This document shows positions 1 to 64,000 of a stretch of DNA of 64,000 nt, piece after piece. The position numbers and the translations under genes were made by a program. Within the stretch, counting starts at the first letter, position 1. Every line of letters begins with the position of its first letter. Source of the stretch: Alteromonas sp. LMIT006 (GTDB lineage Bacteria; Pseudomonadota; Gammaproteobacteria; Enterobacterales; Alteromonadaceae); assembly GCF_024300645.1 (NCBI RefSeq), contig NZ_CP101291.1, forward strand, positions 806,001 through 870,000. Reading direction: 5' to 3'. Below the pieces are notes generated by a model. It did no database searches and was not told the DNA's origin. It was given only the letters and a program-made list of their open reading frames with translations.

Positions 1-2
1 TG

Positions 3-986
3 CGCTTAGTCAATAACACAGCCGATGACGCGGCGTTTGAACGCATCGTCAATACACCTGCGCGAGGCTTAGGTGATAAGTCAATCAGTGTGATCCGTGA
101 TTATGCTCGTACCAATAATCTCAGTATGTGGGACGCAAGTAAGCATTTACTTCAGCAAAAGGGCATGAGTCCACGAGCGGCCAATTCTCTCAACACCTTT
201 ATTGAGACAGTGGAAAACATCGCTGCGCACATTGAGCCTTTGCCTTTAGAACAAAAAGCCGACCACGCCATGAAGGCCTCAGGTTTGTTTGCGATGTACC
301 AAGCGGAAAAAGGCGAAAAAGCCCAAGCGCGTGTGGAAAACTTAGAAGAGCTTGTGACGGCGTGTAAAACGTTTGAGCCGCCAATGGAAGCCGAAGATAT
401 GACCGAACTTTCGGCCTTTTTAGCCCATGCTTCATTGGAAGCCGGTGACAATCAAGCTGAAAAAGACCAAGACGCAGTACAGTTAATGACGATCCATACA
501 GCGAAAGGATTGGAATTTGGGCTGGTGTTTTTGGCAGGAGTCGAAGAAGGCATGTTCCCTTCGAATATGTCCAATGATGAGCCTGGCCGCTTAGAAGAAG
601 AACGTCGCTTGTGCTATGTGGGGATCACTCGAGCGATGCAAAAGCTCTATATTACCCATGCCGAGAGTCGCCGTTTATATGGGCAAGACAAGTTTCATAC
701 CGCTTCGCGCTTTATTCGTGAGATCCCAAGTGAGTTCCTAGAAGAAATCCGCCTGCGTCAAAACGTATCGACTCCGGTTTATAATCGCTTTAGTAATAAT
801 GCCAGTCATGAGGCATTTGCTGAGACTGGTTTCAGCTTAGGGATGCGCGTTAGCCATGCTAAGTTTGGCGACGGAACGGTTTTGAATTATGAAGGTTCTG
901 GCGAAACTGCTCGCGTACAAGTCAATTTTGATGATTTTGGTACGAAGTGGTTGGTGTTGGGCTTCGCTAAATTGACGCCATTGTAG
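3..986 (+). CDS. uvrD: DNA helicase II UvrD, C-terminal part (5' end outside window)
   Basis: The reading frame is open from the first complete codon at position 3, so this is the last 327 residues of a longer gene. UvrD is an SF1A 3'-5' helicase that removes the excised oligonucleotide in nucleotide excision repair and takes part in mismatch repair. Seen here are the end of domain 2B and the C-terminal motor motifs: LMTIHTAKGLEF (motif V region) and EERRLCYVGITRA with the motif VI arginine. A final Tudor-like tail follows (VSHAKFGDGTVLNYEGSG), as in UvrD rather than Rep. E. coli UvrD has about 720 residues, so roughly half is missing upstream. The stop is directly followed by the end of the convergent toxin gene. 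Confidence 0.95.
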   Translation, partial: RLVNNTADDAAFERIVNTPARGLGDKSISVIRDYARTNNLSMWDASKHLLQQKGMSPRAANSLNTFIETVENIAAHIEPLPLEQKADHAMKASGLFAMYQAEKGEKAQARVENLEELVTACKTFEPPMEAEDMTELSAFLAHASLEAGDNQAEKDQDAVQLMTIHTAKGLEFGLVFLAGVEEGMFPSNMSNDEPGRLEEERRLCYVGITRAMQKLYITHAESRRLYGQDKFHTASRFIREIPSEFLEEIRLRQNVSTPVYNRFSNNASHEAFAETGFSLGMRVSHAKFGDGTVLNYEGSGETARVQVNFDDFGTKWLVLGFAKLTPL

Positions 987-1310
987 TTACTTGATCAGGC
1001 AGTAGTTGACGATGAGCTTTTCTAGATCTTGCTTCTCAGAGCATATCAGCAAAACATCAATGTACTGCTTGTTGATTTTGTAGATGATCTTGATATGTCC
1101 TTTGTTGAATTCGCGATAGGCATTGAAGCCTAAGGAAACAAGGTGTGGTGATAGCGGACACGATTCTGGATGAGAATTTACCTGTTCTGCAAAGTCGTTT
1201 ATCGTTTTTAAGATGTTCTCGGCAGCTTTATTCGCAGGATAATACGGTGCGAAATGCATCACTAATAAGTCAAACTGTACATAAAACGATTTCGCAAACC
1301 TAATTTCCAT
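987..1310 (-). CDS. RelE/ParE-superfamily toxin
   Basis: A 107-residue basic protein with the usual RelE/ParE size and layout: an N-terminal helical hairpin, then FNAYREFNKGHIKIIYKINKQ followed by IDVLLICSEKQD, the beta-strand core of the fold. Its start overlaps the 3' end of the upstream antitoxin gene by 11 bases (ATGGAAATTAG), the translational coupling normal for type II toxin-antitoxin pairs. Whether it is a ribosome-dependent mRNase (RelE) or a gyrase poison (ParE) cannot be told from the sequence. It is convergent with uvrD with no spacer. Confidence 0.75.
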   Translation of the reverse strand: MEIRFAKSFYVQFDLLVMHFAPYYPANKAAENILKTINDFAEQVNSHPESCPLSPHLVSLGFNAYREFNKGHIKIIYKINKQYIDVLLICSEKQDLEKLIVNYCLIK

Positions 1311-1554
1311 TTAGTTGGTACTTTTGTTTGATTACATTGTTGAAATCGTCAATTGATACTGTATCCCCATTACTTATCTCATTTTCGGATAAAGTAACAA
1401 GCTTAATCATTGCCAAGGCTTCATTCTTGAACTGATGTTGCGCATAGTCTTCTACAACGTATTTAGGCTTTCCATTTTGCGTAATGACTAAGGGTTCTTC
1501 TACGCACAAATCAGCTGCATTTTGTTTAAGATAACTTATGGTTTGTATAGGCAT
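1300..1554 (-). CDS. Phd/YefM-like antitoxin
   Basis: An 84-residue acidic protein that would neutralise the toxin encoded directly downstream and repress its own promoter. The N-terminus (MPIQTISYLKQNAADL, then PLVITQNGKPKYVVEDYAQH) follows the Phd/YefM DNA-binding pattern, including the characteristic 'ITQNGKPxxVV' strand. The start is placed at ATG 1554, because a GGAA lies 6-7 bases upstream; a TTG four codons earlier is possible. The C-terminal region (EISNGDTVSIDDFNNVIKQK) would be the toxin-wrapping tail. Confidence 0.75.
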   Translation of the reverse strand: MPIQTISYLKQNAADLCVEEPLVITQNGKPKYVVEDYAQHQFKNEALAMIKLVTLSENEISNGDTVSIDDFNNVIKQKYQLNGN

Positions 1555-1621
1555 ATTATATTCCAATCGATAGTGGTTTAAATATAGACTATAAATAGAC
1601 TAGTTGCAATTTTCCATCAGC

Positions 1622-2530
1622 TCAGTTTTTACTTGAGCGGGCGTCTCGCCAAGCATCATACGCAAATATACCAAGCGCTGACCAGACCAAGGCAAACGTC
1701 ACAATCCGGTCAAGGGTAAACGGCTCGTGATATAGGAAAACCGCCAAAACGAACATCAAAGACGGACCGATATATTGGAAGAAACCAAGGGTAGAATAAC
1801 GAATACGGCGTGCTGCAGCGGTAAAACACAGGAGTGGCGCGGTTGTCACTACGCCCGCCAATATCAGCAAGGTGTTCAATTCAAATGAATTTACCGTAAA
1901 ATCAATCGTTGGTGAATCAGTATTGAGCCAGAACAGCAGGGCAAAAGGCAACATCAACAAGGTTTCAATGAATAAACCGGGCATGGAATCGACCGCGATT
2001 TGTTTGCGGATCAAGCCATAAATACTGAATGAAGCGGCTAGTGCCAAAGCGATGACGGGGACATCGCCGAACGTCAGCACAAGAATTGCTACACCCACCA
2101 CTGCCATGCCGACGGCAATCTGCTGTAAACGTCGAAAACGCTCACCTAAGAATACAAAACCAAACAACACATTAAACAACGGGTTGATGTAGTAGCCAAG
2201 ACTCGCCTCAAGCAAATGGTCGTTGTTTACCGCCCAAATAAACAAGCCCCAATTAAAGCCAAGGATCAGCCCTGACAACACGAGAGTGCCAAGAATTTTG
2301 GGAGAACGACATGCTTGAACAACTTTGCCTGATTGGGTAAATACGACAATCAACACACCCAATACCACTGCTGACCAAACGACACGGTGCATGAGGATCT
2401 CAAGTGCAGGAACTTCGAGTAAGGCCTTAAAATACATTGGGGCAAGCCCCCACATAAAGTACGCAGCAATCGCGAATAATGCTCCAGACTGAGCGGTAGA
2501 GGTAGGTATAAAATAAGAACGCGAAAGCAT
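1622..2530 (-). CDS. rarD: RarD-type EamA/DMT-family transporter
   Basis: An integral inner-membrane protein of about 302 residues with ten predicted hydrophobic segments arranged as two EamA repeats. Motifs typical of RarD are present: AAYFMWGLAPMYFKAL at the first helix, then EILMHRVVWSA and LGYYINPLFNVLFGFVFLGE. RarD proteins are drug/metabolite superfamily exporters; the substrate is not established (the name comes from chloramphenicol sensitivity). The start is set at ATG 2530 (weak AGG 8 bases upstream); a TTG 13 codons earlier is the alternative. It diverges from recQ. Confidence 0.88.
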   Translation of the reverse strand: MLSRSYFIPTSTAQSGALFAIAAYFMWGLAPMYFKALLEVPALEILMHRVVWSAVVLGVLIVVFTQSGKVVQACRSPKILGTLVLSGLILGFNWGLFIWAVNNDHLLEASLGYYINPLFNVLFGFVFLGERFRRLQQIAVGMAVVGVAILVLTFGDVPVIALALAASFSIYGLIRKQIAVDSMPGLFIETLLMLPFALLFWLNTDSPTIDFTVNSFELNTLLILAGVVTTAPLLCFTAAARRIRYSTLGFFQYIGPSLMFVLAVFLYHEPFTLDRIVTFALVWSALGIFAYDAWRDARSSKN

Positions 2531-2654
2531 AGAGTGACCTGTGTTGAGTGAGGGCGCATTGTTGTCCAAATCTTAGGCATTTGCAAGCAGATTGATGGGC
2601 AGATGATCGGCCTTCTGCTACACTACAGACATTCTGTATTTCCTTGGTTTTCAT

Positions 2655-4445
2655 GTGTTAGACACCACACCACAACTTGTTGATGTGCTCAAGCAACAAT
2701 TCGGTTACAGTCAATTTCGACCTGGTCAGCAAGGGGTGTTAGATGCCGCGCTCAGTGGCCGTGATGTTATTGTGTTAATGCCTACGGGTGGCGGTAAATC
2801 CATGTGTTACCAGCTTCCGGGTTTTGTACTACAAGGCTTGGTAGTGGTGGTGTCACCTTTGATTTCGTTGATGCAAGATCAAGTTGCACAATGTCAAGGA
2901 GTCGGTCTCAGAGCGGCGCTCGTGAACTCCGCCCAGGCACCTGAACTAACCGCTCAGGTCTATCAAGATATGCATCGAGAGAGGCTCGATATTTTGTTTG
3001 TTGCACCCGAGCGATTATTGCAACGCGATTTTATCCAGCGCTTACAAGAGTTACAGATTGGCTTGATTGCGGTAGATGAAGCGCATTGTGTGTCCCAGTG
3101 GGGGCATGATTTTCGTCAAGATTATCGTCGACTAGGGCAACTGCGTCAGGCATTACCAGACATTCCTATGATGGCTTTGACGGCAACGGCGGATTTGACT
3201 ACCCGAGCCGACATCGAACAACAACTCAATCTGCGCAATCCGTATATTCAGCTATCCAGTTTTGACCGACCCAATATTCGCTATTCGGTCATCAACAAAT
3301 ATAAGCCGCTAGAGCAAATAAAATCGTTCATCCGCAGCCAAGATGGCAGTGGCATTATTTATTGTAATAGCCGCAAGCGCGTGGATGAGGTCAGTAGCAA
3401 ACTCAAAGAGCAAGGCTACAAAGTCGCTCCCTATCATGCCGGGATGGAGAGCTTCGATCGAGAGTACTCGCAACGATTGTTTCAAAATGACGACGTTGAT
3501 GTGGTGGTCGCCACAGTGGCATTTGGCATGGGGATCAACAAATCAAACGTCAGGTATGTCATTCATTACGATCTACCGCGCAGCATCGAAGGCTATTATC
3601 AAGAAACCGGTCGAGCTGGGCGGGATGGATTGCCGGCAGAGGCGGTCTTGTTGTTCAGTGAAAAAGACGCTGCTCGAATGCAAGATTGGATCACACAATC
3701 TGATTCACCAAGGGCAAATGTTGAGTTAGAAAAGTTTTCTGCGATGCATCGTTTTGCTGAAGCGCAAACCTGTCGCAGGCAGATTTTACTCAATTACTTT
3801 GCTGAATTCAGCGCCGATAAATGTGGAAATTGTGATGTATGCTTAGACCCGCCCACGCACTTTCCTGCCTTACAAGTTGCGCAAAAAGTCCTTTCATGTG
3901 TTTATCGAATGCGGATGCAGGGCACGGCCAATCAAGTGGTGGATGTCTTAAAAGGCCGTGGCGGACAAAAAGCCGTTGAGCAAGGCTACAATCAACTATC
4001 TACCTTTGGCATTGGTAAAGACCGCTCAGATGAATATTGGCACAACATCATCCAGCAACTAGTTCATCTTGGGTATTTGCGCGTCGATATTGTTGAGTAT
4101 GGCGCACTAAAACTAACCGAGCCGAGCAAAGAAGTGTTGCAAGGCAGAGTGTCTCTTGAATTAGCGGTCCCACGCACGAGTGTGGGCAAACCGGTTTTCA
4201 ATGCGACTCAGAATTACGACAAGGCGTTATTTGCCAAACTTAAAGCCTTGCGCAAAAGTATTGCCGATGAGCACGACATCCCGCCATACGTGGTTTTTTC
4301 CGATGCCTCTTTGGTGGATATGGCCAAACAACTGCCGACAACACAGTTTGACTTTTTACAAGTCAATGGGGTGGGGCGCGTAAAGTTAGACAAGTATGGC
4401 GATGCGTTTTTGCGTGTGATAGAAACGCATCTAACCAAGGACTGA
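2655..4445 (+). CDS. recQ: ATP-dependent DNA helicase RecQ
   Basis: A 596-residue SF2 3'-5' helicase of the RecF recombination pathway. Visible in order: Q-motif region (FGYSQFRPGQQGVLDA), Walker A (PTGGGKSMCYQLP), DEAH box (VDEAHCVSQWGHDFR), motif III (ALTATAD), motifs V/VI (VATVAFGMGINK, QETGRAGRDG), the four-cysteine zinc site (CRRQ... CGNCDVC), winged helix, and the C-terminal HRDC domain. Length matches E. coli RecQ (609). The start is a GTG because the overlapping ATG two bases earlier runs into a stop. It is convergent with the GST gene. Confidence 0.96.
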   Translation: MLDTTPQLVDVLKQQFGYSQFRPGQQGVLDAALSGRDVIVLMPTGGGKSMCYQLPGFVLQGLVVVVSPLISLMQDQVAQCQGVGLRAALVNSAQAPELTAQVYQDMHRERLDILFVAPERLLQRDFIQRLQELQIGLIAVDEAHCVSQWGHDFRQDYRRLGQLRQALPDIPMMALTATADLTTRADIEQQLNLRNPYIQLSSFDRPNIRYSVINKYKPLEQIKSFIRSQDGSGIIYCNSRKRVDEVSSKLKEQGYKVAPYHAGMESFDREYSQRLFQNDDVDVVVATVAFGMGINKSNVRYVIHYDLPRSIEGYYQETGRAGRDGLPAEAVLLFSEKDAARMQDWITQSDSPRANVELEKFSAMHRFAEAQTCRRQILLNYFAEFSADKCGNCDVCLDPPTHFPALQVAQKVLSCVYRMRMQGTANQVVDVLKGRGGQKAVEQGYNQLSTFGIGKDRSDEYWHNIIQQLVHLGYLRVDIVEYGALKLTEPSKEVLQGRVSLELAVPRTSVGKPVFNATQNYDKALFAKLKALRKSIADEHDIPPYVVFSDASLVDMAKQLPTTQFDFLQVNGVGRVKLDKYGDAFLRVIETHLTKD

Positions 4446-4450
4446 CTGAT

Positions 4451-5161
4451 TTAGGCGGCGTTTTTGGGGCCAAATTGATACTCGCCACCTTTGTCTAGGG
4501 CTTTTATATAAGCTGGGCGAGATTGCATTGCGTCAACGTAGCGTTTGATATGAGGCAGAGTTTGTTCATTGCGTGTTGCACAAATAGCCTCTAATGGAAA
4601 CAGCATCATAACATCAACGATGGTAAACCGGTCGGCAACAAAAAATGTCTCGCCTGCAGCATGCCGTTTGGCAAGGTATGCTTCGACATAAGCAAGATTG
4701 GCTTGACCGTTTGGACGGTAATATGCATCCATAATCGCATCAATGACTTTATCCGCGATATTGCGCACTAAAAATGGCTTTTTCTTGGCTTTCGCTTTGC
4801 CCATAACCAGTTCCGCAATGAGTGGAGGCATAATCGTACCTTCACAAGCGTGTAACCAATATAAATAATCAGCATGGGCTTCTTCATCAGGGCCTATACG
4901 CAGATCCGCTTTGCCATAATGTGTGGCAAGGTATTCAACGATGGCGCCGCTTTCAGCAAGGGCGATGGTCGGTTTATCCGCTTGTTCAATCGTGACAACA
5001 GGGGAGCGACCTAATGCAAAAATCTTTTTTAGGCTTTGTGGCGCTAATTGCGTTTTTGGATCTCGCGAATGGGTTGTAATGGAATAATCGAGTTCGAGCT
5101 CTTCTAACAGCCATAAAATTCGTTGCGAGCGTGAATGATTAAGGTGGTGCAAAGTAATCAT
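4451..5161 (-). CDS. Glutathione S-transferase family protein
   Basis: A 236-residue cytosolic GST-fold protein. The N-terminal thioredoxin-like half (MITLHHLNHSRSQRILWLLEELEL) has the S-R-x-R-I-L-W-LLEEL pattern in which a serine near residue 10 usually activates glutathione. The G-site 'LAESGAIVEYL' (E-S-G/A) follows. The C-terminal all-alpha domain includes FTIVDVMMLFPLEA, the N-capping box region. The substrate cannot be predicted. The 3' end nearly abuts that of recQ (convergent). Confidence 0.9.
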   Translation of the reverse strand: MITLHHLNHSRSQRILWLLEELELDYSITTHSRDPKTQLAPQSLKKIFALGRSPVVTIEQADKPTIALAESGAIVEYLATHYGKADLRIGPDEEAHADYLYWLHACEGTIMPPLIAELVMGKAKAKKKPFLVRNIADKVIDAIMDAYYRPNGQANLAYVEAYLAKRHAAGETFFVADRFTIVDVMMLFPLEAICATRNEQTLPHIKRYVDAMQSRPAYIKALDKGGEYQFGPKNAA

Positions 5162-5237
5162 AATATATCCTCAAATAGCCCTGTTACATACGCATGACTT
5201 TGGTAAAATGGTTTAGTCTTAACTAAAATAACTCATT

Positions 5238-6677
5238 ATGTCGGCACATTTTACATACACTTATGCGCAGGAACTGGCAGAAACGGCTCCTGCCATTAAG
5301 CCAACCCCATTATACAAGCCTCAGTTACAAGTTGTTAACAAGTCTTTTTGGGAGCAATTACAACTTCCTGACAGTTGGTTAGAAGGTAATGAATTAGTCA
5401 CACAAATTTTTGGTGAAGATACCCCATTAAACAAACATTCAGTCGCACAAAAGTACGGCGGTCATCAATTTGGTCAGTGGAATCCCATGTTAGGTGATGG
5501 TCGGGGATTGTTGTTGGCTGAAGTCATTGATACTAATGGCAAAAAAGTGGATTTGCACCTTAAAGGCGCAGGGCCGACACCCTGGTCTCGGCACGCTGAT
5601 GGTCGAGCGGTGTTGCGCTCCACAATTCGTGAGTATTTAGCGAGTGAATACTTACACGCTATTGGAATCCCAACTTCAAGAGCCTTGTGTTTGTTCACCA
5701 CGGATGAGCCGGTGTATCGAGAAAAGCAAGAGCGCGCGGCAATGATGATCCGAACCGCACCGAGTCACTTGCGCTTTGGGCATTTTGAGTACTATCACCA
5801 CACTGATGACCAAACCAATCTCGATGCGCTATTTGACTACGCGTTCAAGTACCATTTTGTCGAGCAAAGCAAAGCAGATAATCCTCATTTAGCCATGTTC
5901 AAAGCCATCATTCAATCTACGGCTAAGCTGATTGCACAATGGCAAGTTTATGGCTTTAATCACGGGGTAATGAACACGGATAACATGTCAGTGCATGGGA
6001 TAACGTTTGATTACGGTCCTTATGCTTTTTTTGATGATTTTGAACCGCATTACATTTGTAATCGTTCAGATCATCAAGGACGTTATCGCTTTTCAGCCCA
6101 GCCAGGCATTGGTTTGTGGAACTTAAATGCGTTGGGTCAAGCGTTTCGGCGTTATGCATCGATTGATGAGCTCAAAGAGGCGTTGCAGACTTATGAACCG
6201 ATGTTGTTAGATACATATCATCGTTTAATGTGTCAGCGCTTAGCCATGCCCTTTAGTCAAGAACATGTTGAAGTCGCGACTGAGTTTTTGACTTTGTTGC
6301 AACAACCCGCGAGAGACTATCATTTGAGTTTTCGAGCGCTAGCGGATGCGTCTGATTGGCAAGCGATTAAAGCACTGCGGAATGATTATGTGGACATTAA
6401 GCGTTTTGATAATTGGGTAACACGTTATCAAGAGATCATCGGCCCGACGCCATTTTTGGAATTTCAAATCCAGCTACAACAAGTCAATCCAGCTATTGTA
6501 TTACGTAATCATCATGCGCAAAGCGTCATTACTGCGGCACAAGAGGGTGATTTTTCTTTGTTTCATAGTTACTTAGACGCGTTGATGAATCCGTTTGAGC
6601 CGACCAGTGAACAACGCTATTGGGCAAGTGCGCCCGAAGCGGACAATAAAGGGATTGCTTTGTCTTGCTCAAGTTGA
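5238..6677 (+). CDS. selO: Protein adenylyltransferase SelO (YdiU/UPF0061)
   Basis: A 479-residue pseudokinase-fold enzyme that transfers AMP from ATP to Ser/Thr/Tyr of target proteins, with a reported role in redox homeostasis. Family blocks are clear: [39 protein letters not shown], and the metal/active-site segment [19 protein letters not shown]. It ends in SCSS; the cysteine aligns with the selenocysteine-containing tail of the animal SELENOO family, so this is a Cys-type SelO. Length agrees with E. coli YdiU (478). It starts at the ATG at 5238 and is followed 67 bases later by ribA on the same strand. Confidence 0.95.
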
Positions 6678-6744
6678 GCTTATACTCGCATGTCTGCGTA
6701 AAAGTGGGTATTATACTCGCCCATTGAAACTGAGTACCCAAAAG

Positions 6745-7350
6745 ATGCAAAAATACCAATTTGTCAGTGCTGCCAAACTCCCAACTCGAAAAGGCGAGTT
6801 TACCATTCATGGCTTTGTTGATACTGAGACGCAACAGGAACATGTGGCTTTGACTTATGGCCAGTGGCAAGCGGATGATGTCGTACCTATTCGCGTACAC
6901 AGTGAATGCTTGACTGGAGATGCGTTATTTTCAACACGTTGTGATTGTGGTTTTCAATTAGAAAAAGCTATGTCAAATATTGTTGAAAACGGCATTGGGG
7001 TCTTGTTATATCTACGTCAAGAGGGACGGGGCATTGGCTTGCTCAACAAAATCCGCGCTTACGAATTACAAGATACCGGCCTTGATACGGTTGAAGCAAA
7101 CGAGCACTTGGGGTTTGATGCAGATCTGCGAGAATACGGGATGTGTCAGTTTATGCTGGCTCATTTAGGCGTGCAAAACGTCAAACTCATGACGAATAAT
7201 CCCAAAAAGGTCAAAGCGTTAACGGAACTGGGTATTAATGTTGTGGAACGCAAGCCCATCGATCATGGGATGACAGAAGACAACAAGAACTACCTCAAAA
7301 CCAAAACCGAGAAACTTGGTCACGAGTTCGATCCGCATTTATTCAAATAA
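6745..7350 (+). CDS. ribA: GTP cyclohydrolase II
   Basis: A 201-residue enzyme catalysing the first committed riboflavin step, GTP to 2,5-diamino-6-ribosylamino-pyrimidinone phosphate plus formate and pyrophosphate. The zinc ligands are in [15 protein letters not shown] (C-x10-C-x-C) and the catalytic segment is [12 protein letters not shown]. The C-terminus [14 protein letters not shown]...ERKP is family-typical. Length matches E. coli RibA (196). ATG 6745 is preferred: the frame is open 50 codons further upstream, but those overlap the end of selO and are not RibA-like. It stands alone rather than in a rib operon. Confidence 0.95.
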
Positions 7351-7353
7351 GCT

Positions 7354-8220
7354 CTATTTTGCTAGATAATCGATGGTCGCCGTGACAAACCGTGAGGGCG
7401 AGTCAGGATCCATATTAAAATACAAAGAGGGCTCAATAAGCTCCACTTCCATCAATTGCCATTGACCTTTGTTGTCTACCAAATCAACTCGAGCATAAAG
7501 ACACTCACTGGGTAAAGCAGTCAGTACCTTCTGCGCGACATCAAGTTGCGCTGGAGTTGGTTGAACCGAATACAGTTGCCCACCGTGTTCTTCTTGGACC
7601 CGGAAATCCCCTGTTTTAGGCACCTTCTTAATCGTATGCGAATACTGCCCATTAAAGAAAAATAAAGAGTATTCACCGTCATCCACAATGGCCGACAAAA
7701 ATGGCTGGACCATACACTCTGTATTAGCAAAAACACTTTTTAGCTCGGCTTCTTGGGTTGGCAATGTCTTGGTTGAAACGCGAAAGGTGTTATCAGAGTT
7801 TGCGCTTACTAGGGGTTTAAAGATAACTTCATCGCACGCAAAATCTTCAAAAAACTCATGCAATTCGATACCCTTTAGATTATCTAAAAAAATACTCGGA
7901 ATGATGGGGACGCCCTGCTGAGAGAGGGTGCGCAGATAGCGTTTATTGATATTCCACAACATCAATGGCAACGGATTGATGAGCTTGGTACCAGACTGCT
8001 CGATACGTGCCAGAGATTGAGAAAACTCGGTCACACTGTTTTGATAATCCCATGTCGTGCGAACAATAACGGCTTCGTATTGAGAGTAGTCATGAGTAAA
8101 GTTGTGCCAAGAGGCAGTATCTACGGTAAACCCCTTTTCTGCAAATGGTTCTTCGCACAGGCTATCCCAGACAAAGAAGTCTTCGAGGTTATCAGTAGAT
8201 AAAAAGCATAAATTGCGCAT
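7354..8220 (-). CDS. ATP-grasp domain protein (RimK/glutathione synthetase-like)
   Basis: A 288-residue soluble protein. The pattern VIVRTTWDYQNS near residue 50, a central ATP-grasp lysine segment (DEVIFKPLVSANSDNTFRVS), PFLSAIVDDGEYSLFFFNGQYSHTI and the metal-binding end ARVDLVDNKGQWQLMEVELIEPSLYF are those of ATP-grasp carboxylate-amine ligases of the glutathione synthetase/RimK type. The closing E-x-E-L-I-E-P is a clear Mg-site signature. The substrate is not predictable. Its stop lies 4 bases from that of ribA (convergent). Confidence 0.8.
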   Translation of the reverse strand: MRNLCFLSTDNLEDFFVWDSLCEEPFAEKGFTVDTASWHNFTHDYSQYEAVIVRTTWDYQNSVTEFSQSLARIEQSGTKLINPLPLMLWNINKRYLRTLSQQGVPIIPSIFLDNLKGIELHEFFEDFACDEVIFKPLVSANSDNTFRVSTKTLPTQEAELKSVFANTECMVQPFLSAIVDDGEYSLFFFNGQYSHTIKKVPKTGDFRVQEEHGGQLYSVQPTPAQLDVAQKVLTALPSECLYARVDLVDNKGQWQLMEVELIEPSLYFNMDPDSPSRFVTATIDYLAK

Positions 8221-8319
8221 GATAAGTCTTTAAACGTAAATTAACATTAGTCTTTTATATGATACACATTAGTTGATATTTTTGTGTAGAGTAAAATGAC
8301 AAAACTGCATATAAAATCA

Positions 8320-8369
8320 GCACTATAACGGTGCCTTTTGCTCTTTTTTGGTGCGCACCTTGACTGTGC
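8320..8369 (+). promoter_or_regulatory. Two NtrC enhancer sites upstream of amtB
   Basis: Two dyads of the form GCAC-N7-GTGC, the core of the NtrC consensus, occur at 8320-8334 (GCACTATAACGGTGC) and 8355-8369 (GCACCTTGACTGTGC). Their centres are 35 bp apart and they lie 50-100 bp upstream of a sigma-54 promoter, the classical enhancer geometry. They predict activation of amtB by phosphorylated NtrC under nitrogen limitation. Confidence 0.8.
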
Positions 8370-8416
8370 AATTACTTGAAAAAATTTAAGTGATTGAAAT
8401 TTAAGGTTATCCATTT

Positions 8417-8432
8417 TGGCTCGTTAATTGCT
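8417..8432 (+). promoter_or_regulatory. Sigma-54 (-24/-12) promoter of amtB
   Basis: TGGCTCGTTAATTGCT matches the RpoN consensus TGGCACG-N4-TTGCW at all but one fixed base. The invariant GG (8418-8419) and GC (8430-8431) are 12 bp apart as required. Transcription would start near 8443, leaving an untranslated leader of about 85 bases before the amtB ATG. Confidence 0.8.
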
Positions 8433-8528
8433 TATCCCACATCACAAGATGCGGATTCACGCACATCGCACCACATAACAGCAAAAAATGCTCGTGGTTA
8501 GAGTAATTACAACACTTAGGAAATCCAA

Positions 8529-9743
8529 ATGGACACAGTCAATAGTGCCGTTGAGACCTTGCTTCTCAGTGCAAATACTTTATTTATTCTACTAGGTGCC
8601 ATCATGGTGTTTGCCATGCATGCAGGCTTTGCATTTTTAGAAGTTGGTACCGTACGTCATAAAAACCAAGTCAATGCGTTGATCAAAATCATGACTGATT
8701 TTGGTATCTCGTGCTTATGCTACTTTTTCATAGGCTATTTTATCGCTTATGACACGACTTTTTTTGCTAGCGCAGCGAGTTTGAGTGAAAACTCAGGCTA
8801 TGATTTGGTGAAGTTCTTCTTTTTGATGACCTTCGCAGCAGCCATTCCTGCGATTGTATCGGGTGGTATTGCCGAACGCGCTAAATTTTACCCATTTTTA
8901 ATTGCTTCTGGTTTAACCGTCGCTTTTGTATATCCGTTTTTTGAAGGCATTATTTGGAACGGTAATTATGGCTTCCAAACGTGGTTAGAAAGTTCTTTTG
9001 GCGCAGGCTTCCACGATTTTGCAGGCTCTGTTGTGGTGCATGGTATGGGTGGCTGGTTAGCTTTGGTGGCCGTTATTATGCTGGGTATGCGCAATGGTCG
9101 CATGAAGGGCGGTAAAGTCACTGCGTTTGCACCTTCTAATATTCCGTTTTTAGCTTTAGGCGCATGGATTTTGTGCATAGGTTGGTTTGGTTTTAATGTC
9201 ATGTCGGCGCAAACTCTTGATGGGATAAGCGGTTTGGTTGCGGTTAATTCATTAATGGCGATGGTGGGCGGCATTTTAACTGCACTGTGGTTCGGTAAAA
9301 ACGACCCAGGTTTTATTCATAATGGACCATTAGCAGGCTTAGTTGCTGTGTGTGCGGGTTCTGATGTGATGCATCCGATGGGCTCATTGGTTGTAGGTGG
9401 TGTAGCAGGTGCGATTTTTGTCTTGTCATTCACTTGGATGCAAAACAAAACCAAGATTGACGATGTGCTTGGTGTCTGGCCTCTACACGGTATCTGTGGC
9501 GTATGGGGCGGCCTCGCCTGTGGTATTTTTGGCTTGGAAAGCTTTGGCGGTTTAGGTGGCGTATCCTTTATGTCACAACTTATCGGTTCACTTGCTGGAG
9601 TGTCTATAGCTTTAATCGGCGGTGCATTGGTCTATGGTGGTGTTCGAGCGGTATCTGGACTACGCTTGAGTGAAGATGAAGAATACAAAGGTGCTGACTT
9701 AAGTATTCACCGTATTGGCGCAACCAACCAAGAAGAATTTTAA
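8529..9743 (+). CDS. amtB: Ammonium transporter AmtB
   Basis: A 404-residue polytopic inner-membrane channel for ammonium/ammonia. It has the Amt/Rh pattern: an N-terminal helix with MHAGFAFLEVGTVRHKN, the twin pore histidines in GSVVVHGMGGW and VWPLHGICGVWGG, and the GIAERAKFYPFL loop. Its short cytosolic tail is where a PII protein would bind. AGGA lies about 8 bases before ATG 8529. Usually glnK precedes amtB; here no PII gene is next to it, so PII must be encoded elsewhere. NtrC and sigma-54 sites upstream indicate nitrogen-limitation control, and a terminator follows. Confidence 0.95.
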   Translation: MDTVNSAVETLLLSANTLFILLGAIMVFAMHAGFAFLEVGTVRHKNQVNALIKIMTDFGISCLCYFFIGYFIAYDTTFFASAASLSENSGYDLVKFFFLMTFAAAIPAIVSGGIAERAKFYPFLIASGLTVAFVYPFFEGIIWNGNYGFQTWLESSFGAGFHDFAGSVVVHGMGGWLALVAVIMLGMRNGRMKGGKVTAFAPSNIPFLALGAWILCIGWFGFNVMSAQTLDGISGLVAVNSLMAMVGGILTALWFGKNDPGFIHNGPLAGLVAVCAGSDVMHPMGSLVVGGVAGAIFVLSFTWMQNKTKIDDVLGVWPLHGICGVWGGLACGIFGLESFGGLGGVSFMSQLIGSLAGVSIALIGGALVYGGVRAVSGLRLSEDEEYKGADLSIHRIGATNQEEF

Positions 9744-9770
9744 TTTCCTCTGAAATTATTTAAATTAAGT

Positions 9771-9834
9771 AAGGCTGTATTGTTGGCATTGATCTCGTCT
9801 TGAGCTTCACTTCGACCAAAATACAGCCTTTTTC
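9771..9834 (+). terminator. Intrinsic terminator after amtB
   Basis: A 10-bp perfect inverted repeat, AAGGCTGTAT (9771-9780) and ATACAGCCTT (9821-9830), is followed by T's. The 40-nt loop is unusually long, so termination may be modest. It lies between amtB and the convergent flavoprotein gene. Confidence 0.6.
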
Positions 9835-9887
9835 CTGCCCCTTTAGTCTTACAAATCTGATATGTATTTATTTATACTTCCCACAAA

Positions 9888-11084
9888 TCAGCAGTCCATT
9901 CCCGCCACATAGCCACTCGACCACGCCCATTGGAAGTTATATCCCCCGAGCCAGCCGGTCACATCCAGCACTTCACCGATAAAATACAGCCCCTTATGCT
10001 CTTTCGACTCCATGGTCTTTGATGAGAAATGATCGGTATTGACCCCGCCAATGGTGACTTCAGCGGTGCGATAACCTTCAGTACCATTTGGTTTTAGCTG
10101 CCAGCCATGAAGCTTTTGCGCCACCTCAACAAGTTGTTTACCCTGATATTGTTTCATTGGTTTATTATCAATACCCAAATAGGGCAGTAGGGTATTGGCA
10201 AGGCGTTTGGCATAAAAAGGTCCCAAAACAGTAGATAGCTGAGCATTGGGTTGGGATGTTTGAGCTTCAGTTAATACGGTGTGCAAATCAGCATTGGGAG
10301 CCAAATCGACTGTCACCGTTTGTCCGGCTTCCCAATAAGAAGATATTTGCAGTATCGCAGGGCCCGATAAACCGCGATGGGTGAACAAGATATTTTCGTT
10401 AAACAGGGCATTATTGCATTCAGTTGAGGCATTAACGCTGATCCCGCTGAGCATGCTTAAAACCTCTTTATCTTCAGGTTGCAAGGTAAAGGGCACTAAA
10501 GCTGCCCGAGTTGGCACCATGCTCATGCCAAACTGTTCGGCGATTTGATAGCCAAAGGGAGATGCGCCTAGCTTGGGCATTGAGAGGCCGCCGGTTGCAA
10601 TCACCAAAGATTCGCATTGATATTCGCCCTGATTGGTTTTGATTTGATAACCTGTATCTAGCTTATTTATTGCTAGGATCTCGGTTTGGGTCTGAATGGT
10701 TACGTTCCCTAACGCACATTCATCCAATAACAGTTTAACGATGTCTTTTGCAGAGTCATCACAAAACAGTTGGCCAAGGGTTTTTTCGTGATAAGGGATC
10801 TGATAGCGATTGATCAAATCGATAAAATCCCATTGAGTATATTGCTTGAGCGCGGATTTGCAAAAGTGCTGATTTTGTGACAAAAACTGCTCATGTGATG
10901 CGTACATGTTGGTAAAGTTACAACGTCCGCCACCAGACATCAGGATCTTGCGTCCGACTTTTTTGGCGTGATCTAATACCAATACATCACGTCCTCGTTG
11001 GCCTGCGGTCGCGGCACAAAATAAGCCTGCCGCTCCGGCACCGATAACGATCACATCAATTTGTTTAACTTGGGTATCAGACAT
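9888..11084 (-). CDS. HI0933/YhiN (BaiN-like) flavoprotein
   Basis: A 398-residue NAD(P)/FAD-dependent oxidoreductase of the HI0933 family. The N-terminal Rossmann motif is VIVIGAGAAGLFCAATAG followed by the acidic end of strand 2 (VLVLD). Then come KVGRKILMSGGGRCNFTN and the family signature VIATGGLSMPKLGASPFGY; near the C-terminus GLYFIGEVLDVTGWLGGYNF completes the FAD site. The in vivo substrate is not established for most members. The ATG at 11084 directly follows the T-run of the arcA terminator and no Shine-Dalgarno is visible, so translation may be weak or depend on read-through from arcA. Confidence 0.9.
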   Translation of the reverse strand: MSDTQVKQIDVIVIGAGAAGLFCAATAGQRGRDVLVLDHAKKVGRKILMSGGGRCNFTNMYASHEQFLSQNQHFCKSALKQYTQWDFIDLINRYQIPYHEKTLGQLFCDDSAKDIVKLLLDECALGNVTIQTQTEILAINKLDTGYQIKTNQGEYQCESLVIATGGLSMPKLGASPFGYQIAEQFGMSMVPTRAALVPFTLQPEDKEVLSMLSGISVNASTECNNALFNENILFTHRGLSGPAILQISSYWEAGQTVTVDLAPNADLHTVLTEAQTSQPNAQLSTVLGPFYAKRLANTLLPYLGIDNKPMKQYQGKQLVEVAQKLHGWQLKPNGTEGYRTAEVTIGGVNTDHFSSKTMESKEHKGLYFIGEVLDVTGWLGGYNFQWAWSSGYVAGMDC

Positions 11085-11112
11085 AAAAAAAGCCAGTTTT
11101 AAAACTAGCTTA
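11083..11112 (-). terminator. Intrinsic terminator after arcA
   Basis: Read on the minus strand, AAGCTAGTTTT/AAAACTGGCTT forms a hairpin with one mismatch, followed by seven T's. It ends arcA transcription just before the start codon of the next gene. Confidence 0.6.
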
Positions 11113-11155
11113 ATTTTATCATTGATTGGCTTTGTCGCGAAATCAATGTATTCAA

Positions 11156-11863
11156 TTAGGCGTCAACACTGCCACAGAAACGATAACCTTCGCCGTGAAT
11201 GGTGACGATGAGCTCGATCTCACCCGGCTCTGATTCAAAGTGCTTACGAATACGACGAATGGTTACGTCAACTGTGCGGTCATTTGGGCGTAATTCGCGA
11301 CCGGTCATTTCCATAATGAGTTGCTCACGAGTCAAAATCTTGCCCGGGTTAGATAAGAATAAGTGCAAGGCACGAAATTCACTGCGTGGCAAACGGAACT
11401 CATTCCCAGCTGGAGAAACTAAGCAACGACTATCACCATCCAATGTCCAGCCGTTGAATTTAACCTTGCTTGGCAAATCGTCGTCGTCACTGGTATTTGT
11501 GGTACGAGAGAGTAAGTTGCGAGCACGAATGGTTAATTCACGAGGATTAAATGGCTTAGTCAGATAATCATCAGCGCCAATCTCAAGACCTAGGATGCGG
11601 TCGACATCATTGTCACGGCCAGTTAAGAAGATAAGGCCAACATTTTTGCGGTCACGCACTTCACGGGCTAGGATCAAACCGTTCTTACCCGGAAGGTTGA
11701 TGTCCATGATCACAAGATTAATGTTGTTATTGGCGAAAAAGTCATGCATTTGCTCACCGTCTTCTGCTTCATAGACGTTGTAACCTTCAGCTTCAAAGAG
11801 GCTTTTTAACGTAGTGCGTGTCACTACCTCGTCTTCAACAATTAAGATATTAGGCGTTTGCAT
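11156..11863 (-). CDS. arcA: Two-component response regulator ArcA
   Basis: A 235-residue OmpR-type regulator of aerobic/anaerobic respiration, partner of the ArcB sensor. The N-terminal receiver has the acidic pocket ([11 protein letters not shown]), phospho-Asp in [12 protein letters not shown], and the switch lysine in [21 protein letters not shown]. The C-terminal winged helix contains [18 protein letters not shown] and [17 protein letters not shown]. ArcA hallmarks include [14 protein letters not shown] and VYEAEDG. It is monocistronic with its own terminator. Confidence 0.95.
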
Positions 11864-11968
11864 GTAAGTGTCTCTTAAAAAAATGTTATAGATTATAGTA
11901 ATATTCGTTATATTAGCTTAAAAAAAAGTAAAAAAACATACCTTTAGTTTGATTAAAACCAAAGTCGA

Positions 11969-13408
11969 TTATTCTGTTAACATTTGCTTAAACAGTAATT
12001 CATATTGCTGGGCTGAGGCATCCCAAGTAAAGCGCACACGCATGGCTCGTTGCTGAATGGCACTGTATTCTTCTGGTGCTTCACGATATAGAAGCAAAGC
12101 ACGTCTGATCGTGTGCAGCAAGTCCTGCGGTTCAGGGGCAGCAAAACTCAACCCCGTTGCTTCATGCCGTTGTTGGTCTAAGCCTATGACCGTGTCTTTT
12201 AGCCCGCCGACGGCTCTAACAATTGGCAAGGTGCCATACGCAAGTGAATACATTTGATTTAACCCACATGGCTCAAATTCCGATGGCATCAAGAAAAAGT
12301 CAGCCCCAGCTTCGACTAAATGAGCTAATTCGTGGGAAAAACCTTCGAAAAACGCAAATTTGGTTGGATGCACCGCATGAAAATCTGCGAGCTGTTTGCA
12401 TACGTAGGGATCGCCTGTACCGACGATGACAAGTTGCATTTTGTGCTGCATTAATTGACTCAGAATCGGCATCAAATAATCGAAACCTTTTTGTTTCGTT
12501 AAGCGACACACCATGCCAAACATAGGGACGTTTGGATCTAAAGGTAGGTCAAACGCTTCCTGTAATGATTTTTTACACTGAGTTTTACCAGATAAATCAT
12601 CGGCAGAATAATGCGCTGGAAGCGTTGGGTCGGTTTGCGGGTCCCATTGCGTATAATCACAGCCATTAAGAATTCCTTTGAGATCCATCGCACGATTTTG
12701 CAACTGCAACGCCAAACCATGACTGCCCAAATGAGTCAGTAATTCTTGAGCATAGGTTGGAGAGACTGCGGTGATTTTGTCAGCGTAAATGATCCCCAGT
12801 TTGAGCATATTAATAACGTCGTGGTCATGTGCATGCAATTGGTGGCCAAAAGGGGCTAGATGGGGGATTTGGTCATAACCAAACACTCCCTGAAAGGCTG
12901 CATTGTGAATGGAGATCACGGATTTAGTGTGCGCAAACACTGATGGAATACTTGCCGCGTGACATCCGGCGTTGTGTTGTTGCAAAAAAAACGGGGTCAA
13001 ACCAGTATGCCAATCGTGGCAAGATAACACATCGGGATAAAATTCAATGGCTTGTAGAACGTCCAAAACCGCTTGTGAGAAAAACGCAAAACGACTGCCA
13101 TTATCGGCAAAAGCCTGATTGTTTTGCGCATACAAATCATCTCGGTCAAAATAGTCATGGCCCACTAAATATACCGGAACATCTTCTAATGCCGTAGTGT
13201 ACAGGTCACACTGTGAGTGCTCATGGACATGAGTCGTGATGGTTTGCGGTGCGTTAAGCCCTGCGATGACCTTGCGATAACCAGGCATGATAATGCGCAC
13301 ATCATGCCCCAATGCTTTTAACGCAAGTGGCAGAGCCTTGCCCACATCTGCTAAACCACCGGTTTTAATGATGTCTTCTACTTCTGATACAACAAATGCG
13401 ATTTTCAT
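11969..13408 (-). CDS. glgA: Glycogen synthase GlgA
   Basis: A 479-residue GT5 enzyme that elongates alpha-1,4-glucan from ADP-glucose. The N-terminal KTGGLADV (K-x-G-G-L, ADP-glucose binding), central MVCRLTKQKGFDYLMPIL and C-terminal MPSEFEPCGLNQMYSLAYGTLPIVRAVGG (E-x7-E retaining-GT motif; residues quoted with gaps of that segment) are all present. Size equals E. coli GlgA (477). No other glg gene is adjacent, so the rest of the pathway is elsewhere. It ends 28 bases upstream-side of rsmC's start region on the same strand. Confidence 0.94.
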   Translation of the reverse strand: MKIAFVVSEVEDIIKTGGLADVGKALPLALKALGHDVRIIMPGYRKVIAGLNAPQTITTHVHEHSQCDLYTTALEDVPVYLVGHDYFDRDDLYAQNNQAFADNGSRFAFFSQAVLDVLQAIEFYPDVLSCHDWHTGLTPFFLQQHNAGCHAASIPSVFAHTKSVISIHNAAFQGVFGYDQIPHLAPFGHQLHAHDHDVINMLKLGIIYADKITAVSPTYAQELLTHLGSHGLALQLQNRAMDLKGILNGCDYTQWDPQTDPTLPAHYSADDLSGKTQCKKSLQEAFDLPLDPNVPMFGMVCRLTKQKGFDYLMPILSQLMQHKMQLVIVGTGDPYVCKQLADFHAVHPTKFAFFEGFSHELAHLVEAGADFFLMPSEFEPCGLNQMYSLAYGTLPIVRAVGGLKDTVIGLDQQRHEATGLSFAAPEPQDLLHTIRRALLLYREAPEEYSAIQQRAMRVRFTWDASAQQYELLFKQMLTE

Positions 13409-13435
13409 AATGTACCTTAAAGGGTTCCATTTCCA

Positions 13436-14449
13436 TTACCGCTTTATACTAGCATAAACTGAGAATTTATTGTTTTGTGCAATCGTTTGCACATTGCCAA
13501 AACATGCTTCAAGTATGTCTGGATAGGGCAAGAAACGATTGGCAACAATTCGTAACTCGCCACCTTTTGCTAGGTGTTGCTGACTTTGTTCGATGAACTT
13601 ATCGGCAATGCCGTAATCGGTTTTAACCCCTGTGTGGAAGGGTGGATTAGAAATAATGTGTTGAAACTGTCCTTCGACTTTGGCAAGACCATTGCTAGCG
13701 ATAACCTGAGCCTGAATATTATTGAGTTGTAGAGTCCGTTGCGCCGTCTCGATCGCAATAGCGCTATTGTCGCATAGTGTCATTGTCGCATTAGGCATGG
13801 TTTGCTTGATATAGGTGCCGATTACGCCTGCACCGCAGGCAAAATCTAATATTTTCCCTGACATTTTGTTAGGTAAGTTGCGCAACAAAAACTCAGACCC
13901 TTCATCAATACGAGCTTGACTGAATACGCCGGGCAAACCCGCAACACGCCACGAGTGGTCCCCTAATGTGTAGGTTTGAACGCTGAGATAATCTTGCATG
14001 GCAAATGGTGAGATGTCGTCTTTGACTACGCCAACTAGTAAAGCACAATGCTTGGCTGAGTCTACTTTATTGACACTGGAACAAAACGGCGCAAGCACTT
14101 TATCCGCACTTTTGATACCTTCCTTGTTATGTCCAACCAAGGCAATGTGTTGGCCTGATGCTAACAAAGAGGCGACTTTGTGAAGGATACATTGCAGTTG
14201 GATTTTGTTTTTTGGCATATAGACAATAGCACCAGTGAGCTCTGCAAAAGTGGCTTCAGGTTCTGGATAGGCGCCAAATATTTCGTTTTCTACACCTTGC
14301 TTATGATGATCTATAGTCTGTTGCCAGCTGACGTATTCAGTTGGAAACTCGCTTAAAATAGCTCGCTCTGGCGCGTTGACAAGTAACCATTTACCATGAG
14401 TAAACAGTTCAGCGTTGCGCACAATAACTTGGCTTTGTGGTGCTAGCAT
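13436..14449 (-). CDS. rsmC: 16S rRNA (guanine1207-N2)-methyltransferase RsmC
   Basis: A 337-residue SAM-dependent methyltransferase that modifies G1207 in helix 34 of 16S rRNA in the 30S subunit. It has the tandem layout of RsmC: a degenerate N-terminal MTase-like half, then the active C-terminal half with the SAM motif (ILDFACGAGVIGTYI) and the catalytic ISNPPFHTG motif. The ATG immediately follows the trmB stop (TAA-ATG), so the two tRNA/rRNA methyltransferases are translationally coupled. Confidence 0.93.
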   Translation of the reverse strand: MLAPQSQVIVRNAELFTHGKWLLVNAPERAILSEFPTEYVSWQQTIDHHKQGVENEIFGAYPEPEATFAELTGAIVYMPKNKIQLQCILHKVASLLASGQHIALVGHNKEGIKSADKVLAPFCSSVNKVDSAKHCALLVGVVKDDISPFAMQDYLSVQTYTLGDHSWRVAGLPGVFSQARIDEGSEFLLRNLPNKMSGKILDFACGAGVIGTYIKQTMPNATMTLCDNSAIAIETAQRTLQLNNIQAQVIASNGLAKVEGQFQHIISNPPFHTGVKTDYGIADKFIEQSQQHLAKGGELRIVANRFLPYPDILEACFGNVQTIAQNNKFSVYASIKR

Positions 14450-15166
14450 TTAAATTGCCTCAAACACCAAATCCCACACCCCATGACCAAGCTTTTGGCC
14501 ACGGACTTCAAATTTAGTGGTGGGTCGGTAATCCGGTCGCTCAACATATGTGCTCGTCGGACTGGTATTGCGATAGTTGGTTTGCGCTTGCATCACTTCA
14601 AGCATGTGCTCAGCGTAAGGCTCCCAATCCGTTGCCATGTGTAAGGTGCCACCTTTGGCTAGTCGAGCATGGACATTTTGTGCAAATTCGGTTTGAACAA
14701 TGCGGCGTTTGTGATGGCGTTTTTTGTGCCATGGATCCGGAAAATACAACTGTAATCTGTGCAAGGAATGTTCAGGAATGCATTTTGCTAATATTTCAAT
14801 AGCGTCATGCTCGAACACTCTGAGGTTAGTTAGTCCCAACTCACCGGCATCCATCAAGCAAGCTCCTACACCAGGGCGATGTACTTCAATGCCGATGAAG
14901 TTCAGTTCGGGGGCGTTTTTCGCCATCTCTACCAATGACTTACCCATTCCGAAACCAATTTCGACCACGACAGGATTATCGTTACCAAAGACGGATTTAA
15001 AATCCAGCATACCCATTGTGACGTCTAAACCCATGGTTGGCCAGAACTCTTTTAAAGCCGCACCTTGGCCCTTGGTTAAACGTCCTTCGCGTTTGACGAA
15101 GCTCTTGACTTCGCTGATGTAGACACCGGCTGCTTCGGCTTCTTCGCGTGTTTGAAAACGACCCAT
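14450..15166 (-). CDS. trmB: tRNA (guanine46-N7)-methyltransferase TrmB
   Basis: A 238-residue SAM-dependent enzyme making m7G46 in the variable loop of tRNAs. Key blocks are [16 protein letters not shown] (SAM binding), [13 protein letters not shown], and [15 protein letters not shown] containing the catalytic aspartate. Length equals E. coli TrmB (239). It diverges from mutY with an 85-bp shared promoter region, the arrangement usual in gammaproteobacteria. Confidence 0.95.
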
Positions 15167-15251
15167 TGAATATCTCTTGTGTGCTTTTTGCGGAATATAT
15201 GCGTATTATCCTGCTTAGAGCAACGAATGTAAAATAATAAGAGGTGAGGCG

Positions 15252-16322
15252 TTGGCCTTTGACTTTGCCCAAACCGTGTTAGCTTGGTATGACAAACACG
15301 GACGAAAAACCCTGCCATGGCAGCAACACATCACCCCCTATCGGGTGTGGATCAGTGAAATCATGCTGCAGCAAACCCAAGTGACCACAGTCATTCCGTA
15401 TTACGAGCGCTTTATGCAGTCTTTCCCCGATGTTGTAGCTTTGGCCAATGCATCGCAAGAGGATGTACTGCATCATTGGACTGGATTGGGGTATTACGCA
15501 AGGGCGCGTAATTTACACAAGGCTGCGCAGATGGTGCGTGACCAGCACAATGGTGAGTTCCCTGAGTCGTTTGCTGAGGTGTTGGCGTTACCGGGGATTG
15601 GGCGATCCACAGCTGGTGCGATATTGGCGATCAGCATGGGCCAGCGTCATGCGATTTTGGATGGTAATGTCAAACGGGTATTAGCACGCTTTTTTGCGGT
15701 GGATGGCTGGCCAGGATTAAGAGCGGTCGAAGAGCAGTTATGGGGATTTGCAGAATCGCTAACGCCAAATGAGCGCTTGCCCGCTTACACACAAGTGATG
15801 ATGGATTTGGGGGCGACGGTCTGCACTCGTTCCAAACCACGCTGTGATCGTTGTCCAATACAGGATCATTGCTTGGCTTATGCCCAAGGTCGCATGACTG
15901 AGTTACCAGCGCGTAAACCGAAAAAAGACAAACCCGAAAAATACACTCATGTATTTGTACCGGTACACAAAGGCCGGGTCTTGATGCACAAGCGACCTGA
16001 ATCTGGTATTTGGGGAGGACTGTGGTGGTTTGATTCACCTGATGGATTTACTGAGAAGCGTTTAGCGCAGCCCCAATGTAGTGATTACTTGTCACGCGAG
16101 GGACTGAAAGCACAAACGAGTGAATTATTGCCGAGCATACGCCATACGTTTAGTCATTTTCATCTAAACATTCAGCCTATATTGGTGCATGTATCGAGTA
16201 TTATTGAAGTCGCCGAACCCGATTCGGGCAAAATATGGGTGGATTGGCATGAGCCTGAGCAAATTGGCCTTTGTGCGCCGGCAGTGACTATATTAGAATA
16301 CTTAAGGACACATTTTTCATAG
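15252..16322 (+). CDS. mutY: A/G-specific adenine glycosylase MutY
   Basis: A 356-residue base-excision repair enzyme that removes adenine opposite 8-oxoguanine. Motifs: catalytic glutamate in [13 protein letters not shown], helix-hairpin-helix [12 protein letters not shown], and the [4Fe-4S] cluster loop C-x6-C-x2-C-x5-C ([17 protein letters not shown]). The C-terminal NUDIX-like 8-oxoG recognition domain contains RHTFSHFHL. The start is a TTG at 15252 with GAGGTGAGG just upstream; no ATG in frame gives a complete N-terminus. yggX follows 34 bases later. Confidence 0.95.
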
Positions 16323-16356
16323 TCAGTAGATGACAGTACAAAGTTAAGGACTAGAT

Positions 16357-16629
16357 ATGACTCGCATGGTGCAGTGTGCACGCTTGGGCGTAGAGGCGCC
16401 GGGATTGGATTTTCAACTTTATCCTGGTGAGATCGGTAAACGTATTTTTGACACGATTTCAAAAGAAGCGTTTGCTGAATGGCAAAAAAAACAAACTATG
16501 CTCATCAATGAGCACAAGTTAAACATGATGGAGCCTGAGGCGCGTAAATTCCTTGAAGAGCAAATGGTTGGTTATTTGTTTGAAGGCAAAGAGCCAGATA
16601 TTGAAGGGTATACACCGCCAAGTAAGTAA
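16357..16629 (+). CDS. yggX: Probable Fe(2+)-trafficking protein YggX
   Basis: A 90-residue cytosolic protein linked to iron-sulfur cluster protection and oxidative-stress resistance. The start ([19 protein letters not shown]) contains the conserved Cys7, and the body ([35 protein letters not shown]) is family-typical. The mutY-yggX order is conserved across gammaproteobacteria and the two probably share a transcript. Confidence 0.96.
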
Positions 16630-16785
16630 ATATTTAGATGTCTTGAGCATTAAGTTTGTTCTTTTTGCTCACTTCATCAGCAAATGACAAATAAATGGAT
16701 AAAAAAGGTTGACTTGCACCGTAAAAAGCCTTTTAATACGCACCCTCGAAACGCAAGTTTCAGCACAACGCTTACAGCATTTTGT

Positions 16786-16861
16786 GCCTCGATAGCTCAG
16801 TTGGTAGAGCAGCGGATTGAAAATCCGCGTGTCCCTGGTTCGATCCCGGGTCGAGGCACCA
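16786..16861 (+). tRNA. pheT-type tRNA-Phe: tRNA-Phe (GAA)
   Basis: A complete 76-nt cloverleaf with encoded CCA: acceptor GCCTCGA/TCGAGGC, D arm GCTC...GAGC with TTGGTAGA loop, anticodon stem GCGGA/TCCGC with loop TTGAAAA (anticodon GAA), and T arm CCTGG-TTCGATC-CCGGG. Its 3' end (from the T loop through CCA) is the attachment core of the downstream integrative element; the element leaves the tRNA intact. Confidence 0.97.
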
Positions 16862-16863
16862 TT
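16843..16863 (+). repeat. attL core of element 1
   Basis: The T-loop/T-stem/acceptor/CCA part of tRNA-Phe plus two T's (starts ATCCCGGGTCGAGGC). It is repeated exactly at 26796-26816, and flanking similarity drops off at once on the left side. Confidence 0.9.
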
Positions 16864-16937
16864 TTCTTTCTCGAGCCACTCAAAACATCAGTAAAATCAA
16901 CAGTCTCACGCCTACTAAGTTTTTAGGTTACTGTACT

Positions 16938-16979
16938 TTTGTACCAAAATACAACCTTTTTGTACCAGATTTTGTACCA
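16938..16979 (+). promoter_or_regulatory. Three arm-like repeats TTTGTACCA
   Basis: TTTGTACCA occurs at 16938-16946, 16959-16967 and 16971-16979, all in the same orientation; the last two are 12 bp apart. The same 9-mer occurs twice, also 12 bp apart, beside the other end of the element. Position and symmetry suggest arm-type integrase binding sites. Confidence 0.6.
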
Positions 16980-16989
16980 CATAAATTAC

Positions 16990-17129
16990 TTGCAGGGGGC
17001 GGGGAGGGGTAACAGTCATTATACCAGTAATTGGTGCTTCATAAATTTACTAGAAGGTAATTTAAGAAAAAGGCTCATAGACAACAATAAAGACATCTTG
17101 TAATCTGGAATCGGATTGGAGAGTTTTAC
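16990..17129 (+). repeat. Conserved left-end block with G-rich motif (copy 1)
   Basis: Starts with GGGGGCGGGGAGGGG (16995-17009) and continues with GGTGCTTC, then AAATTTAC, GAAGGTAATTTA, AGAAAAAGGCTCATAGACA, and GGAT before the lipoprotein start codon. The same ordered blocks recur at 26935-27068 after the second att copy, with about four of five bases conserved by eye. It is the 5' region of the adjacent small exported-protein gene in both copies. Confidence 0.7.
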
Positions 17130-17780
17130 ATGAAAAACACAAAGCTAATTTTAGTACTATCTGTTTGTTTATTCACGGTCGGATGCTCATCGACAATCAA
17201 ACGAGTGCAAAACAACATCCAACACAAGAAAAACCTAGAAAACATTGTACAAAGATTTACTTATAAGTATGAAGGCCAATGCCGTAAAGAAGCCTATCAG
17301 TATTACCCTGTTGCAATGGTTACGACAACACAAACAAAAAATAAGCCTACAAACTATTACAAGTCTCCGAAAACAGCTACTTGTACATCGATGGGTAATC
17401 AAGTGACGTGTAGAGATACTACAATAGATTTATCACCAATGGTTGATGCTTATGGTGGATATGGCAAAACCACAACTAGCACATATGATGCAAATGCAAG
17501 TGGTAGGAATGGATATGTTAAGTCATGTGTACAAGATGCCTTGAAACAGGATGATAGCTTTATTAGCGCTGTACGTTATGAGAAAAATAGGCATAGTAAG
17601 GCACAAAATAAGGTTAATAACTCGCAGACATACAAACGTTCTATAACAAACAACGGTGAGTTGAAGTTAAGTCATGCGTCCTACGCAACTGGCAGGCTAG
17701 TTTGTTATTATGGCGAATATCAAGAAGAGTATGTACCAGAGCGTCCAACCTGTCCGAAAACAATGCGGTTTAAGCCATAG
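17130..17780 (+). CDS. Element-encoded lipoprotein of unknown function
   Basis: A 216-residue protein with a lipoprotein signal: MKNTKLILVLSVCLFTVGC, Cys19 as the predicted lipidated residue. The mature part is basic and Tyr/Asn/Thr-rich, with further cysteines (CRKEAYQYYP, ATCTSMGNQVTC, VKSCVQDA, RLVCYYGEY, PTCPKTMRF) that could pair in the periplasm. I recognise no family. A GGAG lies about 10 bases before ATG 17130. It is the first gene inside the left end. The corresponding position in the second element also carries a gene starting with a hydrophobic leader, suggesting a conserved cargo slot, possibly for an exclusion or surface function (inference). Confidence 0.75.
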   Translation: MKNTKLILVLSVCLFTVGCSSTIKRVQNNIQHKKNLENIVQRFTYKYEGQCRKEAYQYYPVAMVTTTQTKNKPTNYYKSPKTATCTSMGNQVTCRDTTIDLSPMVDAYGGYGKTTTSTYDANASGRNGYVKSCVQDALKQDDSFISAVRYEKNRHSKAQNKVNNSQTYKRSITNNGELKLSHASYATGRLVCYYGEYQEEYVPERPTCPKTMRFKP

Positions 17781-17919
17781 ATGCGTAAAAATTCAATAAA
17801 AAGGTCAGGCTAATGGCTTTAAAATCCAATAAAATCAAATGCTTATGCGATTTCTAATAATGTAAAAGCAGGATATGCAGCCTAACTGGCACACACACCT
17901 GCTTTATCTGCAGTGACTA

Positions 17920-19215
17920 TTATTTGATATACGAAACTTCTGATGCTTTCTGATAATCAAACTCTTCCGCATCTACATGCCTTATCGCCCACCCCTGGTA
18001 ATGATGGTTATCCTTAAAAAGCGTGTATCCTTTCCTCACTAAAAGTCTTTTACACTGGGCTAATGAATAGCATGATAATTTAGCATTTTTACCCATAGAT
18101 AGTTCCCTAAGATCGATAACGTTGAGTCCGACTTCATTTGCAATGTGGGTCATTCTATTTTCGTCAATCAGTTCCTTAAAGTGCTTAGGTAAAAATATAA
18201 TCTTGTCTTCATTTGCCTCAAGGAAGCTTTCCACCTCAATGATGTCAGCCTTAGTTGCTAATCCCATCGCAAGCCTTTTTTCGTCTGTTTCTGGAGGACG
18301 GTCACCGATAGCCATATCTTCAATTAAAGATGAACTATTTAGGTAATAGGCTATAGATTCTAGCCCACCATTATCAAGGTACTCATAAAATGTATCAAAG
18401 TAAGAACTGTCCTTAGGTTGCATAAATTTAACGTAGTACCTCCGATCATCCTTTTCTAGGTGTGTAGGAGCGTTATTCGATAGCATTATTATGTTTGCTG
18501 GGATTTCAAAATTGCTAAATCCTTTACCCTTTAAGTCACTATTCAACTTTGCGTTTGAGATAAGGCTCTTTAGTTTATTTGCTAACTCGCTTCCGATACT
18601 TATGTCTATCTCGTCGATTACTAGAATTGTTGCTGTAAGTAACTCAACAACGTTCATGCTTTTAAACTTGCTCTGATCCGCAACAATCTTAACAGCACTA
18701 TCACCAAATATTTTACGGATTATGTACGCTAGAGTACCTTTGCCACACCCCTGAGGGCCATAAATATAAAGTGCAGTTGGAGGCTTCTCTAATGGTTTCT
18801 GATACTGCCAAGCAAGCCACTTAATTATGTATTTAGCACTTTCTTCGCCAAATGCAGAATTCATGAAATCTAGGAAAGGTTTTAACGGCGAGGCTTGTTC
18901 AGGTTTGATCTCTGGTTCTCGCCAAGAATTCTTGAAATGATGATCACCTTCTTTTATCACCCGATTACGACCAGGTCTGTATAAGGTAAGGTTTGTCAGT
19001 GAATGCCAGTAGGTATATGGAATTGTTCTAAGTTCAATCCTATGAGGCTCAAAGCATCTTTCAACCATCCACTCATATACATTATAAACTGTAAGACCAT
19101 CAATATCAGAAACAACATCATAAAACCTAATTCCATTTCCAATGCCTGCGCCTTGGATGAAAAACCTTTGCTTTGCTTCTCGCTTTATTGCGAATTCACT
19201 CTTCTTTTTTGACAT
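17920..19215 (-). CDS. D5/DUF5906-type primase-helicase (SF3-like ATPase)
   Basis: A 431-residue protein likely to replicate the element. Walker A is IYGPQGCGKGT at residues 151-161, Walker B is ILVIDEID near 200, and a sensor NIIMLSNN lies near 245, followed by an arginine-containing DDRRYYVKF. This arrangement matches the C-terminal helicase half of phage P4/D5-type and DUF5906 replication proteins. The N-terminal 100 residues are too short for a full primase domain. It is encoded opposite to the lipoprotein and peptidase genes. Members of this family are typical of phage satellites and other small integrative elements. Confidence 0.82.
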   Translation of the reverse strand: MSKKKSEFAIKREAKQRFFIQGAGIGNGIRFYDVVSDIDGLTVYNVYEWMVERCFEPHRIELRTIPYTYWHSLTNLTLYRPGRNRVIKEGDHHFKNSWREPEIKPEQASPLKPFLDFMNSAFGEESAKYIIKWLAWQYQKPLEKPPTALYIYGPQGCGKGTLAYIIRKIFGDSAVKIVADQSKFKSMNVVELLTATILVIDEIDISIGSELANKLKSLISNAKLNSDLKGKGFSNFEIPANIIMLSNNAPTHLEKDDRRYYVKFMQPKDSSYFDTFYEYLDNGGLESIAYYLNSSSLIEDMAIGDRPPETDEKRLAMGLATKADIIEVESFLEANEDKIIFLPKHFKELIDENRMTHIANEVGLNVIDLRELSMGKNAKLSCYSLAQCKRLLVRKGYTLFKDNHHYQGWAIRHVDAEEFDYQKASEVSYIK

Positions 19216-19339
19216 TTTAGACTCCGATACTTTGGGAGTAGCTAGACTAATATATTTTGGAAGTGAACATATATCCCATTCTCATTAACACTGAAGGATC
19301 TTTTGTTGAATGTACTACGTTTTTAGTGTTTTTTATGTT

Positions 19340-19560
19340 TTTCGATTATTCCGGGGAGTTTGTAGGTAGTCAGGTCATGACTATTTTGAACCAAAGTTTA
19401 CATGGCGTCTCTGTTGGAGACTTGTGCTTCGAACATAGCATGAACAGCGCGTGGTTCTGGAGCTAGCGCTCTAAGCTTGCGGCATAGACCCCTCGATGAT
19501 GAAGCGGCTCAAAGAGATAGAAGCCGAGAATAAGGGTTTAAGGACAATGCTACTAAATGT
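19340..19560 (+). pseudogene. Degenerate IS3-family orfA (IS407-like)
   Basis: Translation gives SQVMTILNQSLHGVSVGDLC, then FEHSMNSAWFWS. After an in-frame stop and a one-base frameshift it continues GGIDPSMMKRLKEIEAEN. This is the IS3/IS407 OrfA pattern (SQIMxILKQ...GVxVxDLCREHGMSSAxFYKWRxKxGGMDxSMMKRLKELExEN). Stops and frameshifts show it is dead. It lies just upstream of the peptidase gene; nothing else is seen between 19216 and 19705. Confidence 0.7.
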
Positions 19561-19705
19561 GCCGACTCCCGAGTTAACTTGTTGCTACTGGCGCAAATAT
19601 TGATGTAAAAACTATGGATATAAGTGAAAAGTGACTAAGAAAAAGGCTTAGATTATTTTTCTATGTGATTTGTTACTATAAAGTTGCAAAATTAAAGGAT
19701 TTATT

Positions 19706-22700
19706 ATGGCTCTTTCTAAAATAATAGGTTTGATTTCGGGAATTGCACTATCTGCATTGCTCTTAGTGACCTTGTATTCACATGATGATGAACAAGATAA
19801 AGCGGCTTATATCGCACAGCAAATGATGCAAAAGGCTGCGGAGCAATTAAAATACAGTTCACGTAGCCCTAATCAAGAACCAGAAGTTCAATTCAAATCA
19901 GACTTAAATAATCTAGACAGCTCAAATAACAAGCAAACAGACATAAAAGAGCTTGAGCAAAATTTTAAAGATGCATTTGTTAGAGTTCGGTCAAATACGA
20001 AAGAGGAAAAAAGTCGTTTACCAAAAGAGAAATTAGATGCGCTAAATGAATTAGATAAAAAATTTGGCGCAGATAAATCTACAACTTATACAGTCAATAA
20101 CGCTGGTCAGTTATCAGGTATTTACCCTTCTTATAAACAATCATTCAGTGATGCCGATCAATTTATTGATGAATTAAACGATTTATTAGATACAAACGAA
20201 CATTCAACACTAACTAAAACAAAAGAAGAATGCGCAAAAAACGGTCACTGTGTAAGTCGTTATCAGAGAAAAGTATTTGATTATCCAGTTTTGGAAAATG
20301 ATTTCGTTGTAAGTTTGAATAATGGGAAAGTTGTTTCAGCAATGGGGGTTATGTCTAAACCCAACATAAATTATGAATACTTAAAAAACAGCGATACATT
20401 AAACGATAATGAAATAGAAATATTGCTACAAAATAAATTTGGTGAGCAGTATGTTTTAGAGAAAAATGCTGTTTATGGAATTTATGACGCTAAAGTATCA
20501 GCAATACCTGCGTATCAAGCATCTATTTCTAGTGGCTCTGAAGGTTATGATGTCATTATTAATGCGAGAAACCACCAAATTGTCAGTGAAGTGCCTCATG
20601 TATTGCATGTTAATGCTCAAGGGCAGGACTTAGAAGGAAATACTTACCGATTTGAAGCAGCAAGTGACGGGTCTCGATACTATATGCAAGATGGTCGTTT
20701 TCCGCTAGACAGTTATACCACCTTATTTGATTTACAGGGGGCACTTTATCCTCAACAAGAGCTAAATTATGTTACTTCAAATAGTTTGACTTCAGGATGG
20801 GACCCTTCTGCGGTGTCCGTGTTGTCACACTTCGACAGCCTTATTACACTCTTTAGAAAAGATTATAATTATGAATTCGAGACAGCGAACGGAAGACCGG
20901 TTTATATATATGTTAATGAAGGTCAAGAAAACGCAACCGCAAACGCTAACATTTTTAAATTTGGGAGGTCTGCAAATCTAAATTATGCAAATGCTAGAGA
21001 TGTTGTTGGACATGAGTTGACTCATGCAATCATTATGGCGACTAGCAACCTGAAATACGCCAACCAATCTGGAGCACTTAATGAATCGTTTGCAGATTTA
21101 TTTGGCACATTGGCTTCTGATGACGGAAACTGGCTTTTAGGTGAGGATGCTCGTTATGACGGTGGTTACTTAAGAAACATGAAAAATCCAGGTGATGATA
21201 ACGTTATAGGTTTTGCTCAGCCGTCGCATTTTAAACAGTATGTATACAATGGTAGCGTACATAGAAACTCTGGTATACCGAATCGCTTTTTCTACCTTGT
21301 CGCTGAGGGCAATGTTAACAATAGGATTGGGAGAACTAAAACTGGAGTGATCGCGTTTGATGTATTACGTTCATTAAATAGATACGCGAGTTTTATCGAC
21401 TTTTATCAGGCTATGAAAGCGCAGGCATCTACGCGTTACGGCACAGATAGTGATGAAGTGTCTGCCATTGTAGAAGCCGGGCAAAAAATTGGCTTCGAGT
21501 CTCAAGGTGTCAGCAAAAACGAGGTAAGCACAAACCAACTTGCACCAAGTATAAACGCAACCTTATTTTTAAATTATAACTACCTTTTTGGGACCTATAA
21601 TTTGAACATGCAGCTGTTTAACTCAAATAACCGCACATATGACAGCGATTCTGTTTTGACTCTTTCTTATTTAGCAAATAACGCTAGGCCTGCAGCGGGT
21701 GTTTTTTCTAATGGAGAGGAATCTGAGCTTGCAGTTCTGTATAAATCTTTCGATGGATCGATTGGTTACGTGTTTTACAATTCAGAGACTGGTTATGGAC
21801 AAGACACCTTTTTAGATAGTAATGCAGCGGCTAATTTCAATAAAATATCGGTTGATAGACAATATAAAAGTATGGCGAGCAGTCTAACTGGCGATAACCA
21901 AAATCAAATTCTATTGTTAGATACGGAAAGTTTTGAGATTAACACCGTTGGTCCAACTGGTCCGTCTTATACACAAGCTGAGAGTGGTTTTCCAGTTGAA
22001 ATAGTTGATGTTGTGGAATTTGATTCAACCGGTCGCTACTTGGCGTTTGATTATTTATCTTCAACTCCAGATGGTCAAACGTTTTGGTCTATCGGTATTT
22101 TGGAGATAGAGACAGGCTTTATTAGTTACCCGTTTTCAAGATTACCCACAAACATCTCTGTAGGTAATCCAACATTTAGTAACATTAATAGTGAAATTAT
22201 TATTTTTGATGCATTGTTTAGCGAAACAAATCAAAGTGCCGTATATGCCTTAAATACTCGAACAGGTAGTGTTTCCGCTATTACAGAAACAAACATTAGC
22301 GATACAAGTGGACATTTAGCCTATCCATCATTTACGCAAAACGATAATGCCGCTATTTTTGCATTAAAAGTAGGAAATGGTATTGATGATCAATACCTGG
22401 TTAGTATTGGGCTAGACGAGAATTATGAAGGCATTGAAGGTAGCTATGAGTATCTTAACCCTGTAACTCCTGCAAAATACATTAGAACTATTCCAATTGA
22501 TATTTACCAAGACACACTAACACTGACACAAAACAGAACCACGTTTGATTTTGGGGATGTTACATCGGAACAATCAGGTGAAATTTGCCTTACCAATGAA
22601 TCAACCCATCCTATTGAAATCAATGAGGTGAGGCATGATGCAGGAGTTTCTTTAAGTGCATTACCTAGCTATTACAGCGGAGGAGAAGAAGTTTGTGCGC

Positions 22701-24649
22701 CTGTTACTGTAAAAATAGAAGAATTGCCTTTAGGCTTGTTTAATCTTAACGCTGAATTAGATCACAATGGCACAAGTCAGCCTATTATTTTAACATTTAC
22801 AGGAAATAAACTATCTGATTTTGACAATGACGGCATTCCAGATGCGACTGACCATGATGATGATAATGATGGCACAGCTGATGTGGATGATGCCTTCCCG
22901 TTTGATGCAACTGAAACCAAAGACACTGACAACGATGGCATTGGTAACAACGCTGATACCGACGATGACGATGACGGCCTGAGTGACGAAGTCGAGATTG
23001 CAAACGGCCTAGATCCATTAAATGCGTCAGATGCCAATGCAGATAACGATAATGATGGTGTATCAAACGCGATTGAAATCGCTAATGGCACCAATCTATC
23101 GGTAGATGAGTTCCCGCCTGAATTCAGAAGTTTGGGCGGTCCTATTACCGTTGTTGCAACGGGTGAATTAACCCAAATTAATAGCGTCACCCCGCCTTTG
23201 GCGTTCGATAATGGCGTAAGAATGAATGTTATTTCCTCTCATTCGGGAGGCTTTCCAGTTGGTGTCACCACCATAACATATACGGCAACGGATAAAGCAG
23301 GTAACAGTGCTACCGCAGAGCGTATGATTACTGTCATCCCCTATATCAGCGCTGGTGCAGATAAAACGGTGGCCGAAGGCCAAACCATCGATATACGGTT
23401 AACATTGAATGCAGAAGCATTGACATACCCCGTTACGGGTACGCTGATCCTATCTGGTACGGCAGTAAATGGTGAAGATTACACCGTTTCAACCAGTGAC
23501 GTGATGATTGAAGAAGGAACCGAACAAACCGTTCAATTCACAATCCTAGACGATGGCTTGGGTGATAATAATGAAACCCTTAGAATCACGTTTGATAATT
23601 TAGTGAATGCTGGGACCAGAGCGCTTGAAAGTACTGATTTAGCGATCAGCGAAGACAATTTACCACCTACCCTTACCATGTCTGTGTCTCAAAACGACAT
23701 CGTGTCACGCACAGTCAATAAATCCACCATAGTGTACATCTATGTGGAAGCAAACGATCCAAATGGGATGACTGAGCTGCCTTTGACTTTCAGCGGGATA
23801 AACGGCTTGGTAAGAGAATCTGGCTATGACTTAAGTTTTAACCCAATCAATTTAGATGCTGGCGTTTATGAGTTGTTGGTTGGTGTTCGAGACGATCAAT
23901 ACTCGGTAGAAAAGAGTCTCATCATCAATATATTGGATGGTACGACCTCTCGAACTGCGCAAGATGCGGACTCGGATAACGATGGCATTGCCGATAGTGT
24001 TGATACAATTAGGCAACCTAATATACAGGCCGTTGGTAATGGTTTTGCAACTGCTCAGGAAGGTGTCACGCTTGCGCTAGGTTTGCAAGCAATGAGCGCA
24101 GGCAATACAGGCATCGTTATGACTGAGTCGCAAATAGGAGAAGATCTGCAATTTGATTACTCGTTGATTATGGATTTCATGCTATCTGGGTTGGATAACG
24201 GCGCAAGCTATGAGCTTGTTATACCGCTATCAGAATCACTTCCGGGAAATGCAGTATACCGCAAAAATAATGGCACTCGTTGGTTGGATTTTGTGATCAA
24301 CGCAAACAATGCTGTGTTCAGTGCCAATACAACCGGTGATTGTACTGATTTAGCAGAAAATGAATGGGTGTCTGGTCTGAATACTGGGGCTAATTGCTTG
24401 AAACTGCTCATCGAAGACGGTGGTCCGAACGACATGGACGGACGTGTGAATGGACAAGTACAAGATCCGTCTGGCATTGCCACGCCAATCAGCACGAATA
24501 CCAACACAAATACGAACACCAACACTAATACCAATAGTGGCGGTAATAGCTCTAACGGAGACAGTGGAGGTAGTGTGAGTATCTGGTGGTTGTTGCTGTT
24601 GTTAGTTATTTTTAAACGCAACCTTATGGTGAAAAGTGGAGTTGTTTAA
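19706..24649 (+). CDS. Giant secreted M4 (thermolysin-like) metallopeptidase with GlyGly-CTERM anchor
   Basis: A 1647-residue exported protein. An N-terminal hydrophobic segment (residues 4-24) serves as signal. Residues ~50-330 look like the FTP/propeptide region of M4 zymogens. The catalytic domain has zinc motif HELTH at ~436-440 and GALNESFADLFG at ~459, with the domain-2 signature RNSGIPNRFFYLVAEG. Residues ~640-930 resemble a TolB-like propeller. Thrombospondin type-3 calcium repeats (DFDNDGIPD, DDDNDGTADVDDA) span ~1035-1128. An HYR-like module (PVGVTTITYTATDKAGNSA) and a Calx-beta-like module (AVNGEDYTVS) follow. A Thr-Asn repeat linker at ~1595-1611 leads to the C-terminal GlyGly-CTERM (GGSVSIWWLLLLLVIFKRN), a rhombosortase sorting signal. 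AAGGA precedes ATG 19706. Expected role: extracellular proteolysis, an unusual cargo for a small integrative element. Confidence 0.9.
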   Translation: MALSKIIGLISGIALSALLLVTLYSHDDEQDKAAYIAQQMMQKAAEQLKYSSRSPNQEPEVQFKSDLNNLDSSNNKQTDIKELEQNFKDAFVRVRSNTKEEKSRLPKEKLDALNELDKKFGADKSTTYTVNNAGQLSGIYPSYKQSFSDADQFIDELNDLLDTNEHSTLTKTKEECAKNGHCVSRYQRKVFDYPVLENDFVVSLNNGKVVSAMGVMSKPNINYEYLKNSDTLNDNEIEILLQNKFGEQYVLEKNAVYGIYDAKVSAIPAYQASISSGSEGYDVIINARNHQIVSEVPHVLHVNAQGQDLEGNTYRFEAASDGSRYYMQDGRFPLDSYTTLFDLQGALYPQQELNYVTSNSLTSGWDPSAVSVLSHFDSLITLFRKDYNYEFETANGRPVYIYVNEGQENATANANIFKFGRSANLNYANARDVVGHELTHAIIMATSNLKYANQSGALNESFADLFGTLASDDGNWLLGEDARYDGGYLRNMKNPGDDNVIGFAQPSHFKQYVYNGSVHRNSGIPNRFFYLVAEGNVNNRIGRTKTGVIAFDVLRSLNRYASFIDFYQAMKAQASTRYGTDSDEVSAIVEAGQKIGFESQGVSKNEVSTNQLAPSINATLFLNYNYLFGTYNLNMQLFNSNNRTYDSDSVLTLSYLANNARPAAGVFSNGEESELAVLYKSFDGSIGYVFYNSETGYGQDTFLDSNAAANFNKISVDRQYKSMASSLTGDNQNQILLLDTESFEINTVGPTGPSYTQAESGFPVEIVDVVEFDSTGRYLAFDYLSSTPDGQTFWSIGILEIETGFISYPFSRLPTNISVGNPTFSNINSEIIIFDALFSETNQSAVYALNTRTGSVSAITETNISDTSGHLAYPSFTQNDNAAIFALKVGNGIDDQYLVSIGLDENYEGIEGSYEYLNPVTPAKYIRTIPIDIYQDTLTLTQNRTTFDFGDVTSEQSGEICLTNESTHPIEINEVRHDAGVSLSALPSYYSGGEEVCAPVTVKIEELPLGLFNLNAELDHNGTSQPIILTFTGNKLSDFDNDGIPDATDHDDDNDGTADVDDAFPFDATETKDTDNDGIGNNADTDDDDDGLSDEVEIANGLDPLNASDANADNDNDGVSNAIEIANGTNLSVDEFPPEFRSLGGPITVVATGELTQINSVTPPLAFDNGVRMNVISSHSGGFPVGVTTITYTATDKAGNSATAERMITVIPYISAGADKTVAEGQTIDIRLTLNAEALTYPVTGTLILSGTAVNGEDYTVSTSDVMIEEGTEQTVQFTILDDGLGDNNETLRITFDNLVNAGTRALESTDLAISEDNLPPTLTMSVSQNDIVSRTVNKSTIVYIYVEANDPNGMTELPLTFSGINGLVRESGYDLSFNPINLDAGVYELLVGVRDDQYSVEKSLIINILDGTTSRTAQDADSDNDGIADSVDTIRQPNIQAVGNGFATAQEGVTLALGLQAMSAGNTGIVMTESQIGEDLQFDYSLIMDFMLSGLDNGASYELVIPLSESLPGNAVYRKNNGTRWLDFVINANNAVFSANTTGDCTDLAENEWVSGLNTGANCLKLLIEDGGPNDMDGRVNGQVQDPSGIATPISTNTNTNTNTNTNTNSGGNSSNGDSGGSVSIWWLLLLLVIFKRNLMVKSGVV

Positions 24650-24799
24650 AATGAAAGAACAATGTCGAGCTGAATTTTGATTATGACAACATGAAGCCTA
24701 TGGACAAAATCAATGCAAAGCGCCCCAAGCAGATAAGTGGAATATTGAAAAAGACCTAATGACAGCGCATCATCAATGTTTAATGCCGCACATAAACAA

Positions 24800-25130
24800 A
24801 GCAATAAGCTGAACACGGATAATAAGAAAGTGCTTCAAGCTTATAACTTACGTCAACCTCCAAAAGCCTAAGTGTTTCACTTTGGCAAAGGGTCACAATA
24901 TACCAGCAAAAATTATCGTTAACAGTTAGCTGATTAATGGTATTGGTGCTAGTATGGGCGATGTTTGAGCTTGTTGGAATAATGGTATTGTACAGAGGTT
25001 CTTCGGCAATTTAAAACATGATTGGTTACTGAAAGTGCCACAGACAACTCGTGGGCATATGAGAAATGATGTGGCAGAGTATATGCGCTATTATCGCTTA
25101 GAACGACTTCATACAGCTAACTGTGATCAT
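24800..25130 (+). pseudogene. Degenerate IS3-family orfB (3' part)
   Basis: Fragments KVLQAYNLRQPPKA, FHFGKGSQYTSKNYR, GIGASMGDV, VQRFFGNLKHDWLLKVPQTT and YMRYYRLERLHTAN follow the IS3-family DDE transposase C-terminal half in order (normal: VFHSDRGSQYTS...ASMSxxGxCWDNA.xExFFxxLKxE). Several in-frame stops and a degraded DD-motif show it is a remnant. It occupies most of the gap between the peptidase and integrase genes; 24650-24800 shows no recognisable feature. Confidence 0.75.
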
Positions 25131-25210
25131 ATTTATCTATTGGTAATTCTTGTGCTTGATACCCATTTATACAATAATTGACTAATAGTATTAAGTTGCT
25201 ATACAGCCTC

Positions 25211-26692
25211 TCACATCACTCTTAACATACTGTTTAGTTCCACTACATTATCCACAGGAGTATCTAGTAGATGCTTATGGATAATCCTACTTGTATCTCT
25301 TAGTCCGACGATGAAATCACTTTCAGCTAGACTTTCAGAACCATAATGCAACATATGTCTACTTACTCCAGCTTTACCAGCTCCCCATCCAGCAATTAGC
25401 GCAACACTCTTAGAGTCGACATTGCAACTATTAGCGTTTGCTGCCAATGAATGTCTTAAACAATGACCAGTGAAGGTGTGTGTGCTATGTGGAAGGGCTT
25501 TGGCAATGAAGCGCTTGATGTAGACGTAATGATTGCCGTTAGAAGTCTTATGACACCATGCTATAGTCTGTTCAATGTGCTGCTTGATAAACTCTAATGC
25601 AAAGACGATTGGAACCACTCTGGCTCTAGCAGTCGTTTTACCCTTGGGGATCACGATATGAGGTATGTCTGATGCCAAACCACTTAAGACATCCTCAACA
25701 TTTAAAGAACTCACCTCACTTGGCATAACGCCGCCTTGTAAATACAACAGACACAGACATGCGCTAAATGATTGCAGGTTTTGACCTTCCTGCTCGGTAC
25801 AGTAGCGAACCAGCTCAAGTTGTTCCGTTTTATTAAGTGGATATCTTGTTTTTGCGTCTTGACCGACAATCTCAGGTTTAATCAGATTCCAGTTCAGTTT
25901 CCACTTGCGCTTGATGTAATTCAGGATGCGGAATAAGTCTGTCACCTCCCTCTTAATTGTGTTTCTACTCAAAGGGGTTCCTTTAGCAGTGGTGTGCTTA
26001 AGACGTTCATCTCTATAAGAATCAAGGCTCCAATTGATTAGCTCTGCAGTACCTGTTGAACACAAGTGATCACCGAGGTATTTGTAAAACCTATTCCAGT
26101 TGGTGATGCAGTCACGTCTACTTTTAGCCGTAAGCGTATCTTTTTTATCCTCTAGATAGGTTTTGAGTATTTCTGAAGTATGTTGCTGCTCTAGCTTGGA
26201 AGCATCAAGTAAAGCCTGCCATGCTAGGCTAGTCGCTTTGTCATGGAAGGATTCAGTATCTTGTTGATAGGCCTGATATGCCTCCTCAATGTCTGGTATG
26301 AGCTCGTCAGCTTTCTCTGCCGCAGATTTGTAGATACTGTGGGTGTATTGATGATTCTCGTCAAACTGTGGCTCGCCACGCTCTTCATAGTCCTTAAGAA
26401 GACCTGGCGTAAGCTTTTGAGAGCGAAGTATCTTTTTGGCTGCAGCGATAAGCTGTGAATGACTTGCGTCGTCAGGATCTTGTGTTTTACAGAACTGTAT
26501 CAGCTGTTCATAATCTTTGGACAGCTCGAGATATTTCTCGTCAAAATCCAGCTGTGATGTTGCTGAAACATGAAGTTTCATTGGAGCAACATACCGAGTT
26601 TTATTTGCTATTGCTTGATATTGTTGCGGTATTCCTCGTGTATAGTAATACAGATCATTTTTGACTGTAACGTACTTTTTCTTGAATGACAT
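25211..26692 (-). CDS. Tyrosine-recombinase integrase of element 1
   Basis: A 493-residue phage-type integrase. The N-terminus (KKKYVTVKNDLYYYTRGIPQQ) resembles the arm/DUF6538-like start of marine integrases. The SAM-like core-binding domain is at ~150-270 (KSRRDCITNWNRFYKYLGDH). The catalytic part has HxxR (GHCLRHSL), the Trp/His position (AGWG) and the Tyr nucleophile (RHMLHYGSE). The position normally holding catalytic Arg I reads GGVMPSEV, Met instead of Arg (compare TGxRPSE). GGAGGTGAGTT before ATG 26692 is a strong ribosome-binding site. The gene lies next to attR and is read toward the element interior. It would catalyse integration/excision at tRNA-Phe. Confidence 0.9.
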   Translation of the reverse strand: MSFKKKYVTVKNDLYYYTRGIPQQYQAIANKTRYVAPMKLHVSATSQLDFDEKYLELSKDYEQLIQFCKTQDPDDASHSQLIAAAKKILRSQKLTPGLLKDYEERGEPQFDENHQYTHSIYKSAAEKADELIPDIEEAYQAYQQDTESFHDKATSLAWQALLDASKLEQQHTSEILKTYLEDKKDTLTAKSRRDCITNWNRFYKYLGDHLCSTGTAELINWSLDSYRDERLKHTTAKGTPLSRNTIKREVTDLFRILNYIKRKWKLNWNLIKPEIVGQDAKTRYPLNKTEQLELVRYCTEQEGQNLQSFSACLCLLYLQGGVMPSEVSSLNVEDVLSGLASDIPHIVIPKGKTTARARVVPIVFALEFIKQHIEQTIAWCHKTSNGNHYVYIKRFIAKALPHSTHTFTGHCLRHSLAANANSCNVDSKSVALIAGWGAGKAGVSRHMLHYGSESLAESDFIVGLRDTSRIIHKHLLDTPVDNVVELNSMLRVM

Positions 26693-26716
26693 AACTCACC
26701 TCCAATGTCTAAGGCA

Positions 26717-26737
26717 TTTGTACCATGTTTTGTACCA
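26717..26737 (+). promoter_or_regulatory. Two arm-like repeats TTTGTACCA near attR
   Basis: TTTGTACCA at 26717-26725 and 26729-26737, 12 bp apart as in the left-end cluster and just upstream of the integrase start. They may serve both as integrase arm sites and as operators for integrase autoregulation. Confidence 0.6.
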
Positions 26738-26795
26738 CATGGTGTAGGACATTGGCGTTAACGTCTGATTTTTAAGTGTTTTTTGTGTTTGTTAT

Positions 26796-26816
26796 ATCCC
26801 GGGTCGAGGCACCATT
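26796..26816 (+). repeat. Second att copy (attR of element 1 / attL of element 2)
   Basis: Identical to 16843-16863 over 21 bp. Only the tRNA 3' end is duplicated, so this is not a functional tRNA. The sequence to its right again begins the element left-end module, showing that a second element lies in tandem. Confidence 0.9.
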
Positions 26817-26881
26817 CTCCTCTCAAGCCACCATTTAATCACAGTATTTATGCGACTTTTATCGCCTAGACTATCAAAACG

Positions 26882-26899
26882 CTACCAGTTTGGCTACCA
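26882..26899 (+). promoter_or_regulatory. Arm-like repeat pair of element 2 (CTACCA)
   Basis: CTACCA at 26882-26887 and 26894-26899, 12 bp apart, the same spacing as the TTTGTACCA pairs of element 1 but with GCTACCA in place of GTACCA. They lie at the equivalent position, between the att core and the G-rich block. Confidence 0.45.
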
Positions 26900-26933
26900 C
26901 ATTGATTTATTTATTACCCAGTGATTTTCTTGT

Positions 26934-27068
26934 AGGGGGCGGGGAGGGGTAACATCACTTCTATTGTTTATAGGTGCTTCTCAAATTTACAAGAAGGTAA
27001 TTTAGGAAAAGGGCTTATAGACACTAAGGCTGATATCTTGTAGTGTAAATTAGGATTGGGAGATTGTA
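26934..27068 (+). repeat. Conserved left-end block with G-rich motif (copy 2)
   Basis: GGGGGCGGGGAGGGG (26935-26949), then GGTGCTTC, AAATTTAC, GAAGGTAATTTA, GAAAAGGGCTTATAGACA and a GGGAG just before an ATG at 27069, in the same order as 16995-17129. It is evidence for a second related element rather than a chance repeat. Confidence 0.7.
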
Positions 27069-27097
27069 ATGAATAAATTTCCAATAGCACTGCTGTT
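27069..27097 (+). pseudogene. 5' stub of a small exported-protein gene, cut by an IS
   Basis: ATG 27069 encodes MNKFPIALLF, a leader-like start preceded by GGGAG, at the same place as the lipoprotein gene of element 1. After nine codons it runs into the terminal repeat (TGAATCGCCACC) of an IS3-family remnant. The rest of the gene is lost. Confidence 0.5.
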
Positions 27098-27727
27098 TGA
27101 ATCGCCACCAGTAATCTAGACACTTCCCAGCCTTTCTTGGTAACGGTTTTCATACTCTACTGGTGACAGCAGATTATTGGAACCATGTTTTCTTTTGCAG
27201 TTATAAAACATCTCGATGTATTCAAAGATATCGCTTCTGGCATCGTCTCTTGTTGAGTAGATTTTTCGCTTGATGCGTTCACGTTTCAGTAGTTGGAAGA
27301 AACTCTCAGCAACAGCATTGTCGTGACAGTTTCCTCGTCTGCTCATGCTACCTTCCAGGCCATTAGCTTTGAGGAATGCTTGCCAATCATGGCTGGTGTA
27401 CTGGCTTCCCTGGTCGGAATGCACCATCACTTGTTGTTTAGGATTACGCCGCCAGACAGCCATCAGCAGCGCATTCAGCACAATGTCTTTGGTAATGCGT
27501 GACTGCATTGACCAGCCAATCACTTTGCGTGAGAACAAATCCACGACCACTGCCAGATATAACCAACCTTCGTGAGTGCGGATATGTGTAATATCCGTTA
27601 CCCAGGCTTCATCTGGCGCCGTAGGATTAAACTGACGCTGCAACCGGTTGGGAACAACAATGTGACTCTCACCACCACGATGACGTGGCCTGCGATAGCC
27701 CACCTGAGCCTTCAGATCTTCTGAGCA
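27098..27727 (-). pseudogene. IS3-family orfB remnant (5' truncated)
   Basis: The terminus TGAATCGCCACCAGTAATCT at 27098 is followed by a minus-strand transposase fragment of about 203 residues: DLKAQVGYRRPRHRGG, EAWVTDITHIRTHEGWLYLAV (split motif), VMVHSDQGSQYTS and NCHDNAVAESFF. The D, D and E of the DDE core are all present. The frame ends in a stop upstream of DLKAQ, so orfA and the orfB start are missing. The same IS end occurs at 33615 and, inverted, at 38869. Confidence 0.85.
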
Positions 27728-27773
27728 TTACTTCAAACAGCTACGTATGATAATAGATTCCCCGTTTAACACG

Positions 27774-28394
27774 CTATTTACTCTCTATTGCATATCGACT
27801 CAAAATTAGTGCAACAATGTTCTTGGCAATATTCTTTTTAGCCTCGTCACTTAGCGCATCTTCAATTTTAAAAAGCTGTGGCCAGAAACACTGCCCTTTT
27901 ACCAAACTGTCTATTTCATTCACCACGTATTTAACATCATCAAAAGCCAATCTGCCATCAGCCTTTGCATCATTGAGCCATCGATGCATGGCCGTTTCCT
28001 GAGCTTTTAACTGCGCTACTTCGTCTTTGAGTTTATCAGGTTCATAAAAGAAGTAGCCAATCGCTACACGGGCTAAATCAAGATGACTTTCACTTACCAT
28101 AAACTCGATGTCTTTGAGAATGATGCTTTGCAGCTGTGTATCGAGAGGTTCGTTAGGTAAGTAATGCGCTGTGATATTCATTATGGCACTTTGCCACTGC
28201 TCGGTGACAAGATGCATAACTAAATCTTCTTTCGTAGAAAAGTGATTATACACAGTACGCTTAGACACATTAGCCAACTCAGCAAGCTTATCCATGCTAG
28301 TACCTTTCACGCCAAATTCTTGAAACGCTTGCGTCGCTGCTTGAATAATCGCTTCGCGTTTTAAGTCGCTAAGGGTTCGTGTATTGCCAGCCAT
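27774..28394 (-). CDS. TetR/AcrR-family repressor of the adjacent RND pump
   Basis: A 206-residue regulator with a TetR N-terminal HTH (REAIIQAATQAFQEFGVKG, ...SMDKLAELANVSKRTVYNHF) and a helical C-terminal ligand domain. It diverges from a membrane-fusion/RND operon across a 200-bp intergenic region containing a perfect 13-bp repeated motif, the common layout for a local efflux repressor. The ligand is unknown. The C-terminal part resembles AefR-like regulators (TetR_C of about 110 residues). Confidence 0.88.
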   Translation of the reverse strand: MAGNTRTLSDLKREAIIQAATQAFQEFGVKGTSMDKLAELANVSKRTVYNHFSTKEDLVMHLVTEQWQSAIMNITAHYLPNEPLDTQLQSIILKDIEFMVSESHLDLARVAIGYFFYEPDKLKDEVAQLKAQETAMHRWLNDAKADGRLAFDDVKYVVNEIDSLVKGQCFWPQLFKIEDALSDEAKKNIAKNIVALILSRYAIESK

Positions 28395-28436
28395 TGGTCT
28401 ACTATCTTAATCATATAAAACTTCTTTTTACACCGA

Positions 28437-28489
28437 CCAGTTTACTTTTCAATGCAGATGAACCATAATGCACTCGCCAGTTTACTTTT
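28437..28489 (+). promoter_or_regulatory. Directly repeated 13-mer CCAGTTTACTTTT between tetR and the RND operon
   Basis: CCAGTTTACTTTT occurs at 28437-28449 and again at 28477-28489, exactly 40 bp apart (about four helical turns). It lies in the divergent promoter region. These are good candidates for TetR half-sites or for -35-like elements of two promoters. Confidence 0.5.
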
Positions 28490-28596
28490 GTATTAGCATA
28501 CTATAAGGCGCACAATGTTTGCAACGTAGGTTGTTTTTAAATGCAACGATACTGGTTATCTATGTTCAACATATTACTAATGGATGGCATACGACT

Positions 28597-29676
28597 ATGT
28601 CCTTGAAACACTACTCACATACTCTAGCGCTAAGTCTCTTTTCTATTTCTATTTTTATTTTCACCGCTTGCTCACCTGAAAAAGCTCAGCAGCAACAATC
28701 GGAGGTAGTGCGGCATGTGAAGTTTGCTGAAGTCTCACCTATTCCCAATTTTGACGAATTTACGTTTCCTGCCGTCGTATCTGCTGTGAAAACTGTTGAT
28801 TTGAGTTTTGAAGTCTCTGGCCGATTAATACAAACCGATTTAGTTACCGGCAGTGATATCACTAAAGGCAAGCTGCTTGCCACAATAGAAAGAAAGCCCT
28901 TTGAGCGCAGAGTTGAAGAGTCTAAAACCAGATTAGAACAAGCAAAACGAGAACTCGATAGAATTGAAAAAATGTTCGCACAAAATTTGGTATCTCAAAG
29001 CGCACTGGATTCGGCAAAAACATCCTATGAATTATCTGTTATTGACCTTAAAAACGCAGAACAAGACTTAAGTTATACTCGGCTTTACGCGCCATTTGAT
29101 GCGAAAGTATCCCAACGTCTTGTAGAAAATAACAGTTTTGTAAAATCAGGGACTGCTATCGCCCGTTTGCAAGATGTGTCGAAAATCTACTTTAATATCA
29201 ATGTGCCAGAGCGCTTACTTACCGCCAACATAGGGCGTGGCATTAAGCAAGCGAGTGCCACATTGGCGACAAACCGCAGTCAGTGGTACCCAGTAACTTA
29301 TGTTGAGCATTCCACACAACCGGACCCCGTATCTCAAACCTACGAAGTAGTATTCGCCATGGAGCCTCGAAAAGAATTACCACTCACTCCTGGTGCTCGA
29401 GCAGTGGTTAAAGTAAGCCTTCAAGGTAGTTTATATTCCGACGGCTTAGTCGTGCCAGTGAAAGCACTAGTCGGTGATGAGAACGATGGCTTTGCCGTTT
29501 GGGTACTTGATGACAGTCTACAAACAGTGAAACAACACAGCGTTGATGTCAAACATATCGAGGGGGATATTGCTGTAGTAGAAGGGCCAATTTCACTTGG
29601 TCAAAAGGTGGTTGCCGCTGGAGCAGCACAAATGCGAGAAAACATGAAAGTGCTTCCGTATAAGGGAGAAAAATAA
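28597..29676 (+). CDS. RND periplasmic adaptor (membrane fusion) lipoprotein
   Basis: The frame is open from 28519, but the ATG at 28597 gives a proper lipoprotein signal (LFSISIFIFTAC, Cys25), so about 359 residues are expected. HlyD/AcrA-type domains follow: a barrel-sandwich half (VDLSFEVSGRLIQTDLVTGSDITKG), a helical hairpin (~95-150, RVEESKTRLEQAKRELDRIEK), the second half-lipoyl (YTRLYAPFDAKVSQRLVENNSFV), beta-barrel and membrane-proximal domains. The stop is three bases before the RND permease start, so they are one operon. It couples the inner-membrane pump to an outer-membrane channel encoded elsewhere. Confidence 0.9.
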   Translation: MSLKHYSHTLALSLFSISIFIFTACSPEKAQQQQSEVVRHVKFAEVSPIPNFDEFTFPAVVSAVKTVDLSFEVSGRLIQTDLVTGSDITKGKLLATIERKPFERRVEESKTRLEQAKRELDRIEKMFAQNLVSQSALDSAKTSYELSVIDLKNAEQDLSYTRLYAPFDAKVSQRLVENNSFVKSGTAIARLQDVSKIYFNINVPERLLTANIGRGIKQASATLATNRSQWYPVTYVEHSTQPDPVSQTYEVVFAMEPRKELPLTPGARAVVKVSLQGSLYSDGLVVPVKALVGDENDGFAVWVLDDSLQTVKQHSVDVKHIEGDIAVVEGPISLGQKVVAAGAAQMRENMKVLPYKGEK

Positions 29677-29679
29677 ACC

Positions 29680-32600
29680 ATGGATATCGCCCGCTTTTCA
29701 ATCGACAAACCCGTAAATGTTTGGCTGATGGTCATCATACTGCTACTAGGTGGTGTGCTGGCTATGACCAAAATTGGTCGACTTGAAGACCCTGCTTTTA
29801 CCATCAAACAAGTTAAGATATACACTGCTTATCCTGGCGCTAGCGCGGAAAAAGTTGAACGTGAAATCACAGAACGTTTAGAAATCGCTATTCAACAAAT
29901 GCCCCAATTAAAAGAAGTGACTTCAATATCTTCTCCAGGGCGTTCTGAAATTACCGTAGAGGTAAAGAGTACTTACGATAGTGATGTGTTACCTCAAATT
30001 TGGGACGAATTGAGGAAGCGCCTTCACGACACCGCCAGTTCGCTGCCCACGGGCGCTCAAGACCCCGTAGTATTTGATGACTTCGGTGATGTTTATGGGC
30101 TTTATTACGCTCTCAGCGCTCCAGATTTCGACACCCATGAGTTACGTGAGTTTGCCCGAATTATTCGTCGAGATTTACTTACCACTGAAGGTGTGGCAAA
30201 GGTCAACGTAACCGGTATTCAAAAAGAGCAAATTGTTGCTTACATCAACCCATATCAACTCGCTGGGTTGGGTATTTCTTTCCCAGATTTGACCTCATTG
30301 TTCCAAGACAATCTTCGACCATTCAATGGTGGGCGCGTAAAGGTGGATGAAAAAAACGTGCGCTTGATTGTCAAGCGTGCACCAGACAGATTAGATGAAA
30401 TTTCAAATCTATCACTGGTGATCCCTGGTACAAACCGTTCTTTGCGTGTTGCTGATGTTGCGACCTTAAAACTCGAACCTGCTGATATTCAGCCTGTATT
30501 AGTGCGATATAACGGTGCAGAAGCCCTTACGCTAAGTGTGTCAGCATTAACGGATGTGAACATCGTAGATGTCGGCGAGCGAGTAAATGCAAAAGTGGAG
30601 GCCCTGCTCAAACAACTTCCAGTTGGTATTACCCTGACTCCCATTTACGATCAAGCCTCAGTAGTTGATGATTCGGTGGACGGCTTTATCAATAACCTTG
30701 TGATGTCTGTGGCCGTGGTAACATTAACCTTGTGTTTATTCATGGGATGGCGCTCTGGGGTTGTGGTAGGCACTGTATTACTTGTTACCGTACTCGGTAC
30801 CATCCTCATCATGTGGTTGATGGATATTCAGCTTCAGCGTATTTCATTAGGGGCAATGGTCATCGCCATGGGTATGCTGGTCGATAATGCAATAGTGGTA
30901 GCAGAAGGCATGATGCTGCGAATGGCAACAGGTGCCTCAGCAAAAGATGCAGCCAGCTTCATTGTTAAGCGCACACAATGGCCGTTATTAGGCGCAACCA
31001 TAATAGGTATTGCCGCCTTCTCTGGCATTGGTTTATCTAACGATGCAACCGGCGAGTTCCTTTATTCATTGTTTGCCGTAGTGTTGGTTTCATTGATGAT
31101 CAGCTGGATACTTGCCGTAACGTTGGTCCCCGTATTAGGCGCACATTTTTATCGCAAGGGCATGTCGCAATCACAAAGTGATGCGCCCTCCGCTGCACAA
31201 CAGTGGTTTAAACACACACTTATCGGCGCACTGAAACTGCGTTGGGTAACCATTGCAGCACTCCTCGTTATTACCATTGTTGCCTATGGCAGTTTTGGTA
31301 TGGTCAAACAAGGGTTCTTTCCACCATCAAATGCACCGGTATTTTTTGTGCACTATTGGGGGCCCCAAGACCGCGACATTCGCGCGACAGAGCAAATTGC
31401 CAAAGAAGCAGAGAAACGTATTTTAGCGCTGGATAATGTCAGTGCCGTAACCACATTTATTGGGCAAGGTGCTGATAGATTTACGCTGACATACGCGCCA
31501 AAAAGCGCTAATGAAAACTATGCATTCTTTATGGTCCGTGCCAGCGAATTAGAGCACATTCCTGCCATTCAACGTGCATTAACCAGCAAGCTAAGTGATT
31601 TGGATTTAGATGCCAATTTCTATATGGAGCGCATGCAATTTGGTCCAGGCTCAGGCGCTAAACTCGAAGCGCGTTTCTCAGGTCCAGATACTGAAGTGTT
31701 ACGCCAACTAGCAGAAGAAGCCAAAGCCCGTTTATTTGAAGATGGTCAGGTGATTGATGTTCGTCATAACTGGCGAGAGAAAGGGTTTGCAATAAACACA
31801 CAGTTCGACAACTACAATGCGGGAATTGCTGGGGTTTCGCATTCAGATTTTAGTCAAACCGTACAGTACGCAAGCAGTGGTGTGAAACTGGGCACCGTGC
31901 AAGATGGTGATTATGCCTATAATATCATGGCAAAAATGGGGAACGCCGATGACACGGCTCTTCAGTCTATTCGCGAGTCTCAAGTATGGTCTTCTCAGCA
32001 ACGTCAGTATATTCCTTTTACCCAGGTATCACATGGCTTAGACCTTATGACTGAAGAGCTGCGCATTCATCGCAAAGATCGCCTGCGCACCATAACCGTT
32101 GAAGCAGAGCCTGGCGAACATGAAACCGCAGGCAAAGCGCTGGCGCGTATTCGCCCGTTAATTGAAGATATTGATTTGCCTGCGGGCTACAACCTTGAAT
32201 GGGGTGGTGAGTTTGAAAGCGCTAGCGAAGCTCAACAGGCCTTAGGTGCAGGTTTACCCGCTGGTTTCTTAGTGATGTTCATTATCTCGGTGTTATTGTT
32301 TGGCCACGTACGCCAACCGCTTATTATATGGCTGGTTGTCCCCATGGCGGTAGTAGGTGTAGTCACGGGCTTGTTGTCTACTGATATGCCATTCGGCTTT
32401 ATGTCGCTACTGGGCTTTTTGAGTTTATTCGGGATGCTGATTAAAAATGCCATAGTACTTATTGAAGAAATTGATCTTCAAATTGAAGAAGGATTGGCAA
32501 TAAAAAGCGCCATCGTTGAAGCCACACTAAGCCGCGTCAGACCCGTAGCACTTGCGGCCGTGACAACTATATTGGGGATGGCTCCATTGTTGTTTGATGC

Positions 32601-32721
32601 TTTTTTTGCCGATATGGCTGTGACCATAATGGGCGGACTCACATTCGCGACAATTCTAACGCTTATTGCCGTTCCCGTTTTATATAGCCTGCTATTTAAA
32701 GTAAGTTATAGAAAAGCCTAG
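29680..32721 (+). CDS. RND efflux permease (HAE1-like)
   Basis: A 1013-residue proton-driven exporter with 12 transmembrane segments and two large periplasmic loops. The N-terminal MDIARFSIDKPVNVWLMVIIL, porter-domain YPGASAEKVEREITERLE, TM4 motif GMLVDNAIVVAEGMMLR with the paired Asp region, and the C-terminal SLFGMLIKNAIVLIEEID with RVRPVALAAVTTILGM are standard. It is closest in pattern to the MexF/TriC-like group fed by a single adaptor. No OMF gene is present here. The cluster is bracketed by remnants of the same IS type (27098-27727, 33615-33719), suggesting acquisition as cargo. Confidence 0.93.
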   Translation: MDIARFSIDKPVNVWLMVIILLLGGVLAMTKIGRLEDPAFTIKQVKIYTAYPGASAEKVEREITERLEIAIQQMPQLKEVTSISSPGRSEITVEVKSTYDSDVLPQIWDELRKRLHDTASSLPTGAQDPVVFDDFGDVYGLYYALSAPDFDTHELREFARIIRRDLLTTEGVAKVNVTGIQKEQIVAYINPYQLAGLGISFPDLTSLFQDNLRPFNGGRVKVDEKNVRLIVKRAPDRLDEISNLSLVIPGTNRSLRVADVATLKLEPADIQPVLVRYNGAEALTLSVSALTDVNIVDVGERVNAKVEALLKQLPVGITLTPIYDQASVVDDSVDGFINNLVMSVAVVTLTLCLFMGWRSGVVVGTVLLVTVLGTILIMWLMDIQLQRISLGAMVIAMGMLVDNAIVVAEGMMLRMATGASAKDAASFIVKRTQWPLLGATIIGIAAFSGIGLSNDATGEFLYSLFAVVLVSLMISWILAVTLVPVLGAHFYRKGMSQSQSDAPSAAQQWFKHTLIGALKLRWVTIAALLVITIVAYGSFGMVKQGFFPPSNAPVFFVHYWGPQDRDIRATEQIAKEAEKRILALDNVSAVTTFIGQGADRFTLTYAPKSANENYAFFMVRASELEHIPAIQRALTSKLSDLDLDANFYMERMQFGPGSGAKLEARFSGPDTEVLRQLAEEAKARLFEDGQVIDVRHNWREKGFAINTQFDNYNAGIAGVSHSDFSQTVQYASSGVKLGTVQDGDYAYNIMAKMGNADDTALQSIRESQVWSSQQRQYIPFTQVSHGLDLMTEELRIHRKDRLRTITVEAEPGEHETAGKALARIRPLIEDIDLPAGYNLEWGGEFESASEAQQALGAGLPAGFLVMFIISVLLFGHVRQPLIIWLVVPMAVVGVVTGLLSTDMPFGFMSLLGFLSLFGMLIKNAIVLIEEIDLQIEEGLAIKSAIVEATLSRVRPVALAAVTTILGMAPLLFDAFFADMAVTIMGGLTFATILTLIAVPVLYSLLFKVSYRKA

Positions 32722-32813
32722 CAGCTTCTGAATAAATGTAACGTTAATTTGGCGCTTGCTCGATACGCTCTATCACCTTTGATAAAACGCTCGTCAAAGG
32801 TGCTAGCGCCATT

Positions 32814-33056
32814 TTAGCGTTTTGCTTCTACCCTTTTCTGCATAAACTTCATCACATTTCGCCACGACACTATACCCACTGGGTGATAATGTATGTCGAC
32901 TATGGGTATGCACGATATCTTATTGTTATTGAACAATTCGATGGCAGTAAAAACGGAATCCTCCGGGGTTAAGGTGATGACTTCTCGGGTCATGATTTGA
33001 TGGGCACGCTTATCTAAATGTTGCTCTGTCTCGCACTCGCTCACCAACGGTATCAA
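32814..33056 (-). pseudogene. Single CBS-domain fragment
   Basis: About 80 residues with one CBS motif (IMTREVITLTPEDSVFTAIE, ...NKISCIPIVDIHYHPVGIVS, WRNVMKFM). CBS modules normally act as pairs. The upstream frame is closed by a stop and the only start is a TTG without a visible ribosome-binding site, so this is probably the C-terminal remnant of a larger protein. Confidence 0.55.
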
Positions 33057-33065
33057 TAAACGGAC

Positions 33066-33296
33066 TTATCGCAATTTAAAGAAAAATGCAGAGGGCGAGT
33101 GTTTTACTAATACATCGTTCCAATCGACGGATTTCTCGTTTTTTAAAGGCACAGGCGGAATATGGTCGATAACGGGAACGCCATGTTTTTCCATACGTCG
33201 TCTGAATGCCAGTGCAGTTCGCTCTCCCGTTTGAGACTTATCTTTATCTACCCAGTTATGGATAGTGCGGACTTGTTTTGAGTGGATTACACAATG
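33066..33296 (-). pseudogene. Toprim-like/primase fragment
   Basis: A minus-strand open stretch of about 75 residues: VRTIHNWVDKDKSQTGERTA, ...MEKHGVPVIDHIPPVP, then EKSVDWNDVLV. The D-K-D ... D-W-N-D pattern is that of the C-terminal half of Toprim domains in plasmid/phage primases and relaxase-associated proteins. No start codon with a ribosome-binding site is seen. Probably a decayed mobile-element gene. 33297-33366 holds only the leader of the next gene. Confidence 0.45.
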
Positions 33297-33366
33297 AATT
33301 CTATATATGTTAAATAGTGTGTAATTTTGACATTGTTAGTAAAAACTATCAGGAGGTTATATAGAT

Positions 33367-33614
33367 TTGAGAGTGCTTTTAGTTATCCTATTTTTATGTT
33401 TTTCACCATTTTCTTATGCTGACGGCAACGAATTTTTATCTAAGTGTAAGAGTACTTTAGGATTATTAGACTTAGAATCGCCTGAGCGTGAGGAGAATTT
33501 TATTGTTGTCGGATATTGTCTAGGTAAAGTTCAAGGTGTGCGGGATATGAATTTTGTTTATGAAGTATTAAAGGGTAAAGATAATGTGTATTTCTGCATT
33601 CCGGAACAAGCGAC
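33367..33614 (+). pseudogene. Rap1a/Tai-type exported protein, 3' truncated by an IS
   Basis: A TTG start preceded by AGGAGG (10 bases upstream) opens a frame with a Sec signal (MRVLLVILFLCFSPFSYA). The mature part NEFLSKCKSTLGLL..., VVGYCLGKVQGVRDM and YFCIPEQAT fits the Rap1a/Tai immunity-protein domain: conserved G-Y-C-x-G-x-x-x-G and C-I-P with two disulfide cysteines. Family members continue ~30 residues past CIP; here the IS terminus TGTATCGCC begins at 33615 and replaces the end. Relatives neutralise type VI secretion amidases, but many are orphans of unknown role. Confidence 0.6.
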
Positions 33615-33719
33615 TGTATCGCCACCAGTAATCTAGACACTTCTCAGTCGTTCTTCATATTGCTTTTCAAATTCTATCGGTGAAAGCATATTATTGGAAC
33701 CATGTTTTCGTTTTTTGTT
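33615..33719 (-). pseudogene. 3' end of IS3-family orfB
   Basis: Terminus TGTATCGCCACCAGTAATCT followed on the minus strand by the last ~28 transposase codons (KRKHGSNNMLSPIEFEKQY, then EERLRSV and stop). It is similar to but not identical with the copy at 27098, so it is a sister IS. The rest is missing: it joins directly to the integrase fragment at about 33720. Confidence 0.75.
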
Positions 33720-33722
33720 GTA

Positions 33723-34185
33723 TCAAGCATCTAGTAGATGCGAGTTAATTGTAAGAGATGTTTTATAGAGCGCTTCAACAATCTCATTATTTTGCATGTC
33801 AGCCATTCCATAGCGAAGCATCCTCTCAGAAAGTCCTATTTGCTTTCCAGACCAGCCAGCAATGAGAGCGGCATCTGCTGGGTTAGCATTCGTACATACA
33901 GAATTGTGTTTAAATGAGTGTCGTAAACAATGTGCAGTTTGTCCTGGCATATGCGGAACAAGTTCAGCTAACATGATTTTCATTTGTCTAGAGCAATTAT
34001 CAGTGCTGGTATTGTTTAGCCATTTGATAAGCTCATTGATGTTATCCCTAACAAATTGAAGCCCGACAGTTATTGGTATAACCCTCTTTCTTGCTTGTGT
34101 TTTAGTTTCTCGGTTAACCACTAGGAAAGGGTATTCCTTATCAAGGTAAATATCTTCAGTTCTGAGCCTCTTTACCTCAGAGGGC
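33723..34185 (-). pseudogene. C-terminal fragment of a second tyrosine integrase
   Basis: About 153 residues of integrase catalytic domain, starting in PSEVKRLRTEDIYL and containing TAHCLRHSFKHN (HxxR), LIAGWSGKQIG and the Tyr segment ERMLRYGMAD. It is clearly related to the element 1 integrase (both end in ...HLLD). The N-terminal two thirds and the residue at Arg I are cut off by the IS at 34186. It is presumably the integrase of element 2. Confidence 0.8.
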
Positions 34186-34203
34186 TGGTAAGGCCTGACT
34201 TCT

Positions 34204-35037
34204 CTAGACACTTTCTACCCGTTTAAAATATTCACGCTCAAAGTTATTTGGCGATACCCTATCATTTTTTGTATGTCGGCGAGTGGGATTATAAACCATC
34301 TCAATATAATGAAACACAGCTTGCTTAGCTTCAGCTCGGTTTTGATAAATTCGACGACGTATTTTTTCTTTCTTTAAATTGCTGAAAAAACTCTCTGCGA
34401 CGGCATTATCATGACAGTTACCACGACGACTCATACTGGGTACAATATTGTATGCATCAAGTAGCTTTCTAAATTGCCGACTGGAATATTGAGAGCCTTG
34501 GTCTGAGTGCAAACTGACCTGCTGTTGAGGCTTTCGTCGCCAATATGCTGCTGTAATCGCTTGCATTGCTAAGTCCTCTGTCATTCTATCGCTCATGGAC
34601 CAACCAACAATATTACGTGCGAATAAGTCCATGACGACGGCCAGAAAAAGAAAGCCTTCATGAGTTTTAATATAAGTAATGTCGGTCACCCACCATTGGT
34701 TAGGTCGCTCAACATTGAATTCACGATTCAACTTATTTTCGGCTACAATATCACTTTTACCGCCGTAATAACCTCGTGGCACTTTGTACCCTCTTTGCGC
34801 ACGAATGCCTGATTTTCGCATTAAGCGTAAGATCCGATCACGGCCACAATATTCATTGGCATCACGAAAGTCCATGTAGATGTTACGGTAGCCATGAAAA
34901 CCACCGCTCTCTATCCAAAACTGCTTAATTTTTTGTGCAAGCTGTTGGTCTGCCCGCTCTCGCTTACTGATTGGCGATTTAAGCCAGTCATAATAACCAC
35001 TGGGATGAACCTCTAGCACTCGACACAAAACTCTCAC
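34204..35037 (-). CDS. IS3-family transposase OrfB (DDE integrase)
   Basis: 277 residues from the first possible start. The frame actually continues upstream (FIKSRCSRYPVRVLCRVLEV), so it is probably made as an OrfAB fusion by -1 frameshifting at the A-rich AAGAAAGATA near the end of orfA. The HTH_21 region is followed by the rve catalytic core with WVTDITYIKTHEGFLFLAVV, HSDQGSQYSS and NCHDNAVAESFFSNLKKE, giving D, D and E. Intact. Confidence 0.9.
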   Translation of the reverse strand: MRVLCRVLEVHPSGYYDWLKSPISKRERADQQLAQKIKQFWIESGGFHGYRNIYMDFRDANEYCGRDRILRLMRKSGIRAQRGYKVPRGYYGGKSDIVAENKLNREFNVERPNQWWVTDITYIKTHEGFLFLAVVMDLFARNIVGWSMSDRMTEDLAMQAITAAYWRRKPQQQVSLHSDQGSQYSSRQFRKLLDAYNIVPSMSRRGNCHDNAVAESFFSNLKKEKIRRRIYQNRAEAKQAVFHYIEMVYNPTRRHTKNDRVSPNNFEREYFKRVESV

Positions 35038-35060
35038 GGGATAACGTGAACAACGAGACT

Positions 35061-35357
35061 TTATAAACCGGTATCTTTCTTTGACTCGCCGGCAAAGAAT
35101 ACCGCGGCTTCCTTTAACAGGTTCCTTTCTTGCTCAAGGCGCTTCAACTCACGTTTTAACCTTGCATTTTCAGCTCGTAAGTCCTGGTCTTCTACTCGTG
35201 CTTTAGTTGGCTTTGAAAATCTTTTAAGCCACGCATAAAGCGTCTTAGTGCTTATACCGAGACGTTCTGCAACATCGTTAACAGCGTAGCCATGGACAGC
35301 AACTTGATTCACTGCTTCTTGCTTAAACTCGTCTGTATATCGGATACCTTTACCCAT
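35061..35357 (-). CDS. IS3-family OrfA (HTH protein)
   Basis: 98 residues: an HTH_Tnp_1 domain (YTDEFKQEAVNQVAVHGYAV, ...RLGISTKTLYAWLKRF) followed by a leucine-zipper coiled coil (LRAENARLKRELKRLEQERN). It recognises the IS ends and multimerises with OrfB. The end of the frame carries the presumed frameshift site for OrfAB. Confidence 0.9.
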   Translation of the reverse strand: MGKGIRYTDEFKQEAVNQVAVHGYAVNDVAERLGISTKTLYAWLKRFSKPTKARVEDQDLRAENARLKRELKRLEQERNLLKEAAVFFAGESKKDTGL

Positions 35358-35425
35358 GATTTACCTCTTATGGTTATAGTTACATTTTTACCATAAAAAG
35401 TGTCGGGAAGTCTCAGGCCTTACCA

Positions 35426-35936
35426 CAAGACGATTACTATCAAACATCCACAAATTGTTAAAGAGTACTCAGACATTCTGTTTGAACTGATTAATTACCG
35501 ATGGACACAGAAACTCGAGGAGTTTAATCACTCTCCACGCATTTCAAAGAAAGTTCTTGGGACTGATAGAGAAAGAGTGAGAAGAAACAATCTTTCAAAA
35601 TTCAGAAAGTATTTAGATATTGAAAATCCACAGAGGAGATGTTTCTTTACGGATAAAGTGCTGACAGATGATGAACTATCGATTGATCATGTATTGCCTT
35701 GGTCGTATTTGTATTCAGACGATTTGTGGAATTTAGTTTATGTTGATCGAGGATATAACTCATCTAAAAGCAATCACATACCAAATGAAGAAGTCATTGA
35801 GCGACTTGAAGAAAGAAACATAAGGTTATTAAGTTTGCTTACGGATAGTGGTTTTAAAGATAAACAGACCGAAGAACTAGCATTGTGTGTAGAAAGAGAT
35901 TTACTTCGCAAGTTCTGGGTTGGGTGTAAGGGATAA
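35426..35936 (+). pseudogene. HNH endonuclease, N-terminus removed by the IS
   Basis: About 170 residues, open to the IS border at 35425 with no native start. A helical region (KTITIKHPQIVKEYSDILF) precedes an HNH nuclease core: CFFTDKVLTDDELSIDHVLP (the catalytic D-H), WSYLYSDDLWNLVYVDRGYN and SSKSNHIP. This variant occurs in the C-terminal part of restriction- and defence-type nucleases. The stop at 35936 appears natural. The missing N-terminal region probably included a specificity domain (inference). Confidence 0.7.
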
Positions 35937-35957
35937 TAGATGTTGACTAGTCAACAT

Positions 35958-36686
35958 CTATGGGAATGTTCCATTCTCAATGTTTTTAAAAATCTGCTTA
36001 ACTTGCTCAACGTGACGTTTCACTTTTTTCACACGATTGTCTAAATGCTTCTGATACTCAAAACCAATTAAACCGACAGTACCGTCTGCATGCTTGTATT
36101 GCGTTCGATACCACTCTCTATTTCCCTCTAACCATCCTAACTGTAATGCAACTTCTTTAAAGGGAAGTGTTTCTGCTAACAAGAAAGTTGTTCTATATTG
36201 AGATAGTTTGTTTTGTCTCTTAAAGTCGCCAAAATCACTGTCAGTTGCACCGATTGAAATATGCTTCATAGAGCGACTAGGTTGAAAACGAGCATTGGAC
36301 TCGTAATCATCGTTTATATCTTTTGTCTTCAGTAATGAGTCAATTTCTCGTTTAATAATATCTAAATCTGCTTTGAGATTTATCTTAAGAAGTATCTCAT
36401 TCTCTTTGATTTTGCTTCGCTTACCAGTAACGTCAGTGACTAAATTCTCTTGTGGTTTCTCACAGAACAATTCAAAACCATATCTCTCATCTCTCCACCA
36501 ATCTTCAAAGTTATCAAACAATGCAAGATTGCCGAATGCTTTTGGGATCTTATACTTTCTTTCTTGTGCTAGTTTTGCGTATGTAAACCATTCTTCATAG
36601 ACTTTCTTTCTCCACAATAATGCACGTGGTTCTCTGCCTTTGAACTTGACAGTTAGTAACTTACGTTTCTTCCAAGAATTTTTCAT
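35958..36686 (-). CDS. Unknown protein, 242 residues
   Basis: I recognise no family. The N-terminus is very basic (KNSWKKRKLLTVKFKGREPR), followed by aromatic-rich stretches (FDNFEDWWRDERYGFELF). The middle contains FQPSRSMKHISIGATDSDF and FKEVALQLGWLEGNREWYRT, and the C-terminus is a charged helix (NRVKKVKRHVEQVKQIFKNI). No signal peptide or membrane segment. It is convergent with the HNH fragment, with 20 bases between. AT-rich like its neighbours, unlike the core genes. A role with the HNH gene in a defence or phage-derived module is possible but unproven. Confidence 0.65.
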   Translation of the reverse strand: MKNSWKKRKLLTVKFKGREPRALLWRKKVYEEWFTYAKLAQERKYKIPKAFGNLALFDNFEDWWRDERYGFELFCEKPQENLVTDVTGKRSKIKENEILLKINLKADLDIIKREIDSLLKTKDINDDYESNARFQPSRSMKHISIGATDSDFGDFKRQNKLSQYRTTFLLAETLPFKEVALQLGWLEGNREWYRTQYKHADGTVGLIGFEYQKHLDNRVKKVKRHVEQVKQIFKNIENGTFP

Positions 36687-37358
36687 AAAAAGTCAACTTT
36701 AAAACAATTTCAGACAATTGTACCTAATATAAATTGCGAGGTCTATTTGTCTGTCATTGCTGTAAAATTGTATTTGAAGTTTGGGGAGAGAGTGTTTCTC
36801 TTTTCAAAAAAATCAAAACATTAATTATTAAAGGTGAAAATTATGACTAAGCAAGAAATAAAAAAATACGCAAAAGAAAATAAATGTTCAATTAGAGAAG
36901 CACAGAGACGATTAGGTTTTGAAGTAACTGGTAACTTTGATGACTGGCGAGCAATTCGAAACCGAGTTAAAACAATTAAACTTTCAGAAATCAAAACTCC
37001 AAGTAATGTTGCAGAGTTCAGAGAAAATTTGAAGACATATTTTGCAGGGTTCTCACAAGATGAACTTTATGTCAGAACAAACAATAGTGAAGAACCAATT
37101 GGTATTAAATATGAATTGATCAGTTCTTTTCAGGACATTATTGAAATAAGCGGCGACTATAACCCAAGTATTATCCCATTAATTAATTTTGATATGGATG
37201 ACGTTTTTGACCACATGATTAGAACAAATCAATCTTATTCATCTGATGGTTTCTTTCATGATAACTATGAGGTTTATAAGAACGTTCCTGGCATCCTTAT
37301 GAAGATCAAAAAGAGTGTAATCCCCCCATTTTAAACAGCAATCATTCGTAGAAATTCA

Positions 37359-38168
37359 TTAAGCTGCCTTTAGCACAGCAGTTGGCGGTATACCGCCAAC
37401 TGCTGTATTGGGTCGTTCATTATTGTATAACCATAACCACTTCGTTGCCAACTCTTGTGCTTGAGCAACACTTTCAAACATATGCATGTTCAGCCATTCG
37501 TGTCTTACGGTTCGATTAAAACGCTCGACATAAGCATTCTGAGTCGGTTTGCCAGGTTGGATGTAAAGTAACGTTATGTGGCGGTTATTCGCCCAAATTA
37601 CGAGTTCATTCGAGATGTATTCGGGGCCGTTATCGCATCTAATGGCACTTGGTTTGCCTCGCCATTCAATTACTTGCTCTAGCGAACGAATAACTCGTGC
37701 GCTTGGCATAGATAAGTCCACATCAATCGCTAAGCCTTCACGATTGTAGTCATCAATGACATTAAACGTTCTTAAGCTGCGGCCATCAGCCAAGGTATCT
37801 GACATAAAATCCATTGACCACACTTGATTTTTCGCCAGCGGCACACTTAAGGCATCTGGTCTATCTCGTTTAATGCGTTTTCGCGGCTTTATCCGTAAGT
37901 TAAGTTCAAGCTCTCGGTAAATACGATAAACACGTTTGTGATTCCAACTAAATCCTTTGACGTTGCGCAAATACAAAAAGCACAAACCGAAACCCCACTG
38001 CTTGTTGGCTTCGGTCAATCGCAATAGCCAGTCTGCAACCAATGCATTTTCGCTTGATAGCAAAGGCACATAGCGGTAGCCACTTTCACTGATGTTGACG
38101 CAGGCACAGGCCAAACGAATACTAAACTGTCTGTCGGATACGAGTTTTTTCGCCATCTCGCGTCGCAA
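37359..38168 (-). CDS. IS407-like transposase OrfB
   Basis: 270 residues of DDE transposase. RREMAKKLVSDRQFSIRLAC is the usual start region of the IS407-group OrfB. The catalytic residues are in VWSMDFMSDTLADGRSLRTF, RCDNGPEYIS and NAYVERFNRTVRHEWL. Expression is probably by frameshift or coupling with orfA, whose stop lies 9 bases upstream in another frame. Intact. Confidence 0.92.
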   Translation of the reverse strand: MRREMAKKLVSDRQFSIRLACACVNISESGYRYVPLLSSENALVADWLLRLTEANKQWGFGLCFLYLRNVKGFSWNHKRVYRIYRELELNLRIKPRKRIKRDRPDALSVPLAKNQVWSMDFMSDTLADGRSLRTFNVIDDYNREGLAIDVDLSMPSARVIRSLEQVIEWRGKPSAIRCDNGPEYISNELVIWANNRHITLLYIQPGKPTQNAYVERFNRTVRHEWLNMHMFESVAQAQELATKWLWLYNNERPNTAVGGIPPTAVLKAA

Positions 38169-38176
38169 GAATGGCG

Positions 38177-38443
38177 TTACAGCTTTCCCTCAATGATCTC
38201 CTGTCGAATGTCTGCCTTAATACACTCTTCAGCATACATCTTTTTAAGACGCTTGTTCTCGTCCTCAAGTTCTTTAAGTCGCTTCAGCATCGAAGCGTCC
38301 ATACCGCCAAACTTTGCACGCCATTTATAAAACTGAGCGCTACTCATGCCATGCTCTCGACACAAATCAGGCACCGACACTCCGGCTTCGTTTTGTTTGA
38401 TCATTGCCATTATTTGGCTATCACTATATTTTGATTTACGCAT
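38177..38443 (-). CDS. IS407-like OrfA
   Basis: 88 residues with an HTH (KYSDSQIMAMIKQNEAGVSV, ...LCREHGMSSAQFYKWRAKFG) and a short coiled coil (LKRLKELEDENKRLKKMYAE). It matches the pattern of the degenerate orfA upstream of the M4 peptidase gene. It serves to bind the ends and regulate transposition. Confidence 0.92.
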   Translation of the reverse strand: MRKSKYSDSQIMAMIKQNEAGVSVPDLCREHGMSSAQFYKWRAKFGGMDASMLKRLKELEDENKRLKKMYAEECIKADIRQEIIEGKL

Positions 38444-38779
38444 TAGAAAACTCCTTCATTTTATTTTATTGGAATTTTCTACTTATGACTACTGTGGTTT
38501 AGTGGGGGGATTACAAGAGTGTAATCCTCCCGAAAAAAGAGAGCAGTTTTAACTAGAAAATTCCGCTACACTATTGAGCTCCGTAATTATTAATGGCTAT
38601 AGAGTTATAACAAATTCCCAACTTATCAGCCCAATACTTACTTCTTCTATTCAGATAAATGTAAGCTTTATCGTTATTTCATTTAACTAGATTGCGCCTT
38701 ATTAGAGCCTCTGTATCGCATTCTAAGAGGTTATTGCCCATATGGACTACTACTTTAATCTTTGCATAGATATACTCTT

Positions 38780-38869
38780 ATCTTGAGGTTTAGGTCGCTT
38801 TAGCCTGTGGGGTATGAAAGGCAACATTAAGAACAGCTAAGAAGTGTCTAGCTTATTGGTGTTGATTCA
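38780..38869 (+). pseudogene. 3' end of an IS3-family orfB, at the right edge of the island
   Basis: On the plus strand PVGYERQH, then after a frameshift EQLRSV-stop, followed by CTTATTGGTGTTGATTCA. This aligns with the inverted form of the IS ends at 27098 and 33615 (AGAAGTGTCTAG...TTACTGGTGGCGATACA) with a handful of mismatches. It is an old solo terminus. The stretch 38557-38780 before it shows nothing recognisable. Confidence 0.6.
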
Positions 38870-38961
38870 GACGGTTACACTTTATGTACGTTTAAGGTTA
38901 GTTTAAGCTAAAAATGTTAAGTTTTGTTTTATCTTGTAATGGGAAGATTATAAAGATCTTA

Positions 38962-40932
38962 ATGAACATAAGCAGTACGCAGCCATTTTTATCCAGCACC
39001 GGCCCCTACATTTATATCGCCCGTATGGTGTTAACTGGTCTTATCTTACTCAGTATTTCACGCCTAGGGTTAGTTACCTTATTCTATGACCGCGTTGCCG
39101 CTACCGATGAATTATTCACTATCTTTATTCAAGGAGTGCGCGCAGACATTATCTTAATGTCTATTCTCGCGGCCGTCCCCATTTTGCTATCGTTATTATT
39201 CGCAGGGCCTCTAACACACAAAGTCTGGTTCAACTTCACCTACCTGTGGGCCCTGGTTGGGCTGTGTGTGGTGGCATTTCTAGAACTCACAACCCCAATG
39301 TTCATTCAGCAATATGACATTCGCCCTAACCTATTGTTTGTCGAATATCTCAAATATCCAAAAGAAGTATTTTCAATGTTATGGGTCGGCTTTAAAGGCG
39401 CCATTGTGGGTGTCACCATTGGCTGCGTTATTGTCTTTATCGCGGCCAAACGCATTTTAACTGTCCCGCAATCGTTACAACATTCCTGGGGCTTAAAAAA
39501 GCGTCTACTAGTATGGCCTTTATGTGTGCTCTTAGTATTTGCCGGTATTCGCTCTACAACTGAACACCGGCCAGCAAATCCATCCTTGTTTGCTATAACC
39601 GCGGATTCAATGGTCAATTCACTGGTCATCAATTCAGGCTATTCATTGATTTATGCGTTATATAGCTTGCGCCATGAGAGCGAAAGCAGTGATGTCTACG
39701 GTGAACTCCCCGTTGATGAAATGACGCACCTCACGCGCGATTGGCCGTGGCTACAACACTATCAATACGACAGCGAACAACCCACCTTGCATTTTCAACC
39801 CGCGACCATTGAGCAAGAAACACCGCCTAACATAGTAATTATATTGCAGGAAAGCTTAGGCGCGACTTTCGTTGAATCTTTAGATGGAGTACCCGTGACA
39901 CCTGAGCTAGAAAAGCTCAAATCAGAAGGGATGTGGTTTGATAATCTATATGCTACCGGTACCCGTTCGGTGCGCGGCATTGAAGCGGTCATTGCGGGGT
40001 TTATGCCTACGCCTGCGCAAAGTACGGTTAAGCTATCTGGCAGTCAGCGAGACTTTTCTACATTAGCTTCAATATTATCTCCCCACGGTTACCACACTCA
40101 ATTTATCTACGGCGGCGAAGCCCATTTCGACAGTATGAGGAGCTTTTTTACTGGAAACGGGTTTGCCCAAGTGATCGACATAGCTGATATTAAATCCCCT
40201 GCTTTTGTTGGCAGTTGGGGAGCCAGTGATGAAGATTTGTTCCGCACTGCGCACGATAACTTTGTTGAACTCAACCAAGCAGGGCAACCCTTCTTTTCAT
40301 TGGTATTTACCTCGAGTAACCACGAACCGTTCGAATTCCCGGATGACAGAATTGAGTTATATGAACAACCTAAAGGCACTGCTAACAATGCGGTTAAATA
40401 CGCCGATTGGGCAATGGGGCAGTTCTTTGCACAAGCCAAGACCAGTGAATACTGGCAAAACACGATATTTTTAGTGGTGGCGGATCATGACAATCGTGTC
40501 TATGGCAGCAACTTGATCCCAGTAGAAAAGTTCCGCATTCCGGGTTTGATTATTGGGGGGCTAATTGAGCCTGAAGTTATTGAGCCAGTTGCTAGCCAAA
40601 TTGATCTTGCCCCTACGCTATTAAGCCTAGCCGGTATATCAACCTGTCACGTGATGGATGGAAGAGACTTCACTTTGGATAACCACAGTCCAGGTCGCGC
40701 TTTACTGCAATTTGAAAATCTATTCGCGTTAATGCAAGAACAAGAACTCACGATTTTACGGCCAGACTCAACACCTTTACACGCGCATTATGAAAAAGGC
40801 ACTAAAACTTTGAGCCTTACCGACAAGGGGATCACCGAGCAAGAGTACAAACGTGCAGTCGCTCATGTACAATTGCCGTCTTATCTATACCGCCAGAAGC
40901 TTTATCATCCAGCGGATAATTGTCAGCACTAG
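38962..40932 (+). CDS. LTA synthase family (sulfatase-fold) phosphoglycerol/phosphoethanolamine transferase
   Basis: About 656 residues: five N-terminal transmembrane segments (residues ~20-200) and a periplasmic alkaline-phosphatase/sulfatase domain. Catalytic features are NIVIILQESLGATF (metal site), the nucleophilic Thr in YATGTRSVRGIEAVIAGF, GGEAHFDSM, SNHEPFEFP and VVADHDNRV. Gram-negative members modify periplasmic glucans, lipid A or other glycans with phosphoglycerol from phospholipid head groups. The ATG at 38962 is preferred because it leaves a normal TM start; an ATG 16 codons earlier is possible. A GDPD-like gene follows after 34 bases, suggesting a common head-group pathway. Confidence 0.88.
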   Translation: MNISSTQPFLSSTGPYIYIARMVLTGLILLSISRLGLVTLFYDRVAATDELFTIFIQGVRADIILMSILAAVPILLSLLFAGPLTHKVWFNFTYLWALVGLCVVAFLELTTPMFIQQYDIRPNLLFVEYLKYPKEVFSMLWVGFKGAIVGVTIGCVIVFIAAKRILTVPQSLQHSWGLKKRLLVWPLCVLLVFAGIRSTTEHRPANPSLFAITADSMVNSLVINSGYSLIYALYSLRHESESSDVYGELPVDEMTHLTRDWPWLQHYQYDSEQPTLHFQPATIEQETPPNIVIILQESLGATFVESLDGVPVTPELEKLKSEGMWFDNLYATGTRSVRGIEAVIAGFMPTPAQSTVKLSGSQRDFSTLASILSPHGYHTQFIYGGEAHFDSMRSFFTGNGFAQVIDIADIKSPAFVGSWGASDEDLFRTAHDNFVELNQAGQPFFSLVFTSSNHEPFEFPDDRIELYEQPKGTANNAVKYADWAMGQFFAQAKTSEYWQNTIFLVVADHDNRVYGSNLIPVEKFRIPGLIIGGLIEPEVIEPVASQIDLAPTLLSLAGISTCHVMDGRDFTLDNHSPGRALLQFENLFALMQEQELTILRPDSTPLHAHYEKGTKTLSLTDKGITEQEYKRAVAHVQLPSYLYRQKLYHPADNCQH

Positions 40933-40966
40933 GTATTGATTAGCATAGGTTACGGAAATTAGTTTA

Positions 40967-41791
40967 ATGAAAAAGCACTATATTGCACTCGGCTTGTTTA
41001 TCGCATGCATTGCTAGCTATCAGATTACAGTGGCCTATGTTGATAACCAACTAGCGCTGCGACAATCAGCACTTTCACTGGATTATTGTGACAAAGCTTG
41101 GTCAACCCGCGGCTTGGTCACCGACTCAAGTATTCGATTACAGCAAGCCAATTCGATTGAGGCCATCAATTTGGCTATCGATAACGGCGCTCGAGGCGTT
41201 GAAGTTGACGTGTATTTTGATGTGGAGATGGGGCAGTATGTTGTCAGTCACGATAAGCCCTATAACCTTAAAAATGGTGAGCTGTTATCACTGGAAAAGC
41301 TTTTCGCGCAATTACAGAAGCCTATTTATATGTGGCTAGACTTTAAAAAGCTTACGCGCCTAAACACAAAAGAAGTGGCACAAGCCGTTGCGCGGCTAAC
41401 GGCGATTACGGTAAATACTGCGATGGCAAATAAAGTGGTAATAGAAACAGAGCACCCGGTTAAACTGGCCGCCTTCAGCGACGCAGGTTTTATGACCATG
41501 CTGGATACTCAGCCGCTACCGGAGTCGTATATCGGCACCGCGTTTGTGCACAACTTCTATAAATTAGTGTATTACTTCTTCGATTTTACCGTAATGGGCA
41601 CTAACTTCGGCAAGCTAGACGATCCGGTTTATAACTCTGTCAGTGAAGACGTACTGCGTGATGTACCGATGTTTATTTACCATGTCCCCAATGACAAAGC
41701 GCTAATTACCCGACTTGCGCGCATGGGGAATGTGCAGGTTGTGTTGAATACCGATGAAACTGCAAACGCTTTTGTATTGCCCGGCTGTTAG
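40967..41791 (+). CDS. GDPD-like/PI-PLC-fold phosphodiesterase, exported
   Basis: A 274-residue protein with an N-terminal signal anchor (KKHYIALGLFIACIASYQI). The TIM-barrel pattern of glycerophosphodiester phosphodiesterases is visible: ...TRGLVTD, ANSIEAINLAIDNGARGVEVD (x-E-x-D metal pair), YVVSHDKP, IYMWLDFKK. The usual first catalytic His of the HRG motif is Thr here (STRG), while the second His (SHD) and the E-V-D metal ligands remain. It could have altered chemistry or be a binding protein. Located directly downstream of the LtaS-like gene, probably one operon. Confidence 0.7.
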   Translation: MKKHYIALGLFIACIASYQITVAYVDNQLALRQSALSLDYCDKAWSTRGLVTDSSIRLQQANSIEAINLAIDNGARGVEVDVYFDVEMGQYVVSHDKPYNLKNGELLSLEKLFAQLQKPIYMWLDFKKLTRLNTKEVAQAVARLTAITVNTAMANKVVIETEHPVKLAAFSDAGFMTMLDTQPLPESYIGTAFVHNFYKLVYYFFDFTVMGTNFGKLDDPVYNSVSEDVLRDVPMFIYHVPNDKALITRLARMGNVQVVLNTDETANAFVLPGC

Positions 41792-41836
41792 GTAATTAAT
41801 CAGCTAACACCGGATTTTTAATAAACAAAATATCCA

Positions 41837-42001
41837 TCAGAATCGCCGGATCCCACTCGTTGTTTCATTGTATTTGAGTATCAGACCTTGGGAGTTTGCT
41901 CTTTGAGAAGTGACGGTACAATAAAGCTTAAAATCCTCTCCTCTTTCATAGCCAAACGCATCTAAAATTTCCGCGCTCTTCTTTTTCGAGCTGAATTCCC
42001 T
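41837..42001 (-). pseudogene. Possible C-terminal gene remnant
   Basis: A minus-strand open stretch of about 54 codons with protein-like composition (REFSSKKKSAEILDAFGYER, ...DFKLYCTVTSQRANSQGLIL). It is preceded by a stop and has no start codon. No family recognised. It sits in the gap between the GDPD-like gene and dgkA and may be nothing. Confidence 0.3.
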
Positions 42002-42016
42002 CTATCTAGGATGCCA

Positions 42017-42382
42017 TTAAAAAAGAACTGCTAACCAGATGCATATGGCTATCACTATACTCACTAATACTGCGGCAGACCCTAAATCTTTCGCTAAACC
42101 TGACAGTGGATGTATTTCTAATCCAACACGGTCAACTACCGCTTCAATCGCAGTATTTACTATCTCGGTAAACATAATGAACAGTACCGCAATGATAAGT
42201 ATGAGTTGTTCTTTCAGTGTGATATTGAACAAGAAAGTTACGGGGAACGACATTATAAGCAACAGTAATTCTTGCCTAAATGCGGCTTCATTCTTTAGGA
42301 GCCACTTGAACGCTCTGGTTGAATTCAATGTTGCGAGATACACTCGTTTAAGACCTTTTGGTTTGTTTTTACTATCAAACAC
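42017..42382 (-). CDS. dgkA: Diacylglycerol kinase DgkA
   Basis: A 121-residue trimeric inner-membrane enzyme phosphorylating diacylglycerol to phosphatidic acid. Motifs: TRAFKWLLKNEAAFRQELLL with the catalytic Glu, IMFTEIVNTAIEAVVDRVG with the metal-binding E-x-x-N, and HPLSGLAKDLGSAAVLVSI. It starts 3 bases after eptA. The pairing makes sense: EptA takes phosphoethanolamine from phosphatidylethanolamine and leaves diacylglycerol, which DgkA recycles. Confidence 0.95.
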   Translation of the reverse strand: MFDSKNKPKGLKRVYLATLNSTRAFKWLLKNEAAFRQELLLLIMSFPVTFLFNITLKEQLILIIAVLFIMFTEIVNTAIEAVVDRVGLEIHPLSGLAKDLGSAAVLVSIVIAICIWLAVLF

Positions 42383-42385
42383 GGA

Positions 42386-44068
42386 TTAATTTACTCCTTG
42401 AGCAGTTGTTGGTGACTTTGCTTTTGCGACCGAAATATCATTATTACACTGGTTAAAAGGGTTCTTTTCAGGTTGATAAACTTTTGAATTAACCTGCATT
42501 TCAGCTAATAAAATATCGAACACATTGTCATGAGATATAGGTTGTTCTTTAATATCCTTCAAACAATCTAACTTGGCTTTGTGATGCAACTGATCTCCCC
42601 AGTAAATCAATGGTACTTTTGTTTGTTCTTCTGGTGCAAAAGCATAAGGTAAGCCATGTAAATAGACGCCACTTTCGCCCAAAGATTCTCCGTGATCAGA
42701 GACATAAATCATTGATGTTTTGATATTGTTCTTATTGCTCAATGCCTCAAGTTCTGTGATGATTTCTGACAAGACCAAATCGGTATAAGCAATCGTGTTG
42801 TTGTAGGTATTAACCAGTTCTTCTTGACTACAATTTTGGATATCACTACGTTGACAGTCAGGAGAAAATACTCGTTTGTTTTTGGGGTAGCGTTTGTAGT
42901 AAGTTGGTCCGTGAGAGCCAATCATATGTAACACAATCAACGTATTGTCGCTTTTTAACGAATGTAGTTTATTTCTTAATGCTTCAACCAACACCTCATC
43001 AAAGCAATATACACCATCACATAATGGCTTATTACTATTTGTTGAAATTTGCTCAGTTTTGACACGAGCGCAGACACCCTTACAGCTACCATTATTGTTA
43101 CTAATCCAAAATACTTCAGCCCCAGCCAAATGAATTAAATCAATAGCATTCTGTTGGGCTGTAGCCGCTCGTTTTTCATAGTTTTCTTTGTTTAGTCTAG
43201 AAAACATACAGGGAACTGATACTGCTGTTGCTGTGCCACAGGAGGTAACATCTTTAAATGAAACAACGCCTAAGTCTTTGGTTTGGCTATTGGTCGGTTT
43301 GTCATAACCATTTAGAGAAAAGTTTTGGGCGCGAGCTGTTTCACCAAGCACCAAAACGGTAATGCTTTTAGTGTTTTTCGGACTAGAAATAGTTGGTGAA
43401 GTATCTAGTAAAGTAAACTTTAAAGGCGGATAGAGATAATTTTTGTTTGCATATTTCACAGTAGAATCAATTAACGCATAGGGAGTTAAATAGCCGATCA
43501 AATCACGGTTATTTCTTCCAATTGATGCATAGCTAGAATAAAAAACGATTGTTATTAAAAAAATGGTTGCAAAACTACCAATGATTAACTTTGCTCTGGA
43601 TAGCAACTCTCCCATAAAGGATGAATATGTGAGCTTTACTTTCGCAATCAGTATTGATGGCAGAATACCTAAGACAACAAAAAATACACAAGCAGAAAAA
43701 TTAACATATGAGAGTGCTTCGGCTCTGTCAGTTTCAAATGTGTTTTGTATCATCCCATAATCAAAAACAATGCCGTAGGTCACTGTGCTATAAAAAACAA
43801 GGGAAGATGTGAGTACTAGTAGTATTAGTATAGGTTTAGTTATCCAGCGAAATGCAAAGAAACATTGAATGATTATCGATAATGACAGGAGAAATATTGG
43901 GACAGATAGTAAAAAGAAAATATTATATTCACTAAGTGCCACTATTGCAGAAGACGTTTTTAAAATAAACGGAGAGTTCAACACCAATGTTACATACGCA
44001 CAAGTGAACATTACTAACTGATTGGTGGTTAGTGTGATATTTTTTAGAAAAACTAAAGCCTTGTTCAT
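42386..44068 (-). CDS. eptA: Lipid A phosphoethanolamine transferase EptA
   Basis: A 560-residue EptA/MCR-type enzyme: five N-terminal transmembrane helices and a periplasmic hydrolase domain. ITVLVLGETARAQNFSLNGY carries the zinc Glu, DVTSCGTATAVSVPCMFSRL carries the Thr nucleophile (about residue 280), and the later zinc site is YVSDHGESLGE and HGLPYAFAPEEQTKVP. Disulfide-type cysteines surround the nucleophile as in EptA. It adds phosphoethanolamine to lipid A phosphates and lowers affinity for cationic peptides such as polymyxin. It forms an operon with the truncated POTRA gene upstream and dgkA downstream. Confidence 0.94.
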   Translation of the reverse strand: MNKALVFLKNITLTTNQLVMFTCAYVTLVLNSPFILKTSSAIVALSEYNIFFLLSVPIFLLSLSIIIQCFFAFRWITKPILILLVLTSSLVFYSTVTYGIVFDYGMIQNTFETDRAEALSYVNFSACVFFVVLGILPSILIAKVKLTYSSFMGELLSRAKLIIGSFATIFLITIVFYSSYASIGRNNRDLIGYLTPYALIDSTVKYANKNYLYPPLKFTLLDTSPTISSPKNTKSITVLVLGETARAQNFSLNGYDKPTNSQTKDLGVVSFKDVTSCGTATAVSVPCMFSRLNKENYEKRAATAQQNAIDLIHLAGAEVFWISNNNGSCKGVCARVKTEQISTNSNKPLCDGVYCFDEVLVEALRNKLHSLKSDNTLIVLHMIGSHGPTYYKRYPKNKRVFSPDCQRSDIQNCSQEELVNTYNNTIAYTDLVLSEIITELEALSNKNNIKTSMIYVSDHGESLGESGVYLHGLPYAFAPEEQTKVPLIYWGDQLHHKAKLDCLKDIKEQPISHDNVFDILLAEMQVNSKVYQPEKNPFNQCNNDISVAKAKSPTTAQGVN

Positions 44069-44077
44069 TATTACACC

Positions 44078-44587
44078 TTAAAATGAATACTGCTCATTGG
44101 TAAACGATTCAAGCTCAGCGTCTATACCCAAGCCTAAGAAATTCCTGTCTTTGATGCCAATAGCGTATTTATTCTTTCCCCCCTTACGGCCAAAATCTAC
44201 TGTAGGCATTAGTGACCAGTTATCCCATGTTTCAACTGTGATTTTGTCAGAGTTCTCGTTTCGAGATACTCGTGTATCTCTTATGTATTTTTTACCTCTG
44301 AGGTGGCGTTCCAGTTCCTCAAGATCTGCTTGGCTTACATCGCACTTTTTGATGAAAAATGCAGCTTCATTGTAAAGCGTTTTATTTTTGGTTTTGATAT
44401 GAAAAAAGTTAGCCCAGCGATGGAGAAAAATGGTGTCGGGGTCTTCTAGATTAAAAATATCGTTAGTCTTTAATTCTATTTTATCTTTTTGATTACAATT
44501 ATCGTAAGTTACATCTGCTGCTTGTACTCTATAAGTTAAACAAATTAGCGATGTTGCAAATAGGCTGATAACAAAATGCTTATTCAT
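44078..44587 (-). CDS. Exported POTRA/Omp85-like protein, apparently truncated
   Basis: 169 residues with a Sec signal (NKHFVISLFATSLICLTYRV, then QA). One POTRA-like module covers residues ~55-130 (LYNEAAFFIKKCDVSQADLE, ...IRDTRVSRNE, DKITVETWDNWSL). It then begins an outer-membrane barrel (MPTVDFGRKGGKNKYAIGIK, DRNFLGLGIDAELES) but stops after the first strands. Omp85-type relatives continue for about 300 residues. Either the barrel has been lost by deletion, or only the periplasmic part is kept. The stop is 9 bases before eptA, so it heads that operon. Confidence 0.65.
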   Translation of the reverse strand: MNKHFVISLFATSLICLTYRVQAADVTYDNCNQKDKIELKTNDIFNLEDPDTIFLHRWANFFHIKTKNKTLYNEAAFFIKKCDVSQADLEELERHLRGKKYIRDTRVSRNENSDKITVETWDNWSLMPTVDFGRKGGKNKYAIGIKDRNFLGLGIDAELESFTNEQYSF

Positions 44588-44702
44588 AAATCTACCTCTT
44601 CTGAGTATGACTTTATGGTAATTTTGTTAACTTAAGATTTGCTTAGATTAAACTGATAATTGGCAAAGTTTTGCATTTTGTGCTATTTGAAATGGGGGGG
44701 AT

Positions 44703-44736
44703 TACCTCCTCAAATACCTCCTCAAATACCTCCTCA
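44703..44736 (+). repeat. 12-bp tandem repeat TACCTCCTCAAA (2.8 copies)
   Basis: Copies at 44703-44714 and 44715-44726 are perfect; the third (44727-44736) diverges after ten bases. It lies between the divergent POTRA gene and DUF5666 gene, directly after a G-run (GGGGGGGATTAC). Likely a slippage-prone microsatellite near promoters; on the minus strand it provides GAGGAGGTA motifs. Confidence 0.8.
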
Positions 44737-44836
44737 GCTCTTTATTTCTCTATATAGGGCTATTGCCCTATGGTTTTTTCTCAGTTCACTTCTATACTTA
44801 AAGCATAATTTAAGTAGTAAAAAGGACCCGTAGATT

Positions 44837-46642
44837 ATGCGATTACATAAAATTACTTTAGCCGTGATTAGTTCTCAGTTGTTGCTTGCCTGTGGCGGAG
44901 GCTCAAGCAGTACTTCACCCGCCCCGGTGGTGCCCGCTCCGACGTCGCCCGCCCCGACGTCGCCCGCCCCGACGTCACCAGAAACCAGCACAGTCGTTAA
45001 AACTGGTGTCATCTCGGGTTTTGGGAGTGTCTATGTTGATGGACAACGCTTTATCACGGACAATTCAACGTTCAATGTCAATGGTCAAGCAGGACAAAGT
45101 ATAGAGCAACTGCAAGTGGGCATGAAAATTTCCATGAGTGTGCAAGAATCGGATGATGACTCACCCGCAACGGTAAGTACGGTTCATTATGATAATGATA
45201 TAGAAGGTTTAGTGACCGCAATTGATCGCAATAATCAGCAGATTGAAGTAGCAGGTATTACGGTACTCTACAATGATTTGACCCACTTCATTGGCATTAC
45301 TGAAGTCTCTTTATCAGTGGATGACCGCATTGAAATCAGCGGCTATCTCAACACTAATGGCGTGTTGGTTGCCACTTACATTGAACTTGATAACGATGTG
45401 ACCAATGATGCAAATCAATATGCATCAGGTATTGTGAGTAATTTGGATGTGACTCAACAAACATTTACTTTGCAAGGGTTAACGGTTAACTATGCATCAG
45501 CAAATATTCAAACTATCGAAAATGGTCTTAAAGTTAAGATTGAGGGGAGTATCAATGCCGGCGTTTTTCTTGCCACAGAAGTGGAAGCGATCGATGAAAC
45601 CTTTTATTTATCTTTAAGTGATGATGATATTGCAAGGGTAGAGAAAGACGGGATAGTAACCGCTATTGATCTAGCTGCTAACAGCATAACGGTAGATGGA
45701 TTAACATATCAACTTGCAAGCGATGTGGTGTTTGAAGGCAGTAGTGATATTCAGGTTCAAGATTTTGTTGAAATTTATATTGAACCTGCAACGAATCAAG
45801 TCACTAAAGTCGAAACACAGAACACTCGTATTAGCACTGATGGAAAGATCAAGGGCACAATAGAGGCCATTGATACAGTCAATCAAACAGTGACAGTGAA
45901 CGGACAGACTTATGCATTCACCAACACAACTCGTGTGGAAGATGATGATGACAGGTATTTTAATTTTGCATCGCTTAACATAAATGATCGCGTTGAAATT
46001 GCTTTTGTTATCGATACGGCGAGTAATAATATTATTCAACGAATCGAGCGCGAAGATGAGGTGGAATACAATGAAGAATGGGAGCTTGAAGGTCGTGTGT
46101 TCGAGGTTGATCTGGCCTCTCAAACCATTACAGTAAATGGCGTAAGTGTGGTATTGAACGATGCAGTAAGATTAGTTTTGAATGACGTCGTAACCGATTT
46201 ATCTACTTTTCTGGCCGCAGCTAATAACACCAGTACCTCGGAGATTGAGGTTGAAGGGGCATTTGATAGTGATGGCCAGTTTGTCGTGAAAAAAGTTGAA
46301 TTGGAACAAATGGGCCAGGACGATCAAGATGATGATAATCAGAGCGATAACGATAGTCATGATGACAACGATGACAGTCATAATGATAAGAAGCAAGAAA
46401 TTGGTTATGTTGAGTTAGAAGGGAAAGTGACCAGTGTAATCAATGATACGAGTTTCACTCTGAATGGACGTGAAATTAGAATCGATGCCAACACTGAATT
46501 AGAACTAAATGATCAGCGTGTGTCAGTCTCTGAATTTATGAGTGCTATCCAAGTTGGAGTGACGGTCGAAATTGAAGGTGTTTGGGTAAATAGTACTTAC
46601 ATCTCCGCTTATGAAGCTGAAATTGAAAACGACGATGATTAA
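44837..46642 (+). CDS. DUF5666-repeat lipoprotein
   Basis: A 601-residue surface or periplasmic lipoprotein. The signal MRLHKITLAVISSQLLLAC lipidates Cys19, followed by a Gly/Ser and Pro-Thr-Ser linker (APTSPAPTSPAPTSP). The rest is a string of DUF5666 beta-modules, each with the pattern GxVxxIDxxxxxIxVxGxxxxF/Y (for example IEGLVTAIDRNNQQIEVAGI and IKGTIEAIDTVNQTVTVNGQ). A very acidic Asp/His/Asn segment occurs near residues 495-520 and another at the end. Such proteins are common in Alteromonadales, and their function is unknown. A perfect terminator follows at once. Confidence 0.85.
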   Translation: MRLHKITLAVISSQLLLACGGGSSSTSPAPVVPAPTSPAPTSPAPTSPETSTVVKTGVISGFGSVYVDGQRFITDNSTFNVNGQAGQSIEQLQVGMKISMSVQESDDDSPATVSTVHYDNDIEGLVTAIDRNNQQIEVAGITVLYNDLTHFIGITEVSLSVDDRIEISGYLNTNGVLVATYIELDNDVTNDANQYASGIVSNLDVTQQTFTLQGLTVNYASANIQTIENGLKVKIEGSINAGVFLATEVEAIDETFYLSLSDDDIARVEKDGIVTAIDLAANSITVDGLTYQLASDVVFEGSSDIQVQDFVEIYIEPATNQVTKVETQNTRISTDGKIKGTIEAIDTVNQTVTVNGQTYAFTNTTRVEDDDDRYFNFASLNINDRVEIAFVIDTASNNIIQRIEREDEVEYNEEWELEGRVFEVDLASQTITVNGVSVVLNDAVRLVLNDVVTDLSTFLAAANNTSTSEIEVEGAFDSDGQFVVKKVELEQMGQDDQDDDNQSDNDSHDDNDDSHNDKKQEIGYVELEGKVTSVINDTSFTLNGREIRIDANTELELNDQRVSVSEFMSAIQVGVTVEIEGVWVNSTYISAYEAEIENDDD

Positions 46643-46660
46643 TTAATCACTATATGTTAT

Positions 46661-46692
46661 AAAAACCATATCTTCTACGATATGGTTTTTTT
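46661..46692 (+). terminator. Intrinsic terminator after the DUF5666 gene
   Basis: Perfect 12-bp inverted repeat AAAAACCATATC/GATATGGTTTTT with a 6-base loop and a run of seven T's. The ATG of the LuxR-type gene begins directly after the T-run. Confidence 0.85.
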
Positions 46693-47187
46693 ATGAATAG
46701 AGACAAAACAATCGCGCTGCTCCTGATCTTGATTATCCTTTTCAAACTAGGTGACTTGTACGTTGATTTTGCCAATCAGGTTGAGACTCATCATTTGTTC
46801 CAAGAAGGGATTCTCATCCTGCTATCTTCTAGTATTTTCATATTTTTGATTCGGGACATTAGACAGCGCAGTAAACAGGCTCAACTGTTGGCCCAACAGC
46901 TAAAAGTCAGTAAAGCTCGCTCGGATAGTTTGTCAAAAAAGGTGATTGAGACTAAGGCTCAGTTTTTTAATGCTATTGCCGAGCAGTTTGAGCAATGGGG
47001 ACTTACTTCAACAGAGAAAGAAGTTGCTTTACTTTTGGTCAAGGGATTGAGCAATTTTGAAATTGCGGAGGTTCGAGGTAAATCAGAAAAAACCATTAGC
47101 CATCAAGCATCCGCGATCTATAAAAAAGCAGGTGTTACGGGTAGGCATGAACTTGCAGCATTATTTTTTGAAGAGCTAATTAGTTAA
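46693..47187 (+). CDS. Membrane-anchored LuxR-type regulator
   Basis: 164 residues: two N-terminal transmembrane helices (IALLLILIILFKLGDLYVDF; ILILLSSSIFIFLI), a short coiled coil (SKQAQLLAQQLKVSKARSDS), then a C-terminal GerE/LuxR helix-turn-helix (LTSTEKEVALLLVKGLSNFE, ...IAEVRGKSEKTISHQASAIYKK). No receiver or ligand domain is present. Other membrane-tethered LuxR-type regulators read envelope signals. The start lies flush against the terminator of the upstream gene with no Shine-Dalgarno, so expression may rely on read-through. It is followed by a cytochrome b561 gene. Confidence 0.85.
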   Translation: MNRDKTIALLLILIILFKLGDLYVDFANQVETHHLFQEGILILLSSSIFIFLIRDIRQRSKQAQLLAQQLKVSKARSDSLSKKVIETKAQFFNAIAEQFEQWGLTSTEKEVALLLVKGLSNFEIAEVRGKSEKTISHQASAIYKKAGVTGRHELAALFFEELIS

Positions 47188-47293
47188 TGAAATCAATGGT
47201 TTTTCTCTTTTTGGGGAAAAACCCTATAGCTGAAAGTCAGTATAATAATATACTTATTCATGTTTGTACTTATTTGTCTCAAGGATACTCAAG

Positions 47294-47836
47294 ATGAAAT
47301 TGACTTCTATAAATCGCTATCATCCCCTCATCAGTATTTTGCATTGGCTTATGGCCTTCACGTTTGTTTTTATGATTGTGAGTGGTGAGTTTATGGACGA
47401 TACACTCGAATCAGAGTTGTTTCACTGGCATACTCAAATTGGTTTTACCATGCTCATTTTAATTTTCTTGCGACTGAGTAGTGCTTTACTAACGCACCGA
47501 ACGCATAATGCTTCGCTCTTTTCAAAAAACGAAGAGAGGCTCGCCTGTGCAACAAAAATTGGATTGTATATCGTAATGTTCTTAATTCCATTCACTGGCT
47601 GGCTCATGACAATCTTTGAACCGCGATTACAGCCAACGGAATATCTTGGACTTGTAAACTGGCCCGTACTGCAAAGTGTTTTGAGTAATCATGAGCAATT
47701 TGAAGTGTTAGAAGAGGTTCACGAATTTTGTGTGAAGGTGCTAATAGGTCTCACGGCACTACATGTCGCTGGATATTTCAAACACTTAATAGTGGATAAA
47801 GTGAATCTATTAGCGGTATTTCGTTTTAAACCGTGA
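47294..47836 (+). CDS. Cytochrome b561-family diheme protein
   Basis: About 180 residues with four transmembrane helices. Heme-ligand histidines are expected in HPLISILHWLMAFTFVF, SELFHWHTQIGF and HEFCVKVLIGLTALHVAGYF. The family moves electrons across or within the inner membrane, for example as a superoxide:quinone reductase (CybB). The ATG at 47294 (AAGGA about 11 bases upstream) is favoured over a start ten codons earlier. Confidence 0.87.
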   Translation: MKLTSINRYHPLISILHWLMAFTFVFMIVSGEFMDDTLESELFHWHTQIGFTMLILIFLRLSSALLTHRTHNASLFSKNEERLACATKIGLYIVMFLIPFTGWLMTIFEPRLQPTEYLGLVNWPVLQSVLSNHEQFEVLEEVHEFCVKVLIGLTALHVAGYFKHLIVDKVNLLAVFRFKP

Positions 47837-47848
47837 ACACAGACTCGT

Positions 47849-48583
47849 TCAATAAGCACTGGACTCTGTGGTAATAAATGCACCATCCTGAACCAGTGAA
47901 GTACAAATTTGCTCGGCTATTATATGCGTCGCACGATGGCATTCATTATCGACTTTATGCCCCAGAGCAGTGACATGCCAAGAGAGTTCAGGATAGGATG
48001 ATGTATATGCCAGTAAAGCGGTTAACGATACAATCCGTCCAAAACCTTCAAAATCAAACATTATTTCAAGCTTAATTTGTTCTGCCCAATCTTGAGCTTC
48101 TTCCTCAAACATTGAGATGTACGTTGGTGGAGTGTAATCATTATAGAATGCGTCCAACGCATGGTGGCCAATTTCATGCAAGATAACATCAGATAAGGCG
48201 TTCACAAATATCGTTTGGAAAGCTTGTTCATGTTTAGGCTGAAGATGTTCAAGAATAAAACTTGCCAAAACATCAACGTAAGCACTCGAGATTGATATTA
48301 AACGGTTTTGATCAATGGATGAGAATGCGATGTCAGTGGCGTCCATTTCATCAGAAAATACCATTTGGGTAGTTTGTAAGATGCTGTATAAACGAGCATT
48401 TTCTTCCTCTTGAGCAAGCGCTATTAATTGACTCATGATATCTTGACTGTGAGCTTTAGCGATCTCGATTGGACTTTCGTTATGAGTCCATTTTTCCAAT
48501 GTGGTGAACGCGCTTGCTTGCACAAATAAGGAGGCGCCGAATAAACACAGGATAAGCAGTCTCGATTTTGATTTATACCACAT
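47849..48583 (-). CDS. Exported HExxH protein, putative metallopeptidase
   Basis: A 244-residue protein with a signal peptide (LLILCLFGASLFVQASA). The core VILHEIGHHALDAFYNDY has the zincin HExxH motif followed 20-25 residues later by a Glu-rich helix (EEEAQDWAEQ) that could supply the third zinc ligand, the layout of gluzincin-like proteins. Two cysteines in the C-terminal part (NECHRATHIIAEQICTS) may pair. I recognise no named family. Convergent with cytochrome b561. Confidence 0.65.
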   Translation of the reverse strand: MWYKSKSRLLILCLFGASLFVQASAFTTLEKWTHNESPIEIAKAHSQDIMSQLIALAQEEENARLYSILQTTQMVFSDEMDATDIAFSSIDQNRLISISSAYVDVLASFILEHLQPKHEQAFQTIFVNALSDVILHEIGHHALDAFYNDYTPPTYISMFEEEAQDWAEQIKLEIMFDFEGFGRIVSLTALLAYTSSYPELSWHVTALGHKVDNECHRATHIIAEQICTSLVQDGAFITTESSAY

Positions 48584-48943
48584 TGAATAAATGTCATTGA
48601 GTGAAACGATACTATTTAAACGTACGGTATTCGAAAATGGATTGATTGTCAGTTAGGCAGCAATCGTCTAATATCTCTTATGCTACCTTCGTAAAAGACC
48701 GTTGCACCGACAGCATTCATGGACAATGCCTCTGATGGCAAGGTAGAACGCATTCTAGTTACCGCAAACGTATTTGCACAAGATGTGCAATATCTTGCTA
48801 CAGACAACCTTACATGCTGAAAATATCATCTATAGTGGTGATAATGACAGCAGTTATCATTCCTCGCATGGCCCTGTGGCAGGTAAATCAGTACAATGGA
48901 GAGAGTCTGAAATTGCAAGAATGGACCGTGTTTGATGAGTTAT

Positions 48944-51900
48944 CTATTCTGACTCAGATGTATCGTCATCGCTTGGCGCAGACCACTGCTGAGTAAATTG
49001 TCTAGGCGTCATGTTGTAATATTTTTTAAATCGGGTGGTAAAATGAGACGGACTCCCAAAGCCTGTGGCATATGCGGTGTTTGTGACATTTTCCCCTGAT
49101 TTGAGCATTTCAGCCCCTTTCATGACTCTAAAATTGAATAAAAAATCACGTGGACTGTTATTCGTTTCGGCACGGAATTTTCGCAACAACTGTCTATCTG
49201 ACAAACCAAGCGCATCACGTAAATCATTCAATTCAAATTCACTATCGTCAAAACGTTCTTCGCAAATTTTTAATACGGTTGACATGAAATCGGACAGTGA
49301 TACAGGTTCATCTGCAGATTGTTGGACGTTCGTTGAGATTTGCTCGACCGTTTTTGTGCGAGTTTTTTTCTGGATATTGATGAGGTTCAACGCTTTTAAG
49401 CGCAACTCTTCATTGTCAAAAGGTTTGCAGATGTAATCAGCAGCATCATTGCGCAATCCTTCTAGAATATCAGATTGGCTAGTACGGGCGCTGATCAAAA
49501 TGACAGGGACATGACTTAACAACACATCCTCTTTAATCATACCCATCAAAGTAATCCCATCGATATTGGGCATCATAATATCGCTGATTATGATATCTGG
49601 CAGCATATCTCGGGCGATTTCAATGGCGTGTTCTGGCGAGTTTAATGTTGTTAGGTCAAAAGAAGGTTGTAACGCTATTTTGAGATACTTAAGGATCTCT
49701 TCGTTATCATCAATACACAGTGCTTTAGGTAACTCATCTTTATTGTCGTGAATAGGGATAATGTGTTGTTCATATACATTTGGGAGTGATAATTTTGCAG
49801 TAAACATCCCATCTTTTGAACTTTTCAAAGCGATATCGCCGTTTAACCGGTCAATAATATTTTTTACTATGCTCAAGCCTAGTCCAACCCCATCAGGGTT
49901 ACCAATGCCCGCTTCTGGACCACGGTAGAAGCGGTTAAATAAGTGATTCAACTCTTTATCCTGCAGTGGGATAGAACTGTTTATAATCGTGATTTTTAAG
50001 AGCTCAACATTAGCCTCTATATGGATATCTACGAAACCATTTTGGTGGTTGTACTGCAAAGCATTTAAAATAAGATTACTCAACAACGTTTGCATTTCAG
50101 TTAAGCTGGCGTTGACCTGAAATGGCTCTATAGGACTGAAACGAATGTCAATCTTACGCTCTTTGGCGAACTGCTGTGTGTTTTCCAAGACAGTGCGTAA
50201 GCACAGGGCTAAATCGGTAGCGTTATTTTCATCAGATTTAGACGATATAAAGGTCGCTTGTGATAGTTCAAAGATTTTTTGGTTAAGGCTCTTTAATTTG
50301 TAAGCATTGCGCTTGATCGCTAACAGGCGCTCTTGTGAGTGTGTTTGCAATTCACTCTGCAATAATTCATCCACCGGGTCGAGTAAAAGACTTAAGGGGA
50401 CATTGAATTCTGAGGCAATGTTGGCAAACATCTGATTTTTTTCAGAAGCATTTTGCTCTAATTGTTCGCGTTTATTCTTTTGAATAAAATGTTCTTTCGC
50501 AAGTTGCTCATTGCGCAAGGTGAGCGTTTTATCTTTTGTTTCAATTATTTTTCGGGTCTGGCGCAGACGAACATAAAACACGCTAATAGGTATAAACAGA
50601 AGGATAAAGATTATGCCAAGTTGAATATTAGATTGCTGATGCCAAGGACTGGGCTGAAAAACGTCGACAATGACATCATTTGCAAAGTTATTATCGATCT
50701 CGCCATGAAGACTGATTAACAATCGATTCTCCCCATAACTTGGAGAGAATGAAAAGCGAAAATCATCATTGACAAATTCACTCGTCCCGTCTTTGATAGC
50801 CAAGCGATCATTAGCATGGGTAGTGAAATTACTATCACCAAAAAAGAGCTCAATTGCACTGATCGTTCGAGCTGAGTTGTCATTAAACGTATTCTGAGAA
50901 GGATGTATGAAAAACTCAGATGAACCATCTGCATAAAACACTTCAGCAGCAGATAACAGCAACTTTGGTATCGTTTTGTTAAATTCATTTGGTTGAAAAA
51001 CCGAAATTCCATTGAGCCCAGAAAATACAAAATTTCCACGAGAGTTCAAATACGCCACACCTGGATTGAACTCATTTCCTTGTAAACCGTCTTCTTCAAT
51101 AAACCAGTCGATCATTTCTGAATCGAGTCTATACTTGAGCATTCCTTGTTTTGTAGTAGACCAAATATCGCCATTGTCATTAACCATTGTGGCTTGTAGG
51201 TTGATTTGTTGAACCTGCTGAGGTACTCCTTCATTACTAAATGTCTTACTCAACGGATTAAATACATATAGGCCAAGATTGGTTGATAATACAATTTCAT
51301 CATCGTTTGCAATCATATGATTGATGAGATTTATTTTTAAATCTGTCTCAAATAAGAAATTGTCAAAATCGCCTGTTTTTGGATTAAATGCATGTAAGCC
51401 CCGGTTGGAAGCGAGCCATGCGTAGCCTTGATGAACCAAACCATAACTAAAAAAATTAGTCGGTAGATTGGAATTATCACGGTCAAAGTGTTGAAATGAT
51501 TGACTCTCTTTATCAAAAAGACTAATGCCTTGTTTGCGATGTAACAAAAATACTTGATTGGGAGACAATTCAACCCATTTAACCAATCCCGAAGCAGCTA
51601 AACCTGAATTTTCTGGAGTGAAAGTACGGATGACATGGAGACCCTCTACTGAAATTTGTGTGATGCCAAAATCATCTAGTACCCAGGCGTGTTCTTCGTC
51701 GATATAAATATCCGATACCCTCACACCTGCAAGCCCGGAATAAATAAGCTGACTTTCACGCTTCACTGGGTTGTAAATGGAAAGCCCGTCCGAGTTCGCT
51801 GCCATCCAACCGCGTAAGTATTTGTCGGCAGCAATGGCCGTCACATTATTGCCACTGAGAGGCGAGTTGTCTGACATTTCGTGTTTGAGGTGATAAATGT

Positions 51901-52879
51901 ACTGCGTGTTGCTGCGATAGTGATTGAGTCCACCGCGTTCAGTGCCAAACCACATATCACCATTTGTTGTTTGTAATACTGAGGTTATTCGATTTGCGCC
52001 GATGGAATGCGGGTCATTGTATTCGTAGTATGCCCTGTAAGCTTGTTTGGGACCTTGATACCAGATGCCATTAGCATAAGAAATTGCCCAGATATGTCCA
52101 TTTTCATCAATTACTGTCTTTTTGATATTATTAGAGCCAATGGCATGAGATTCATCAGTATAATGTTGAGTCAATTCAAATTCTTGGTTGTATACCAAAA
52201 TCCCTCTTTTTCCCGAACTGACAAAAATATGCTCATCTGAGACCGTAATATCTTGAATACTGCATCCGATATTTATACTTTGGGACGACTTAAATTCCCC
52301 TGAAGGGGTCTTTCGGTACCTCACCAGATCACAGTTGTGGCCGACTAGATAAGTGTCACCAAGGATATCTATTGCATCAATGGGACGATAAATGCGGAAT
52401 CGTTGGTAGATCGGTTGAGGCAAGCTGGTATCAATGAGCAACAGCTGATCATCGAAATACACGGCAAGTTCGCCGTTACGCAATTGTGTGACATGACGCT
52501 CGTCAGCATAATCATCTTCAAATGAATAAAATTTTTCGAAAGTTTGGGCGTTTGGGCGCAAAACGTAAATACCATCGGCAAATACAACCCACAAACGTTG
52601 CTTTTGTCCAAGTGCTAGGCCGTAAACATAAGGTGAACTAGGATTCAGCCCCAGTTGATTGCGCAAGTTCAGAAAGCGCCGACCGTCATAACGAACGAGG
52701 CCTTCTGGAGTACCGACCCAGAGCATGCCATAACTGTCTTGGGTTAAAGCCGTAATGGTAGAGTCAGGTAATCCGTCAGAAATATTGTACTGAGAAAAAG
52801 GTAACGAGTAATAGTTGTGCGCAGAGGTGTTGAAACCTATGAATAAGACGATGGATAAAAAAACGACGTGTCGGAACAT
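48944..52879 (-). CDS. Hybrid two-component system protein (propeller sensor, HATPase, receiver, AraC output) lacking the H-box histidine
   Basis: A 1311-residue one-protein signalling system. Signal peptide; periplasmic Reg_prop beta-propeller repeats (~25-640, for example GLPDSTITALTQDSYGMLWV); Y_Y_Y-like domain; one transmembrane helix (~746-768); dimerisation helix; HATPase (N-box NLILNALQYN, G-box DGVGLGLSIVKNI); receiver (IISDIMMPNIDG phospho-Asp, ICKPF); AraC HTH (LNDLRDALGLSDRQLLRKFR, TAYATGFGSPSHFTTRFKKY). The H-box reads MFANIASEFNVPLSLLLDPV, whereas the family has N-I-S-H-E-F; the phospho-accepting His is Ser (about residue 818). Such regulators usually control neighbouring polysaccharide or outer-membrane genes; the divergent DUF5916 gene is the obvious target. 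Confidence 0.92.
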   Translation of the reverse strand: MFRHVVFLSIVLFIGFNTSAHNYYSLPFSQYNISDGLPDSTITALTQDSYGMLWVGTPEGLVRYDGRRFLNLRNQLGLNPSSPYVYGLALGQKQRLWVVFADGIYVLRPNAQTFEKFYSFEDDYADERHVTQLRNGELAVYFDDQLLLIDTSLPQPIYQRFRIYRPIDAIDILGDTYLVGHNCDLVRYRKTPSGEFKSSQSINIGCSIQDITVSDEHIFVSSGKRGILVYNQEFELTQHYTDESHAIGSNNIKKTVIDENGHIWAISYANGIWYQGPKQAYRAYYEYNDPHSIGANRITSVLQTTNGDMWFGTERGGLNHYRSNTQYIYHLKHEMSDNSPLSGNNVTAIAADKYLRGWMAANSDGLSIYNPVKRESQLIYSGLAGVRVSDIYIDEEHAWVLDDFGITQISVEGLHVIRTFTPENSGLAASGLVKWVELSPNQVFLLHRKQGISLFDKESQSFQHFDRDNSNLPTNFFSYGLVHQGYAWLASNRGLHAFNPKTGDFDNFLFETDLKINLINHMIANDDEIVLSTNLGLYVFNPLSKTFSNEGVPQQVQQINLQATMVNDNGDIWSTTKQGMLKYRLDSEMIDWFIEEDGLQGNEFNPGVAYLNSRGNFVFSGLNGISVFQPNEFNKTIPKLLLSAAEVFYADGSSEFFIHPSQNTFNDNSARTISAIELFFGDSNFTTHANDRLAIKDGTSEFVNDDFRFSFSPSYGENRLLISLHGEIDNNFANDVIVDVFQPSPWHQQSNIQLGIIFILLFIPISVFYVRLRQTRKIIETKDKTLTLRNEQLAKEHFIQKNKREQLEQNASEKNQMFANIASEFNVPLSLLLDPVDELLQSELQTHSQERLLAIKRNAYKLKSLNQKIFELSQATFISSKSDENNATDLALCLRTVLENTQQFAKERKIDIRFSPIEPFQVNASLTEMQTLLSNLILNALQYNHQNGFVDIHIEANVELLKITIINSSIPLQDKELNHLFNRFYRGPEAGIGNPDGVGLGLSIVKNIIDRLNGDIALKSSKDGMFTAKLSLPNVYEQHIIPIHDNKDELPKALCIDDNEEILKYLKIALQPSFDLTTLNSPEHAIEIARDMLPDIIISDIMMPNIDGITLMGMIKEDVLLSHVPVILISARTSQSDILEGLRNDAADYICKPFDNEELRLKALNLINIQKKTRTKTVEQISTNVQQSADEPVSLSDFMSTVLKICEERFDDSEFELNDLRDALGLSDRQLLRKFRAETNNSPRDFLFNFRVMKGAEMLKSGENVTNTAYATGFGSPSHFTTRFKKYYNMTPRQFTQQWSAPSDDDTSESE

Positions 52880-52955
52880 TTAATGTCATCAATACTGCTT
52901 TGATGAGGTAATAATGCCTTAGCGGTGAAAAAAAGTCATGCAAAAAGGCCAAAAT

Positions 52956-52997
52956 GTCCGTTTGGTGATAGTTTTTGTCCGTTTGGTGAAAGTTTTT
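52956..52997 (+). promoter_or_regulatory. 21-bp tandem repeat, probable operator
   Basis: Two head-to-tail copies of a 21-bp unit starting GTCCGTTTGGTGA (52956-52976 and 52977-52997) that differ at one base (T/A). 21 bp is two helical turns, the spacing AraC-type dimers use on direct repeats. It sits about 80 bp upstream of the regulator's start and 210 bp from the divergent gene. Confidence 0.6.
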
Positions 52998-53065
52998 TCT
53001 GTGCGCTGTGTGTATCTTAAGTATGTGGCTTTTGTTAAAAAATCACACTCTAACACACGAAAGAC

Positions 53066-53117
53066 AAGGATCGTCAGTTTGTAAGGATGCAAACGAATCA
53101 AGGACGATCCTTTTTCC
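53066..53117 (+). terminator. Terminator-like nested hairpin in the 5' region of the DUF5916 gene
   Basis: Outer stem AAGGATCGTC/GACGATCCTT (10 bp, perfect; 53066-53075 and 53103-53112), inner stem GTTTG/CAAAC (53077-53081, 53090-53094), followed by TTTTT. It lies ~95 bp upstream of the start codon, between the 21-bp repeats and the gene. It could attenuate transcription or end a small RNA. Confidence 0.6.
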
Positions 53118-53209
53118 TTTATATCTGCTTACATCTTTTTTGCCCAACATTCCTATTGCAAATTAATTCTTTGTGAAATAATGCCCAGCATTGTTGCTTG
53201 GGAGGATGT

Positions 53210-55498
53210 GTGCGAGCCTTTTTTTGTTTATTACTAATTGCTGTATTCAGTTGTTCAGTATGTGCAAAGTTAGATGTGCCTTTTAATGTCGATCACAACG
53301 TGGTGATTGATGGACACATTTCTGATAAAGAATGGTCTCATGCCAACCGCATTGATGTGAACAACGTCATGCGTCCCTTTAACAATCTCCCCGCACCAGT
53401 CAATACCACCGTCAGCTTTTTTGAGGATGGGCAACAGTTATATATACTCTTTGAAGCCTATGATTCTTCACCAAACGATATACAAGCTCGACTTGTTGAC
53501 CGCGACCTGATTTGGGGTGACGATATCGTTGGCGTCAAAATCGATACCTTTAATGACGGACGCTTAGCCTATCAATTTTTTGCCAATGCCTTGGGTATTC
53601 AATCCGATGCGATTCAAAACGAGATGACCGGGAATGAGTCAGACAGTTGGAATACAATTTGGCAAAGCCAAGGTAAAATCACAGAGGATGGCTATATTGT
53701 TGAGTTTGCGATTCCGTTAAGCACTATGAACTTTTCGCAATCTGATGCAGAGAAAACTTGGGGTGTTGAGTTTGTGCGTTTTTATCCCAGGGAACACATG
53801 TATCGGATTTCTCATATTCAGTACGACCGCAACAACGCTTGTGACTTATGTCAAATGATGCCAGTGACTGGCTTTGCTAAAGCTGAGCAAGGCAAAGCCT
53901 TGGAGCTTGTGCCGACTATAATTGGTGGGTACTCACAAACACGAGAGGTTTCACCAACAAGCGACTGGGTTGGTGAGCGGGGACAAGAACTCGGTCTCGA
54001 TATTAATTGGGGGATTACTCCGGAGATATCTTTACAAGGCACCTTGAATCCGGATTTTTCACAGGTCGAATCCGACTCAGCTCAAGTGTCCGTGAATAAT
54101 ACGTTTGCGTTATTTTTCCCAGAAAAACGTCCGTTTTTTGTCGAGAATGCCGATTACTTTACTTCTATGCTCAATCTCATTTATACACGAAATATCAATG
54201 CGCCAGAGTACGGTATCAAATTGACAGGCAGGTTAGCGCAGCATTCATTAGGCGTATTCTTTGCCAATGATGAAACGACCAATTTCCTAGTGCCAGGTAA
54301 TCTGGGTTCAAGAGTGGGCACATTAGAGAACAAATCCAACAATATGGCGCTACGTTATCGTTATGATGTCAATAAAGACCTCTCTTTGGGTATTGTGTCT
54401 ACCTTGCGTGAAGCGGATGATTATCACAACTACGTATTTGGGGTGGATACCAAATGGACACCGACGGATAAGGATAATATTCGCATTCAGTATGTATATT
54501 CAGACACAGAATATCCGCAGGACTTGTATCAGCAATTCTGTGACGATGAGTTGTGTAATGAGCGAGATGCGTTTTCAGAAGCGGCCTTGCGCACACAGTA
54601 TGGCGATTCGATTGGCGGTGGCGCGTTTCGCTTAGAATATCGCAGAGATACCGAACATTATTTTATCCGAGTAGGGCATTTTGACCACGAGGCTGATTTT
54701 CGCGGAGATTTGGGGTTTGTCTCGAGAGTGGATCGCAGGACATCTGTCATAGGTGGCGGGTATATCTGGCGCAGTGAAGAAGCGTGGTGGAATCGTTTGC
54801 GCTTGCGCGGGGACTGGGATATTCATCACGATGACAATGGCGATTTGTTAGAAAAAGAAATCGAAACGTTTTTCTCAATCGATGCCAAATATGATACTTA
54901 CATTGATTTTGGGCAAACTCGGCGACAACGGGTGGGTTTGAGACACGATCCAAGTGTATTAACTATTGCCAGCAATACCACATTATTTGACGAGTATTTT
55001 AATCGCTTGATCATTGAAACGCGTCCAACTGCCGATTTGGAGTTATTTCAGCGTTTCTCACAAGGTGAGCAGATTGATTTTGCTAATAATCGAGTGGGTG
55101 AACGCTTTGTTTCCGATTCATCATTTGAGTATCAGTTTAATCGTCATCTAAAGCTCAATGCTGGGTATGAATACGTCGAACTCGACGCGAGCGGCGCAAA
55201 CGTATTCACGGCAAAAGTATTGCAAGGGCGCATGACCTATCAGTTTGATGCCAAACAATTTGTACGCCTCATTGTGGATGTATCAGAAGTCGAGCGCAAT
55301 GTGGATAATTACATTGATGATGTAACGCCGTATTACAAAGATATGGGCGTGCAGCTTTTGTATTCTTATAAAGTCAATCCATTGACCAAGTTTTTCTTGG
55401 GTTATTCGGATGCGGGTTTTCAAGATGAAACAATGGAACGACTGACGAGCAACGAGCGTTCGGTGTTCTTCAAAATCTCCTTCGCCTATACTCAGTAG
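53210..55498 (+). CDS. CBM9-like plus DUF5916 outer-membrane protein
   Basis: 762 residues. The GTG at 53210 is chosen because GGGAGGA ends five bases before it and it gives a clean signal peptide (MRAFFCLLLIAVFSCSVCA). Residues ~25-210 form a carbohydrate-binding family 9-like domain (NVVIDGHISDKEWSHANRID, WGDDIVGVKIDTFNDGRLAY, DGYIVEFAIPLSTM). The DUF5916 beta-barrel follows (SLQGTLNPDFSQVESDSAQV, FFPEKRPFFVENADYF). It ends in aromatic residues (VFFKISFAYTQ). Probably a glycan-binding outer-membrane porin-like protein, controlled by the divergent hybrid regulator. Confidence 0.85.
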   Translation: MRAFFCLLLIAVFSCSVCAKLDVPFNVDHNVVIDGHISDKEWSHANRIDVNNVMRPFNNLPAPVNTTVSFFEDGQQLYILFEAYDSSPNDIQARLVDRDLIWGDDIVGVKIDTFNDGRLAYQFFANALGIQSDAIQNEMTGNESDSWNTIWQSQGKITEDGYIVEFAIPLSTMNFSQSDAEKTWGVEFVRFYPREHMYRISHIQYDRNNACDLCQMMPVTGFAKAEQGKALELVPTIIGGYSQTREVSPTSDWVGERGQELGLDINWGITPEISLQGTLNPDFSQVESDSAQVSVNNTFALFFPEKRPFFVENADYFTSMLNLIYTRNINAPEYGIKLTGRLAQHSLGVFFANDETTNFLVPGNLGSRVGTLENKSNNMALRYRYDVNKDLSLGIVSTLREADDYHNYVFGVDTKWTPTDKDNIRIQYVYSDTEYPQDLYQQFCDDELCNERDAFSEAALRTQYGDSIGGGAFRLEYRRDTEHYFIRVGHFDHEADFRGDLGFVSRVDRRTSVIGGGYIWRSEEAWWNRLRLRGDWDIHHDDNGDLLEKEIETFFSIDAKYDTYIDFGQTRRQRVGLRHDPSVLTIASNTTLFDEYFNRLIIETRPTADLELFQRFSQGEQIDFANNRVGERFVSDSSFEYQFNRHLKLNAGYEYVELDASGANVFTAKVLQGRMTYQFDAKQFVRLIVDVSEVERNVDNYIDDVTPYYKDMGVQLLYSYKVNPLTKFFLGYSDAGFQDETMERLTSNERSVFFKISFAYTQ

Positions 55499-55652
55499 AC
55501 AGGCCAATATTTTAGCATAATCACAATTCGATAAATGCTTGCTTTTTGGTCAAAACCTGCGTAATATTCGCGCCCTTACAGCCAATCCCATTTATTCCTT
55601 GTCTTAGCGCAGCAGGCTGTACTGCAAAGACTACAAACCATAAGGAATCACG

Positions 55653-56042
55653 ATGCGTCATTACGAAATCGTATTCATGGTTCACCCTGACCAGAGTGAA
55701 CAAGTACCAGGTATGATCGAAAGATACACTGGTATCCTGACCCAAGAAGGCGGTCAGATCCACCGTTTAGAAGACTGGGGCCGTCGTCAATTGGCATACC
55801 CAATCGAAAAACTACACAAAGCACACTATGTTCTAATCAATGCCGAAGCCACTGCTGAAGCGGTTGAGGAACTAGAAACTGCATTCCGTTTCAACGATGT
55901 TGTCCTTCGTAACTTAGTTATCCGCACTAAAGATGCAGTAACTGAACCTTCACCTATGAAGAAAGAAGAACGTCGTGAACAACGCTCAGAGTCAGCGCCT
56001 GCTCCAGAAGCAAAAGCTGAATCTACTAACGAAGAAGCATAA
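55653..56042 (+). CDS. rpsF: 30S ribosomal protein S6
   Basis: 129 residues, starting [20 protein letters not shown]. Contains the S6 fold blocks [20 protein letters not shown] and [19 protein letters not shown], then an acidic Ala/Glu/Pro tail as in gammaproteobacterial S6. It binds the 30S platform together with S18. AAGGAA precedes the start. First gene of rpsF-rpsR-rplI. Confidence 0.97.
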
Positions 56043-56053
56043 GGAGAGTACTC

Positions 56054-56281
56054 ATGGCTCGATTTTTTAGACGTCGTAAATACTGCCGCTTCTCAGCCGA
56101 AGGCGTTGCAGAGATTGATTACAAAGATACTGCTACTTTAAAGAACTACATTACTGAATCAGGTAAGATCGTTCCTAGCCGTATCACAGGTACTAGTGCA
56201 AAGTATCAGCGTCAGCTATCAACTGCTATCAAACGTGCGCGTTTCTTAGCGTTGTTACCTTACACTGATGGCCACAAATAA
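56054..56281 (+). CDS. rpsR: 30S ribosomal protein S18
   Basis: 75 residues: [20 protein letters not shown], then [20 protein letters not shown] and [20 protein letters not shown], standard S18. It starts 11 bases after rpsF. In many gammaproteobacteria priB sits between rpsF and rpsR; here there is no room for it. Confidence 0.98.
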
Positions 56282-56295
56282 GCGCGGAGTTAGCA

Positions 56296-56748
56296 ATGGA
56301 TATTATTTTATTAGATAAGATCGCTAACTTAGGCGGTTTAGGCGACCAAGTTTCAGTGAAAGCCGGTTATGCTCGTAACTTCTTGTTCCCACAAGGAAAA
56401 GCAGTACCTGCAACCAAAGACAACGTCGCTAAATTTGAAGCACGTCGTGCTGAATTAGAAGCGAAAATTGCAGAAGCATTAACCGCTGCTCAAGCGCGTG
56501 CTGACCAGTTGGCGGCTTTTGAAGCGGTGACTATCGCATCACCCGCGGGCGACGAAGGCAAGTTATTCGGTTCTGTTGGTACGCGTGACATCGCTGATGC
56601 CATTACTGCTGCAGGCGTTGCCGTTACTAAAGCTGAAGTTAAATTACCTACTGGTACTTTACGTGAGCTTGGTGAGTACGACATCGACGTACAACTACAC
56701 TCTGACGTTACTGCAACTGTGAAAGTTGTGATTGTTGCTGAAGCGTAA
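56296..56748 (+). CDS. rplI: 50S ribosomal protein L9
   Basis: 150 residues: [20 protein letters not shown] and [20 protein letters not shown] give the N-terminal L9 signature; a long connecting helix (~40-75) and a C-terminal domain ([15 protein letters not shown]) follow. Binds 23S rRNA near the L1 stalk. Last gene of the operon, followed by a good terminator. Confidence 0.97.
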
Positions 56749-56774
56749 GCACTAAATACGAAACGTTTTTAGTA

Positions 56775-56811
56775 AAACACCACCTTAGGTCACTAAAGTG
56801 GTGTTTTTTTT
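56775..56811 (+). terminator. Terminator after rplI
   Basis: AAACACCAC...GTGGTGTTT 9-bp stem extended by an inner TTAG/CTAA, followed by a T-run. It also lies at the end of the convergent immunity-like gene, whose 3' end overlaps it. Confidence 0.8.
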
Positions 56812-57087
56812 ATGTCTTTTTATTGCTAATTTGTCCAATGCGAAACAATGCCATTGAAAGTAAACAAAACCAGCAAAGCCTCCAGTGATCAGCGATTGAA
56901 TGATGATGGATAAGTCAACTAGATATTGATTGCAAAGGATAATAATAACTATCACACATACGATGCCGATATATGGTGGTATAGTCCGAAAAACAGTTAG
57001 ATAGTTTTCCTTAAAAAAATCTAACTTGCTCTCGGAATCCCCTCCAGCATAAGCTGAGAGGGAGTGGTGACTTAAATATAGTTTCAT
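56785..57087 (-). CDS. Small membrane protein, putative bacteriocin immunity protein
   Basis: 100 residues with two predicted transmembrane helices (TIPPYIGIVCVIVIIILC and LSIIIQSLITGGFAGFVYF) and charged ends (KLDFFKENYL; AIKRHKKN). No family recognised. It begins 6 bases after the bacteriocin-like gene on the same strand. Small membrane proteins just downstream of class II bacteriocin precursors are usually immunity proteins, so this role is inferred from position and topology only. Confidence 0.6.
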   Translation of the reverse strand: MKLYLSHHSLSAYAGGDSESKLDFFKENYLTVFRTIPPYIGIVCVIVIIILCNQYLVDLSIIIQSLITGGFAGFVYFQWHCFALDKLAIKRHKKNTTLVT

Positions 57088-57093
57088 GATATT

Positions 57094-57309
57094 TTATTTG
57101 CAATCCTCGTAAACAATAGAGGCAGCTGCATTACCAATCATATGGCCAATGAAACCGCCAAAAACTGCGCCAGCACCAAGTGTGGTGGCACCACCAACTA
57201 ATGTTCCAGCGGTAGTGAAAAAGCCTACAGTACCGTCTCTTACGACTTCACAAAAACCGTATTCACCGCCATTTACCGCTAAAATCTCGTTAGTATTAAG
57301 TGTCTTCAT
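57094..57309 (-). CDS. Double-glycine-leader class II bacteriocin/microcin candidate
   Basis: 71 residues from ATG 57309 (GGAG 7-8 bases upstream). The leader MKTLNTNEILAVNGG fits the double-glycine consensus (L-x-x-x-E-[IL]-x-x-V-x-G-G) cut by C39-peptidase ABC exporters. The predicted 56-residue mature peptide is rich in Gly/Ala with GxxxG-like spacing (GTLVGGATTLGAGAVFGGFI), typical of membrane-active peptides. It has two cysteines near its ends (EYGFC... and ...YEDCK) that could form a ring-closing disulfide. A putative immunity gene follows. No exporter or accessory gene is in this window. Confidence 0.75.
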   Translation of the reverse strand: MKTLNTNEILAVNGGEYGFCEVVRDGTVGFFTTAGTLVGGATTLGAGAVFGGFIGHMIGNAAASIVYEDCK

Positions 57310-57507
57310 ATTGAACTCCAAAAAAAGTATAGATAGAAATAATGTCTTTGAACTAAGACTATAGAATGATAAGTTGATTTAATTCTGAAGTAAGCTGACC
57401 AAAAGTTGAGATTTACATTGTTTTTTTTTATGTCTGGTAAACCTTTTGCCCTTCACATACGACATACTTTATAACACCAAACATATGTACATATTTCGGT
57501 AGGGATC

Positions 57508-57747
57508 ATGACAGTACAACCAGTAGCTTCCGTGTCGCATCAGATGACGCCGCATTACTGCGCCTTATCCGTTCGCATCAATGTCGATGCGCATGCTGGG
57601 GGGCGAATCAACAATGAGTTATCGACAGACAAAGTGGAGAAGCAAAAATATGGACCTGCAAGTTCGCTCAATTTTACAGCAGGTGAAGGGGATGGCCGGA
57701 TCAATATTGATACAGTGAGTGGACGAATTACGCTGAAGCACGATTAA
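57508..57747 (+). CDS. Unknown small protein, 79 residues
   Basis: ATG at 57508 follows GGTAGGGATC. The protein (MTVQPVASVSHQMTPHYCAL, ...GEGDGRINIDTVSGRITLKH) has no signal peptide or membrane helix; the end loosely recalls DUF4097-like beta repeats (INIDTVSGxITL). A clear terminator follows it and separates it from dnaB, which supports its being a transcribed unit. No family assigned. Confidence 0.45.
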   Translation: MTVQPVASVSHQMTPHYCALSVRINVDAHAGGRINNELSTDKVEKQKYGPASSLNFTAGEGDGRINIDTVSGRITLKHD

Positions 57748-57778
57748 CAGCCAAAATTAGCAGTTGAAACTGACATGC

Positions 57779-57809
57779 AAAAGGGGATAATGACTATCCT
57801 CTTTTTTTT
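57779..57809 (+). terminator. Terminator upstream of dnaB
   Basis: AAAAGGGGATA / TATCCTCTTTT stem with a 5-base loop and eight T's. The GTG of dnaB is only about 20 bases further on, so dnaB may be partly controlled by read-through or have its promoter within the preceding gene. Confidence 0.75.
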
Positions 57810-57827
57810 GGCAAATGGCTTACGGTT

Positions 57828-60713
57828 GTGGCAGATAATAATAAAAAACCTGACTCTCAAATCGAAAAACTCAAGATACCGCCACATTCGGTAGAAGCTG
57901 AGCAGTCGGTATTGGGGAGTATGCTGATCTCTCCTGATACTTGGGATAAGGTCACGGACATTGTCATTGCTGAAGATTTTTATTTGTTATCGCATCGTAC
58001 GATTTATAGTGCGATCCTTAAACTCCTTGGCGCTTCACAACCTGTAGACGTTATAACTGTTTCTGAGCATTTAGAGCAACATGATAAACTCGAAGAAGCG
58101 GGTGGTTTGTCTTATCTTGGAGAGCTCGCCAACAATACGCCGTCTGCGGCAAACGTCATAACATACGCCAGTATTATCAAAGAACGCGCCATTACTAGAG
58201 AGCTGATTGGTGTTGCTCATGATATTGCCGAAGTAGGCTATCATCCTGAAGGACGAGACAGCAGAGAAATTTTGGATCTGGCTGAAAGCAAAGTCTTTGA
58301 AATAGCCGAAAAACGCACCGGGCAGTCTGAAGGGCCGCAAAGTGTCACCAATGTTCTTGGCAAAACGGTTGAGCGATTAGATGCTTTAGTTAAGAGCAAC
58401 AAAGAAGTGACCGGTGTGACGACTGGATTTACCGACTTAGACAAAAAAACCAGTGGTTTGCAGCCGTCGGATTTGATAATCGTTGCCGCTAGGCCGTCGA
58501 TGGGTAAGTGCATCGTGAGCGGGTCTGAAATCATTGATCCGATGACTGGAGAGCTGAACACTATTGATACTCTGGTAGCGCAACAATCAGCATCACTTCT
58601 TAGTATCAATGATGCGTTTGAAGCCGTGAATGCGCGAGCAAGCGAATTTGTGGATGATGGGTTAAAACCTGTCTTTAAAGTCACAACGGCACTTGGTAAA
58701 TCAATAGAAACAACGATTACACATCCATTCTTAACCGGTCGAGGATGGTTACCATTAAGTGAAATTGCAGTTGATGAGCAAATAGCCGTACCAAGAGCAT
58801 TGCCTTATTTTGGTAATGAACAACCGCAAGAGCACAAGGTAAAAGCTATTGCTTACATGGTGACAGATGGCTCTACTCGCAATTCAACACCTCAATTTAC
58901 CAATGAGAATTCCGCGATTGTGGATGACTTCATCTCTGCAATGATTGCGTTTGAAGGCATTTCTGTTAATCCAGTTAAGGCAAAAAACAAAACCCCAAGC
59001 TATCGCATAAGCGCTAAATCTTCCACTTCCGGGTTATGTCGAGAACGCTTTGCTAAATACTTAAATCGAGCTATGGCACAACTTTCTATATCCGGAAAAG
59101 CGCTGGCTCAAATTTTATCATTGCAGCCTTCCACGATTAGTCAGTGGCGACACGCAGTTGCGTTACCTGAACCATCTATATATTTCCGTATGTGTGGGCT
59201 ATTGGGTGAAGAGTTTTCAAATGACTCACATAGTGATTGGCAAGCAGGCTCATGTCGTTATAACGCATTGACTGATTTTTTGGAGAATTGTCATTTATTG
59301 GATAAAAGCGCGCATGAAAAAGTGTTGCCTGAACAAGTGTTCACTTGGCATAAACCCGCGTTAGCTTTATTACTCAATCGCATGTTTGCTTGTGATGGTA
59401 GCGTATTTACCCAAGCCAATGGACAAAGTCGAGTGAGTTATGCCACCAGTAGTCCAAGGTTAAGTCTGCAAGTTCAGCATTTATTACTTCGTTTTGGCAT
59501 TATCTCAAAACGACGTGCTAAAAAGACGAAATACCATGGTGCCCACACGCCCTATGAAGTTGAGATTATGGGGCAGCAAGGGATTACTTTGTTTTTGAAT
59601 GACATCGGTATTCTAGGAAAGGAAAGAGCCTGTTCAGAGGCATTGCAAAACATTGAAGGGAAACAAACACACAGTAATATTGATAGCGTACCATTAAGCG
59701 TTAACGAATATGTTATTGCATTAAAGGGCGAGCGAAGTTGGCCGACCATCTTTGCAGCGGCTGGAAAAGAACCACCTCCAGGTTTTAATCCGCATTTAAC
59801 GGGAAAGTCTCAACGCCAGTTGTCTCGACAACGATGTCAGTTCTTTGCCGATTTATTTAATGACGATTACTTGAAGCATCTCGCACAGTCTGATGTTTTT
59901 TGGGATCGTATTGTTTCGATAGAGTATCAAGGATACAAACAGGTATATGACCTGACAGTGCCCAAGTATCACAACTTTGTGGCTCAAGACTTTTTTGTTC
60001 ACAATACCACATTTGCGATGAACCTCGTCGAAAATGCTATGATGATCGAAGAAAAACCAGTACTTGTGTTCAGTTTAGAAATGCCATCTGAGCAGTTGAT
60101 GATGCGGATGCTTGCCTCATTAAGTCGAGTGGATCAAACCAAAATCCGGACCGCTCAACTCGATGAAGAAGATTGGGCACGCCTGTCAAACACCATGGCA
60201 CAGCTAAAGGATAAGGACTGTGTGTACATCGATGATTCTTCTGGTTTGACCCCGATGGATGTGCGCTCTCGTGCGCGCAAACTCGCTCGGGAACGCGGCG
60301 GTTTGTCCATGATCATGATCGATTACCTTCAGTTGATGCGAGTGCCAGCGTTGTCTGACAACCGGACATTGGAAATTGCCGAGATATCGCGCTCACTTAA
60401 AGCCTTAGCGAAAGAGTTAAATGTACCGGTAGTCGCGTTGTCGCAATTAAATCGGACACTTGAGCAAAGAGCTGATAAGCGTCCGGTAAATAGTGACTTA
60501 CGTGAATCTGGCGCAATAGAACAAGATGCGGATTTGATCATGTTCATCTATCGCGATGAGGTATATCACGAAAACTCTGAAGAGAAAGGCATTGCAGAAA
60601 TCATTATTGGTAAACAGCGTAATGGTCCTATTGGTACGTGCCGCTTGGTATTCCAAGGACAATTTTCACGCTTTGAAAATTACGCAGGTCCTCATATGGG
60701 CGACCAATATTAG
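57828..60713 (+). CDS. dnaB: Replicative DNA helicase DnaB, split by an intein
   Basis: 961 residues as translated, about 462 after splicing (E. coli DnaB: 471). The N-terminal domain (PPHSVEAEQSVLGSMLISPD) and linker are followed by the RecA-type motor. The P-loop IIVAARPSMGK is interrupted after its Lys by the intein and resumes with TTFAMNLVENAM, so unspliced protein cannot bind ATP. Later motifs: FSLEMPSEQLMMRML, IMIDYLQLMRVP (Walker B/H3), ALSQLNRTLEQRADKRPVNS, DLRESGAIEQDADLIMFIYR. DnaB is the hexameric 5'-3' helicase of the replication fork. GTG start; no ATG fits. Bidirectional terminator downstream. Confidence 0.96.
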   Translation: MADNNKKPDSQIEKLKIPPHSVEAEQSVLGSMLISPDTWDKVTDIVIAEDFYLLSHRTIYSAILKLLGASQPVDVITVSEHLEQHDKLEEAGGLSYLGELANNTPSAANVITYASIIKERAITRELIGVAHDIAEVGYHPEGRDSREILDLAESKVFEIAEKRTGQSEGPQSVTNVLGKTVERLDALVKSNKEVTGVTTGFTDLDKKTSGLQPSDLIIVAARPSMGKCIVSGSEIIDPMTGELNTIDTLVAQQSASLLSINDAFEAVNARASEFVDDGLKPVFKVTTALGKSIETTITHPFLTGRGWLPLSEIAVDEQIAVPRALPYFGNEQPQEHKVKAIAYMVTDGSTRNSTPQFTNENSAIVDDFISAMIAFEGISVNPVKAKNKTPSYRISAKSSTSGLCRERFAKYLNRAMAQLSISGKALAQILSLQPSTISQWRHAVALPEPSIYFRMCGLLGEEFSNDSHSDWQAGSCRYNALTDFLENCHLLDKSAHEKVLPEQVFTWHKPALALLLNRMFACDGSVFTQANGQSRVSYATSSPRLSLQVQHLLLRFGIISKRRAKKTKYHGAHTPYEVEIMGQQGITLFLNDIGILGKERACSEALQNIEGKQTHSNIDSVPLSVNEYVIALKGERSWPTIFAAAGKEPPPGFNPHLTGKSQRQLSRQRCQFFADLFNDDYLKHLAQSDVFWDRIVSIEYQGYKQVYDLTVPKYHNFVAQDFFVHNTTFAMNLVENAMMIEEKPVLVFSLEMPSEQLMMRMLASLSRVDQTKIRTAQLDEEDWARLSNTMAQLKDKDCVYIDDSSGLTPMDVRSRARKLARERGGLSMIMIDYLQLMRVPALSDNRTLEIAEISRSLKALAKELNVPVVALSQLNRTLEQRADKRPVNSDLRESGAIEQDADLIMFIYRDEVYHENSEEKGIAEIIIGKQRNGPIGTCRLVFQGQFSRFENYAGPHMGDQY
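58509..60005 (+). other. DnaB intein (499 residues) with LAGLIDADG endonuclease and internal HTH
   Basis: Runs from Cys228 (CIVSGSEIIDPMTGELNT) to the terminal His-Asn, with Thr as the +1 residue (FFVHN|TTF). Splicing blocks: block A at the Cys, block B with the T-x-x-H motif (ETTITHPFLTGRGWLPLSEI), block F (YKQVYDLTVPKYHNFVAQDF) and block G (VHN). Two degenerate LAGLIDADG helices (AIAYMVTDGS and LLLNRMFACDGS) indicate a homing endonuclease. Between them an XRE-like HTH is visible (LSISGKALAQILSLQPSTIS, QWRHA), which may help DNA recognition. The insertion point is the DnaB P-loop lysine, a highly conserved homing target. Coding phase is exactly conserved. Confidence 0.93.
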
Positions 60714-60736
60714 GGATAATCGCAAAATTCGGTTAT

Positions 60737-60775
60737 AAAAAGCCCGCTCACACTTCAAAAGTGCAGCGGGCTTTT
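60737..60775. terminator. Bidirectional terminator between dnaB and the OmpA-like gene
   Basis: AAAAGCCCGCT (60737-60747) pairs with AGCGGGCTTTT (60765-60775), with an inner CACTT/AAGTG. A/T tracts on both sides allow use by both convergent genes. Confidence 0.9.
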
Positions 60776-60790
60776 GTTTGAGCTAATGGT

Positions 60791-61867
60791 TTATTCTTGT
60801 TCAGTAATCGCGATGATGACCGACACTACTCTGCGATTTTGCGCGTGTGCTGCATCAGTCATGGCATTGTTTACCGGACGAGATTCACCATATCCAATAC
60901 TCTCGATTCGATCAGCTGGCGCACCATGAACATCGATTAATACCTTGCGTACATTCTCTGCACGAGCCTCAGACAGAGCTTGATTAAATGCCTCTGAACC
61001 AACAACTGAGGTATGACCTTCAACGAGAGCCTGTGCTTGTGGGTAAGTGTTTAAAAACTCAGCGACTTTAGCAAAGTCCATGGAATTGGGATTTTTTACT
61101 AAGGCAGAGTTGTTGTCAAACAGTACGGTTAAGCTCACTTGTTTTTCTACTAACGTTTTTAACGCACACCCATTTGCGTCAACGGTTTTTCCTGAAGCGG
61201 TATTAGGGCATGAATCATTGCGGTTGAATACACCATCATTGTCGTCGTCTGAGTTGCGGTTTACGTCAATAGATTGTACAGCAGGCGTGTTTGACACAAC
61301 GTTGCTAGATGCGAGTGATTTGTTGACACTTGCGCGATTGACAGATTGGCCAAAGTGATATGATACGCCCAGTTTGACAACCAAATCATTGTAATCGTTT
61401 GCAAAATCACGATAGAAGCCAGCCTCGGTGATCAAACGAAGGTCTGTAGCGCCTCCCCATTGACTACCAAGACCAATAGCACCGGATAAAGAAGATTCAA
61501 TGCTATCATCTATTTGGCGAACACCGGCAAAGACGTAATGCTTGTCATTGTCAAAAAAATACATGCCGTCAAGGCCAAGATTCACGCCATCAATATCACC
61601 ATTAAGCGCATCAATATAGGTGCGAGTAGCTTCTAAACGCATAGCCCATTGAGAAGAAAAACGAATGCCGACTTCAGCGCCAGCCAGTTTTCCGTCGTCA
61701 TAGAGATTTTGCTCGTTAGGGCGAGAAGAGTCGCCAATATATTTGCCAGCAAAGACGCCTATCCATGATTGCTTAATATCATCAGTATTATGCTCATGTG
61801 CAATGGCCGGTAATGACAATGCTACGGTTAACGCAGAGGCTAGAATTAAGGTATTGTTGTGTTTCAC
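60791..61867 (-). CDS. OmpA-family outer-membrane protein
   Basis: 358 residues: signal peptide (LILASALTVALSLPAIAHEH, cut after AIA), an eight-stranded-type N-terminal barrel (~28-175; SWIGVFAGKYIG, AGAEVGIRFSSQWAMRLEAT, LVVKLGVSYHFG), a short TSP3-like calcium linker (SDDDNDGVFNRNDSCPNTAS), and a C-terminal OmpA peptidoglycan-binding domain (VLFDNNSALVKNP, VEGHTSVVGSEAFNQALSEA, RAENVRKVL, IGYGESRPV). It anchors the outer membrane to the cell wall. Convergent with dnaB over a shared terminator; the zur gene lies upstream on the same strand. Confidence 0.9.
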   Translation of the reverse strand: MKHNNTLILASALTVALSLPAIAHEHNTDDIKQSWIGVFAGKYIGDSSRPNEQNLYDDGKLAGAEVGIRFSSQWAMRLEATRTYIDALNGDIDGVNLGLDGMYFFDNDKHYVFAGVRQIDDSIESSLSGAIGLGSQWGGATDLRLITEAGFYRDFANDYNDLVVKLGVSYHFGQSVNRASVNKSLASSNVVSNTPAVQSIDVNRNSDDDNDGVFNRNDSCPNTASGKTVDANGCALKTLVEKQVSLTVLFDNNSALVKNPNSMDFAKVAEFLNTYPQAQALVEGHTSVVGSEAFNQALSEARAENVRKVLIDVHGAPADRIESIGYGESRPVNNAMTDAAHAQNRRVVSVIIAITEQE

Positions 61868-61901
61868 AATTCATCCTGGAAAGTTAGTTTGTAAGTGTGC
61901 T

Positions 61902-62327
61902 TTATTGGCATTTGTGACAAACGCCATGAGCTTCTATAGTTTGTTGTTTTACGACGAAACCTTGTGAGGTCGCTTGTGCTGTGAGCGCATCGTGTAATGA
62001 TGTGGATTGTATTTCAGAGACATTGCCACATTTATCACAGATCAAAAATTGCACCGGGTGTGCGCAACCAAAATGATGGCAAGCAACAAACATGTTGGTC
62101 GATTCGACCTTGTGAATCAGACCAAAATCCAACAAAAAGTCCAACGAACGGTATACGGTGGCTGGTTTGGCTGAATCGTTTTCCAATTTGAGCTGATCCA
62201 ACAAGTCATAGGCACCGATCGGAGCGTTAGCTTTGACCAATAGCGTATACACTTGTTCGCGCAAAGGAGTGAACCGAGCGCCAGCATTTTCGCAGTGTTT
62301 TTTGGCTTTTTCTATTAATATACTCAT
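61902..62327 (-). CDS. zur: Zinc uptake regulator Zur (Fur family)
   Basis: 141 residues from ATG 62327 (MSILIEKAKKHCENAGARFT). The frame is open 42 codons further upstream, but that part overlaps nudC and is not Fur-like. The winged helix (PLREQVYTLLVKANAPIGAY, ...KPATVYRSLDFLLDFGLIHKV) is followed by the metal site FVACHHFGCAHPVQF, structural zinc ligands ICDKCGNVSE, and the C-terminal pair HGVCHKCQ. The extra His/Cys cluster and CxxC pair fit Zur better than Fur. It represses zinc import genes when zinc is replete. Divergent from nudC with a 49-bp gap. Confidence 0.88.
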   Translation of the reverse strand: MSILIEKAKKHCENAGARFTPLREQVYTLLVKANAPIGAYDLLDQLKLENDSAKPATVYRSLDFLLDFGLIHKVESTNMFVACHHFGCAHPVQFLICDKCGNVSEIQSTSLHDALTAQATSQGFVVKQQTIEAHGVCHKCQ

Positions 62328-62376
62328 AACACTTGTAGTATATCGACAAATCGCACTGGAATTAAAGCAATATCTC

Positions 62377-63147
62377 ATGCATGTCATTATTATCGTTAAA
62401 CAACAAGTGCTTGTGCACTCTGAAGGAATGCTTTTGCCACGCTGGCAGGACATTATAGATTCAGACGTTTTTGCATCGTATGTATCTTCAGCCGTGCCGA
62501 TGGACGATGGTCTGAAAATTATCGACCTAGGTTCTCAATATATCGAACATACAGAGCTACGGCCGGTAGGTTTGCGTGATTTATTGGCAACATATACAGC
62601 GGACGAATTTCAGCCGGTAATGCGCGCCTGGCAATATGCCCTTTTTATGCGTACGCACCAATACTGTGGCCAATGTGGTGACAAAATGCGTCAAATAGGT
62701 TGGGAAATGGCGCGACAATGCGATTGTTGTGGTCATCGTGTGTATCCGAGAATTTCACCATGTATCATTGTTGCTATTCGGCACGAACAAAAAATTTTGT
62801 TAGCGCAAGGCCCACGACATGTTGATACTAATCTTTATTCTACTTTGGCGGGCTTTGTCGAAAGTGGTGAGACGTTAGAACAAGCAGTGGCTAGAGAGGT
62901 ATTTGAGGAGGTTGGAGTTCAAGTTAAAAATATTGAGTACTTTGGTTCACAGCCTTGGCCATTTCCGCACTCACTGATGGTTGGTTTCATTGCTGAATAT
63001 GCAAGTGGTCAAATACGGGTCGACGGCAAAGAGATTATTCAAGCAAAATGGTTTGATGTAAATGATTTGCCTAATGTCCCCCCGAAGTTATCCATCGCTG
63101 GACGCTTGATTGAACACACGCAACAGCTAATCGCAAAACAAGGCTAA
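62377..63147 (+). CDS. nudC: NAD(+) diphosphatase / RNA deNADding enzyme NudC
   Basis: 256 residues from ATG 62377 (MHVIIIVKQQVLVHSEGMLL); E. coli NudC has 257. The zinc ribbon (YCGQCGDKMRQIGWEMARQC, DCCG) is followed by YPRISPCIIVAI and the Nudix box GFVESGETLEQAVAREVFEE, VGV. The NudC-specific SQPWPFPHSLMVGF comes next. It hydrolyses NADH to NMNH and AMP and removes 5' NAD caps from RNA. The open frame further upstream is antisense to zur and is not used. hemE follows 64 bases later. Confidence 0.95.
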   Translation: MHVIIIVKQQVLVHSEGMLLPRWQDIIDSDVFASYVSSAVPMDDGLKIIDLGSQYIEHTELRPVGLRDLLATYTADEFQPVMRAWQYALFMRTHQYCGQCGDKMRQIGWEMARQCDCCGHRVYPRISPCIIVAIRHEQKILLAQGPRHVDTNLYSTLAGFVESGETLEQAVAREVFEEVGVQVKNIEYFGSQPWPFPHSLMVGFIAEYASGQIRVDGKEIIQAKWFDVNDLPNVPPKLSIAGRLIEHTQQLIAKQG

Positions 63148-63211
63148 GGTAGACAGTGCAATAAGTGTGTTTTTTTGCTAGGATGCGCGCGTCAAAGCAA
63201 GGATTACTCAC

Positions 63212-64000
63212 ATGTCAGAACTCAAAAACGACCGCTACTTACGCGCATTACTTAAACAAGATGTTGATGTCACTCCAGTCTGGATGATGCGTCAAGCCGG
63301 CCGCTATTTGCCAGAATACAAAGCGACTCGTGCCGAAGCCGGTGATTTTATGTTACTGTGCAAAAATGCAGAATTAGCCTGTGAAGTCACTTTGCAGCCA
63401 TTGCGTCGTTTTGACTTAGACGCAGCGATTTTGTTTTCTGATATTTTGACAATTCCAGATGCGATGGGGTTAGGCTTGTATTTTGAAGCAGGGGAAGGAC
63501 CACGCTTTGAAAGACCAATCACCTGTGCTGCCGATGTGCACAAACTCCCTCACCCAGATCCGGAAGGTGAGTTACAGTATGTGATGAATGCGGTTCGCAC
63601 GATTCGCAAAGGTTTAGACGGTGCCGTACCACTGATCGGGTTCTCCGGTAGTCCTTGGACCTTGGCCACTTATATGGTGGAAGGCGGTTCGAGTAAAGCC
63701 TTTACCAAAATCAAAAAGATGGCTTTTGCAGAACCGCAGACGTTGCATATCTTGCTGGATAAAATAGCGGATTCTGTCATCTCTTATTTGAACGCCCAAA
63801 TCAAAGCTGGCGCTCAGTCTGTTATGGTCTTTGATACATGGGGTGGCGTGCTTTCGCCACGCGATTACAAACTGTTTTCACTGCAGTACATGCACAAAAT
63901 CGTCGACGGACTGATCCGTGAATACGATGGTCGTCGTGTGCCTGTGACGTTATTCACCAAAAATGGTGGCATGTGGTTAGAAGCCATTGCCGATACCGGC
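63212..64000 (+). CDS. hemE: Uroporphyrinogen decarboxylase HemE (3' end outside window)
   Basis: First 263 residues of about 355. Starts [20 protein letters not shown]. Shows the substrate-binding arginines in [20 protein letters not shown], the catalytic aspartate in [34 protein letters not shown] and [16 protein letters not shown]. Decarboxylates the four acetate groups of uroporphyrinogen III in heme synthesis. The nudC-hemE order is common in gammaproteobacteria. Confidence 0.96.

Follow-up and report, generated by a model that had tools for sequence, protein, structure and literature searches.

The stretch of DNA analysed here (64,000 nt; hereafter the window) contains a single tRNA gene, a tRNA-Phe (GAA) at 16786-16861 on the forward strand, behind which a preliminary description placed two related integrative elements in tandem. 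The locus raises two questions: whether there are indeed two elements, and what the non-coding sequence repeated at their left ends might do.

Two elements at a tRNA-Phe gene

The 3' end of the tRNA gene, ATCCCGGGTCGAGGCACCATT (21 bp by eye), is the integration target, and the two reported copies are both present: one at 16843-16863, the attL of element 1, and one at 26796-26816 (forward strand), which is at once attR of element 1 and attL of element 2. Searching with the first 19 bases of ATCCCGGGTCGAGGCACCATT and allowing up to three mismatches gave these two places and no third in the window (0.00 expected from 100 shuffles). Element 1 is 9,953 bp long, has an att site at each end and carries an integrase gene without interruptions, in keeping with the complete element of about 10 kb originally described. 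Arm-like repeats TTTTGTACCA occur in three copies within its attL (16937-16982, forward), of which 16959-16982 pairs with 26717-26740 (forward) within its attR; by eye, TTTGTACCA is present within both att sites. Because the corresponding repeats of element 2 read GCTACCA, the arms are not common to the two elements; the paired repeats reported after each tRNA copy are thus there by eye, but they differ in sequence.

The first gene of element 1 (17130-17780, forward) begins MKNTKLILVLSVCLFTVGCSS, by eye a lipoprotein leader, and has no Pfam or PHROG match. It is followed by a gene for a D5/DUF5906 helicase, of a primase family in phages (17920-19215, reverse; Pfam DUF5906), and by a cargo gene encoding an M4 metallopeptidase with a HYR domain (19706-24649, forward), which lies between IS3 remnants of OrfA on its left (19391-19640, forward) and OrfB on its right (24641-25205, forward). 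The 493-aa tyrosine integrase gene lies at the far end (25211-26692, reverse); its product fell below the Pfam cut-off and was recognized through PHROG 1 (E 1e-18), and was not found in plasmids or phages. No head or tail Pfam family was detected among the four element 1 genes tested, three of whose proteins were covered by PHROGs. Neither the window nor the 13 bacterial loci described below contain a homologue of the large or small terminase of the phage contig L046; as regards that terminase family, element 1 does not have the terminase of its own expected of a prophage.

Element 2 is the wreck it was said to be. The gene after its module is cut off after about 10 codons (27069-27098, forward, read from the sequence) by an IS3-family fragment at 27099-27703 (reverse; rve domain at 27119-27703). 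A gene with a secretion leader had been claimed after each module; one follows the first, but in relatives the gene adjoining the site varies, and an exported first gene is a frequent, not a fixed, part of the family. Outside the att core and the module, the left ends of the two elements are unlike each other, and in G197, a near-identical genome, other DNA adjoins the left side of this IS fragment; a local duplication is therefore unlikely, and tandem integration of two related elements is supported.

The module itself, a G-tract with a downstream block, follows both tRNA copies over about 150 nt. In an alignment that opens ahead of the G-tract and runs up to the start codon of the following gene, the two versions are 76.5% identical over 153 nt with one gap. 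Module 1 (16985-17132, forward) has its G-tract at 16995-17009 and its block at 17033-17071; module 2, in the element 2 remnant (26925-27071, forward, from alignment and profile), has them at 26935-26949 and 26973-27010. The motif GGGGGCGGGGAGGGG is exact at 16995 and 26935, and nothing else in the window comes within three mismatches of it (0.25 expected), which bears out the motif and the block of conserved strings of the preliminary description. No Rfam family matched at the module, and no convincing RNA fold was common to both copies (z -0.6 for module 1 and -2.1 for module 2).

The module in phages and in other bacteria

An 18-mer from the module matched two viral contigs, and in L046 the similarity spans 79 nt (75%), upstream of genes for a small terminase-like protein, an endolysin, and a large terminase. 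Relatives of the large terminase were collected by protein and not by motif, the best 80 among the matches listed being used; L047 was excluded beforehand, its large terminase being cut by the contig end. A phage-only profile was then trained on 52 upstream sites of these relatives, leaving out L046 and the window and, among the 80 loci, 10 whose upstream sequence was shorter than 1000 nt and 17 whose G-tract was weaker. In the window, this profile ranked the two modules first and second, with E values of 1.1e-7 (27.4 bits) and 0.002 (13.6 bits), against a best score of 9.5 bits in 2 Mb of simulated sequence; the weaker value belongs to module 1, which without its G-tract reaches only E 26. 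To judge from this match to a phage site upstream of terminase genes, the module is not only a marker of the left end.

Altogether, 83 of 98 viral loci have the site, 52 of the 83 by construction. L099 and L129 are one contig, counted twice in the 98-locus, 83-locus and DnaA-box tallies, so that the distinct contigs with the site number 82 of 97. Ten of the 15 loci without it have less than 1000 nt upstream, and the other five have 1127-2794 nt. On the same strand, a small terminase gene starts 127-622 nt downstream of the site in 81/83 loci (80/82 distinct contigs), the two exceptions, L045 and L130, being sequences that end before a small terminase could appear. To the left of the site, the nearest ORF differs among phages in strand, length and distance. 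Contig ends do not fall sharply at the site, and the 3/83 loci that begin no more than 15 nt from where the profile starts are suggestive only as termini. The window modules match L045 and L046 best (50/59 and 48/44, whereas the third phage scores 33 and 38); no isolate of this group of uncultured marine phages was found.

Bacterial genomes were searched with models that include the window modules (profiles R1 and R2). With R1, 90 of 345 genomes matched at E 0.1, mostly noise, and besides G000 only G181 was taken as real. One congener carries the arrangement at a tRNA-Ser gene, and in another gammaproteobacterial family 7 of the 57 genomes contain sites with E values of 3e-5 or lower, 11 sites in all, of which two (both in G617) are part of the model. 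Thirteen of 16 bacterial sites (all but L217, L222 and L225) have a tRNA or tRNA fragment at most 450 nt away on the side of the G-tract; none of the 16 has one on the other side. Elements bounded by att repeats span 2.7-10 kb; there are six besides element 1, among them the G181 element, which shows no integrase. The check proposed in the preliminary description thus succeeded, since other genomes, too, have the G-rich block near tRNA ends together with an integrase, mostly at tRNAs other than tRNA-Phe, and its family with a fixed left end is upheld: a tRNA fragment, arm repeats, and the G-tract with its block, with the integrase at the opposite end. The phage-only profile matched 10 of the 13 bacterial loci with E values up to 0.03 (11 matches), and gave none in the reversed sequences of these loci and the window. 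It missed L183, L224 and L226 at E 0.05, and L222 aligned to phage sites with a best pairwise score of 25, against a maximum of 30 after shuffling.

Several candidates were set aside. Matches in G264, G766, G862, G954 and G964 have no G-tract, even though that in G766 reached E 8e-5 with R2 and that in G264 adjoins a tRNA-Leu gene. The G675 match (E 4.5e-4) has a G-run, with no tRNA in the 1.8 kb examined. With module 1 as query, blastn against 295 genomes of the family and 295 of the order returned nothing beyond the genome of the window itself and, in G197, a match of 28 nt that sits among ordinary chromosomal genes. A phage collection yielded only short, weak matches to the module; 19-mer matches in Enterobacter and in a Rhodospirillales MAG lie in or at chromosomal genes, and a match in marine virus AG-345-E15 was judged to be due to chance. 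Pattern searches of viral contigs with the downstream block gave no hits in one case and six unrelated ones in the other, and no satellite DNA was found on scanning viral contigs with three element integrases.

A satellite reading and its alternatives

We propose that both elements, the second as a remnant, are cargo-carrying phage satellites with an integrase at one end and a mimic of a helper packaging site at the other, a reading to which we assign a probability of about 0.74. The module is homologous to the terminase-proximal site of the phages, which we infer to be a packaging signal; this site is probably where this uncultured marine phage group begins to pack its DNA, and because the G-rich block at the left end of the islands matches it, the islands probably spread inside the shells of those phages. 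The tyrosine integrase would insert the element into the 3' end of tRNA-Phe. On infection by a helper, presumably a phage like L045/L046, the element would excise and copy itself, probably using the phage replisome along with its own D5/DUF5906 helicase. At the end opposite the integrase, the module would mimic the helper's presumed packaging site immediately upstream of the terminase genes, and therefore the phage terminase would cut the satellite DNA and pack it into phage heads, probably as a multi-copy concatemer, to be carried to new cells. In lambda, cos consists of a cutting end and a separate part bound by the small terminase; by analogy, cutting may take place at the G-tract, and the small terminase may bind the block that lies 20-25 nt downstream.

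The main rival to a packaging site is a replication origin, copied from the phage so that an infecting replisome amplifies the element, which would then be transferred by another route and would still be a satellite. The L046 site does lie in a long non-coding interval where leftward genes give way to rightward ones, 25 of 80 phage loci have DnaA boxes no more than 80 nt to the left of the G-tract, and the helicase of element 1 belongs to a phage primase family. Against an origin, the site keeps to the small terminase while the left side varies; moreover, neither window end has a DnaA box, and the related elements L201, L218 and L224 have no helicase or primase recognized by eye or, for some genes, by Pfam. 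On balance, we consider an origin unlikely. Distinctly less probable is a promoter or leader driving the adjoining gene, the small terminase in phages and exported proteins in islands. In both window copies, conservation continues as far as the following gene's start codon, but in phages it stops at least 119 nt short of the small terminase, and L046 and L137 have a good promoter-like sequence (by eye) in that interval. Neither module contains a sigma-70-like promoter, and in some islands the next gene is distant or on the opposite strand.

The module always lies near an att end in islands whose att sites were found, and might be an accessory or attachment feature of the integrase, common to phages by happenstance. 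This we regard as very improbable: the 98 terminase-bearing viral loci contain no integrase homologue and the site is still kept in phages, and arm repeats differ between islands that have the module in common. Just as little credence attaches to chance or composition, i.e., G-runs beside tRNAs with a local duplication as the second copy. The many weak R1 matches and the G-rich 19-mers in unrelated genes might speak for it, but it is already contradicted by the controls: a profile trained without the window puts the modules at the top, the reversed control is empty, tRNA neighbours are confined to one side, and the arm repeats differ at the two window ends.

Returning to packaging-site mimicry, a wider form of it is attractive but tentative, and we hold it at somewhat less than even odds. 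A whole class of tRNA islands in marine Gammaproteobacteria may need little for their travel apart from an integrase and a packaging site copied from a phage, each island tuned to one lineage within a large group of uncultured phages by its version of the site, the cargo being otherwise helpful to the host (lipoproteins, nucleases, photolyases, peptidases); a non-coding site and no gene would then define the family and name the helper.

Relation to known satellites

According to extracts of a 2024 essay (PMC11389934), the pairing of island and phage is often unknown and packaging sites are hard to recognize. On the reading favoured here, one short non-coding site would predict where a large group of uncultured marine phages starts packing and would also pick out the islands that ride along; satellites could then be found in genomes without knowledge of their genes, and helper specificity would become testable.

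In P4/P2 and in cos-type PICIs, the satellite shares a cos site with its helper. A shared packaging-type site, deduced here from sequence, would be the point of likeness; element 1 differs in that no capsid-size or terminase-redirecting gene was recognized among the genes tested, and in that the likely helper belongs to an uncultured marine phage group. Tycheposons use tRNA sites. Together with VEIMEs, they are mentioned in extracts of two papers as marine integrative elements believed to travel inside virions (PMC10803314, PMC11389934); the likeness to our islands is drawn from such descriptions, and the elements described here may fall within VEIMEs.

The phage-inducible chromosomal minimalist islands (PICMI) of Vibrionaceae, whose helper is a virulent phage, are modelled as requiring alpA and insertion next to fis, and cos or pac could not be identified in them, as far as extracts of that study go (PMC10803314). 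So far as those extracts allow comparison, PICMI and element 1 are alike in being small marine islands with an integrase, a DUF3987/DUF5906-type primase (DUF5906 in element 1), variable accessory genes, no capsid-remodelling genes (for element 1, among the genes tested) and, if the satellite reading holds, a virulent phage as helper. Element 1, however, is inserted at tRNA-Phe and not next to fis, and no AlpA match was found among its four tested genes and ten small ORFs outside them (ORFs of at least 30 aa). Unlike PICMI as described in those extracts, then, the present islands sit at tRNAs, show no AlpA among the element 1 ORFs tested, and have as their common feature a packaging-like site.

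Two islands at tRNA-Phe

The genome is a single contig of 2.53 Mb. Its tRNA-Phe gene lies at 16786-16861, and the 3' end of that gene recurs at 26796, with no other copy in the window at up to three mismatches; the two copies are 9,953 bp apart, start to start. Between them, element 1 carries a tyrosine integrase gene adjoining the right att copy, together with genes for a lipoprotein-like protein, a D5/DUF5906 helicase and a 1647-aa M4 peptidase. Because IS3-family remnants flank the M4 peptidase gene on both sides, the peptidase looks like cargo acquired later.

The preliminary description had two tandem elements at this tRNA, the second a wreck, and the right-hand att copy agrees with this: 3' of it lies a second left end, with the same module as in element 1 and a gene start truncated by an IS3 fragment. 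Of the left-end architecture proposed as common to both elements, the module stands, but the arm-like repeats differ. These separate repeats speak against element 2 being a local duplication of element 1, as does the near-identical genome G197, in which the IS fragment and its right flank are matched at 99.6% but the DNA left of the IS is different; element 2 therefore looks like a separate insertion, later shrunk to a stub. Modules 1 (16985-17132) and 2 (26925-27071), each a G-tract with a downstream block, can be aligned with one gap over a stretch that begins ahead of the G-tract and runs up to the start codon of the following gene (76.5% over 153 nt). Searches of the module for RNA families and for sigma-70-like promoters came back empty, nor did the two copies have a convincing fold in common (z -0.6 and -2.1).

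A second wrecked region at 33367-38443, with a Rap1a-like gene start, an HNH gene, IS3-family copies and a C-terminal integrase fragment (33723-34211, 38% identical to the element 1 integrase), may be the scattered remains of another element. Outside its own genome, the only other relative of the element 1 integrase in 295 family genomes is 35% identical and lies at a contig end (L008, G213:C15, 6-1166). At the same tRNA-Phe end, three congeners (loci L015, L017 and L021 in G090, G118 and G213) have another sequence in common, which carries ATACCGTAAAAAATACCGTAA repeats but not the G-rich motif.

The site in phage contigs

Two viral contigs, L045 and L046, contain a match to an 18-mer from around the G-tract, and in L046 the match continues downstream of the G-tract (75% over 79 nt). 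The L046 site sits in a non-coding gap, followed to the right on the same strand by a small terminase-like gene (named by position and by homology within the set, having no PHROG match), an endolysin gene and a large terminase gene. By similarity to its large terminase, and blind to the motif, relatives were gathered, the best 80 being retained. Of 80 loci then inspected, L046 and 79 of these, 53 had a strong G-tract upstream, followed 20-25 nt later by a common block; the G-tract was weaker in 17, and 10 offered too little sequence. A profile trained on 52 of the strong sites, omitting L046 and the window, scored module 2 (E 1.1e-7) highest in the window and module 1 (E 0.002) next. With the G-tract removed from the profile, module 2 still ranked first (E 0.0027) and module 1 dropped to E 26. 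In pairwise comparison with L046, L045 and a third phage, module 1 scored 59, 50 and 33, and module 2 scored 44, 48 and 38.

Overall, the site is present in 83 of 98 viral loci (97 contigs), 52 of the 83 being the training set. In 81 of the 83, a homologue of the small terminase follows on the same strand, its start lying 127-622 nt downstream; the two loci where none was seen, L045 and L130, stop within 371 nt. The nearest ORFs on the left vary in strand, length and distance. Contig ends are only loosely enriched near the site, 7 of the 83 loci beginning between 15 nt inside and 99 nt left of the profile start. No integrase homologue was found in the 98 viral loci, and the 1379 matching records include no isolate whose large terminase reaches 60% identity. 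The L045 DNA polymerase shares 49-50% identity with its counterparts in Pelagibacter phages HTVC103P, 104P and 115P.

Sites in other bacterial islands

R1, a sequence-only model of the phage and window sites, was scanned against 345 genomes of the family and gave one accepted site besides the two window modules, themselves in the model. This site, in the congener G181 (E 3.2e-4), is ~300 nt from a partial tRNA-Ser copy, within 5,885 bp that have a 20-bp repeat at either end. The locus (L183, G181:C8:490000-509500) has tandem islands at tRNA-Ser, with the full tRNA 31 kb off and the partial copy between the islands; the site-bearing island holds an IS3 element, and no integrase was seen in it. 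Among 350 genomes scanned across the class, G617, a member of another family, had two sites. One belongs to an element of 2,729 bp that has a 44-bp tRNA-Arg(CCT) repeat, GTGTGACA arm repeats at both ends, a transglycosylase lipoprotein gene and an integrase gene that, by eye, stops before the usual catalytic tyrosine. The other (L202, G617:C17:107000-126500, 14649-14743) is 140 nt from tRNA-Arg(TCT); no element integrase was recognised nearby, and it is possibly a leftover element end.

With both G617 sites added, the model (R2) detected 14 sites at E 0.005 among 57 genomes of the G617 family, spread over 9 genomes. Eleven, from 7 genomes, reached E 3e-5 or better, among them the two G617 sites that the model contains. 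Across 168 family genomes (apparently excluding G181) and 158 class genomes, the only other R2 matches at E 0.001 were one in G675 (4.5e-4), which has a G-run, and one in G766 (8e-5), which lacks a G-tract. The G675 match (L196, G675:C94, 182-258), from another family and with a long G-run, may be an additional site; no tRNA lies within the 1.8 kb examined. A partial model match in G264 (L155, E 3.3e-4), close to tRNA-Leu, has no G-tract. The phage-only profile, with no bacterial site in training, matched at 11 places in 10 of 13 bacterial loci with a cut-off of E 0.03, missing L183, L224 and L226 at E 0.05; reversed bacterial loci and the reversed window gave none.

The expectation that a G-rich block would lie near a tRNA end with an integrase in other genomes was borne out, though mostly at tRNAs other than tRNA-Phe: in 13 of 16 bacterial sites a whole or partial tRNA (Phe, Ser, His, or Arg with three anticodons) lies within 450 nt on the G-tract side, the exceptions being L217, L222 and L225, and in none of the 16 does one lie on the opposite side. 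The end opposite the site holds an integrase, intact, broken or fragmentary, in the window element, L201, L218, L219 (by eye), L220, L222 (a fragment beside tRNA-Arg) and L224. Bounded elements measure 2,729, 3,835, 5,885, 5,890, 5,892, 7,439 and 9,953 bp. Cargo varies among the islands: lipoproteins (by eye), Sel1 and SNase proteins, an inverse autotransporter domain, a HIT protein and two photolyase-family proteins. The two photolyase-family genes are in L219 (G983:C5:42000-53822, 5599-11509), bounded by an 18-bp tRNA-Arg(CCG) repeat; because a site follows each tRNA copy there, two elements seem to be in tandem. PADLOC gave weak matches for three of eight proteins tried.

The islands as putative phage satellites

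A non-coding site kept beside the small-terminase gene in phages is most simply a packaging site. The lambda cos layout, which we take as the model, would place its cutting end distally and its terminase-binding part proximally. It is also possible that the shared site is a replication origin, as DnaA boxes occur within 80 nt left of the G-tract in 25 of the 80 phage loci, directly left of it in, for example, L064, L072 and L095. Returning to packaging, homologues of these phage terminases were sought in the window and the 13 bacterial loci, with none found. A phage satellite would be expected to look like this, an integrase-bearing island without this terminase that has the site at one end; that the islands are packaged is predicted from sequence. 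Three scans of viral contigs for the element integrases found no element. The exported cargo may, at a guess, protect the host against other phages.

P4 and cos-type PICIs have a packaging site in common with their helper. No description of the present site was found in the titles and abstracts of a partially covered literature. R1 gave no third site in the host genome, and thus no resident prophage with the site was seen; the helper is therefore probably a virulent phage, as for PICMIs. The PICMI definition in PMC10803314 calls for AlpA and location at fis; no AlpA turned up in four genes and ten further small ORFs of element 1, which is not at fis either, and so element 1 is not a PICMI by that wording, although it resembles PICMIs in its integrase and its primase of the DUF5906 family.
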